Below, one piece after another: positions 1-39,827 of a stretch of DNA of 39,827 nt. The notes beneath the pieces were generated by a model, which was given only the letters and a program-made list of their open reading frames with translations, made no database searches and was not told where the DNA came from. The translations under genes were made by a program, and so were the position numbers. This DNA is from Fibrobacter sp. Its GTDB lineage: Bacteria; Fibrobacterota; Chitinivibrionia; Chitinivibrionales; Chitinispirillaceae. The stretch covers positions 1-39,827 of the forward strand of contig JAAYEB010000195.1 in NCBI GenBank assembly GCA_012728995.1. The letters are read 5' to 3'. Within the stretch, counting starts at the first letter, position 1, and every line of letters starts with the position of its first letter.

Positions 1-132
1 AGCCTTTCCCATTTCATATGAAAGTGCTCGTTGATATATCACTTCCTGAAAACCATTTCCTAAAAACTTATGTACCTCATAACCGGCACCAATAATCTTT
101 TCAGTTATTTCTTTATATTTTAACTCTGTCAT
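1..132 (-). CDS. GxxExxY family protein, partial (N-terminal 44 residues)
   Basis: This gene runs off the left edge; only its start is present. The frame opens with ATG at 132 and encodes 44 residues beginning MTELKYKEITEKIIGAGYEV. It then shows G-F-Q-E-V-I-Y-Q, which is the GxxExxY signature that names the family. These are short proteins (usually about 125-135 aa) thought to be related to the PD-(D/E)XK nuclease fold; their cellular role is not established. The gene is read away from the repeat element at 242-530, which lies immediately upstream. The family call rests on the signature and the N-terminal pattern; any function would be inference. Confidence 0.75.
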   Translation of the reverse strand, partial: MTELKYKEITEKIIGAGYEVHKFLGNGFQEVIYQRALSYEMGKA

Positions 133-241
133 ATTATCAATACCGTGAAATCGTTTTATTAAACCCTGATATTCGGATTAAAACTAAAATTTGTTTACTT
201 TATTAAATTAGTATTGGAAAGCGACATATGCAAAGGAAAGT

Positions 242-504
242 GTCTGAATCACTGATTGACACTGATTATGAAATTTCACTGAAAGACAGGGATGATTACA
301 AACTATCAATATTTATCAGTGTAATTCGTGCAATCTTCTGGGTCCGTGATTCTGACAATGTTTTTAAGGTTCGAATCTCTTAACCTTCATACTTTTAATT
401 CGATTATCACTGATTATGAAATTTCACTGAAAGATATTGATGATTACAAACTATCAATACTTTTCAGTGTATTTCGTGTAATCTTCCCAATCCGTGATTC
501 TGAC
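242..504. repeat. Inverted-repeat-bounded element around the repeat doublet
   Basis: The left arm at 242-258 reads GTCTGAATCACTGATTG. The right arm at 488-504 reads CAATCCGTGATTCTGAC, whose reverse complement is GTCAGAATCACGGATTG: 15 of 17 positions match. A second right-arm-like sequence lies in copy 1 at about 341-356. The arrangement resembles a small non-autonomous palindromic element that partially duplicated. No transposase is encoded here and no target-site duplication was established. Confidence 0.6.
260..382. repeat. Direct repeat copy 1 (123 bp)
   Basis: This is the first of two direct copies; the second is at 408-530. The copies align without gaps over 123 positions with about 11 mismatches by eye (roughly 91% identity). 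Both begin CACTGATTATGAAATTTCAC and end with TTCGAATCTCTTA. The start (CACTGATTA) can pair with an internal TATCAGTG, so each copy could fold. The repeat sits just upstream of a GxxExxY gene. Confidence 0.85.
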
Positions 505-530
505 AATGTTTTTAAGGTTCGAATCTCTTA
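408..530. repeat. Direct repeat copy 2 (123 bp)
   Basis: This is the second copy of the 123-bp repeat at 260-382, offset by 148 bp and separated from it by 25 bp. The mismatches cluster at two spots: the CAGG/TATT segment near the start and the TGGG/CCAA segment two thirds along. The last ~34 bp, from CCGTGATTCTGACAATG to the end, are identical in both copies. Confidence 0.85.
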
Positions 531-734
531 ATCTGCATATTTTTGTTTTTGTACATAAATTTCTTACTGTTTCCACTTCAGTGGATTAAGAAACACAAGC
601 TCTCCGCGGCCGTTATGTTGAGCATAACCTGCACCAGAGAATGCGGCTTTTATTGTTCGAGTCCCGGTAACCTCATTTACTTATTGAGCGAGGATAAAAA
701 ATGTTTTCGAGCGGGCGAGTTTAAATAGCATAGA

Positions 735-1502
735 CTACAAAATTCCGGTAGCAGCCCGGTATTGATAATCATTAATACTGCCGCTTTTCATGGTATTTCC
801 ATCAGGTTCACAAATATATACTTCATGTGAAGGTCTGTTAATGACTTTGAATCCACATGTTTTTAAAATCGACATAACGGCACTATGATTTGGGACCCAC
901 CAGTTGGTTGGATCACCAGCAATACAATTTTCTACAAAAGAAAGTTTGGGCCACCCTGGTTCACTCAGGATTTCTCTTTCATAAAGGTCAACATCTGATC
1001 TGGCTTCGTAATCCTCTTTATCCGGCATGGTCATTGTCTGAAAAACCATCATCTTTCCTGTTATTCTTGAGATTATATCAAGTGAAAGCAGTGGATAACG
1101 CAGATGGTAAAAGACACCCATATACCATATAATGTCAAATTTTGTTTTAATTTTCGACAATTCATATATTTGTTTTTCTTCAAATCTTACCTTATCCTTG
1201 AGATTCATTAAATTGGCAGCCCAGTCTGCCTGTTTAAGATAATGAGAATCGATATCTATTCCAGTAACAGACGCTCCCCTTTTTGCAAGTTCCAAACTGT
1301 AAAAACCTGCATTACAGCCGATATCCATAACAGTCCATCCATTCAGGTCATCAGGTATAAAAGGAGCTATTTCGACCCATTTAAATGATGGAAAATCACC
1401 TAGTACATGATCGGGTGCTGTCTGTATACCATTTACCAAATGCAAGTTATGAAACCAGGGTCTCATTTCCTTGATCTGTCGAATTATTTTATTTTGTAGC
1501 AT
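735..1502 (-). CDS. SAM-dependent methyltransferase, CmoB-like
   Basis: This 255-aa class I SAM methyltransferase closes the 19-gene operon. Motif I (D-I-G-C-N-A-G-F-Y-S, about residues 60-69) and the acidic ribose-binding stretch G-I-D-I-D (81-85) are clear. The N-terminal PWFHN segment and the Y-M-G-V-F-Y-H-L-R motif in the middle recall the CmoB/DUF1698 branch (tRNA cmo5U synthesis) and its non-tRNA relatives in sugar clusters (TIGR04290-type, from memory). CmoB itself is longer (about 320 aa), so a small-molecule or glycan substrate is more likely here. It starts two bases after the preceding stop, so it is translationally linked to the PRTase-kinase gene. Substrate unknown. Confidence 0.8.
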   Translation of the reverse strand: MLQNKIIRQIKEMRPWFHNLHLVNGIQTAPDHVLGDFPSFKWVEIAPFIPDDLNGWTVMDIGCNAGFYSLELAKRGASVTGIDIDSHYLKQADWAANLMNLKDKVRFEEKQIYELSKIKTKFDIIWYMGVFYHLRYPLLSLDIISRITGKMMVFQTMTMPDKEDYEARSDVDLYEREILSEPGWPKLSFVENCIAGDPTNWWVPNHSAVMSILKTCGFKVINRPSHEVYICEPDGNTMKSGSINDYQYRAATGIL

Positions 1503-1504
1503 TT

Positions 1505-3268
1505 CTATTTCCAGTCATCATTTTTCAGGAGCTGAATTTTAAGAAACTCACGAAACTTTCTCTTTAAAACCGCGAATCTCTCTTTTTCTTTCGTATCCGG
1601 TACCGATAAATTTGCAAGTGTAATATACCCGATGCGAAATGCACAATATGCTGTCAAATAAAAAGGAAGACGTGATTCTATATCAACATCGTTTGTTAAT
1701 CTGATATAATGATCAACAAGTTTTCTTTTCATCTTTTCTTCTAATTCAAATTCAATCATGAAGCCGGCAATGTCCCAGGCGATATTCTGGCAACCAATAA
1801 AAAACTGATCGCTCCAGTGTTCAAGTGAATCCACTTTTTTAAACCCGTTTTCTGTCTTTATCCATTCATGTGACATCACATGACCATCAATAGCGACTAC
1901 ATTGTGTTGATATGATGATGAAGGAAACTGTTTTATAACCCTTTGGGCGTTTTCTACCCATTCACTCCCCAATCCTTCAGTTGTGTTTTGTAAAATCATT
2001 GCAGTCATGTTTTCCCATGTCGCGGTTAACTCCGCGGTAAATTCATTGTTGATTAAAGCGAAATATTCAGCAACAAACTTTATAAATTCTTCATCAACAT
2101 TCTCAGGTTTCATTGGAACACCTTCAATAAATGGCATAATTACAAAACCATTTGCATAGCCCCTTATTTCGGGACAGAAACGGGATTTTCCGAGCACAAT
2201 TCCTCTTTTAATTATCTCTTTTCCATAGTTTCCCAAACCAGCAAATTTTGCCAAAAGGATTGTGTTATTTTCTTTCCCTTTACCTTTTAAAAGGTATTTT
2301 CTTTTTTCATGATGAGGATGAACGGCTGGATAATCTTTTTCCGATTGAATTAAATGCTTTCTCCACAAACCAGCAGAAAACTCTTTCAGGATATCACAAT
2401 TAAATCCGGTTTCCAGTTTCCCGCTTTTAATCCATAAATGTTGAAATTCACCTACAAATTTTTCGAATCCCGGCCATATTTCTCGTGCAGTCTTTGAAAC
2501 AAAATTTCTCCCGTCAGATTCCCAACTTGGAAAAATAACAATCTTTTTTGGATCAACGCCCAGGATTAACAGTTTGTTTACAGTTCCTCCGATAGTTGAC
2601 CCACTCAACCCAGGCCCCTCATCTACTATGATAAACCATAAATGATTATTATCCCTGACAAAGTTCTCCAGTTCCCTTGATAGTACAAGATAACGAGAAA
2701 ATGGATGTCCCTTTAAACGAACCGTAAATGAGTGTACATTACAATTATTATTGATGAGCTGTGCAGACACCAATGCAGAGAGCTGTGTACCTATACTTCT
2801 TATTCCTATACAAACCACATTACCAGGTTCGTACTTTTCATAAAATCTATCGGCTGCATCAATATAGGTTTCAGGATATAAGCCATAATATACGAATCCC
2901 TCAGGAACATTTACTTTTATATTTCCTGGTGTTTCCATTACTCTGATTTTATTTATTGTATTTCGAATATGATCTGTTTCATCAGAAAGTGTTTTCCCAT
3001 TCCATAGTTTACATACAATTTTGCCTGAGTTAATAGAAAGCGATCTGCACAGTTTTATCAGCAAAGCACTGGTTTCACCATTTTCGCCACTTAAATAATC
3101 TGTTATTCCGGTTTCCAGTTCACCACAGTCTATTAACAGATCAATAGCATCCTGATAGTTTATTTTTTCCTTTTCAACATTTTCCAGACCGGAATAAATC
3201 CGATTTATATAATCTTCAGTTATTCCAATACTGTGATGATTTCTAAAAACAATCATATTGAATCTCAT
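1505..3268 (-). CDS. Phosphoribosyltransferase-like / phosphotransferase-like fusion protein
   Basis: This 587-aa protein shows two probable domains. Residues about 120-260 look like a type I phosphoribosyltransferase: V-V-C-I-G-I-R-S-I-G-T near 151-161, then I-V-D-E-G-P-G-L-S-G-S-T-I-G-G at about 214-228, matching the acidic pair plus PRPP loop. Residues about 320-540 resemble an aminoglycoside-phosphotransferase/choline-kinase fold: D-G-H-V-M-S-H-E-W at 461-469 in the catalytic-loop position, K-V-D-S-L-E-H at 478-484 as the metal-binding Asp, and a following N-I-A-W-D-I-A-G. The canonical H-G-D...N kinase loop is altered, so kinase activity is uncertain. The N-terminal ~110 residues were not recognised. 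It overlaps the upstream phosphatase gene by 26 bp. Domain calls are by motif only. Confidence 0.6.
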   Translation of the reverse strand: MRFNMIVFRNHHSIGITEDYINRIYSGLENVEKEKINYQDAIDLLIDCGELETGITDYLSGENGETSALLIKLCRSLSINSGKIVCKLWNGKTLSDETDHIRNTINKIRVMETPGNIKVNVPEGFVYYGLYPETYIDAADRFYEKYEPGNVVCIGIRSIGTQLSALVSAQLINNNCNVHSFTVRLKGHPFSRYLVLSRELENFVRDNNHLWFIIVDEGPGLSGSTIGGTVNKLLILGVDPKKIVIFPSWESDGRNFVSKTAREIWPGFEKFVGEFQHLWIKSGKLETGFNCDILKEFSAGLWRKHLIQSEKDYPAVHPHHEKRKYLLKGKGKENNTILLAKFAGLGNYGKEIIKRGIVLGKSRFCPEIRGYANGFVIMPFIEGVPMKPENVDEEFIKFVAEYFALINNEFTAELTATWENMTAMILQNTTEGLGSEWVENAQRVIKQFPSSSYQHNVVAIDGHVMSHEWIKTENGFKKVDSLEHWSDQFFIGCQNIAWDIAGFMIEFELEEKMKRKLVDHYIRLTNDVDIESRLPFYLTAYCAFRIGYITLANLSVPDTKEKERFAVLKRKFREFLKIQLLKNDDWK

Positions 3269-3854
3269 CCACGTTGCAATTTACACCATTCAAGACCGGT
3301 CCATAATCACTTGTTTCCAGAATTGTAATGGATGCAGTATCTATTGAAAACCTGTTTATCATATCTAACGGAAAACCGGCATAATTTATAATCGCAGTTT
3401 TGATTGTATCACAATGAGAAACTGTTATTATATTACCGTTAAACAATTTTCTTTTTCTTTCGATAAAATTACATATTCTTGCCTGTACTTCGATCATCAT
3501 TTCACCACCAGGTATTTTGAACCTGCCCTTTGCTTCATTAAACTCTTTCCACAATGGATCACAAGACAGCTCCTTAAAAGCCATGCCGGTCCATTTACCG
3601 TAATCCACCTCATCAAGCTCTTCACATACAACAGGTTTTGCATTTATTTGCTTACCAATAATTTCTGCTGTTTCAACTGTCCGTTCCAGAGGTCCGGTAT
3701 AAAGGGCACTAACAGGGATATCCTTCAATTTCGTGGCCAGCATTTCTATTTGGTGCTTTCCTGTTTGGTTTAATGAAATCCCTTTTTTTCTTCCGGCAAT
3801 ATATTTGCCAACAGCATCACACATTCCATGCCTGACAAGAAAATACCTGGTCAT
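3243..3854 (-). CDS. Histidine phosphatase family protein (phosphoglycerate mutase-like) 1
   Basis: This 203-aa protein belongs to branch 1 of the histidine phosphatase superfamily. The phosphate-accepting histidine lies in L-V-R-H-G at residues 6-10. The second arginine is in G-P-L-E-R-T-V-E-T-A, the acid in D-E-V-D-Y-G-K-W-T-G, and the second catalytic histidine in T-V-S-H-C-D. It most likely removes phosphate from a sugar phosphate or phosphorylated pathway intermediate. It is a paralogue of the gene at 8744-9352 in the same operon. The start overlaps the upstream acyltransferase stop by 4 bp, and its 3' end overlaps the PRTase-kinase start by 26 bp. Substrate unknown. Confidence 0.85.
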   Translation of the reverse strand: MTRYFLVRHGMCDAVGKYIAGRKKGISLNQTGKHQIEMLATKLKDIPVSALYTGPLERTVETAEIIGKQINAKPVVCEELDEVDYGKWTGMAFKELSCDPLWKEFNEAKGRFKIPGGEMMIEVQARICNFIERKRKLFNGNIITVSHCDTIKTAIINYAGFPLDMINRFSIDTASITILETSDYGPVLNGVNCNVDEIQYDCF

Positions 3855-4861
3855 TTTTTAAAAACCCTTATTTGACAGTTGTATTTATTGTAAGGTTTCC
3901 ATTTATACTTGTACGATTCGTTTCCCCGTAAAAAATCAAAATATTTCAATCTCTTTTTAACGGCATCATCAATAACGTGATATAGCATTACCGTTCCTGG
4001 ACTGTATTTTTCCATAGTGGGGTCGAATCCACCCAGATATGCGTAAGCGGTATCATTTTTTGTAAATATATAATATGCTGCAACTGCATTTTGGCCTATT
4101 CTCATTATGTAAACATCAACCATTTTCCTGTTTTTAAGCTCACTCGAAACTTTCCTGTAAAACCGCAAAAGAGTTTCTTCTTTCATTACTCCCGGGAGCA
4201 TTCTGCTTTCCCATCTGGCACGATGCAGCCACACCAGTTCATCAAGGTTTTTTATAATATCTTTTCCTGAATCAGTTGAGATATTAACATTCTCATTTAA
4301 CTCGATTTTACGGTTGCATCTCCGGATATTGTTCCTGAATTTTTTTGACATGATCTTAAACAGTTTATCCATCGAGTCGGGAAGAACGAGATACGGACAT
4401 GTGCTCTGTATAAATATTTTACCGGACAGGTTTTCCGGCATTCTACTTTTTAACAGAATGCTTTCCTGTTTTAACTCCTGAAAATCACACTCATCCCATT
4501 CCTTTTGAATATCAGCTACATATTTCCAAACATGTTCAATTCCCTTAACAGAATACTGCGGATCTATCAGAACATCAAGATAATCAGAAATACCGGTTCC
4601 CATTAAACACAATATACTCCTTTTTTCTTTTTTGTATATAAAAAAGGGAGCAATACCAACAAGTTTGTCATTATCCCACAATGACAAGACCCTCATTCTG
4701 TCACAACCAAAATATTGCCACCAACAATAAAGCCAGTATGGAGACTGAAACGGTGAAGCCACCAGGCAGTTATCGTACAATCTTTCCCATTGCGGAATTA
4801 ATTGTTTTAATGATTTTTCATCATTAATTTCATATGATTTCATATTATCTATCAAGCGCAT
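3851..4861 (-). CDS. BioF2/FemAB-like GNAT-fold acyltransferase
   Basis: This 336-aa protein has the features of the GNAT_6 (BioF2-like, formerly CelD/BcsL) family: an N-terminal S-P-F-Q-S-P-Y-W-L segment, a central M-S-K-K-F-R-N-N-I-R-R basic helix, and a C-terminal Y-Y-I-F-T-K-N-D-T-A-Y-A-Y-L-G-G-F-D block followed by Y-F-D-F-L-R-G. Members transfer acyl or aminoacyl groups and are frequent in exopolysaccharide and glycan clusters. A role in N- or O-acylating a sugar, perhaps after PIG-L deacetylation, is inference. The ATG at 4861 overlaps the upstream glycosyltransferase by 10 bp; an internal Met at 4843 is an alternative start. Confidence 0.75.
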   Translation of the reverse strand: MRLIDNMKSYEINDEKSLKQLIPQWERLYDNCLVASPFQSPYWLYCWWQYFGCDRMRVLSLWDNDKLVGIAPFFIYKKEKRSILCLMGTGISDYLDVLIDPQYSVKGIEHVWKYVADIQKEWDECDFQELKQESILLKSRMPENLSGKIFIQSTCPYLVLPDSMDKLFKIMSKKFRNNIRRCNRKIELNENVNISTDSGKDIIKNLDELVWLHRARWESRMLPGVMKEETLLRFYRKVSSELKNRKMVDVYIMRIGQNAVAAYYIFTKNDTAYAYLGGFDPTMEKYSPGTVMLYHVIDDAVKKRLKYFDFLRGNESYKYKWKPYNKYNCQIRVFKK

Positions 4862-5952
4862 TTTTTTGTTTTGCTATTATTATCGATCCGGTTATCAGTA
4901 TCAGATCCGTTGTATTCTGTTAACCTGCTATATAACTGGAAATATTGATTAACCATTTTATCGATAGAATAATTTTCCTTTACATACCTGTAACAGTCAC
5001 AAGAATTTATCAGATGCGTCATGTTAATCGCTTCTGCCATTTCTTTTTCATCATTTACCAGATATCCATTATACCCATCTTTTACTATTTCATTAAGCGC
5101 ACCTGCTCTAAATGCAATAACCGGGGTTCCATAAGCCATCGCTTCAAGTGCAACAAGAGAACTGGTTTCCTGAACAAGGCTTGGTATCAAAAGGCATCTT
5201 GCAGAACAAAGTAATCTTTTTTTCTCACTGATTCCTGCACTTCCAATGAAACGGTATCTGAAGTTATCACATCTTGGAAGAATCTGTTCCCGGTAGTAAT
5301 TTAGATGTTCCATATAAGGGAAAACTGTCCCTGCATGCAGATGTGCCATTTTTGCTTTCCTGGCTGCATCAAATGCAATATGGTATCCTTTTTCCGGACA
5401 GATCCTTCCTATAGACAAAGTAAAGTTATGTCTTTTGCATCTTAAAGGTTGTAATGGCACTGGTATGCCATTATCAATAGCTCCAAGTAATCCATGAATA
5501 TTGTTGCATGTAGAATTCTGATATCCTGAAACACAGTTATAATGAATGTTGTTTTTGTTTTTTGAGATAAATTCATGGTTATACCATGAGATGGGCAGAT
5601 GTAGAGTTACTAAAACCGGAATTCTGATCGATGGTAAATATTTGTCAAAATCAACACCATGAAAATGAATCACATCAACATTTCTGATCCCGGCAACATT
5701 CAATATCAGTTTTTTGTATATTTTATAAGTTCTTTCACGGATCTGCTGATCAACTATCGAATCTGGAACCGGAGGCCCTGCAAACAACTCACCTTTTACA
5801 TTTGAACCTTCTGAAGCGATAACAATTGAATTATATCCCCGATTTGTAATGGCATCATCAAGAGCCAACAATATCTGCTCAGCACCTCCTGCGGTATCTT
5901 CTTTGATCCTTGCAAAAGGGAATGCAACACTGAGAATTGTATTTAGTTTCAT
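4852..5952 (-). CDS. Glycosyltransferase family 4 (GT-B fold)
   Basis: This 366-aa retaining GT-B glycosyltransferase has an N-terminal acceptor domain with the typical G-G-A-E-Q loop (residues 22-26), an H-F-H-G-V strand near 96-100, and an S-I-G-R-I-C-P-E-K-G nucleotide-sugar domain entry (180-189). The EX7E motif is E262...E270 in Q-E-T-S-S-L-V-A-L-E-A-M. There is no signal peptide or membrane segment, so it acts in the cytosol. It follows the PIG-L deacetylase by two bases. A GT4 next to a PIG-L deacetylase recalls mycothiol/bacillithiol and GlcNAc-conjugate pathways, but nothing here proves such a product. Donor and acceptor unknown. Confidence 0.87.
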   Translation of the reverse strand: MKLNTILSVAFPFARIKEDTAGGAEQILLALDDAITNRGYNSIVIASEGSNVKGELFAGPPVPDSIVDQQIRERTYKIYKKLILNVAGIRNVDVIHFHGVDFDKYLPSIRIPVLVTLHLPISWYNHEFISKNKNNIHYNCVSGYQNSTCNNIHGLLGAIDNGIPVPLQPLRCKRHNFTLSIGRICPEKGYHIAFDAARKAKMAHLHAGTVFPYMEHLNYYREQILPRCDNFRYRFIGSAGISEKKRLLCSARCLLIPSLVQETSSLVALEAMAYGTPVIAFRAGALNEIVKDGYNGYLVNDEKEMAEAINMTHLINSCDCYRYVKENYSIDKMVNQYFQLYSRLTEYNGSDTDNRIDNNSKTKKCA

Positions 5953-5954
5953 TT

Positions 5955-6785
5955 TTAATTTTCTCCAAGCCTTAGAACCCGCATAGCTTCATTTGCCAGT
6001 CTAAGCCATCTGCTGCTGCTCATTCCCCAGTGATAATAATCATAATAAAGTGTACCTTCATGCGGTAAAAGAGAAAAGTCATATGAGGGTGCATTTCTTA
6101 ATTGTTCGTATTTTACAGTAAATTCCGATAATACATCTCTTTGCGTTCTGAAACACTCTATCATCTGTTTCTTCAAATTCTGTTCCATATTACTAAGCTT
6201 AATTTCAACCACTTCAGTATTTTCATCAGGAATAAACCTGTTTGTAATAATCTGATTGCTTCCATTACCATGATACGATGCGAACTCAACAACATCAGGT
6301 GTTTGTTTATTCTCCCTTTGAAGCATCCTGCATGCTGCCCATACTCCAAAAGCAGTTGCATCATGATCCGGATGTCCCCCTTCATAAGCATGTGCCAGAA
6401 CAAGTTGAGGTTTCATCCTTTCAATCAACTCCACTATCCTTAATGATACCCCTGGTAAATTCAATGAAGCTTCCTGATCAATAAATTCCAGTGAAATACA
6501 ATCTGGAGATTTATGTCCTGCCAGATTTAATGCAGAAATCATCTCTACTCTACGTTTCTTCGCGTAAGCCTGCCGTGATGTACATCCTGATTTAATCGCA
6601 TCAATCATGTTTCTGGGAGATCCATCTGTAACATGAACGATCTGAACGTTTTTCAAATATCTAAGGAGCGATCCAATTCCTACCACTTCATCATCGGGAT
6701 GAGCAGCTATAAGCATTGTTCTAAGGTCGTCAAAATTTACATTTTCATTTTTTATCAATTGTCTTAATTTATGTTTTGAACTCAT
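5955..6785 (-). CDS. PIG-L family deacetylase (LmbE-like)
   Basis: This 276-aa zinc-dependent N-acetylglucosaminyl deacetylase-type protein carries the metal-binding and catalytic motif A-H-P-D-D-E at about residues 28-33. The second metal-ligand segment, E-G-G-H-P-D-H-D-A, lies near 135-145. The family removes acetyl from GlcNAc units in GPI precursors, mycothiol, bacillithiol and various glycoconjugates. In this operon it would supply a free amino sugar, perhaps the substrate of the BioF2-like acyltransferase two genes downstream (inference). The 118-bp gap before it (6786-6903) is one of the widest inside the operon and could hold an internal promoter; none was recognised. Confidence 0.9.
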   Translation of the reverse strand: MSSKHKLRQLIKNENVNFDDLRTMLIAAHPDDEVVGIGSLLRYLKNVQIVHVTDGSPRNMIDAIKSGCTSRQAYAKKRRVEMISALNLAGHKSPDCISLEFIDQEASLNLPGVSLRIVELIERMKPQLVLAHAYEGGHPDHDATAFGVWAACRMLQRENKQTPDVVEFASYHGNGSNQIITNRFIPDENTEVVEIKLSNMEQNLKKQMIECFRTQRDVLSEFTVKYEQLRNAPSYDFSLLPHEGTLYYDYYHWGMSSSRWLRLANEAMRVLRLGEN

Positions 6786-6903
6786 AATTATATTTTTACC
6801 AATTGATCAAAAATATTATGACTTCCATAAATATTTATTTCTGCATTCACAATAAATCAGACATTACGAACCCGGCGCTGAACAATCAATTTTGGATCTC
6901 GAT

Positions 6904-7653
6904 TCAGGAATTATAAACAGGCATGCTTTCTGAAAGCATGATCAATGCTTCACGATATCCATTTATTGTTCCTACATCAACATAAGCTTTGCCCGCTTTT
7001 GTTCCGTACGCAATCCCGCCGCTTTCGATATATTCATTTATCAGTGTACCCAGATATTCATCTTTACAGTTTCTTCTTTTCCATAATTCGTAAAGATACT
7101 GTAACACACTGCCACTCATTTTAACAGCACCCCAAATCCATTTTTCCTGGCAGTTTTTCTGTTTAACATGGATTTTTTTTATAAAACCCGAATTATCCAT
7201 TGTAACTGCATCATAAAGCTCCGGATGCACAACCGGAAACAGTAAAAATGAAAGAGGACAGTTTCCAAGAGCACATAGACAATTTTCCGGAAACCATACA
7301 GTATCCGGTAAACCAATTATCACATAATCATCAATGCCAATAAGAGGTAAAGCACAAAACAAGGCATCACACAACCCTGAAGGATTCTGCTGAACAGTAT
7401 AACAGAAGTATGCATTTCCCTGTCCCTGTCCATAATACCTGATTATATCCAGTTTACCTGGAGATATCACAACACATATTTTATTTACACCTGCCATTAT
7501 CATCCGTTCAATAATGTATTCACTGATTGCCCGTGGTCGTTCTGTTTCTTCATTTCTGAAACTTCCTACCGGGAGGAGCTCCTTTGAAAATGCAAGCGGT
7601 TGAATCCGTGTTCCACTCCCTGCAGCCGGAATGATTCCCCATAATGAGCCCAT
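6904..7653 (-). CDS. Sugar-phosphate nucleotidylyltransferase
   Basis: This 249-aa GT-A-like nucleotidyltransferase opens with G-I-I-P-A-A-G-S-G-T-R-I-Q-P-L (residues 6-20), the NTP-binding loop, followed by F-S-K-E-L-L-P-V-G containing the conserved lysine (K24). The metal-binding Asp is in I-G-L-P-D-T-V-W-F (D117), where GalU/RmlA relatives usually have L-G-D or L-P-D-D. A terminal A-Y-V-D-V-G-T block supplies the sugar-side acid. It would activate a sugar-1-phosphate for the glycosyltransferases. At 249 aa it is shorter than RmlA/GalU (about 290-300). An AAAGGAAC ribosome-binding site precedes the ATG by a few bases. Sugar and nucleotide specificity cannot be read. Confidence 0.85.
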   Translation of the reverse strand: MGSLWGIIPAAGSGTRIQPLAFSKELLPVGSFRNEETERPRAISEYIIERMIMAGVNKICVVISPGKLDIIRYYGQGQGNAYFCYTVQQNPSGLCDALFCALPLIGIDDYVIIGLPDTVWFPENCLCALGNCPLSFLLFPVVHPELYDAVTMDNSGFIKKIHVKQKNCQEKWIWGAVKMSGSVLQYLYELWKRRNCKDEYLGTLINEYIESGGIAYGTKAGKAYVDVGTINGYREALIMLSESMPVYNS

Positions 7654-7665
7654 AATTATGTTCCT

Positions 7666-8727
7666 TTAAAATTGTGATACAATTTTAACCAATTCTTCTG
7701 CTCTATGTTTGGCAGTATGTTGTGACAAGCATCTTTTTCTGGCTTGCATTGCGATTTTCAGGCGTTCTTCATCACTCATTTCAATTATTTCCACAACTTG
7801 CTGTGAATTTTCAGCTATCAAAATTTCCTCTCCCGGAATAAAAAAATTATCCAGTCCGTCCCACCAGTCACTTATCACGGCGACGCCACAAATTGCAGCT
7901 TCAAAAAGCCTTCCAGACGGACAAAATCCGTTTTTAGCCATAGCTTCTCTTGTAATATTCAGAGTAAATTTGCTTGAACAGTAGAAGGATGGATGGTCTG
8001 GAGGAGCAATGTGCTCATAATAACAGATGTTTTCACTCCATGGGAAATCATTAGGATACATAACCCCTCCCAGAATGAATCTTTTTTGAGGTACTTTTTT
8101 TGCGGGTTCAACGAATAATTCAACCAGTTTTTTTTGGCGGTCTGCTGCGAATGTTCCCATATACGAAAGGTCTCCGTTATAAATTTTCAAAATGTCAGAT
8201 GGAAAATGAGTCTCTGAATCGGCACACCCATATAACGGAAATACTGAACTTGCCCCAAGTACTGATTTTAACTTCCCGAGTACTGCACCTCCTGTAAAAC
8301 TCAAAATGCAGTCGTACATGCCTAAACCTTTATCAGGAATATAAGGCGGCCACGAATTGTTTTCTATACTTTGCAATGTGACAGGTGTATCCAGATCATA
8401 AAATATTTTTAATATACCGGTCATATTCTCAAGCGATTCTGTTACTGAAGCTGCATCGGGGCAATATGAAGTCACAATTGCAACATCAGCGTATTTAAAC
8501 CTTATTCTTGCAGTAGTTTCAACCTGTATCCAGTTTTCATACAGTATTAACTCCATTCCATCAATTACTGTTAAATCCCTGTTGGAAGCATAATACTGAA
8601 CATCTTTTTCAAAAAAAGTAATCCGGTGTCCCATACCTGCCAATGCCCGTATCAACCCTCGCCAGATTGTAGCATGACCATTTCCCCATGAAGAACTTAC
8701 AGATAACCCAAAGATGACAAATGTCAT
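7666..8727 (-). CDS. CgeB-like glycosyltransferase 1
   Basis: This 353-aa GT-B protein of the CgeB / Glyco_trans_1_2 type begins M-T-F-V-I-F-G-L and then shows S-S-W-G-N-G-H-A-T (residues 12-20), a motif shared with the CgeB-like protein at 10490-11614. The F-Y-D-L-D-T-P-V-T strand and the C-terminal S-G-R-L-F-E-A-A-I-C-G-V-A-V-I-S-D-W-W nucleotide-sugar-binding block are typical. CgeB was first described in Bacillus spore-surface maturation; homologues are uncharacterised glycosyltransferases. A GGGAG ribosome-binding site sits just before the ATG. It lies between a histidine phosphatase and the nucleotidylyltransferase. Donor and acceptor unknown. Confidence 0.82.
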   Translation of the reverse strand: MTFVIFGLSVSSSWGNGHATIWRGLIRALAGMGHRITFFEKDVQYYASNRDLTVIDGMELILYENWIQVETTARIRFKYADVAIVTSYCPDAASVTESLENMTGILKIFYDLDTPVTLQSIENNSWPPYIPDKGLGMYDCILSFTGGAVLGKLKSVLGASSVFPLYGCADSETHFPSDILKIYNGDLSYMGTFAADRQKKLVELFVEPAKKVPQKRFILGGVMYPNDFPWSENICYYEHIAPPDHPSFYCSSKFTLNITREAMAKNGFCPSGRLFEAAICGVAVISDWWDGLDNFFIPGEEILIAENSQQVVEIIEMSDEERLKIAMQARKRCLSQHTAKHRAEELVKIVSQF

Positions 8728-8743
8728 TTCAGTCTCCCGACAG

Positions 8744-9352
8744 TTAAAAACGTGTTTTACTGAATTTTTTCAGATTTATTCCTCTGATTTCAACAAGGTC
8801 GTGATACATTGACAAAATACTGATTGAAGCTGTCGTGATTGTTATACGATGAAACATATCCAGAGAAATACCCAGATAATGGGCAATAACAGATTTTATT
8901 GGATCATTATGACTTACCAGAACCAGGGTCTTTCCCTGGTGTTTTCTAAACAGTTCTTCAATCAATTTGACCATTCTTGCTTCGACTTCAACCATCAATT
9001 CACCATCAGGAATAATTGTTCCGTTTCTATAGGAATGGAATTGCTTCCACTCTGGATCGGATTCCAGATCTGCAAATTTTTTTCCGGTCCAGTTTCCAAA
9101 ATTGATTTCAACAAGAGGATCACATTTCTGAATTTCAATTGATCTATTTTGGGCGATTATATTTGCAGATTCGACTGTTCTGTCAAGAGGGCTTGCGTAA
9201 ATGGCATCTATTTTTACATCAGCAAGGGATTCAGACAGTTTCTTCATTTGTTCGACTCCCTCGGGGCTCAAGTGTACATCCGGAAGTCTTCCAGGAACTC
9301 TCTGAGCCATGTCTATATTTCCATGCCGTATAAGTAAAATATCTGTTTTCAC
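8744..9352 (-). CDS. Histidine phosphatase family protein (phosphoglycerate mutase-like) 2
   Basis: This is a paralogue of 3243-3854. Catalytic features: L-I-R-H-G near the N terminus, S-P-L-D-R-T-V-E-S-A, E-I-N-F-G-N-W-T-G and the second histidine in L-V-S-H-N-D. The frame can extend upstream to a TTG at 9406, but the GTG at 9352 (V-K-T-D-I-L-L-I-R-H-G) gives 202 aa and lines up with the start of the 203-aa paralogue, so it is preferred; the ribosome-binding site is weak at either start. Two such phosphatases in one operon suggest two separate dephosphorylation steps or two phosphorylated intermediates (inference). Confidence 0.83.
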   Translation of the reverse strand: MKTDILLIRHGNIDMAQRVPGRLPDVHLSPEGVEQMKKLSESLADVKIDAIYASPLDRTVESANIIAQNRSIEIQKCDPLVEINFGNWTGKKFADLESDPEWKQFHSYRNGTIIPDGELMVEVEARMVKLIEELFRKHQGKTLVLVSHNDPIKSVIAHYLGISLDMFHRITITTASISILSMYHDLVEIRGINLKKFSKTRF

Positions 9353-9480
9353 GATAATTTCAATCCGATGTTCACAAATAGACCTCTCGATCTCTTTGCT
9401 TAACAACTGTTAACCTGATTCATTTCTGCCAGAAACGAATAAATCAGGTGTTTACATGAGTCATTTTATACTATTCAGAT

Positions 9481-10386
9481 TCATGTTTTATCGGTTTTAT
9501 ATTTTGAGTCAATGACATACCTTTTCACGATATCAACTGCAAACTGAGCGAATTCTTCTGGATAAATCGGAGGACTTGTAACTGTTGCCCGTTTTCCCCT
9601 TGATGGTGGAGTAAAACATAATGTTATGGTCGTATCAAAATCCTTCAACTTTTCCATTTTGAAATCAAACCACTTTGTTGCATCCTTTCTATGCCAATCT
9701 GCCCAGCTAATTCCGGTTCTAAGTTTTCTGACTCCCAGTTTTTTCAACCATTCAATTGCAAACAACAATCTGTGATCCTCATAATGAAACCACTGGCAAA
9801 TACCCATTCCTGGATCAAAATATTTTATCGCCTGTTTTGGCTTTCCATTTGCATCTATCAGTCCCATGTAAAAATGACGGTAATATGCGCTCCCTTCACT
9901 TTCCCTGTGCCGTGTTGTAGCTTCCCAGGTTGGTGGAAGATCCAGAAGGCTATACCAGAAAATATTGGGTACCAGGTTCATAAGAAGTTCGTTCGTTCGC
10001 TTTAATCCAAAAACTTGTACTTCCTCAGCCCCGAAACTTGATGCACCAACTTCCGTAACCCATATCGGAAGCTGACATATATTTCTTATCTGCTTTACTT
10101 TTTTGGGCCATTCATCTATCATCCAGTGATTCCAGTCCAGCGGAAAACCATGTATTGCAACAGCATCATAATATTCCATTAATCCATAGCTTGCCAAAAG
10201 TGATATAAATTGTGGATCTATAGGTGATATCCCCCCCAGTATAATTTTGACAGTTGGCGCAACCGACCGGATACTTATTGCAGCGATTCTGGCCATTTCT
10301 GAAAATTCTTTCCATTCAGGATCAATCGTAAAATCCCAATGTGAAAGATTATTTGGTTCATTCCATATTTTTATTGCTTCTACCAT
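9481..10386 (-). CDS. Clan GH-A glycosidase-like protein with circularly permuted TIM barrel
   Basis: This 301-aa protein has the catalytic pair of a 4/7-type retaining glycosidase (GH39/beta-xylosidase-like): N-E-P-N at residues 9-12 (acid/base, normally the end of strand 4) and V-T-E-V-G near 111-115 (nucleophile, strand 7). The order is unusual: the first strand is the NEP strand, strands 5-8 follow, and sequence resembling strands 1-3 comes last (G-M-G-I-C-Q-W near 194-200, L-R-T-G-I-S-W near 222-228, T-L-C-F-T-P-P near 255-261). The C terminus stops after a helix that would normally lead into strand 4. ATG 10386 is chosen because GGAG lies 5 bases upstream; a GTG at 10392 is also in frame. 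There is no signal peptide. Activity unproven. Confidence 0.72.
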   Translation of the reverse strand: MVEAIKIWNEPNNLSHWDFTIDPEWKEFSEMARIAAISIRSVAPTVKIILGGISPIDPQFISLLASYGLMEYYDAVAIHGFPLDWNHWMIDEWPKKVKQIRNICQLPIWVTEVGASSFGAEEVQVFGLKRTNELLMNLVPNIFWYSLLDLPPTWEATTRHRESEGSAYYRHFYMGLIDANGKPKQAIKYFDPGMGICQWFHYEDHRLLFAIEWLKKLGVRKLRTGISWADWHRKDATKWFDFKMEKLKDFDTTITLCFTPPSRGKRATVTSPPIYPEEFAQFAVDIVKRYVIDSKYKTDKT

Positions 10387-10489
10387 ACCCACTCCAATTT
10401 ACAGCAGCAATAAAATCCTTGCCTTCTCTAGTTTTCCAAAAGCCGGAATCTAATGATGCAGAAGTTTTTGATGCCAATCAGTCAAATAC

Positions 10490-11614
10490 CTATTTTTTGT
10501 AAACAATAGATTTATACAACAGATTATGTTGCTTCCTTCTTCTGGCTTCATGCACATAATTTTCCAGTTCTTCTGCCCTGTGTGATGCGGTATGCCTTGA
10601 CATTACTTTCTTATGCGCACGAAGACCTGTTTTTATCCTTTCATCCTCGCTCATTGAACACAGATAACGGAGAGTGTGTTCCCGGGATGAACTTAAAAGT
10701 ATTTCATCATCAAGTGAAAAAAAAGTACTTAACCCCTCCCAGTAATCACTTATTACAGGAACAGCACACGCCGCAGCTTCAAATAATCTGACACTTGGTG
10801 CATATCCCGCCTGTACCATATCTGCCCTGGTAATATTAAGAGTAAACCTTTGTGAATTATAGAACTCGCGATGTTTTTTTGGGGGGATATGTTCAAAATG
10901 AGAAATATTTTCAGGCCATGACAGTTTTTCCGGGTATTGTGGACCTGCAATAACAAATCGCCCCCGAGGCCATTTCCTTGCTGATTCAATAAACAGTTTT
11001 TCGAGATGTTCCTGCCTGTCTTCACTGTATGTACCCATATATCCAAAGTCATATTGTGCATCCATTTTTTCGGGATAATACAGTGAAGGATCTACAGAAC
11101 AATACAATGGTCTTGCCATAGGAGAACCATAAAGTTTTTCAATTATCTCCAGCACCGGTCCTCCTGCAAATGATAAATACAGATCATAACTTTGAACAAG
11201 TTGAGGTGTCAGATACTCATAATTTCTCTTTAACAGTTTTGAAACCGTCACGGGTGTATCTATGTCATAGAATGCAGTCAGCCCCCTTGCAGTATTTGTT
11301 ACCCACTCTCCAACAACAGCACCTTCCGGTACATATGAACCAACAACTACCAGATCAGCTCTTTTGACGACATGTTCGAATTTACTTTTCAGTTCATTAA
11401 ACGATTTGTATAAACATACAGAAACATAAGGTGGATTTACCAGATCCCTGTTTCCTGCATACCATGGCATATCATGTTCCAAAAAAAGAATCTTATGTCC
11501 CCGTGATGCTAATGCTTTTGTCAACCCCCTGTATGTAGTTGCATGACCGTTGCCCCATGAAGAAGTTATTGTCAATCCAATGAAAACCATATCAAACGAT
11601 GTCGTCATAATCAC
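10490..11614 (-). CDS. CgeB-like glycosyltransferase 2
   Basis: This 374-aa protein is a close paralogue of the product of 7666-8727. It shares S-S-W-G-N-G-H-A-T-T-Y-R-G-L (about residues 18-31), A-G-N-R-D-L, F-Y-D-I-D-T-P-V-T and the C-terminal S-V-R-L-F-E-A-A-A-C-A-V-P-V-I-S-D-Y-W block. The GTG at 11614 is favoured because a GGGAGG ribosome-binding site lies 7 bases upstream, inside the end of the preceding gene; ATG 11608 is possible. The start overlaps the upstream stop by 4 bp. It is cytosolic with no membrane segments. Likely adds a different sugar, or the same sugar to a different acceptor, than its paralogues (inference). Confidence 0.82.
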   Translation of the reverse strand: MIMTTSFDMVFIGLTITSSWGNGHATTYRGLTKALASRGHKILFLEHDMPWYAGNRDLVNPPYVSVCLYKSFNELKSKFEHVVKRADLVVVGSYVPEGAVVGEWVTNTARGLTAFYDIDTPVTVSKLLKRNYEYLTPQLVQSYDLYLSFAGGPVLEIIEKLYGSPMARPLYCSVDPSLYYPEKMDAQYDFGYMGTYSEDRQEHLEKLFIESARKWPRGRFVIAGPQYPEKLSWPENISHFEHIPPKKHREFYNSQRFTLNITRADMVQAGYAPSVRLFEAAACAVPVISDYWEGLSTFFSLDDEILLSSSREHTLRYLCSMSEDERIKTGLRAHKKVMSRHTASHRAEELENYVHEARRRKQHNLLYKSIVYKK

Positions 11615-12717
11615 TGAACTGCCTCCCTGTTCGTTTCTTTACAGTTTTCTAAAACTTTCTCCACAAGTTGAGCTCTGTGTCTGTATGTATGCTCGGACAG
11701 TACCCGTTCTCTTGCTGCCTTTCCTATCTGTCTGGCATCTGTTAAAGTAAGATCCTTCAGATATTGAGCTACTTCATCTCCGTTTTCTGCGACAAGACAT
11801 TCCCTGCCGGGTTCAAGAAACGTCTCAACTCCTTTCCACTTGTCAGTAATAATGCATGCACCGGCACCGGCAGCTTCGAAAATTCTTGTTGGGGGTGAAA
11901 AACCACATGATGCCATTGAGTTTCTATTTACATTCAGAACAGCCAGTACTGAACAGTTAAAACTGTTATGTTCATGTGTGTACACATGGCCTGTTTTTCT
12001 GACATTCACCATTTTTTCTGTATCTGTTTCCCATCCGTTTCCTCCAAGTAAAAATAACTTATCCTTTAATTTTAAAGCTGGTTTGAAGAAATATTCCTTT
12101 ACACGTTCTTCCCTGTCGGGAAGTCTATTTCCAAGAAAGCCCAGTGTTCCCTCAAATCGTGGATCCGAAGGAACCGGAAAATGTGTTTCGGGATCAAGCG
12201 CATTATAAACCGGAAAACATTTTATGGCTCCGTATTTTTTATAAGTATCAATGACATTTTGCCCACCACCGTATGTTAATATTGCATCATACATTTTTAT
12301 CAGATTCCGGAACTGATCCAGTTGGTCGTTTTCTATTCTGTCTAATGTTGCAGGTGCATCAACATCCCAGAACAGTATAGCTTTATTTGTTGTCTGGTAA
12401 TTGAGTAACTTTTGTTCAAGAAACGAATCATAAACACCAACGCCGCTTGCTTTAATAATAATATCTGCATCCGATGCCTGTTTTATAACTCTTTCTACGT
12501 CATCATTTACTGCTTTGTAAATTACACTTTTCACAAAATCAATATTTACAAAATCTTTGTGTTCCTGTCGATTGTATGCTTCCGGTTCATAAAAGGTCAC
12601 TTTATGACCATTTGCTGCAAGCTCTTTTATAATTCCTCTATAATAGGTTGCAGCACCATTCCAATAGGCAGAAACAATACTTGATCCGAAAAATGCGATA
12701 TTCATTCCGTCATTCAT
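11611..12717 (-). CDS. CgeB-like glycosyltransferase 3
   Basis: This 368-aa member of the CgeB-like set has S-A-Y-W-N-G-A-A-T-Y-Y-R-G-I (residues 16-29) where the two closest paralogues have S-S-W-G-N-G-H-A-T. The central strand is F-W-D-V-D-A-P-A-T and the C-terminal donor block is F-S-P-P-T-R-I-F-E-A-A-G-A-G-A-C-I-I-T-D-K-W. A GGAGAAATAA leader precedes ATG 12717, which begins directly after the stop codon of the gene upstream (no gap). The fold and family are supported by the shared architecture; donor sugar and acceptor are not readable. Confidence 0.8.
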   Translation of the reverse strand: MNDGMNIAFFGSSIVSAYWNGAATYYRGIIKELAANGHKVTFYEPEAYNRQEHKDFVNIDFVKSVIYKAVNDDVERVIKQASDADIIIKASGVGVYDSFLEQKLLNYQTTNKAILFWDVDAPATLDRIENDQLDQFRNLIKMYDAILTYGGGQNVIDTYKKYGAIKCFPVYNALDPETHFPVPSDPRFEGTLGFLGNRLPDREERVKEYFFKPALKLKDKLFLLGGNGWETDTEKMVNVRKTGHVYTHEHNSFNCSVLAVLNVNRNSMASCGFSPPTRIFEAAGAGACIITDKWKGVETFLEPGRECLVAENGDEVAQYLKDLTLTDARQIGKAARERVLSEHTYRHRAQLVEKVLENCKETNREAVQ

Positions 12718-13857
12718 TTATTTCTCCGTTGTTGTAATTTTTTCATTAATTTTGAATTCTGTATTTACACCATTTAATTCACTCATGATTTTGAACAGTT
12801 CATTTACCCGATGTACACAAGTGTGTTTTTGCATTACTGTTTCATAACCATTGAGAGCGATTTCTTGTGCATATTCCCTGTCATTTATCAATGTTCTGAT
12901 TATTTTTTCCATTTCGATACCATTATTTGCTACAAGATAATCTCTTCCTTTCCTGAATAAACCCTCACAGTCATCCCAGGGCGAACATACCAGCGGAATA
13001 CCACATGCCATTGCTTCAAACGGCCTTATGGTAGGGATTCCTCTTAATAATTTCACATAAGGTTTTCGCGGTACATGAATTGTCAACAAGTGTTCAGAAA
13101 AAATCTGTGGCACTCCATAATTTGGAAGCCAGCCGCAATGTTCAATACCATAACTATAAAGCAAATCTATTGCAGTTTTTGGAAATCTTACACCATAAAC
13201 ACTACATTTCAATGCAAGATTCCTGGCAGGCTCAAAAAGGAATTCTCTTAATTCGTTGCTTCGTTCCTCATCACCCCAGTTTCCTATCCACACCAGATCC
13301 TTTTTTATACCTGTATTTTTTATTGGTTTAAAAATGTTTGTATCTGCAGCTTCATGCCAGGTCCACGCCCTTTGTATAAATCCATTTTCCAGATAGATAG
13401 ACCGAATTTTTTCACCAAAAGCCAGAACACCATCATAGTATCTTAAATCAAGACCAGCCAATGAGTGCGGATCGGTTACAACCCTGTGGTGTGTATCATG
13501 AAAAAAAAGAATATATCCCCGATTGTTTTTTCGATGTAAACCTATTCTGCTTACAATGGATGGATCATTCCATTCATGCACTATAACCAGATCTGCATTA
13601 TCCAAAACCATGTCAAGGTTGATGTTTTCCGGATGATATCGAATACTGTACAGATCAGGATAATAATCATGAAATTCATCCATAACTTTATATCCTTCAA
13701 ACCTGACAAGATTTTTCAGACTCCATGAATCAAATGGTTCATAAACTTCAACATCATGGTTTCTTCTTATAAGTTCAGATACAATGCCGCGCAGAAAGTG
13801 CGCGTTGCCATGATTCCAGTCTGAAATTAATGATTGTAAAAAAAAGACTATTCGCAT
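12718..13857 (-). CDS. CgeB-like glycosyltransferase 4 (most divergent)
   Basis: This 379-aa protein has the same N-terminal pattern in altered form (S-D-W-N-H-G-N-A-H-F-L-R-G-I, residues 12-25), the V-Y-E-P strand, and a C-terminal block I-R-P-F-E-A-M-A-C-G-I-P-L-V-C-S-P-W-D-D typical of Glyco_trans_1_2. In place of the D-x-D-x-P-x-T strand it has F-F-H-D-T-H-H-R-V-V-T-D-P, making it the most divergent of the four paralogues. It overlaps the upstream GT4 gene by 10 bp and is followed without a gap by CgeB-like 3. Probably adds a different sugar from the others (inference). Confidence 0.8.
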   Translation of the reverse strand: MRIVFFLQSLISDWNHGNAHFLRGIVSELIRRNHDVEVYEPFDSWSLKNLVRFEGYKVMDEFHDYYPDLYSIRYHPENINLDMVLDNADLVIVHEWNDPSIVSRIGLHRKNNRGYILFFHDTHHRVVTDPHSLAGLDLRYYDGVLAFGEKIRSIYLENGFIQRAWTWHEAADTNIFKPIKNTGIKKDLVWIGNWGDEERSNELREFLFEPARNLALKCSVYGVRFPKTAIDLLYSYGIEHCGWLPNYGVPQIFSEHLLTIHVPRKPYVKLLRGIPTIRPFEAMACGIPLVCSPWDDCEGLFRKGRDYLVANNGIEMEKIIRTLINDREYAQEIALNGYETVMQKHTCVHRVNELFKIMSELNGVNTEFKINEKITTTEK

Positions 13858-14987
13858 ATCTTTTCGATTCCATTTCTGTTATTCTGATAGTTTGAATCTT
13901 CCAGACAGGACGTTGCAGAACCTGTCATTTCATCATAAAGATTCAAGTATTGACAACTCATTATATAGGATGTAAATTGCAATGATTTCTCGTGGGCACG
14001 AATACTGTATTCTTCTCTCAGCTTTTCTGAATCTATAAGATCGTTCAGTATTTCCTTTAAAACTTCTTTGTCATTTGGATTCACATATATTGCGGCATCA
14101 CCCCATATTTCCTTAAAGCTGTCAATTTCACTTAAAACAAGCGGACAGCCACACAATGCAGCTTCAAGAACACAATATCCGAAAGGTTCGTATAAAGAAG
14201 TTGAAACAAAAACTGATGCACGCCCCATCCAACCTGCAATTTCTTTTTGTGAAATAACTCCAAGGTGTTTTAAATTATGTAATTTTATTTTTTGATTTTC
14301 ACCTGCGGCAATAACAGGCCATTTCAGATCTGGTGCTATTTCGCAGAGCTGTTTTGTGTTTTTAGCTTTATCCCATAACCTTCCAGCCGTAAAAATGTAT
14401 GGTTCTTTTTTTTGCGGAACAAATTGAAGCGGATCACGGCCATTATAAATAACTGAAGCATTCCAGTTTTTTTCATAGTAACAGTTTAATAATCGTTTCA
14501 TATACAAGCTGGGTACTACGATCCGATCTGCCCCCATCAAACCGTTTTTTACCATTCTTTTGTATTTTGTATATTGTTTAGGTATTTCGACTCCCATAAC
14601 CTGACCAAACCATGAACATACACAAGAATGGGCTGTAACAAGTACTGGTGCATGCCATGGCAATTCACCATATACATATCCATTCAGATGAACAATGTCC
14701 GGATGAGTAATTATCTCCAGTTCAAGGAGCCATTCAGAAGCTTCATCGACATCTTTCCATGGGTCATCCATCCATTCGAGTTTATAACTGCTCTCGAATA
14801 ATTCTACGTTTGTAATTCCTGCAATCTGCTGAAGCTGATGTTTTGCAGGCAGAGGACCCATTGTTGCAAGTGCAACTTCGATTCCCTTTTTCTGATATTC
14901 TTTTACAAGATCTACAACATATGTCCAGACACCTCCAACCGTATCAGTTGTCATAAGAACCCGTTTTACTGATCGCCTGTTATGCAT
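13848..14987 (-). CDS. Glycosyltransferase family 4 (GT-B fold)
   Basis: This 379-aa retaining glycosyltransferase has the N-terminal T-D-T-V-G-G-V-W-T-Y loop (residues 14-23), typical of GT4 enzymes near the acceptor site, and the acceptor-domain strand D-I-V-H-L-N-G-Y. The donor domain opens at I-F-T-A-G-R-L-W-D-K-A-K-N (198-210), and the EX7E motif is E267...E275 in Y-E-P-F-G-Y-C-V-L-E-A. An AGGAG ribosome-binding site precedes the ATG. No membrane segment is visible. It is the first glycosyltransferase gene in the transcriptional order, so it might act early in assembly, though gene order is weak evidence. Confidence 0.87.
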   Translation of the reverse strand: MHNRRSVKRVLMTTDTVGGVWTYVVDLVKEYQKKGIEVALATMGPLPAKHQLQQIAGITNVELFESSYKLEWMDDPWKDVDEASEWLLELEIITHPDIVHLNGYVYGELPWHAPVLVTAHSCVCSWFGQVMGVEIPKQYTKYKRMVKNGLMGADRIVVPSLYMKRLLNCYYEKNWNASVIYNGRDPLQFVPQKKEPYIFTAGRLWDKAKNTKQLCEIAPDLKWPVIAAGENQKIKLHNLKHLGVISQKEIAGWMGRASVFVSTSLYEPFGYCVLEAALCGCPLVLSEIDSFKEIWGDAAIYVNPNDKEVLKEILNDLIDSEKLREEYSIRAHEKSLQFTSYIMSCQYLNLYDEMTGSATSCLEDSNYQNNRNGIEKICE

Positions 14988-15001
14988 TTATTTACTCCTC
15001 A

Positions 15002-15289
15002 TCATTCTCCATTGCGATTAACAAATTTATAAAACCTGTTGGTTACATCCTCTGCTCCGCATCGTTCATATACAAAAGCTAAATGGGCCTGATCAAATCT
15101 TGTAAAAAATTCTTCCCAGGATACCTGTACATATTGTTCTTCCAGAAGAGTGTCAGAAAATATTACCTGTATCACTCCTTTACCCTCAACAGGAGTCCTG
15201 TTTTCGATTCTGACCAGTCGTCCATTCCTTGATTCAATCCATTTGCGAATCCTTGAATGATCAATTGTCTGTTCAATATCATTCGTCAT
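15002..15289 (-). CDS. Small conserved protein of unknown function (95 aa)
   Basis: This 95-aa acidic protein has the pattern D-H-S-R-I-R-K-W-I-E-S-R-N-G-R near the N terminus and Q-V-S-W-E-E-F-F-T-R-F-D-Q-A-H-L-A-F-V-Y-E near residues 56-76. It resembles a widespread short family with H-x-x-I-R-x-W-x-E-x-R-G-G and S-W-E-E-F-F-x-x-F-D-x-x-x-L-A-F-L-Y, which is often labelled '1,4-alpha-glucan branching enzyme' although it is far too short to be one (from memory). No catalytic motif is visible. It sits between the Gfo/Idh/MocA gene and the first GT4 gene, so it is cotranscribed with the pathway; a role in it is inference. Confidence 0.75.
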   Translation of the reverse strand: MTNDIEQTIDHSRIRKWIESRNGRLVRIENRTPVEGKGVIQVIFSDTLLEEQYVQVSWEEFFTRFDQAHLAFVYERCGAEDVTNRFYKFVNRNGE

Positions 15290-15305
15290 AATATTTTATC
15301 AAACA

Positions 15306-16322
15306 TTAATCTGCATTATTGTAGATTGTGTCAATTATCAATGCTGTATTTTCTATTTGACCTACAGACTTGTCGAATTCACAGTTTGCAGATAACTTTT
15401 GAGCCCATTTATTTATTGCTCTCCCCCACCAGTCATCAGGTGGTGAACAGAGGACCTGTCGCGAAGTATTCATGTATTTTTCAGCTCTGAAATTGTAAAA
15501 TGACCCATTCAGGTTGTAAAAACTCAAGCCTCCATTCTTACCATACATATTAAGCCTGATAATTGCATCAGTACCGGCATTAAGATTCCATGAACAAGCG
15601 ATATTGACATTACATCCGGTTTCAAGTTCCATTCTTACAACAGCGTAATCCTCTACCTTACCATTTTTTCTTTTATATCTTTGTCCGCCGCAAAACAACT
15701 TTCCCCAAATCTCATAGATATCCGGGAAACCGAATAACCATAATATCAGATCAATCAGATGAACACCCAAATCAATCAGACATCCTCCACCAGAAAGCGC
15801 CGGATCATAAAACCATTTTTTATCAGGTCCGTATGCATTATGAAATACAGCATCTACTGCATAAATTTCACCTATTTCTCCATTTTGTAAAATATTCCGA
15901 AAATGTCTGGAAGCTTCAAGGTATCTGTAAGACATATCAATATCGAGCAGACAGTTTTTTTGCGATGCCAGACTGATCACTTGACCAGTTTCTTTACAAT
16001 TCCTTCCCAGGGGTTTTTGACAAAATACAGGTATGCCTGCTTCAAGTGCTGCACATGCCTGCTGAACATGAAATGCATTGGGAGTTGCTATTACAATTCC
16101 ATCTGGCTCCAGACTGATTACTTCATCCAGTGTTCTGCAAATCACATGATCCTGATATATCGAAGCAGCTTCCCTGATTCTTTCATCCGAAATATCTGAA
16201 ATTATGGCTGTATCAACAATTCCGCATTCTTTTAAAGCTTTCATTCTGCTGCAACCAATCCAGCCCGTACCTACAAATCCCAGTCTGAGTGTACCAGTTT
16301 GTATTTGCAAATCTTTATTCAT
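15306..16322 (-). CDS. Gfo/Idh/MocA family NAD(P)-dependent oxidoreductase
   Basis: This 338-aa protein has an N-terminal Rossmann fold with L-G-F-V-G-T-G-W-I-G (residues 14-23), the family Q-K-P-L-G motif with the conserved lysine at about 102, and D-L-G-V-H-L-I-D-L in the C-terminal alpha/beta domain. The family oxidises or reduces sugars, nucleotide sugars and inositols, and in sugar clusters often makes keto- or uronate-derived intermediates. ATG 16322 overlaps the stop of the upstream dehydrogenase by 4 bp, indicating coupled translation. Both this and the neighbouring MDR enzyme could work on the same sugar (inference). Confidence 0.88.
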   Translation of the reverse strand: MNKDLQIQTGTLRLGFVGTGWIGCSRMKALKECGIVDTAIISDISDERIREAASIYQDHVICRTLDEVISLEPDGIVIATPNAFHVQQACAALEAGIPVFCQKPLGRNCKETGQVISLASQKNCLLDIDMSYRYLEASRHFRNILQNGEIGEIYAVDAVFHNAYGPDKKWFYDPALSGGGCLIDLGVHLIDLILWLFGFPDIYEIWGKLFCGGQRYKRKNGKVEDYAVVRMELETGCNVNIACSWNLNAGTDAIIRLNMYGKNGGLSFYNLNGSFYNFRAEKYMNTSRQVLCSPPDDWWGRAINKWAQKLSANCEFDKSVGQIENTALIIDTIYNNAD

Positions 16323-17335
16323 AACATCACCAGCGCTTTCACAAATCCTTCAGGCCTGTTTAATACCGTATCAAAAGCATCATTGATTTCATCTAATGCA
16401 TATATGTGTGTAAAAAAAGGCTGAGGATCGAGCTGTTTTCTTTCTACAGCTTTTATAGCAGTTCTTATCCCGTCGATACAAATCTGCGGCTCCCGTTCAT
16501 GAGCATTTATGACATCTATACCTCGCCAGTTCCAGGATTGCATATTAACAGATCTAAACCCGTCCTGATGATATCCGGCAATGATCAATCGTCCCCTTAT
16601 CTTAACAAGTTCTCCGGCAAGATCGAGCGGTTTCTGATATCCAGTTGCTTCAATAACACAATCATAGCCATCGGGGCATAACCTGTTTTTGATTTTCAAC
16701 GATTCCTCTGCTGATCCATCATATTCAATAGTGGTTTCAACCCCGATTCTTTGGGCAAATTTTAAAGCACTTCTGTTTCGTGATATAACCACAACATTTG
16801 CACCCACTCCGAGAGCGAGTGAACTCAAAATCAAACCAATAAAACCAGCACCAACAACTGCGACATTCTGTCCTTTTCTTATATTACATCGGTTAAATAT
16901 ATTCATGGCACAACCAAGCGGTTCACCCGGTAAACATATTCCCTCGAGCTGTGATGGTATAGGGACAACCATATTTTCAGATACAACATTGTATTCAGCA
17001 AAAGCATTTTGGGACAACAATGCTACCCACTGGCCAGGGAAATATGATTTAACATCTGAACCAGTTTCTTCGATTCTTCCCCACCCCTCATGGCCTGGCG
17101 CCCCCTTTTCAAGCGGGTATTTAAACCAGGGTCTTCCCTCCCAGACCGGAAGGTTGGAACTGCATATACCACATCCCTTTAAATGAACCAGAATCTCTTT
17201 CGCACCTGGAGCGGGTACCGGGAAAGCATTGATCGAATATTTCCCGGGAGCTTCACATACAGCAGCCATCATTGTCCTTGTCCCGGTCTTACTTGTTTCA
17301 CATATTTTATCTGATACTGAAGTACAGTTTTTCAT
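16319..17335 (-). CDS. Zinc-type medium-chain alcohol/sugar dehydrogenase (MDR)
   Basis: This is a 338-aa MDR-superfamily protein. The catalytic zinc region is G-C-G-I-C-S-S-N (about 54-61) followed by G-H-E-G-W-G (81-86). The nucleotide fold shows V-V-G-A-G-F-I-G-L (160-168). The four-cysteine structural-zinc lobe of classical alcohol dehydrogenases is not visible. ATG 17335 overlaps the upstream stop by 4 bp, but an internal ATG at 17272 (M-M-A-A-V-C-E-A-P-G) has an AAGGACA leader and fits family N termini better, so the protein may be 317 aa. Likely a polyol or sugar dehydrogenase serving the glycan pathway; substrate unknown. Confidence 0.85.
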   Translation of the reverse strand: MKNCTSVSDKICETSKTGTRTMMAAVCEAPGKYSINAFPVPAPGAKEILVHLKGCGICSSNLPVWEGRPWFKYPLEKGAPGHEGWGRIEETGSDVKSYFPGQWVALLSQNAFAEYNVVSENMVVPIPSQLEGICLPGEPLGCAMNIFNRCNIRKGQNVAVVGAGFIGLILSSLALGVGANVVVISRNRSALKFAQRIGVETTIEYDGSAEESLKIKNRLCPDGYDCVIEATGYQKPLDLAGELVKIRGRLIIAGYHQDGFRSVNMQSWNWRGIDVINAHEREPQICIDGIRTAIKAVERKQLDPQPFFTHIYALDEINDAFDTVLNRPEGFVKALVML

Positions 17336-18393
17336 GCTATTTTTTCCTTTTCATATTCTGATGATATAAGTTCCCGGTTTAACTGAAGCCAGTTGAATAA
17401 ACGACCAATTCCTTCATCAGTTTCAATTTTTGGAAACCATCCTGTAATACTCCTGAATCTTTGAATGTTCGATACATAGTACTTCTGATCAGCAAGACGC
17501 CATGGTTCATACACAACCTGTGGAAACGAATCGCAGTATTTCTGGATTTTATTTACAAATTCGTTTAGACTTAAACCAAGATTTGGTCCGCCGCCAATTG
17601 TAAATGCCCGACCAGCGGTTTCCTTGGAATATTTATAGGCAAGTACCATAGCATCAACCAGGTCATCTATGTAAAGTATATCCCTGACCTGACAACCATC
17701 CCCAAAGATTGTTAATGGTTCATTCAACAATACTTTAATAAGAAAATGCGCTACCCACCCCTGATCTTCAGTACCAAATTGATGTGGCCCATAAATACAA
17801 CTCATACGAAAAACTGTTGCCGGAATGCCAAATGTACGTGAATAATCAAGTACATACTGATCTGCTGCTCCTTTTGAACAACCGTACGGACTGTAAAAAT
17901 CTAACGGGAATTTTTCATCCACACCATGTTTTTCCAGATTTCTATCACCTGGTATATATCGTTGACCAGACTTCTCCAGTATGATATCATGCAGGTTTCC
18001 ATAAACCTTGTTCGTGGATGTAAAAAGAAGAAATGGTGGATTATCCAGTTTTCGAAGAATTTCAAGGATGTTAATTGTATTTGTTAAGTTTGTCTCGAAA
18101 TCCATAACCGGATTTTCAAGACTTTTTGTTACTGCCACCTGAGCTGCCAGATGATAAACACAGGCAGCACTCTGTAGTACCTCCTCGAGCCTGCATCTGT
18201 TTGTTAAATCCATTATTTCCAGTTTAAATCTGCCATGATATGTCCGGTTAAGCCATTGTAAATTTTTTTTTGATCCCGCCCTGGAGAGATTGTCGACAAG
18301 AATAACAGCATTCCCGTTCTTAATGAATCTGTGTGCGAGGTTGGTTCCGATAAACCCTGCTCCACCTGTAATTACTATATTATCTTTTTTCAT
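17332..18393 (-). CDS. NAD-dependent epimerase/dehydratase, CDP-paratose 2-epimerase-like
   Basis: This 353-aa extended SDR has T-G-G-A-G-F-I-G at residues 9-16, the active-site serine/threonine stretch F-T-S-T-N-K-V-Y-G, and the catalytic Y-x-x-x-K in S-P-Y-G-C-S-K-G-A-A-D-Q-Y. The T-N-K-V-Y-G and G-C-S-K-G-A-A-D-Q-Y-V-L-D-Y pattern and the later G-T-E-D-Q-G-W-V-A-H-F segment match CDP-paratose 2-epimerase (RfbE/TyvE)-like enzymes better than GalE. It would epimerise a nucleotide sugar. No CDP-glucose pathway genes (rfbF/rfbG/rfbH) are nearby, so the true substrate is open. It overlaps its neighbours by 4 bp at each end. Confidence 0.85.
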   Translation of the reverse strand: MKKDNIVITGGAGFIGTNLAHRFIKNGNAVILVDNLSRAGSKKNLQWLNRTYHGRFKLEIMDLTNRCRLEEVLQSAACVYHLAAQVAVTKSLENPVMDFETNLTNTINILEILRKLDNPPFLLFTSTNKVYGNLHDIILEKSGQRYIPGDRNLEKHGVDEKFPLDFYSPYGCSKGAADQYVLDYSRTFGIPATVFRMSCIYGPHQFGTEDQGWVAHFLIKVLLNEPLTIFGDGCQVRDILYIDDLVDAMVLAYKYSKETAGRAFTIGGGPNLGLSLNEFVNKIQKYCDSFPQVVYEPWRLADQKYYVSNIQRFRSITGWFPKIETDEGIGRLFNWLQLNRELISSEYEKEKIA

Positions 18394-19508
18394 ACCGCAA
18401 GCCCCCGTTCAACCAGTTCGGCTGTAGCTGCATCAAAATTATCAGCAGCTTTCTGTCCCTCAAGCCACTGTGCCAGACACATTAATCCTTTATCTAAATC
18501 TATAGACGGCTGATATCCAAGAATTCTGTTTGCCAGCCTGATATCAGAATAGCAGTGTCTTATATCCCCAAAACGATATTTTGAACTGATTACAGGAGTT
18601 AGATTTTCCTTCCCCAGAACAGCAGCCATTTTTAATGCAATTTCAGATATCGTGTAAGCTTTTCCACTTCCGATATTAAAGATTTTCCCGGCAGCTTTAT
18701 CTGACTCAAGTGCCAGTATACATGCCCTGCATACATCTTTCACATTAACAAAATCCCTGCGTTGATTTCCATCTTCAAAAATTAGAGGTTTTCGGTCATT
18801 GAGATATCTTGAAGCAAAAATTGCGAGCACACCGGTATACGGATTTGATAATGCCTGCCGCTCTCCATAAACGTTAAAGAATCTTAAAGCAACAAATGGT
18901 ATTTTGTAGGCCTGTGTGACCATAAGACACATCTGCTCCTGATCGTACTTGGACAATGCATATACAGATGCGAGTGAAGGTGTTTTCGTTTCAGGTGTTG
19001 GTACCGACTTAAGAATTTCTCCCTTTTCTGTTAATGGTTCCCACTGGTTGTTTTTCAACTGCTGCAATGAACGCGCTGCATTATGATAGTATTCGTTTCG
19101 TTCATTAATGTATAATCCCTCTCCATACACGCTCATACTTGATGCGACTATAAGTTTTTCAATACCAGTCCCTGCAAGGTTTTCCAGAAGTATTGAAGTA
19201 CCTAAATTATTGATTCTGGTGTAATTCTGTATCTGATACATGCTCTGGCCAACGCCAACCGCAGCTGCAAAATGGTATAAAGCACTAACACCCTTTAACG
19301 CCTTTTTTACATCATCACCATTGCAGATATCACCTTTTATAAATTCAATTTCACTATCAAGATATCGTGGTCTGTCAATATTTTTGCCGTGGACCTGTGC
19401 ACAAAGGTTATCCAGAACCCGAACTCTATATCCGTACCTCAACAGTTCATCTGCCAAATGAGATCCTATAAACCCTGCTCCGCCAGTAATAAGGACAAGT
19501 TTACTCAT
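18390..19508 (-). CDS. NAD-dependent epimerase, dTDP-L-rhamnose 4-epimerase-like
   Basis: This 372-aa extended SDR is the first gene of the operon. It has T-G-G-A-G-F-I-G at residues 8-15, an active-site V-A-S-S-M-S-V-Y-G-E-G strand and Y-A-L-S-K-Y-D-Q-E with the catalytic Tyr and Lys. The N-terminal V-L-D-N-L-C-A-Q-V-H-G and A-A-A-V-G-V-G-Q-S-M-Y segments resemble dTDP-L-rhamnose 4-epimerase (WbiB-like) proteins. ATG 19508 is preceded by AGAGGA at 8-bp spacing, and a plausible promoter lies 74 bp upstream. Sugar specificity is inferred from resemblance only. Confidence 0.85.
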   Translation of the reverse strand: MSKLVLITGGAGFIGSHLADELLRYGYRVRVLDNLCAQVHGKNIDRPRYLDSEIEFIKGDICNGDDVKKALKGVSALYHFAAAVGVGQSMYQIQNYTRINNLGTSILLENLAGTGIEKLIVASSMSVYGEGLYINERNEYYHNAARSLQQLKNNQWEPLTEKGEILKSVPTPETKTPSLASVYALSKYDQEQMCLMVTQAYKIPFVALRFFNVYGERQALSNPYTGVLAIFASRYLNDRKPLIFEDGNQRRDFVNVKDVCRACILALESDKAAGKIFNIGSGKAYTISEIALKMAAVLGKENLTPVISSKYRFGDIRHCYSDIRLANRILGYQPSIDLDKGLMCLAQWLEGQKAADNFDAATAELVERGLAV

Positions 19509-19581
19509 ATTTTTTTTCCTCTTTGGTACAATTCAAAAACTGAGGGAGAAACGTTCTCTGCTTTTGGAAAAAATGGCAACA

Positions 19582-19610
19582 ATCATGCCAGCATCTACTT
19601 AGCTTGACAA
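19582..19610 (-). promoter_or_regulatory. Candidate sigma-70-type promoter for the 19-gene operon
   Basis: Read on the minus strand, TTGTCA (19610-19605) matches the -35 consensus at 5 of 6 positions and CATGAT (19587-19582) matches the -10 at 4 of 6, with a 17-bp spacer. It lies about 74 bp upstream of the first operon ATG. Found by eye; other matches in AT-rich DNA are expected by chance. Confidence 0.35.
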
Positions 19611-19704
19611 GATCGTACAACCGTGATTCATCTTTTCAGTAAATTGTGCAAATTTTGTTACATTCGGAAGTCTTATTGAAAGGTTTTTCCTGGTTTCAAA
19701 TACC

Positions 19705-19734
19705 TTCACTCCATTATCTGCAGAGAGATATAAT
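19705..19734 (+). promoter_or_regulatory. Candidate promoter for the DUF892-DUF1328-dodecin group
   Basis: TTCACT (19705-19710) and a perfect TATAAT (19729-19734) are separated by 18 bp, about 150 bp upstream of the DUF892 start. Between this and the minus-strand promoter, the 379-bp gap at 19509-19887 appears to be purely a divergent control region; no other gene is seen in it. Confidence 0.35.
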
Positions 19735-19887
19735 TTTCTCAAATTGAGAAACAGGAGTCATACACTGATCAGTATCGATAAACTAATCATCAATGGCATT
19801 ATCTTTGCCACTCTTCATCAATATTCTCCAAAACAAGGTTACCTTACACAATTTCTTTATACAGGTATTTTTCAGGAGGTGAAATTG

Positions 19888-20391
19888 ATGCGCCTTGATA
19901 CTCTTCACGACCTTTTAGTAAATCAGCTTCAGGATCTTTATTGTACAGAACAGCAGATTTATGATGTTCTTCCCGAGTTGGCTAAAACGGCTTACTCCTA
20001 CGATCTGAAAAAAACATTTGAACAGCATTTTAATTCAACAAAGAATCAAATTATTCGCCTTAAAAAAATTTTCAGAAAACTGGAACTTAATTATAATCAT
20101 CACAGGTGCGAAGGCATTGAAGGATTGATAAATGAATGCATCCGGATTGTCAGACTTGAGGGAAATCCTGCAATAAAAGATGCTGCTTTAATTAATGTTG
20201 TTCAAAAAATTGAGCATTATGAACTTGATAGTTACAATTCTGTAAGAACATATGCAAGAGAACTTGGGTATAAATATATTGCAGACCTTCTCCAGGAAAG
20301 TGTTGACGAAGAAAATGAGACTGACAAGCAGCTTGTCAGTTTAACCAAAGGTGGCTTTTACAGCAGAAGCATAGATGAAGAAAATTATTAG
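19888..20391 (+). CDS. DUF892 (YciE/YciF-like) ferritin-like stress protein
   Basis: This 167-aa protein is predicted all-helical and matches the DUF892 ferritin-like pattern: an early L-H-D-L-L-V-N-Q-L-Q-D-L-Y-C-T-E-Q-Q-I helix, then E-Q-H-F-N-S-T-K-N-Q-I-I-R-L, a central E-G-I-E-G-L-I-N-E-C helix and I-E-H-Y-E-L-D-S-Y near the fourth helix. The family (YciE/YciF in E. coli) is linked to stress responses; its exact activity is unclear. ATG 19888 is chosen over longer in-frame starts because a near-perfect AGGAGGT (19874-19880) lies 7 bases upstream. It heads a plus-strand group with the DUF1328 and dodecin genes. Confidence 0.88.
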   Translation: MRLDTLHDLLVNQLQDLYCTEQQIYDVLPELAKTAYSYDLKKTFEQHFNSTKNQIIRLKKIFRKLELNYNHHRCEGIEGLINECIRIVRLEGNPAIKDAALINVVQKIEHYELDSYNSVRTYARELGYKYIADLLQESVDEENETDKQLVSLTKGGFYSRSIDEENY

Positions 20392-20471
20392 CAACTTCTG
20401 GTACAGTATTTGATTTGTTAATATTAAAGTTTCATCAAAAGTGATCTCTTTATTTGAGTAGCAGATTGAAA

Positions 20472-20645
20472 ATGGTTGTCTGGTTAATAATATTCATAGT
20501 TGCAGCAATGATCAGCGGTTTCACAGGTTTTTTCGGAGCAGTTACATCATCAACTATAATATCACAGGTTCTCTTTTATCTTTTTGTGGCATTGTCTCTT
20601 TTTACACTTTTTACAATGATTTACACTCATTATCAAAACAGATAA
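20472..20645 (+). CDS. DUF1328-type small membrane protein
   Basis: This 57-aa hydrophobic protein starts M-V-V-W-L-I-I-F-I-V-A-A and continues into a second hydrophobic segment (V-L-F-Y-L-F-V-A-L-S-L-F) separated by a G-F-T-G-F-F-G-A turn. Size, two membrane helices and the glycine-rich turn match DUF1328 (YtjA-like) proteins, which are often found beside DUF892 and other stress genes. A TTG at 20454 would add six residues; the ATG at 20472 fits the family N terminus better, though neither has a strong ribosome-binding site. Function unknown. Confidence 0.72.
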   Translation: MVVWLIIFIVAAMISGFTGFFGAVTSSTIISQVLFYLFVALSLFTLFTMIYTHYQNR

Positions 20646-20684
20646 ACATATACAATAATGAATTTATAAGAGAGGGGAAGGAAT

Positions 20685-20894
20685 ATGCCGGGACATATTT
20701 ACAAAACAGTAGAAATTACTGGTACATCATCCACCAGTATAGAAGATGCAGTAAGAAATGCTGTAAGCAGAACTTCACATAGCCTTAAAAATCTGCGATG
20801 GTTCAAACTTGATGAGATACGCGGTAAACTTGATGAAAACCATGTTACAGAATGGCAGGCTACCATTAAGATTTCTTTTACAGTTGAAGAATAG
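20685..20894 (+). CDS. Dodecin family flavin-binding protein
   Basis: This 69-aa protein matches dodecin throughout: K-T-V-E-I-T-G-T-S-S-T-S-I-E-D-A-V-R-N-A-V near the N terminus, L-R-W-F-K-L-D-E-I-R-G with the flavin-stacking tryptophan, and a final W-Q-A-T-I-K-I-S-F-T strand. Dodecins assemble into hollow 12-mers that bind and buffer flavins. A strong AGAGGGGAAGGA leader precedes ATG 20685. It lies 39 bp after the DUF1328 gene, so the three genes probably form one transcript. Likely general stress or flavin protection (inference from neighbours). Confidence 0.92.
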   Translation: MPGHIYKTVEITGTSSTSIEDAVRNAVSRTSHSLKNLRWFKLDEIRGKLDENHVTEWQATIKISFTVEE

Positions 20895-21464
20895 GCTGTT
20901 ATGAAATTGTTTAAATCTAACAGTAGAAATTATAATTTTAACCCTGATCCGACGTATTAATATTGGTCGAAACAGTTCGTCAAATTTCGGGAATGTTAAA
21001 ATCCATATTTACATTTCATTATTCCTTACACCAATTTTTGCCGTTAATATATTCTCTGATTAAAATCTATATACTTTAAATAATCATGAATCATTTACAC
21101 GAAATGATAATTGCAATTGAATTACAGCCATATGTTTCACAACAGGAATAATTCTATCCGGAGATCATATCATTTGAAATTATTCCAATAAGAAAGGCCC
21201 TTTTCGAGGGCCTTTAATAACACTCAAATCCAGAAAATCAATACATTACGAGAATTACGAGGTTTTAGCTCTTTCGTCAGGTTTTTTCGTGGTATTTACA
21301 CATCCAGAATGTGGTCAATGACCAATTACTGGCAGAGCTGATCATTACACCACCATACAACTTTTGTTCAATGTTGTTCCTGAAACTCATACCTGTATAC
21401 TATTCAAAACACATTAATAATTTTAATCACTTTTATTTTTGAATTCAATGTTTCGGTCTGTAAA
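20895..21464. other. Gene-free gap between convergent genes
   Basis: This 570-bp AT-rich stretch separates the dodecin gene from the orphan minus-strand gene. It contains one strong hairpin (21193-21215, listed separately). No reading frame with a ribosome-binding site and no RNA gene were recognised. Confidence 0.5.
21193..21215. terminator. Hairpin, probable bidirectional terminator
   Basis: A perfect 9-bp stem AAAGGCCCT / AGGGCCTTT encloses a 5-nt loop (TTTCG). It lies between convergent genes (dodecin on plus, the orphan gene on minus), a usual place for a shared terminator. The U-tract is weak on both strands, so efficient termination is not certain. Confidence 0.6.
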
Positions 21465-22097
21465 TTACTCTTCATCTGAACCATGCGGCTTCAAACGTTC
21501 TGTTTCAGAAATATACTCATCAGTAATGTCCTTTTTACCATTCAAATATTCAACGATCTGCATCGCTTTCTCTTCATCCAGAACCACCCTTGTCTGACGT
21601 GTAACACGTGCTTTATAGTTCCATGATTTAAGAACTTCATCTGTAATGACAAATGAATCTTCAGTCGACACAAATCGTTTTTCATCTGCACGAAGAGCAT
21701 TACACATGTCCTCATCAAGGCAGGAATAATCTGAACAATGCCTGATATGCAATCTTTTTACATCCGCTACCCTGTTGATCCTGAAATACCCTGTAATCAG
21801 CAATTTGTCCTTGAATTCAGAATCAGTACCTGCATATTTAGTCATAAAAAACAGATATCTGATTTTTGATTTAACGAAAGCGTTTCTGATTTTGCTTTTT
21901 CCGCATCCATAAAATCCATATGTTCCAGTTTCATAATTAGGTTCAGGAAGAATATTTGAGTGCAATTCTTCGGGTATTTCACGAATAGGTAATTGCGCTA
22001 CAGGATCACTGGTATAAAAAACGACCATACCAGTATTGGATGCCCGGTAGTCTTGCCATAAAACACTTTCTACTGATAATTTCATGACATCATTCAT
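21465..22097 (-). CDS. Hypothetical protein, 210 aa
   Basis: The product was not recognised. It is soluble with no signal peptide or membrane helix. Visible features: an early aromatic-rich strand (G-M-V-V-F-Y-T-S-D-P), a C-G-K-S-K-I-R segment, the core Y-L-F-F-M-T-K-Y-A-G-T followed by L-L-I-T-G-Y-F-R-I, a stretch with three Cys and two His in close spacing (H-I-R-H-C-S-D-Y-S-C-L-D-E-D-M-C), and a charged tail. The F-F-M-T-K-Y / I-T-G-Y-F pairing is reminiscent of EVE/Nmad-type small beta-barrels that bind modified bases, but this is only a resemblance. AGGAG precedes ATG 22097 at good spacing. It stands alone between terminators. Confidence 0.65.
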   Translation of the reverse strand: MNDVMKLSVESVLWQDYRASNTGMVVFYTSDPVAQLPIREIPEELHSNILPEPNYETGTYGFYGCGKSKIRNAFVKSKIRYLFFMTKYAGTDSEFKDKLLITGYFRINRVADVKRLHIRHCSDYSCLDEDMCNALRADEKRFVSTEDSFVITDEVLKSWNYKARVTRQTRVVLDEEKAMQIVEYLNGKKDITDEYISETERLKPHGSDEE

Positions 22098-22127
22098 GGT
22101 AAACTCCTAACCGGTTTATATTAGTGT

Positions 22128-22164
22128 AAAAAAACAACTAAGCCCGTATAAATGATACGGGCTT
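22128..22164 (-). terminator. Intrinsic terminator downstream of metH-queA
   Basis: A perfect 10-bp stem (AAGCCCGTAT at 22140-22149 with ATACGGGCTT at 22155-22164) is followed on the minus strand by AGTTG and a run of seven T (22134-22128). It lies 160 bp past the queA stop. It is also only about 30 bp before the start of the downstream orphan gene, leaving little room for a separate promoter. Confidence 0.8.
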
Positions 22165-22324
22165 ACCCTTTTATATTCCAGACGTAGTAATATTAAAGAT
22201 AACAAAGAAAAACTATCAGGTCAAGTACTCAATCCTTTAGTTTAAAACACTTGAACCATTTTTATGATAAAGTGCTCTCACAAACACATCGCAGATTAAA
22301 ACTTTTCCATTCAGGTGATAGTTT

Positions 22325-23371
22325 TTATATAATAAACATGGCATCACCATAGCTGAAAAAACGATATTTTTCCAGCACAGCATCAGAATAAGCTTTCAAA
22401 ACATTACTTGTTCCTCCAAAAGCACAAACAAGCATCAACAAAGTGGATAATGGTAAATGAAAATTTGTAATCAAACCATCAACAGTTTTAAAATTAAATG
22501 GTGGAAGAATCATTAATTTCGTTTTACCACAAGAAGATGTCAGTTTTCCATCTGAAGAACAATGCTCGAGAACTCTTACTACAGTAGTACCCACAGCTAT
22601 AACTCTGCCACCATTTTTTCGTGTCTCTTCAATTTCTCGCACAGTTTGTGGTGTCAATTCATAAATTTCCTCGTGCATTTCATGTCTTCTTGGATCTGAA
22701 ACCTTAACCGGACGAAATGTACCAGCCCCCACATGAAGAGTAAGATAGGAGATGTCGATTCCTGAATTCACCAACTCTCCAAGAAGTTCATCTGTAAAAT
22801 GAAGTCCCGCAGTAGGTGCAGCAACAGCTCCCGGTTTTTTGGAATAAACTGTCTGATAAGCTTCTTTGTCTATTTCGCAGTCTGCCCGGTCGATGTAAGG
22901 CGGTAATGGAAGATGACCATAACGATTCAGCAACTGTTCCATATCAAAACCTTCATCATTTTCCTCTAACCGGATAACCCTTTCACCATCTGGTAATACT
23001 TTATCAATATTCAGAAAAGTATTCTCCACCCCATTTACCTTTACTCTGACTCCTTCATGAAGCCGTTTTGCGGGTTTTGCCATAGCTTTCCAGCATAATT
23101 CATCAATTTTTTCCAGAAATAAAAACTCTATCTGCGCGCCTGTCTCTTTTTTGCCAAAAAGTCTCGCCGGTATTACTTTGGTATCGTTTAGTACCAGCCT
23201 GTCTCCACAACGAACCAGTCTTTTGATATCCATGAATTTCAGATGTTCTACTGATCCACTTTTTCTGCAAAGATGGAGCAATCGGCATTTGTCTCTTTGC
23301 TTAAGAGGCATTTGCGCTATAAGTTCTGATGGCAGATCATAATAAAATTCACTTGTGTTTAAAACTGTCAT
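22325..23371 (-). CDS. queA: S-adenosylmethionine:tRNA ribosyltransferase-isomerase
   Basis: This 348-aa protein is QueA, which transfers and isomerises the ribosyl group of SAM onto preQ1 at tRNA position 34, making epoxyqueuosine. Diagnostic segments are all present: F-Y-Y-D-L-P-x-E-L-I-A-Q at the start, R-L-V-L-N-D-T-K-V-I-P-A-R-L-F-G near 58-73, K-P-G-A-V-A-A-P-T-A-G-L-H-F-T in the centre, L-H-V-G-A-G-T-F-R-P-V, and the C-terminal L-I-T-N-F-H-L-P-x-S-T-L-L-M-L-V. Length is normal. ATG 23371 overlaps the metH stop by 4 bp. MetH regenerates methionine for SAM, the substrate of QueA, so the pairing is metabolically sensible. Confidence 0.97.
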   Translation of the reverse strand: MTVLNTSEFYYDLPSELIAQMPLKQRDKCRLLHLCRKSGSVEHLKFMDIKRLVRCGDRLVLNDTKVIPARLFGKKETGAQIEFLFLEKIDELCWKAMAKPAKRLHEGVRVKVNGVENTFLNIDKVLPDGERVIRLEENDEGFDMEQLLNRYGHLPLPPYIDRADCEIDKEAYQTVYSKKPGAVAAPTAGLHFTDELLGELVNSGIDISYLTLHVGAGTFRPVKVSDPRRHEMHEEIYELTPQTVREIEETRKNGGRVIAVGTTVVRVLEHCSSDGKLTSSCGKTKLMILPPFNFKTVDGLITNFHLPLSTLLMLVCAFGGTSNVLKAYSDAVLEKYRFFSYGDAMFII

Positions 23372-26300
23372 TTTAAATACTGCGCTTGAGGGTGATGAAC
23401 AAATATTCCCATTGTTGAATGTTCCGGATCCATCTGAAAACCGGAAGTCAAACTGATATTCAGTCTCTCTTCAACTCCCATTAATTCAAACAGTTTTTTC
23501 TGTTCTTCAAGTGATGGCATACCAGCATACCCAAAACTGTATCTTCGCCCTGAACCTGGCGGCAAACCAATTCCACGACAAATTTCAGCACTTACCCTGT
23601 CTGCCATCAATTCAACAACAGTATTTCCAATCCCGTTCAGAAAAAACCCCCAACTGTATTTGTCATCCTTGTTAAAAAGGTCTCTTGTCTTATCTCCCAG
23701 TTTTTTCCCGATTGTAACTACCTGGATACCAATTATATCACCATCCGGCTTAAAATAATCAGCCAGCGAAATGCACCCGGATCGTTCCATTCTTGGAAAA
23801 TGGAAAGCTGCCAGTTCAGAATGAAAATCAGCCGGATCCAGAATAATTAAAAGTTCATTATCTTTAATTACGGGAAAATATCCATAAAATCCACGTGGAT
23901 TAATGAGCTGCAGTTCAATTATCTGCTTTACAAGTTCTTTAAAAGCAGGTTCGAACTGGTTTACCCTTGCATTTCCGAACTGTTCAGGAGACAAATTTCC
24001 ACCACCCCATTGTGCTTTAAACAGTTTTTCTTTATCAATCGTGTCTAAAAGGTTCTGTGGTTCCCATGCCAGGATTTCACCTGTACCCCAAAATGGTGGT
24101 TCAATATGTGGTCCATAAGAGAGCTGTTTTGTGGAATGCTTACATTCACTTCTGTTAGCTTTACCATTAACAGGCATTCTTCTTCTGTCTTTTTTCTCCT
24201 CTTTGTGGTTCTTGCTGTTTTTTAAACTTTCAAGTACCCGGGTTGCTTCAAAAGCATCTTTTGCATAATACACCCCCCCACTGTATAGCTGTCCGCCAGG
24301 GAGAGCAGAAATACGTTGTGCGAATTTTTTATTGACAGCAGCTCCTCCAACCAGCACCGGAATAGAAATGTTCTGATTTTGAAACACTTCAACGCATTTT
24401 GCCATTTCCCGTGATGTAGTCACAAGCAATGCAGATAACCCCACAGCATCCGGTTTTTCCTTTTTTACTGCTTCGAGAATATTATCAAGCGGAACCTGTT
24501 TACCAAGATCAATAATTTCAAACCCCTGATTTCTCAAAATTGACCCAACCAGATTTTTTCCTATATCATGAACATCACCATAAACAGTTGCGAGGACAAT
24601 TTTTCCTTTACAATTTATTTTACTGTCATCTTTCATGTGTGGTTCTAGTATTGAGACAGCTTCTTTCATGATTTCCGCTGCCTGAAGTACAAATGGCAGA
24701 ATCATATCACCTGAGGCCATTCTGTCGCCAACTTCACTCATTGCAGGAAGCAGAATCTGGTTGAGGACAGAATCCGGGCTTTTATTAACAAGCAGATTTT
24801 CAATGATCTGCTGCAACCCCCGACGATCGCGGTTCAAAACAGCATTTTGCAATTTTTTCTCATCAGACAGGTTCTGTTCTTTTTTTACACTTTTATTTGG
24901 GCTACCTATGTTAACGTTTTCGAATAATTGAACATATTTCGAAAGCGCATCCACATTTCGGTTAAAAAGAAGGTCTTCAGCAGCTTGCCGTATATTTGAA
25001 TCATATTCTTTTATATCATCCAGATGCAGCGGATTAAAGATTGCGGCACGCAACCCGGCTTTAGCTGCATGGTAAAGCATGAGGTTATTAAGAATTCGCC
25101 GTGCCTTTGGTTTCAATCCGAAAGAAACATTACTTACCCCCATCACAGTGCGAACCTGGGGCATTAGCTCACTAATTTTTTCAATTGCTTCAATACTTTT
25201 CAAAGCAGAATCTGCGCTTTGTGGATCACCTGTGGCCAGAGTAAAAACAAGCGGATCAATGTACAGATAATGTTCCGGAATATCGAATTCTCCACAAACC
25301 AGCTCCCTCAGAGATTTCGCGATTTCTACTTTTTTTGCTACCGTTTTTGCCATACCGTCATCATCTATAGTCAAAGCTATTACCGGACATCCGAAATCGC
25401 TTGCTATTTTCAGAATGCATCTTGCTTTTTCACCACTATGTTCCAGATTGATTGAATTAATCATTACCGATCCAGGACTTGACTGAAGAGCTTTTTGCAA
25501 AACAGCAGGTTCTGTAGTATCTATACAGAATGGCCTGTCGATTCTTTCACTGAGATGTGAAAGCAGATTTTTCATCACAGCAGCTTCATTATCCTGTTCA
25601 TTAACTGCTACACAAAGATCCAGAAGAGAACACCCTGCATTTTTTTGTTCGAAAGCGATTGCTGTCAGTTCATCATAATCCTGTGCAAGAACAAACTCTT
25701 TGGTTTTTCTTGATCCCTGAGCATTCAGGCGTTCACCGATTATTACAGGTGAACTCTGTTTCTCGAGATCCAGACCTCCGATTCCAGTTGAAAGCCAGCA
25801 AGTATTACCAATGTAAAAACGTTTTGCAGATTTAATCTCCTTGAGCTTTTTTACCAGAGCTGAGATATGTTCCGGTGTTGTGCCACAACAACCTCCTGTT
25901 ACAGAAAGCCCCATTTCCACAACAACTGCCGCAATCTTTTCTGCAAACTCCTTCGGTTCCATTCTGTATTCTGCTTTACCATTTACATTATGCGGAATAC
26001 CAGCATTAGGAAGCATTGATACAGGGAACGGTGATAATTTGAGTAGTTTTTCTATCGATTTACGCATTTGTTCAGGACCTGTTCCGCAATTTATTCCAAT
26101 AACAGAGGGTCCCAGACTACAAACTGAACCTAAAAATGATTCAATGGTACTACCAAGCAGCATTCTCCCTGAAGCATCAACAGTAATCTGAATCTGAAAC
26201 GGCAATACTTTTGCGGTTTTTCTGAATAGTCTCTTTATCCCAAAAACAGCAGCTCTTACCTCCAAAAGATCCTGAGCAGTCTCAATTAACAAAATATCCG

Positions 26301-26769
26301 CTCCACCATCCATAAGCCCACGTGCCTGCTCTTCATATATATCAGCCAATTCACTGAATGTAATACTTGAAAGAGCCGGGTCACTTGATGATGGCAAAAA
26401 GCCTGTTGGTCCCATCGTACCACAAACAAATAGAGGAATATCTGATTTGAAATTTTCACACGCTTTACAAGCTGCCCTGGCACCACTTTTGTTGATATCA
26501 TAAACTTTGTCACCCAGGCCATATTCATTTAACTTGGCCCTGCTTGCAGTAAAAGTATTTGTTTCTATTACCTGTGCACCGGCTTTCAGATATTCTGTAT
26601 GAAGAGAAGTGATTTCATCCGGTCTGCTCAGATTCAGTATCTCGTTACATCCAGGAACCCCCTGGAAAAATTCTTCAGGAAAATTTGCTTTTTGAATCTG
26701 AGTTCCAAACGCGCCATCAAAAATTACAGGCTTTTCACCTTTGATAAAATCAGTATACTTTAAACCCAT
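23368..26769 (-). CDS. metH: Cobalamin-dependent methionine synthase
   Basis: This 1133-aa protein has the full MetH order: homocysteine-binding barrel (G-A-F-G-T-Q-I-Q near the start; zinc cysteines in I-N-C-G-T-G and G-G-C-C-G-T-T-P), folate-binding barrel (V-I-I-G-E-R-L-N-A-Q-G), cobalamin cap and Rossmann domain (D-V-H-D-I-G-K-N-L-V-G with the axial His; V-G-G-A-A-V-N), and a C-terminal SAM activation domain ending near R-Y-S-F-G-Y-A-G-M-P-S. It methylates homocysteine using methyltetrahydrofolate. A TTG at 26787 would extend it by 6 residues, but ATG 26769 is chosen because AGGAG lies 4 bases upstream. It is slightly shorter than E. coli MetH (1227 aa). No cobalamin riboswitch was recognised upstream. 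Confidence 0.96.
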   Translation of the reverse strand: MGLKYTDFIKGEKPVIFDGAFGTQIQKANFPEEFFQGVPGCNEILNLSRPDEITSLHTEYLKAGAQVIETNTFTASRAKLNEYGLGDKVYDINKSGARAACKACENFKSDIPLFVCGTMGPTGFLPSSSDPALSSITFSELADIYEEQARGLMDGGADILLIETAQDLLEVRAAVFGIKRLFRKTAKVLPFQIQITVDASGRMLLGSTIESFLGSVCSLGPSVIGINCGTGPEQMRKSIEKLLKLSPFPVSMLPNAGIPHNVNGKAEYRMEPKEFAEKIAAVVVEMGLSVTGGCCGTTPEHISALVKKLKEIKSAKRFYIGNTCWLSTGIGGLDLEKQSSPVIIGERLNAQGSRKTKEFVLAQDYDELTAIAFEQKNAGCSLLDLCVAVNEQDNEAAVMKNLLSHLSERIDRPFCIDTTEPAVLQKALQSSPGSVMINSINLEHSGEKARCILKIASDFGCPVIALTIDDDGMAKTVAKKVEIAKSLRELVCGEFDIPEHYLYIDPLVFTLATGDPQSADSALKSIEAIEKISELMPQVRTVMGVSNVSFGLKPKARRILNNLMLYHAAKAGLRAAIFNPLHLDDIKEYDSNIRQAAEDLLFNRNVDALSKYVQLFENVNIGSPNKSVKKEQNLSDEKKLQNAVLNRDRRGLQQIIENLLVNKSPDSVLNQILLPAMSEVGDRMASGDMILPFVLQAAEIMKEAVSILEPHMKDDSKINCKGKIVLATVYGDVHDIGKNLVGSILRNQGFEIIDLGKQVPLDNILEAVKKEKPDAVGLSALLVTTSREMAKCVEVFQNQNISIPVLVGGAAVNKKFAQRISALPGGQLYSGGVYYAKDAFEATRVLESLKNSKNHKEEKKDRRRMPVNGKANRSECKHSTKQLSYGPHIEPPFWGTGEILAWEPQNLLDTIDKEKLFKAQWGGGNLSPEQFGNARVNQFEPAFKELVKQIIELQLINPRGFYGYFPVIKDNELLIILDPADFHSELAAFHFPRMERSGCISLADYFKPDGDIIGIQVVTIGKKLGDKTRDLFNKDDKYSWGFFLNGIGNTVVELMADRVSAEICRGIGLPPGSGRRYSFGYAGMPSLEEQKKLFELMGVEERLNISLTSGFQMDPEHSTMGIFVHHPQAQYLK

Positions 26770-27691
26770 TTTACTCCTGTTTTGCAAAATAAAACTGAAA
26801 ATTTATTTAAAAATGATAATTACTGTTGTATACAATGCCTGAATGGAAACGATTGATTTACAATCTTTATTCGAGAATATTTCCCCTTTTGGTTGTTGTA
26901 ATCAGTCTGACCTTTTTTTAGTACCAGTATCGTTGTCGTAATCGCTACCACATATTCAAATGTAATCGAGTAGTTCTTAAAAATTCGAGACATCAAACTC
27001 GAAATTTAAAAAGAAAAATATATCAGGATTACAGAGAATCCTTTTTCCAGCATAAAAACAGACTTCATAATTTGTGTCTTTTATTTTTGTGTGGTCGGAA
27101 TTAGACATATTACTTCCCGCATAATATATATTCATGCTTTTTAAATTAACATTTTAAATTGAAAACCACTACTAAACTGAGATAATTAAATAGCGAGAAC
27201 TATGGATTTAATCGAATAAAATCTTTTTTTTCATATAAATTAACTTTTTCTTTTAATGAGTTTTCGGTTTTTTGGCCATTTCTACAAAGTGATACACACT
27301 TCAACTCATTTGGACTACACGTCATTCATGATGGCAAGGAGTTCAGAACCGATTAATTTAAAGTTAACAATCACTATAAGGATAGCAGAAGAACTGGAGT
27401 ACAATTAATTTTTGAATAAAACAGAACTGATTATAAAATATGTTTGTGATTAAAAACGAAGTAATTCGTGTTTTTTATATGTTATTTCCAGTCATTTCAG
27501 ATTCTTAGAAAAAAGTTTACGCAATAATCTGAGTACTAATATCGTAATTGGACTAAACTGACTTTAACAATTTGTTTCTGACTTCTTTGAATTTTTAGTC
27601 GCAGTAACAGTAATTCTTTGAATAATTTAACTTAAAAACACGAGACATCTTCGGCAAAAAGATCGAATTTTTCCCGGGAGGACAAGAACAC
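26770..27691. other. Long AT-rich gene-free gap upstream of metH and the sigma gene
   Basis: About 920 bp separate the divergent metH and primary sigma genes. The sequence is very AT-rich with many stops in every frame. A weak TTCGAG/CTCGAA hairpin occurs near 26987-27006. The words AGTACCAGTATCGT (near 26921) and AGTACTAATATCGTAAT (near 27532), and CGAGACATC (near 26987 and 27641), recur but are short. Control regions for both genes must lie here; no specific site or RNA gene was established. Confidence 0.5.
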
Positions 27692-28540
27692 ATGGAAAGA
27701 AGAATGATTATTCCTGATGAAACTTCGTTAGAACTGTATCTAAAGGAGATCAGCAAGAACGAGGCTCTTCCAGCCGAAGAAGAAGCACGGTTAGCTGTAA
27801 AAATAAGAGAAGGTGACAGAAAAGCACTTGAAAAACTGATTAATGCTAATCTTCGCTTTGTTGTCAGTGTCGCAAGAAATTACCAGAATCAGGGACTTCC
27901 TCTTGGTGAATTAATAAGTGAAGGCAATCTTGGACTGATACAAGCAGCAAAAAGATTTGACGAAAAACGAAATTTTAAATTTATCTCATATGCTGTATGG
28001 TGGATTCGACAAGCGATTCTACGAGCTCTTGCCGATCGTTCACGTATCACACGGGTACCCTTGAACCGCATCGGTATAATTCACAAAGTCGGAAGAACTC
28101 AAAGCCGGCTTGAACAAAAGTACCGTAGAATGCCTACCATGGAAGAGATTGCCCAGGAACTTGGTCTTGAAGAAAAAGAAGTTCTTGAAATTCAAAAAAT
28201 CGGTAACAGATATCTCTCTCTTGATACTCCTGTACAAGCTGATGACAGTTCCGAATTAATTGATTTGCTTCAGGATGAAAACCAGGATTTACCGGACAGC
28301 CATTTGATCGAAATGTCGATGCATGAAGGTGTTAACCGGATTCTTGATACGTTGAATGATCGTGAGAAAAAAGTTCTGAAACTCTATTTCGGAGTTGGTG
28401 AAGATACGCCTCATACACTTGATGAAATTGGCAAACGTCTCCATCTCACCCGCGAACGTGTCAGACAAATTAAGGAAAAGGCAATTCACAGACTCAAAAA
28501 TTCTTACCGCAGCCGAATCTTGAAAGTATTTACTGATTGA
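27692..28540 (+). CDS. rpoD: Primary RNA polymerase sigma factor (sigma-70 group)
   Basis: This 282-aa protein contains regions 1.2 to 4.2: S-L-E-L-Y-L-K-E-I (1.2), N-L-R-F-V-V-S-V-A-R-N-Y and D-E-K-R-N-F-K-F-I-S-Y-A-V-W-W-I-R-Q-A-I (2.1-2.4, core and -10 binding), P-T-M-E-E-I-A-Q-E-L-G (3), and L-T-R-E-R-V-R-Q-I-K-E-K-A-I-H-R-L-K (4.2, -35 helix-turn-helix). It lacks region 1.1 and the non-conserved insert of proteobacterial RpoD, as in the short primary sigma factors of FCB-group bacteria. GGGAGG precedes ATG 27692. The near-consensus regions 2 and 4 favour a housekeeping rather than alternative role; a second group 2 sigma elsewhere cannot be excluded. Confidence 0.92.
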   Translation: MERRMIIPDETSLELYLKEISKNEALPAEEEARLAVKIREGDRKALEKLINANLRFVVSVARNYQNQGLPLGELISEGNLGLIQAAKRFDEKRNFKFISYAVWWIRQAILRALADRSRITRVPLNRIGIIHKVGRTQSRLEQKYRRMPTMEEIAQELGLEEKEVLEIQKIGNRYLSLDTPVQADDSSELIDLLQDENQDLPDSHLIEMSMHEGVNRILDTLNDREKKVLKLYFGVGEDTPHTLDEIGKRLHLTRERVRQIKEKAIHRLKNSYRSRILKVFTD

Positions 28541-28730
28541 CCATTCTTCCTTTGTCGTACTTTAATCTGAATTGATCTTTTTTTATTGTATCATTTCGAT
28601 CAGAAAACTGTGAATGCGTACAAGATGCATTCACAGTAATAAAATGGATGTATGAGCTGATCATCATAATAGTCCATATTGCTACCACCAAAGAAATAGC
28701 TCCGTAAATTATAATCAAACACGCAATCAT
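28530..28730 (-). CDS. Candidate small membrane protein (66 aa)
   Basis: A 66-codon frame begins M-I-A-C-L-I-I-I-Y-G-A-I and has one clear N-terminal membrane helix (about residues 2-30) followed by a polar, positively charged tail. An AGGGGG ribosome-binding site sits 6 bases before ATG 28730, the best evidence that it is real. It runs opposite to the sigma gene and overlaps its last 11 bp. It contains the perfect inverted repeat at 28607-28637. No family was recognised, and chance occurrence is possible. Confidence 0.4.
   Translation of the reverse strand: MIACLIIIYGAISLVVAIWTIMMISSYIHFITVNASCTHSQFSDRNDTIKKDQFRLKYDKGRMVNQ
28607..28637. repeat. Perfect 11-bp inverted repeat
   Basis: ACTGTGAATGC (28607-28617) and GCATTCACAGT (28627-28637) are perfect complements around a 9-nt loop, 66 bp past the sigma-gene stop. 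On the minus strand the stem is followed by TTTTCTGAT; on the plus strand there is no T-run. It could be a weak terminator or an operator-like site. It also falls inside the candidate 66-aa minus-strand frame. Confidence 0.6.
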
Positions 28731-28916
28731 ATCTTTCCCCCTGTTTAAATGCTATATCTCATTCGATTAAAATATCAATAAATAGTTGGATCGTTTTTAC
28801 ACTGAATGATTAATCATACAACAGGTCATACTCAGAAAAATTTATTCAGTTTGTTTGGCTTTCCAGAATCATAGATCTTTTCTCTAAAAGAACACCGCCT
28901 ATTTCTGGAGGAGCCA

Positions 28917-29015
28917 GTGGTCAAAAGTTATATTTGTTTTTTAATTTATTTTAGTTTTATAATTAATTACGCGAGTTTAACAATCGATTGCTGCCAGATG
29001 ACACTCAGGCAGTAA
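28917..29015 (+). CDS. Candidate short ORF (32 aa) with strong ribosome-binding site
   Basis: GGAGG followed by five bases and GTG opens a 32-codon frame ending TAA at 29013-29015. The peptide begins M-V-K-S-Y-I-C-F-L-I-Y-F-S-F-I-I and is mostly hydrophobic, like a signal or membrane peptide, with two Cys near the end. It ends 49 bp before the AnmK-like gene and might be a leader peptide or simply chance. No homology was recognised. Confidence 0.27.
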   Translation: MVKSYICFLIYFSFIINYASLTIDCCQMTLRQ

Positions 29016-29064
29016 CTTTTTAGTCTTTTATATTTAACAGTAATTCTTAACTAAAAATTTTAAG

Positions 29065-30219
29065 ATGATACCTGAAACACTATTAAAACTTAGAAAAATC
29101 AAAAAACGACGCATTCTTGTGATTTCTGCCAGTGGTGTAAAGGGAGGTATCCAAAGCCTGTACCTTCAGACTACAAACCCATGGGAGATTCTATCATCGG
29201 CATTTATCCCATATATTAAAAAAATTGATGATATTATTGAAAAATACAGTATATCCAATTGTATCAGTCCATCAGAACAAAGCTGGCTTGATTATAAAAT
29301 GTCCATGCAATTTGTTGAAAGTGCACGAGTAGCGCTTTCACAGCAAATTACTGCATTGCGTACCCCACACCTGATAGTGTTAAATAAACCAGTTGTCTGG
29401 AAAGGTGAAACAGGTGAAAATCTTCAACAATTTACATGGGATATTTCATTTGGCGATGCCCAATATCTTGCAAGTACATTCAAAACACCTGTATTAACCG
29501 ATTTGGTAAGGCATAACATTCTTGCCGGAGGGCCCGGAAATTTACCTCTCAATCCGGGTAATATCAGGACTGCCTCCCGTTGCAAAGGAATAGTAGCCTT
29601 GATTAACATCGGCCTGATTTCACATATTTCTGTAATTGATACTGAAAATTCTTCTTTATTGGTTGATTCAGATACTGGTCCGGGGACTTGTTTGTTAAAC
29701 AAGCTTATAAAGGAATATGGAAATGACACAGGTTTTGACCGTGACGGCTCATTAGCTTCTCAAGGAAATATTGATGGAACCTGTCTTAATCATTTTGCTG
29801 AACACCATTGGTTTCTCAAACCAGCCCCAAAAACAGCTAATCATGAACAGTTTGATGGTTTTCTTGATGACCCTCTACTTAACAGTCTCAAAAATGCAGA
29901 CAAAATTGCAACCGTTACATCATTAACAGCACGAACAGCCTATGATTTTTTCAAACGTGAGTATAATTTAAAATCTTCACCAGATACGATTTATCTGTCT
30001 GGTGGTGGAGCAAATAATTTGGCTTTAATGGATTATCTTCAAACTTATTTTGACCCTTTGCCGGTTAAAAGCATTGAAGAAATCGGAATACCGACAGATA
30101 TGCGTATACCACTTGCATTAGGGTTAACTGTAGATTCATATATTTGTGGCAACTCAATATGTTGGGAAACTGGTAATACCCCCAGAATTGAACCTCTGGG
30201 CCGTCTGGTTCTACCTTAA
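29065..30219 (+). CDS. Degenerate anhydro-N-acetylmuramic acid kinase (AnmK)-like protein
   Basis: This 384-aa protein follows the AnmK scaffold: I-N-I-G-L-I-S-H-I-S (family N-I-G-G-I-A-N), D-S-D-T-G-P-G-T-C-L (D-T-G-P-G-N), P-A-P-K-T-A-N-H-E-Q-F (P-K-S-T-G-R-E-x-F), S-G-G-G-A-N-N (C-G-G-G-x-x-N). AnmK phosphorylates and opens 1,6-anhydroMurNAc during cell-wall recycling. Key residues differ: the N-terminal G-T-S-x-D-G ATP loop is S-A-S-G-V-K-G-G, the H-G-Q-T segment is N-K-P-V, and the catalytic Asp of R-R-x-D-x-x-x-G-G is Asn in R-H-N-I-L-A-G-G. It may be a pseudoenzyme or act on another substrate. No strong ribosome-binding site was seen. It converges on lpxA with a 10-bp gap. Confidence 0.72.
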   Translation: MIPETLLKLRKIKKRRILVISASGVKGGIQSLYLQTTNPWEILSSAFIPYIKKIDDIIEKYSISNCISPSEQSWLDYKMSMQFVESARVALSQQITALRTPHLIVLNKPVVWKGETGENLQQFTWDISFGDAQYLASTFKTPVLTDLVRHNILAGGPGNLPLNPGNIRTASRCKGIVALINIGLISHISVIDTENSSLLVDSDTGPGTCLLNKLIKEYGNDTGFDRDGSLASQGNIDGTCLNHFAEHHWFLKPAPKTANHEQFDGFLDDPLLNSLKNADKIATVTSLTARTAYDFFKREYNLKSSPDTIYLSGGGANNLALMDYLQTYFDPLPVKSIEEIGIPTDMRIPLALGLTVDSYICGNSICWETGNTPRIEPLGRLVLP

Positions 30220-30229
30220 ACAGATTTGT

Positions 30230-31030
30230 TTATCCGATGAAATCCACTTTCATCCGCATTAAACCACGCTTGCTGTTTTTTACAAAAGAGATAATTCTTT
30301 CAATATCCTGATTGCCGGAAAAAGTTTGTTCAAGATAATTCAATGCATCATGAAGAGAACGGTTTTCACGAAAAAGAATTTTATAAGCTCTTTTAATATT
30401 TTGCCTTCTTTCCGATGAAAATCCATGTCTTTCCAAACCGACTTTATTTATCCCGACAATTCTTGTTTCATCATCCCCCCCACACATTGCATAAGGAATG
30501 ATATCCATGAAAGGCTTGGCAACAGATGCTATAAAAGCATAATCCCCGATACGTACAAACTGGTGAATAGGTACTATACCACCTATGGTAACATGATCCC
30601 CAATTTCAACATGACCTGCCATAGCCATTGAATTCGAAATGGTTACATCATTTCCCAATATACAATCGTGAGCGATATGACAATATGCCATAATCCAGCA
30701 ATTTTCACCTATTCTTGTTTCGCCCCTGTCAATAGTACCACGATTGATAGTAACGAATTCGCGAATAAGAGTGTTTTTTCCAATAAAAGTAAAGGTTTTT
30801 TCACCTTTGAATTTTTTATCCTGAGGGATCAGACCTATAGCAGCACTTTTAAAAATACGACAATCTTCTCCTATTCTTGTCCCCTGTCCTATCATGACAT
30901 GAGGACCAATAGAACATCGATCGCCAATAATAACATCAGATTCTATAACAGAATAAGGCCCGATTGTTACACCTTCACCAATCTGAACATCAGAATCTAT
31001 TATTGCAGTAGAATGAATATTAGACGTCAA
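30230..31030 (-). CDS. lpxA: UDP-N-acetylglucosamine acyltransferase
   Basis: This 266-aa left-handed beta-helix protein carries many hexapeptide repeats (I-G-E-G-V-T-I-G-P and similar) over the first ~190 residues and a helical C terminus. The catalytic-histidine block H-I-A-H-D-C-I-L-G and the I-H-Q-F-V-R-I-G-D-Y-A-F segment are diagnostic of LpxA, which adds the 3-hydroxyacyl chain to UDP-GlcNAc in the first lipid A step. The only usable start is TTG 31030 (M-T-S-N-I-H-S), with AAAGG upstream and an in-frame stop three codons earlier. It is the last gene of the bam/lpx operon. Confidence 0.95.
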   Translation of the reverse strand: MTSNIHSTAIIDSDVQIGEGVTIGPYSVIESDVIIGDRCSIGPHVMIGQGTRIGEDCRIFKSAAIGLIPQDKKFKGEKTFTFIGKNTLIREFVTINRGTIDRGETRIGENCWIMAYCHIAHDCILGNDVTISNSMAMAGHVEIGDHVTIGGIVPIHQFVRIGDYAFIASVAKPFMDIIPYAMCGGDDETRIVGINKVGLERHGFSSERRQNIKRAYKILFRENRSLHDALNYLEQTFSGNQDIERIISFVKNSKRGLMRMKVDFIG

Positions 31031-31043
31031 AAAATGCTACCTT

Positions 31044-32417
31044 TCAATTACCATACATAGCCATCATCTCAGCTTCACAAACAATCTTGTCATCAACAAA
31101 ACATTTACCGACAAACTTTCCTATTCCTCTTCGGAACTGAAGCATTTTCAACTCCATACGCAGAGTATCACCAGGTCTTACAATACCCCTGAACCGGGCT
31201 TTATCAATACCCATAAATAAAACTTTCGGGATTTCACCATTTTTCCTTTTTTTCCCGTAAAGTCCCATAATTCCCCCTGCCTGAGCCATTGCTTCAATCA
31301 TAAGTACTCCAGGCATTGTTGGATTTTCGGGGAAATGCCCCTGGAAAAAATTATCATTGAACGAGACATTCTTTACAGCAATAATAGATTCTTCCGGAAC
31401 TATTTCAAGTACTTTATCTACAAGTAGAAATGGATATCTGTGCGGCAGGATCTGCAAAATCTCTTCATAAGTTATGTTCCCCCCTCCGTCAGCAATAGTT
31501 TTGATGCTTTTCTTTTTCATATAATCCCTGATTTTTTTTGCTACAGAGATATTTGCGGCATGACCGGTTCTTGCACCGATAATATGTGCCTTAAGCGGTT
31601 TGCCAAGCAGATAAAGATCACCGATCAAATCAAGTGCTTTATGACGGCAGGGTTCATTATGAAAACGCAGTTTTGCATTGTTAAGAAAGCCGTTTTTTCC
31701 TGGTTCAATAGGTCCTTTGTATGCAAACAGGCGCCTTATATAATCTATATGTTCTTTTGTAAGGTCAATATCCTGTACGACTAAAGCACTGTCCAGAGAT
31801 CCCCCTCTGATCAATTCCTGCTCACGCAGTTTTTCTATTTCAGAAAGAAAGCAAAATGTTCTCGCCGGAGCAAAATCATTCACATAATCGTTTAATGAAA
31901 AAAGGGTTGTATATTGTGCACCAAGTGCAGGATAATTGTAATCAATTTCAAGAGTTAAACGGAAATGATCCAGCGGGAATACACCCAGTGCGACGTCACC
32001 ATTTACATGCATAAACGGCTCATCAATGGTTATATACTCTCTTTCCATTTCCTGTTCAACAATACCGGCTTCCTGAATGAGTTTGACATAAGGCAACGAG
32101 CTGCCATCCATGAGAGGAATTTCCTGCGCTCCAACCTCTACTTTACAGTTATCGATACCCAGGCCAGCTAAACAGGACATAACATGTTCAATCGAATAAA
32201 CCTTGACACCATCTCTACCAATAGTAGTACCTCGCGCAAGATCAACAACATTATCTATATCAGCTATAATTTCGGGTTTGTTTTCGAGATCGGTTCTGAT
32301 AAACCGGACACCGTAATTTTCCGGTGCAGGATTCATGGTTACTGTTGCAGGTACCCCTGTATGCAACCCGATACCGGTGAGCGAAACACTTTTATTGATA
32401 GTATGTTGAAGGCCCAT
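31044..32417 (-). CDS. lpxC/fabZ: LpxC-FabZ fusion: UDP-3-O-acyl-GlcNAc deacetylase / 3-hydroxyacyl-ACP dehydratase
   Basis: This 457-aa protein joins two enzymes. Residues about 1-300 are LpxC: T-G-I-G-L-H-T-G at the start, zinc ligands in S-I-E-H-V-M-S and C-R-H-K-A-L-D-L-I-G-D, and G-A-R-T-G-H-A with the catalytic His. Residues about 315-457 are FabZ: I-L-P-H-R-Y-P-F-L-L-V-D (catalytic His), G-H-F-P-E-N-P-T-M-P-G-V-L-M-I-E-A-M-A-Q (catalytic Glu). LpxC commits to lipid A; FabZ dehydrates hydroxyacyl-ACP and competes for the same acyl pool. The fusion is characteristic of Bacteroidota, Chlorobiota and Fibrobacterota. Confidence 0.96.
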   Translation of the reverse strand: MGLQHTINKSVSLTGIGLHTGVPATVTMNPAPENYGVRFIRTDLENKPEIIADIDNVVDLARGTTIGRDGVKVYSIEHVMSCLAGLGIDNCKVEVGAQEIPLMDGSSLPYVKLIQEAGIVEQEMEREYITIDEPFMHVNGDVALGVFPLDHFRLTLEIDYNYPALGAQYTTLFSLNDYVNDFAPARTFCFLSEIEKLREQELIRGGSLDSALVVQDIDLTKEHIDYIRRLFAYKGPIEPGKNGFLNNAKLRFHNEPCRHKALDLIGDLYLLGKPLKAHIIGARTGHAANISVAKKIRDYMKKKSIKTIADGGGNITYEEILQILPHRYPFLLVDKVLEIVPEESIIAVKNVSFNDNFFQGHFPENPTMPGVLMIEAMAQAGGIMGLYGKKRKNGEIPKVLFMGIDKARFRGIVRPGDTLRMELKMLQFRRGIGKFVGKCFVDDKIVCEAEMMAMYGN

Positions 32418-32463
32418 ATTTCAAAGATGTCCTTTCTGACCTGAATTGCCGTTAAACGGGCTT

Positions 32464-33492
32464 TTATGTATCTAATCGTTTTAATTTCAAAATTTCATCT
32501 TTTAGGCGTTTTACTTCTTTTAGCAGATCAGGTAATGATGACTGAGCAGCTTCAATTCTACGCATTGTCATGAAGTCGCGAGCTGGATACCCTGTAACCT
32601 TTCCCCGGACAGGAACACTTTTTGAAATACCAGCTTTTGCCCCAACAAACGCGTCATCACCTATTTCGATATGTCCAACACACCCGGCCTGACCAGCGAG
32701 AATTACTCTTTTACCAATAACTGTACTTCCAGAAATCCCTACCTGAGCAACAATTGCAGTATCCTCTCCTACAATCACATTGTGAGCGATATGAACAAGA
32801 TTATCAATTTTTACACCTTTCCCTATCAGGGTTGGTTCCAGATTACCCCTGTCAATAGTAGTGTTCGCACCAATTTCAACCCCATCTTCAATAACAACAT
32901 TACCAAAACAAGGGATTCTGACATATTTAGACCCTTCACGGGCATTACCAAACCCATCACTGCCAATTACTACACCAGACTGAATGATAACATTGTTTCC
33001 TATCGACGTTTCCCACCTGATAACTGCCCCGGAATCAATACGGCAACTTGAACCGATTCTGGTTCCCTTCTCGATAACACAATTAGCCCCGATTTTACAA
33101 CCGGCACCTATGTGAACATCCTTTCCAATAACTGACCCCGGACCGATAGAAACAGACTTATCAATAACTGCATCCGGATCAATAATTGCATAAGGCGAAA
33201 TGCCGTCAGTAAACAGGCTTGAAGTATTTTCAAAAAGTTGAGCAACTTTTGCATACCCTAAATAAGGATCCTCCACTTCAAGACAGATTTTTCCTGAAAT
33301 GGAAGTTCCTTTTTTTACAATAACGACCTTTGCCCGACTGGATTCGATACTGTCGCGCAATTTAGGGTTGGAAAGGAAAACGATATCACTTTCATTAGCA
33401 GATTCAGGAGACTTTAATCCATCAATATTCAAATCATCCAGATCCTGTGGTATTTCTGCTCCAATGATCTTAGCGATTTCTGAAGTTTTCAC
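32464..33492 (-). CDS. lpxD: UDP-3-O-(3-hydroxyacyl)glucosamine N-acyltransferase
   Basis: This 342-aa protein has the LpxD layout: an N-terminal uridine-binding domain (through about residue 95, with [10 protein letters not shown]), a long left-handed beta-helix of hexapeptide repeats, and a C-terminal helix. The [12 protein letters not shown] segment contains the catalytic His, and G-S-D-G-F-G-N-A-R is typical. It adds the second (amide-linked) acyl chain in lipid A synthesis. The start is GTG 33492, overlapping the skp stop by one base (TAGTG), which suggests coupled translation. Confidence 0.95.
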
Positions 33493-34007
33493 TATCTTAC
33501 CTTGTTAAGTTCAGTTAATACTCTCTGGCTTAAATCATACTCTTTTTTTGCAAAAATAACCCCGCCTGCCCGGGCATCAAATATATAATCGTAGTTCTCA
33601 TCTTTTGCAATTTTTTCTATAATTTTATTAATTTTTTCAATGATCGGCTTTGTAAGTTCTTCATTCTTTATTAAAGCTTCACCCTTCTGTCCGAACTTGT
33701 CCTGTAAAAATTTCTGATAATTCACCATTTTCTGATTTAGAGAGTCTTCCAGTTCTTTTTTACGTTCATTGCTGAGCAACAAACTTTGTTTGTCAATTCG
33801 ATCTTTAAGGTCCTTGATCTCTTTCTGCTGTCTGGAAGCCTCAGCTTCCCATTTTTCAACCTCTTCATTAAATTTCGCCTGAGCTGTTTTAGTGCCCTCA
33901 TATTCGGCAAAAATCATTTCTGAATTAATACAACCGATCTTTTGAGCCCATGATGCCGAAACACTTAATGTAAGTGCCAAAACACCAATAATTATCCTCT
34001 TACGCAT
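33492..34007 (-). CDS. skp: OmpH/Skp family periplasmic chaperone
   Basis: This 171-aa protein has an N-terminal signal peptide (about residues 1-21, ending A-S-W-A-Q) and then the OmpH pattern: [16 protein letters not shown], long charged coiled-coil arms ([13 protein letters not shown]), and a C-terminal [10 protein letters not shown] strand. Skp trimers hold unfolded outer-membrane proteins for delivery to BamA, encoded immediately upstream. A near-perfect AAAGGAGG precedes ATG 34007. Acts in the periplasm. Confidence 0.93.
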
Positions 34008-34085
34008 AAATTCCTCCTTTTTTGGAACTCCATAATTATCTGATCATTACACTTTCCATATCACAGATATTCTGGAATAATCTTT

Positions 34086-36353
34086 TTAAAAACCTCTATT
34101 CATGAGAAAATGAAATTGAAATCCATTTGGTTTCTGATTAAACAGTTCTTTTTCAACAGGATCAAGACCCCAGGCAAAATCAAAACCCATAATACCAAGC
34201 ATTGGAACATTTATTCTTAATCCAAAACCTACTGATTTGCGTAAATCACCAAGATTGACATCAGAAAGTCTGCTCCATGTATTCCCGACATCAGCAAACA
34301 TACCAAGATAAAGCTGTTGATCAAGAATCGGATATCTTAATTCAAGTGTTGAAGCAAACATGTTAAGACCACTTTGGGGCTCATAAGACAATCCGCCGAA
34401 AGCATAATCAGGATATCCTCTCAAATCCGCGTCAACACTATATACCCCTCCAAGCCTGAAAAGATCATATCTTGATATTTTTAAATCACTTATTCCCAAC
34501 CCTCTGATTACTCCCATTTTGGTTCTACTTCCAAGAACGAATTTGGCAGGCAGAGGAAAGTAGTGTTCATAACCAATAAGCCCTTTAAAATAATTATAAT
34601 CACCGCCTAGACCTGCAATTTCCGGTGTTATTGTTAAACGAGATCCATCCGATGGGAAAAGAGGCATGTCAAGATCGTAACGTTCAATTTTAAGTGATAA
34701 CCTGCTCATCACTCCATCTTCAAGCAATGTCAATTCATGCTCGGGGAAAGTATCCGACCTTGCAGATGTTTTCTCATAACTTAATCTGTATGTTCCATGA
34801 AGAGTAAAGTGGTCGTCAGGCCATTTCAATTTTGATGCACCTGCTCCTATTGCAAAACCAGTACTCTGATACTCTTCTCCATCATAATACTCATCTCTGG
34901 TGTAAAAAACCTCACCAGACAGAGATAACGGTCTGTCAAAAGCCCAGGGTTCCCTGAATCTTAACCGTATATCACGATGATCAGCACCATATTCAAGATT
35001 AATGCCTAATTCCTGACCGGTACCACGAAGATTTGGAATTGATGTCGAAAAAGTTCCTACAAACTTCTGAGTTCCACTATAAGCAGCACCAACCTGCAAT
35101 TGTCCTATGTTATCTTTTTCAACAATATCAAAAACCAGGTCTATAGTACCATCATCATTAGGTACAAGATCTGGTCTGGCATCATCGAAATAGTTTAATG
35201 CAAGAATTTTCTGACGGCTTCGCAACATAAGCGACTGTTTGTATTTTTTCCCCGGAAGAAGATCGATTTCCCTTCGAATCACCTTTTCCATGGTTTTGTC
35301 ATTTCCACGAATATCAATCTTGCGCACAATTGCACTGCGCCCCTCAGTTATATCAAAAGTTACATCGATAGTGTCCCCTCTGTATTGTCGGATATCGTTA
35401 ACATGAATCCAGAGATACCCCTCTTCCCGATATGCATTTTCAATCATATATTTTGACATATCAAAACGGTTTTTCTCAAAAGCCTTTCCCTTTTTCAAAT
35501 AAATCTTTGAAAGCAGTGTATCCGTATCGATTATCCTGTTTCCCCTGAAAAAGAAATCGCCGGTAAAGTATTTTCTCCCCTCATCAATTGTAATCTCAAT
35601 ATGAAGGTCCTTGTTATTACCTGCAAACCAGACACTGTCTTTAACCACTGAAGCATCCAGAAAGCCCTGATCATTGTAATACATTATCAGCGTGTCAAGA
35701 TGAGTCTTGAAGAGCTCCTCATTGTACTCCCCACTCCTGAACCATTTTTTTTCTTTGGTTTTTAATTTACGTTTGAGTTTCGATTCATCAATTTCATTAT
35801 TTCCCTTGAAAGCAATACTCCTGATTCTGACTCTGGGCCCTTCATCAATATTTACTTTAACAATAGTATTACCTGGAATTTTTGTGGGAATTTTTTCAAT
35901 TTTGAATTCAGCCAGATTGTATCCTTTTTCCTGATACATGTCTTTAAGCTGTATTTTCATTTCATGAAGATCCAGATCAGTAATAATCTGACCACGCTTA
36001 AGTGTGATTTTTTCTTCAAAATCCTTAACTTTCAGCTTTTTGTTACCTTTGTATTCAATACCTTCAAAAATTGGGTTTTCCTCAAGTTTTAATCTTAAAG
36101 AAATGGTTGAGTCGGTTTCTGATTCTATCATAAAATCAACAGAACCAAACAACCCCGTTCCATACAATCGTCTGATAGATTCCTGTATATCGGAACTGTT
36201 AAATTCCTTTCCTTCCCGAACCTCCAGTGCATTACGAACAACCGCAGGAGAATTAATACTCAGACCCTCAATTTCAATTTTATCAACAGTTTTGGCCTGC
36301 AATAACCCAAAACAGATAATTGTTGACAGAATTGCCTGAAACCGTAATCTCAT
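34086..36353 (-). CDS. bamA: Outer-membrane protein assembly factor BamA
   Basis: This 755-aa precursor has a signal peptide (about 1-20), five POTRA domains over roughly residues 20-420 (first: V-D-K-I-E-I-E-G-L), and a C-terminal 16-strand barrel. The barrel shows D-L-R-G-Y, the family's (V/L)RG(F/Y) loop 6 motif, and the chain ends in an aromatic Phe (M-N-R-G-F) like a beta-signal. BamA inserts beta-barrel proteins into the outer membrane. It opens the bamA-skp-lpxD-lpxC/fabZ-lpxA operon; GAGG lies 7 bases before ATG 36353. The length is close to the E. coli protein (810). Confidence 0.95.
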   Translation of the reverse strand: MRLRFQAILSTIICFGLLQAKTVDKIEIEGLSINSPAVVRNALEVREGKEFNSSDIQESIRRLYGTGLFGSVDFMIESETDSTISLRLKLEENPIFEGIEYKGNKKLKVKDFEEKITLKRGQIITDLDLHEMKIQLKDMYQEKGYNLAEFKIEKIPTKIPGNTIVKVNIDEGPRVRIRSIAFKGNNEIDESKLKRKLKTKEKKWFRSGEYNEELFKTHLDTLIMYYNDQGFLDASVVKDSVWFAGNNKDLHIEITIDEGRKYFTGDFFFRGNRIIDTDTLLSKIYLKKGKAFEKNRFDMSKYMIENAYREEGYLWIHVNDIRQYRGDTIDVTFDITEGRSAIVRKIDIRGNDKTMEKVIRREIDLLPGKKYKQSLMLRSRQKILALNYFDDARPDLVPNDDGTIDLVFDIVEKDNIGQLQVGAAYSGTQKFVGTFSTSIPNLRGTGQELGINLEYGADHRDIRLRFREPWAFDRPLSLSGEVFYTRDEYYDGEEYQSTGFAIGAGASKLKWPDDHFTLHGTYRLSYEKTSARSDTFPEHELTLLEDGVMSRLSLKIERYDLDMPLFPSDGSRLTITPEIAGLGGDYNYFKGLIGYEHYFPLPAKFVLGSRTKMGVIRGLGISDLKISRYDLFRLGGVYSVDADLRGYPDYAFGGLSYEPQSGLNMFASTLELRYPILDQQLYLGMFADVGNTWSRLSDVNLGDLRKSVGFGLRINVPMLGIMGFDFAWGLDPVEKELFNQKPNGFQFHFLMNRGF

Positions 36354-36825
36354 AATCTAACCTCAGATATTACTTTGTTAAAATTCAGATTCATTGGCAA
36401 ATAAGTTATCAGAAAAACTGTGTACCATATTTTTCGGAGTTCATTCTCTATTTTTTGTTTCACTCTTCAAAAACCTTCATGTAATTCCATCATCAAATAT
36501 CTACTAAACAACAATTGGACTTCCGTACTTATTAAGGCCAATGGCAGTTTCGATCGGAATCATAGCTCCTGTGACTTTGAAAAAAAGAAAATCACCACAA
36601 GAACGTCTGATAGTGATTCCAATATTGGCAAAAGCAAGAAAATTTTCCTGATTCACCAGGCCGATATAAAACGGCGATAAAGTTTATTAAAATAATTCGA
36701 AGTAATTGATGATTCAATGTTGATATCATTCGACCCTGTCGATTTTACCAACCGACATTCAAATCGTTGAAAAGATATTGATGAAACACTGTTCACCAAA
36801 ACTCTGGGGATAAACTTTTCAGATA

Positions 36826-36860
36826 AACCCGGGACTGGAAATTTGATTCCAGCCCGGGTT
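36826..36860. terminator. Strong GC-rich hairpin in the clpC-bamA gap
   Basis: AACCCGGG-A-CTGGAA pairs with TTCCAG-CCCGGGTT, 14 bp interrupted by one bulged base, around a 6-nt loop. The GC-rich core stands out in AT-rich DNA. A T-tract is weak on both sides, so the direction of termination is unclear. Confidence 0.6.
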
Positions 36861-37152
36861 AAATTTTAGTCAGTTACTTGAAAAAGTACATAAAAATCAG
36901 ACGTTACTATCAATGTACCAAAACTCTTCAGTTTACCCAAATGTTCACCATGTAAAATACTGCAATGTCATCTTTTCTGCAAAAAATACATTTTAATGTC
37001 GAACCAGAGCAGTTAACAGAGTATCTAATCTGGTAATAACCAGACACCATATTTTCGCTTGTGCATTTAGATTATTGAATCAGAATACGATTCAGGTTAA
37101 AATTATCATACCTCAAAAAAAGACGGACCAATATTTTGAATCAAAATACCTT

Positions 37153-37233
37153 AATAAAACAAAAACGCCCTGTATTAGAAGGTTTTGTGAATTCCTGTTT
37201 TCCAGTTATCATACCCCCCAATACAGAGCGCTT
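37153..37233 (-). terminator. clpC 3' stem-loop with large loop, probable terminator
   Basis: On the minus strand AAGCGCTCTGTATT (37233-37220) pairs over all 14 positions, two as G-U wobbles, with AATACAGGGCGTTT (37176-37163). A T-rich tract follows (TTTTTGTTTT, into 37155). The wobbles would be A-C mismatches on the plus strand, so the structure belongs to the minus-strand (clpC) transcript. The 43-nt loop is unusually long for an intrinsic terminator and starts with six G. Confidence 0.65.
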
Positions 37234-37262
37234 ATAAATGTATTAAAAAAGACCATAACCCA

Positions 37263-39704
37263 TTACGGGGTTGTACTTTTTTTGTCAGTTTTTGAAAAAA
37301 CTATTTCATCTTTTTTTAAATCCAGTCGAACCGTATCTCCCTCATGAAAATGTTCACTCAGGAACTCTTCAGCCAACCGGTCTTCAACAAGCCTCTGAAT
37401 AGCTCTTCGCAGAGGTCTGGCACCCAGTATCGGATCAAAGCCTTCATCAACTATATATTTTTTAACTTCCGGTGTAATTTCCAGAGAGATATTTCGGTCT
37501 GTTAATCTGCTCTGGACCTCATCAAGCTGAATATCCACTATCTGTGAAATTTCTTTTTTGGTTAATGGATTAAAAACGATTGTTTCATCAACCCTGTTAA
37601 GAAATTCCGGGTTAAAAATTCTCTTTAATTCATCCATTACCTTTGTTTTCATTGCCTGATAATCTGACGCCAAAGTTGCTTTTCCAAAACCTACAGTACC
37701 TGTTTTTTTGACATCACGAGTTCCCGCGTTTGAGGTCATTATGATTAAGGTATTACGAAAGTTAACATGACGTCCATATGAATCAGTCAAGATCCCGTCA
37801 TCAAGTATCTGTAACAGTATGTTAAAAACATCCGGATGGGCTTTTTCAATCTCATCAAGCAAAATGACCGAATATGGTTTTTTCCGTATTTTCTCAGTTA
37901 ACTGCCCACCTTCTTCATAGCCAACATATCCTGGAGGAGCACCAACCAGACGTGAAACAGCAAACTTTTCCATATATTCAGACATGTCGACACGAACCAG
38001 TGCATCTTCAGTGTCAAACAAAGCCTGTGCAAGCGTTTTTGCAAGTTCGGTCTTACCAACACCTGTGGGCCCAAGGAAGATAAAAGAAGCAATAGGCCGC
38101 TTAACGTTATGTAAACCGGCTCTTGATCTTCTTATACTTTTTGCTATCGCTTCCAAAGCTACATCCTGACCAATAACCCTTTTACGAAGTTCATCTTCAA
38201 GATGAAGAATCTTTTTAGACTCCTCCTCTGCAAGACGCGATAAAGGTATGCCAGTCATGGTAGCAACTACTTCTGCTATTGTTGCCTCGTCAACAAGAAG
38301 TCTTTCCTCTGATTTTGATTTTCGCCATAATGCTTTTTTCTCAATAAGAGTACCTTTTAGTTTTTCCTGTTTATCCCGCAGTTTTGCAGCACGCTCAAAC
38401 TCCTGCTGTTCGACAGCTTTTTCTTTTTCCTTTATGACATCAGCGATCTCTTTTTCCATATCGCGAATTTCGGTAGGTATTTCCATGCTTGAAAGCCTTT
38501 TACGTGCACCAGCCTCATCAATCACGTCAATTGCCTTATCCGGAAGAAAACGGTCTGAGATATAACGTTCCGACAGTTTTACAGCAGACTCGATTGCTTT
38601 TTCTGTATATGTAACTTTATGATGATCCTCGTAGCGATGACGTAAACCGGATAAAATCTGAATAGTCTCTACTACATTGGGCGGGTCAACCATAATGGTT
38701 TGGAAGCGTCGTGCCAATGCGCCATCTTTTTCGATATACTTGCGGTATTCGTCAAGAGTTGTAGCACCGATACATTGAATTTCACCCCTTGAAAGCGCAG
38801 GCTTGAAAATATTTGAAGCATCCAGACTCCCCTCAGAGCCTCCAGCACCTACGATAGTATGCAGTTCATCAATAAAAATGATTATATTCTCATTTTTTTG
38901 CAGTTCAACCATCAAAGCCTTTAAACGCTCTTCAAACTGACCACGATATTTGGTTCCAGCAACCATTGAAGCCATGTCAAGGTTTATAACCCTTTTATTC
39001 TCAAGAACCTGAGGTATATTTTTTTCGACAATTTTTTGAGCAAGTCCCTCAACAATTGCAGTTTTACCTATTCCGGGTTCACCAATCAAAACCGGGTTGT
39101 TCTTTTTTCTGCGGCTTAAAATCTGGACCACCCTTTCGATCTCTTTTTCACGCCCAATAACCGGGTCCAGCTTTGCTTCACGAGCCATGGAAGTCAGGTC
39201 TCTTCCAAAATGATCCAGAAAAGGTGTTTTACTCTTTTCTTTTGATGCGCCAACAGATTCACCACCACGCAAAACCCTGTTGATCTCTTCCTTGACTCTC
39301 TCGTATTCAAGCCCGGCAGCGGCAAGAGCATTAGCAGCTGCAGATTCTGTATCTTTCATCAATGCCAGCAGCAGGTGTTCGGTTCCGATATATTTATGTG
39401 ACATTGACCGTGCTTCATTTGCAGCGATTTCCAGAACTTTTTTTGCTCTGGGTGTAAAAGGCAACATCTGCCCAATAGTCATCATGCCACCGGTTGAGGT
39501 AATAGTTTTTTCAATACTGGCTGTCAATTCATCCAGATCTACCCCCATACTGCGCATAACCGCTACAGCAACACCATCTCCCTCTTTTACAAGGCCAAGA
39601 AGAAGATGTTCAGTTCCGACATAATCATTGCCTAACCTGACAGATTCTTCGCGGGCTATCTGCATTACTTTCTTTACTCGATCTGTAAACATCCCATTCA
39701 TCAT
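37263..39704 (-). CDS. clpC: ATP-dependent Clp protease ATPase subunit ClpC
   Basis: This ~813-aa AAA+ unfoldase has two N-terminal Clp repeats (G-T-E-H-L-L-L-G-L and G-T-E-H-L-L-L-A-L), a first ATPase module (Walker [10 protein letters not shown], Walker B I-I-F-I-D-E-L-H; pore loop K-Y-R-G), a UVR middle segment ([12 protein letters not shown]), and a second module ([21 protein letters not shown]; pore loop G-Y-V-G-Y). The T-V-G-F-G loop would dock to ClpP. It unfolds substrates for degradation; no clpP or adaptor gene is in view. A TTG at 39707 is in frame, but ATG 39704 with GGAAG upstream is preferred. Confidence 0.95.
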
Positions 39705-39756
39705 CAAATCTCTTCCTTCTGGTGGACATGTTTAATAATAATGTAAATTTGCCACC

Positions 39757-39827
39757 CTATGTTCGTGAGGATTTTCTCTTTCTTTTTCTTTTGAGCAATT
39801 CTCTAACCAACTCAGCCCGGGCTACTA
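39757..39827 (-). CDS. C-terminal tail of an unidentified minus-strand reading frame (partial)
   Basis: Only one minus-strand frame stays open from the window edge; it ends at TAG 39757-39759. The last residues read A-R-A-E-L-V-R-E-L-L-K-R-K-R-K-R-K-S-S-R-T, a strongly basic tail. It lies 52 bp upstream of clpC in the same direction, so it might be cotranscribed. Too short to identify. Confidence 0.35.
   Translation of the reverse strand, partial: VARAELVRELLKRKRKRKSSRT

Follow-up and report, generated by a model that had tools for sequence, protein, structure and literature searches.

Circular permutation of a glycosidase barrel related to clan GH-A, encoded within a conserved TIGR04290 gene cluster of bacteria

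The window analysed here (a stretch of 39,827 nucleotides from Fibrobacter sp., contig JAAYEB010000195.1) contains a gene for a 301-aa protein that is best explained as a (beta/alpha)8 glycosidase barrel with a circularly permuted order of strands. The permutation itself is practically beyond doubt, and we are very confident that it is a natural and ancient rearrangement of a barrel related to clan GH-A. It is old and family-wide, and is not a local event in the Fibrobacter sp. genome. The chain would pass through the barrel strands in the order 4-5-6-7-8-1-2-3. A short loop would connect the original termini (strand 1 and helix 8), and the present chain ends would lie within the alpha3-beta4 loop, on the side of the barrel remote from the active site. 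Judged by sequence, the nearest solved relative is the GH39-like enzyme PslG. The features are itemized in Table 1.

Table 1. Features of the permuted gene, its surrounding cluster and the canonical sister proteins
Feature	Position or accession	Strand	Remarks or basis
Permuted glycosidase gene	9481..10386	-	Intact ORF, 301 aa + stop, ATG at 10386
Codons 1-192, barrel strands 4-8	9811..10386	-	Predicted secondary structure; alignments with PslG and fusions
Codons 193-292, barrel strands 1-3 and helix 3	9511..9810	-	Predicted secondary structure; alignments with PslG and fusions
GGAG, ribosome-binding-like site	10392..10395	-	5 bases before ATG at 10386; sequence
E10 codon, predicted acid/base glutamate (strand 4, W-N-E-P)	10357..10359	-	Invariance; PslG alignment
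E112 codon, predicted nucleophile glutamate (strand 7, W-V-T-E)	10051..10053	-	Invariance; PslG alignment
TIGR04290 methyltransferase	735-1502	-	
Uncharacterised 587 aa protein	1505-3268	-	
Histidine phosphatases	3243-3854, 8744-9406	-	
GNAT	3851-4861	-	
GT4	4852-5952, 13848-14987	-	
PIG-L deacetylase	5955-6785	-	
Nucleotidyltransferase	6904-7653	-	
CgeB-like glycosyltransferases	7666-8727, 10490-13857	-	
Gfo/Idh	15306-16322	-	
Alcohol dehydrogenase	16319-17335	-	
Two epimerases	17332-19508	-	
Canonical GH-epimerase fusions, Rhizobium/Tistrella clusters	WP_014747405.1, WP_011427519.1		

The ORF is translated without an internal stop. Close to its N terminus the protein reads W8-N9-E10-P11-N12-N13, so that the translation confirms the N-E-P from which the first-pass annotation proposed that strand 4 comes first in the chain. 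The same annotation put V-T-E-V-G at residues 111-115; the motif is present but the numbering was one off, the segment being W109-V110-T111-E112-V113-G114. The segments GMGICQW, LRTGISW and TLCFTPP, which had been assigned to strands 1-3 and helix 3, all lie in the last third of the protein, an assignment with which both the predicted fold and the alignments agree. The GGAG sequence was read at the spacing that had been noted. Also as claimed earlier, no significant remnant of strands 1-3 was found in the 106 bases before the ATG, where the best local score of 18 was matched by 798 of 1000 shuffles. A candidate upstream remnant based on the phrase GATTGGCAT, which is present in both places, was rejected because its local alignment is no better than those of shuffled sequences. 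As a possible trace of duplication, repeats flanking the permuted gene comprise short two-copy matches only.

When the family profile in its native order is compared with the PDB, PslG is matched in two swapped pieces (36.3 bits, E 3.2e-8). Profile positions 194-293 align with PslG 21-131 and positions 2-164 with PslG 131-301, the two pieces meeting at PslG 131. With the last third of the profile placed first, PslG is matched in one piece (6-254 aligned with 25-301) and the score becomes 51.7 bits (E 6.7e-13); the reordered profile also gains matches to GH1 phospho-glucosidases that run across the junction. E10 and E112 align with residues 139 and 250 of the PslG chain, as counted on the printed alignments. 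The catalytic glutamates of PslG have been proven experimentally to be E165 and E276 (PMC6813494). Since both pairs are 111 residues apart, we infer that 139 and 250 correspond to E165 and E276 with an offset of 26.

For symmetric barrels a claim of permutation needs sequence similarity that rises after rotation (PMC2395249). Eight rotations were scanned as a single segment, and the rotation with strand 1 first is the best on all eight of the epimerase fusions described below, giving 155-190 bits compared with 98-127 bits for the native order. It is also the best on a more distant, secreted enzyme from an acidobacterium (L107), with 86 bits compared with 46. Swapped segments in a homologue, together with a rise in similarity after rotation, are found with both PslG and the fusions, as expected of circular permutants. 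The split search that had been suggested as a check gives the anticipated outcome: in PslG and in the epimerase-fused relatives alike, the N-terminal part is matched by the last ~100 residues and the part after it by the first ~190; rejoined in the order 1-2-3-4...8, the two form a single continuous alignment of higher score.

The normally ordered sister of the permuted protein is located on replicons of Rhizobium and Tistrella, within a protein of 679-682 aa that is annotated only as an NAD-dependent epimerase. The glycosidase, in normal strand order, makes up the first ~305 residues and is attached at the N terminus of the epimerase; the remainder is an orthologue of the window epimerase at 17332-18393 (44-47% identity). 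The native profile aligns with the 682-aa Tistrella fusion in two swapped pieces (192-290 with 13-113, and 5-190 with 120-303), and the reordered profile in one (2-288 with 14-300, 173.6 bits). Permuted and canonical forms are 28-38% identical. There are 48 positions that are identical in at least 95% of the permuted and in all the canonical sequences, including N9, E10, H79, E112, W144 and R223. In the tree the 43 permuted rows form one group (support 88, not starred) and the eight canonical fusions another; the root is weak owing to saturation of the outgroup branches. A plasmid of Rhizobium sp. CB3090 (L115/L116) carries both forms ~15 kb apart, at record positions 1361931-1363916 and 1378567-1379448. 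Here the fusion takes the place of the epimerase, and the permuted gene follows those for inositol-3-phosphate synthase and a histidine phosphatase. Because of this plasmid, mutual replacement of the two forms does not hold as a general rule.

AlphaFold2, run with 19 aligned family members, predicts a complete (beta/alpha)8 barrel in which eight strands alternate with helices (pLDDT 87.3, pTM 0.88). As a further check proposed in the first-pass annotation, this prediction gives a barrel that is closed, with its eight strands in permuted order. The strands comprise residues 2-7, 47-53, 75-80, 108-113, 141-145, 195-197, 221-227 and 251-257, and the last helix residues 276-292. Strand 1 (195-197) is short in the model, and the regions of low confidence are mainly residues 156-168 and the C-terminal tail. 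E10 follows the first model strand, and E112 lies at the end of the fourth. Both N9-E10 and E112 are invariant in the permuted family and in all the canonical fusions. The protein has the predicted (beta/alpha)8 barrel of clan GH-A, with Asn-Glu terminating strand 4 and Glu terminating strand 7 in the rotated numbering, but in place of the clan's chain order from strand 1 to strand 8 it has strands 4-8 and then 1-3. A Foldseek search of the PDB returned only weak sequential matches to generic barrels, the best being a designed barrel with TMq 0.48; this is expected for a permuted barrel and is uninformative, not positive proof.

A scan of genome contigs gave 21 homologues with 55-66% identity, from Acidobacteriota, Alphaproteobacteria and one Phycisphaerae MAG. 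All have the linear order of the query, and most cover residues 1-291. Their reading frames start just before WNEP in nearly all cases, with nothing like strands 1-3 upstream; in L021, where the frame enters from the methyltransferase gene, residues 1-10 are out of frame. A longer gene with strands 1-3 ahead of NEP, the arrangement named beforehand as fatal to the permutation, occurs in none of the homologues. In total 43 non-identical permuted sequences were collected, all with the same order over their full length, and the family extends over at least four bacterial phyla (Fibrobacterota-like relatives, Acidobacteriota, Alphaproteobacteria and Planctomycetota). The full-length gene is present in nine of 61 relatives of the Fibrobacter sp. 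genome, one of which carries two. In G027 (L061 8738-10556) two complete permuted genes lie head to tail on different branches of the tree. Recent tandem duplication was rejected for this pair, as the copies belong to two lineages, and acquisition is the more probable origin of the second copy in this genome. No strand-duplicated or tandem intermediate was found among the genomes searched, and no viral copies of the permuted gene were found.

Plasmid records place the gene on S. meliloti pSymB and on replicons of Azospirillum and Roseomonas, where it is labelled 'beta-xylosidase' or 'hypothetical protein'. It is because of the permutation that family models miss the protein and that it is recorded under these names. 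The curated Pfam cut-off for GH39 is not reached, and the GH39 model matches two of 19 members (best E 8.6e-4). The only Pfam matches of the window protein are Glyco_hydro_cc (19.3 bits, cut-off 21) and GH53 (13 bits, cut-off 24). No NCBIfam model matched it, and there was no Pfam match to GH13 or GH70 for the permuted family.

Two other explanations would dispense with the permutation. TIM barrels can be aligned in several registers, a caution raised for symmetric barrels in PMC2395249, and the protein might be an ordinary pseudo-symmetric barrel with NEP by chance in its own strand 1. This is very improbable, given that similarity rises on rotation, with strand 1 first the best for every epimerase-fused sister and for L107, that the motifs and catalytic residues are in register, and that at PslG 131 one piece ends exactly where the other begins. 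Alternatively, the parts of the gene could have been swapped by a misassembly, frameshift or local rearrangement, the window being drawn from a draft genome of 486 contigs. The chance of this is negligible, since more than 40 sequences, among them complete plasmids such as pSymB, show the same arrangement, as do seven further genomes belonging to the same family, in which synteny is complete; the misassembly or frameshift at the start of the gene that had been put forward as a possible refutation is absent. Circular permutation is accordingly the reading we adopt.

The permuted gene is one of ~18 genes on the same strand (735-19508, minus strand). Across phyla the synteny comprises TIGR04290, three or four CgeB-like glycosyltransferases, GT4, epimerases, Gfo/Idh, alcohol dehydrogenases, histidine phosphatase, PIG-L and nucleotidyltransferase. 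Among the 61 relatives, the nine genomes with a full-length permuted gene are exactly the nine with TIGR04290. In 385 Alphaproteobacteria the permuted gene is present in eight, the fusion in six and both in none; all 14 contain TIGR04290, which itself occurs in 16. As a whole, the TIGR04290 cluster appears to specify a glycoconjugate pathway not yet described. No papers naming TIGR04290 were found in the open-licence literature, and a paper on UDP-apiose considered as context was not relevant, there being no conserved operon. The 587 aa protein has no match in Pfam (E 0.001) or NCBIfam (E 0.01), and is kept across phyla with 28-45% identity; by eye it has a PRPP-type DEGPGLSG loop and possibly a kinase-like C-terminal half. 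There are four related CgeB-type glycosyltransferases (Glyco_trans_1_2), three of them consecutive, and this trio recurs in other phyla. Elsewhere in the window, an ORF of 457 aa (31044-32417, minus strand) looks by eye like an LpxC-FabZ fusion.

From its sequence the permuted protein is likely to be an active glycosidase. Its residues and gene neighbours suggest that it probably acts in the cytosol, as a retaining beta-glycosidase or transglycosidase of the glycoconjugate pathway, and on the same basis there is an even chance that it acts by hydrolysis or transfer on an intermediate of the cluster. Such an enzyme would trim or rearrange an oligosaccharide intermediate. Strand 4 already starts at residue 2, which leaves no space for a signal peptide, and this, together with the fusion of the sister to an epimerase, argues for the cytosol. 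Standalone cytosolic glycosidases are unusual in biosynthesis clusters, and the protein might have a binding or structural role without hydrolase activity. We consider this unlikely, because the catalytic glutamate pair is conserved across phyla and irrespective of chain order, together with the N, R, H and W residues that accompany it in the clan. A closer question, to which we assign somewhat less than an even probability, is whether the permuted and epimerase-fused forms perform different jobs in the pathway and are not interchangeable. Their presence together in one region of CB3090 favours such a division, as does the location of the permuted form next to a histidine phosphatase and often inositol-3-phosphate synthase, neither of which is listed near the R. 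etli fusion. However, 14 of the 16 TIGR04290 genomes in the alphaproteobacterial sample have one form or the other, and none has both.

The permutation most likely arose in a single event in the ancestor of the family, and the permuted gene has probably spread with the glycoconjugate biosynthesis cluster marked by TIGR04290 and CgeB-like glycosyltransferases. The alpha3-beta4 loop and the junction of helix 8 with strand 1 are loops on the barrel face opposite the active site. With both the cut and the junction on that face, the two catalytic glutamates and the loops of the catalytic face are kept, and catalysis should therefore be untouched. The first-pass annotation had proposed permutation through tandem duplication and trimming; the permutation stands, while that route, for which no intermediate was found, would have its precedent in GH70.

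The permuted protein may be compared with several known systems. PslG (PDB 4zn2/5bx9), a GH39-like endoglycosidase of the Psl cluster, is similar over ~250 residues of barrel sequence after reordering (51.7 bits), shares the catalytic Glu pair and is likewise encoded within a polysaccharide biosynthesis cluster. It differs in having the normal strand order, a signal peptide and a longer chain than the ~300 aa of the permuted protein. The canonical GH-epimerase fusion is a sister in sequence, with the same motifs and the same type of gene cluster, but has strands 1-8 in normal order and an attached epimerase. The GH70 glucansucrases, which have a permuted GH13 barrel, start at alpha3-beta4 (PMC4919382). 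They too are natural circular permutants of a glycosidase barrel with almost the same cut, though GH70 begins with helix 3 whereas the barrel described here is cut after it. GH70 belongs to a different clan with different chemistry (alpha-glucans), and its members are large, secreted and multidomain in contrast to a single domain of 301 aa. Transaldolase and class I aldolase provide a natural permutation between TIM barrels (PMC2213659), and beta-glucosidases are named without detail among natural permutants in the introduction to CPSARST (PMC2395249). The aldolases are shifted by two units and are not glycosidases. The beta-glucosidase permutants are changes of domain order, not cuts inside the barrel. 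Among the open-licence papers searched, none describes a permuted enzyme of GH-A or GH39. We think it likely that this is the first natural circular permutation to be described for a clan GH-A-type barrel, arising in one ancient event with an alpha3/beta4 cut independent of GH70, in the same type of cluster as its canonical sister.

Natural permutations of TIM barrels are few, and are usually visible only through structures that have diverged far. Here both chain orders exist as recognisable sisters with the same catalytic residues and the same type of cluster, even within one genome, and the cost or gain of the permutation is therefore testable with two natural enzymes. The near coincidence with the GH70 cut suggests that glycosidase barrels tolerate being cut in the alpha3-beta4 loop. 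If the interpretation is correct, the permuted proteins would deserve a CAZy family of their own, and a preferred natural cut site in glycosidase barrels would be indicated.
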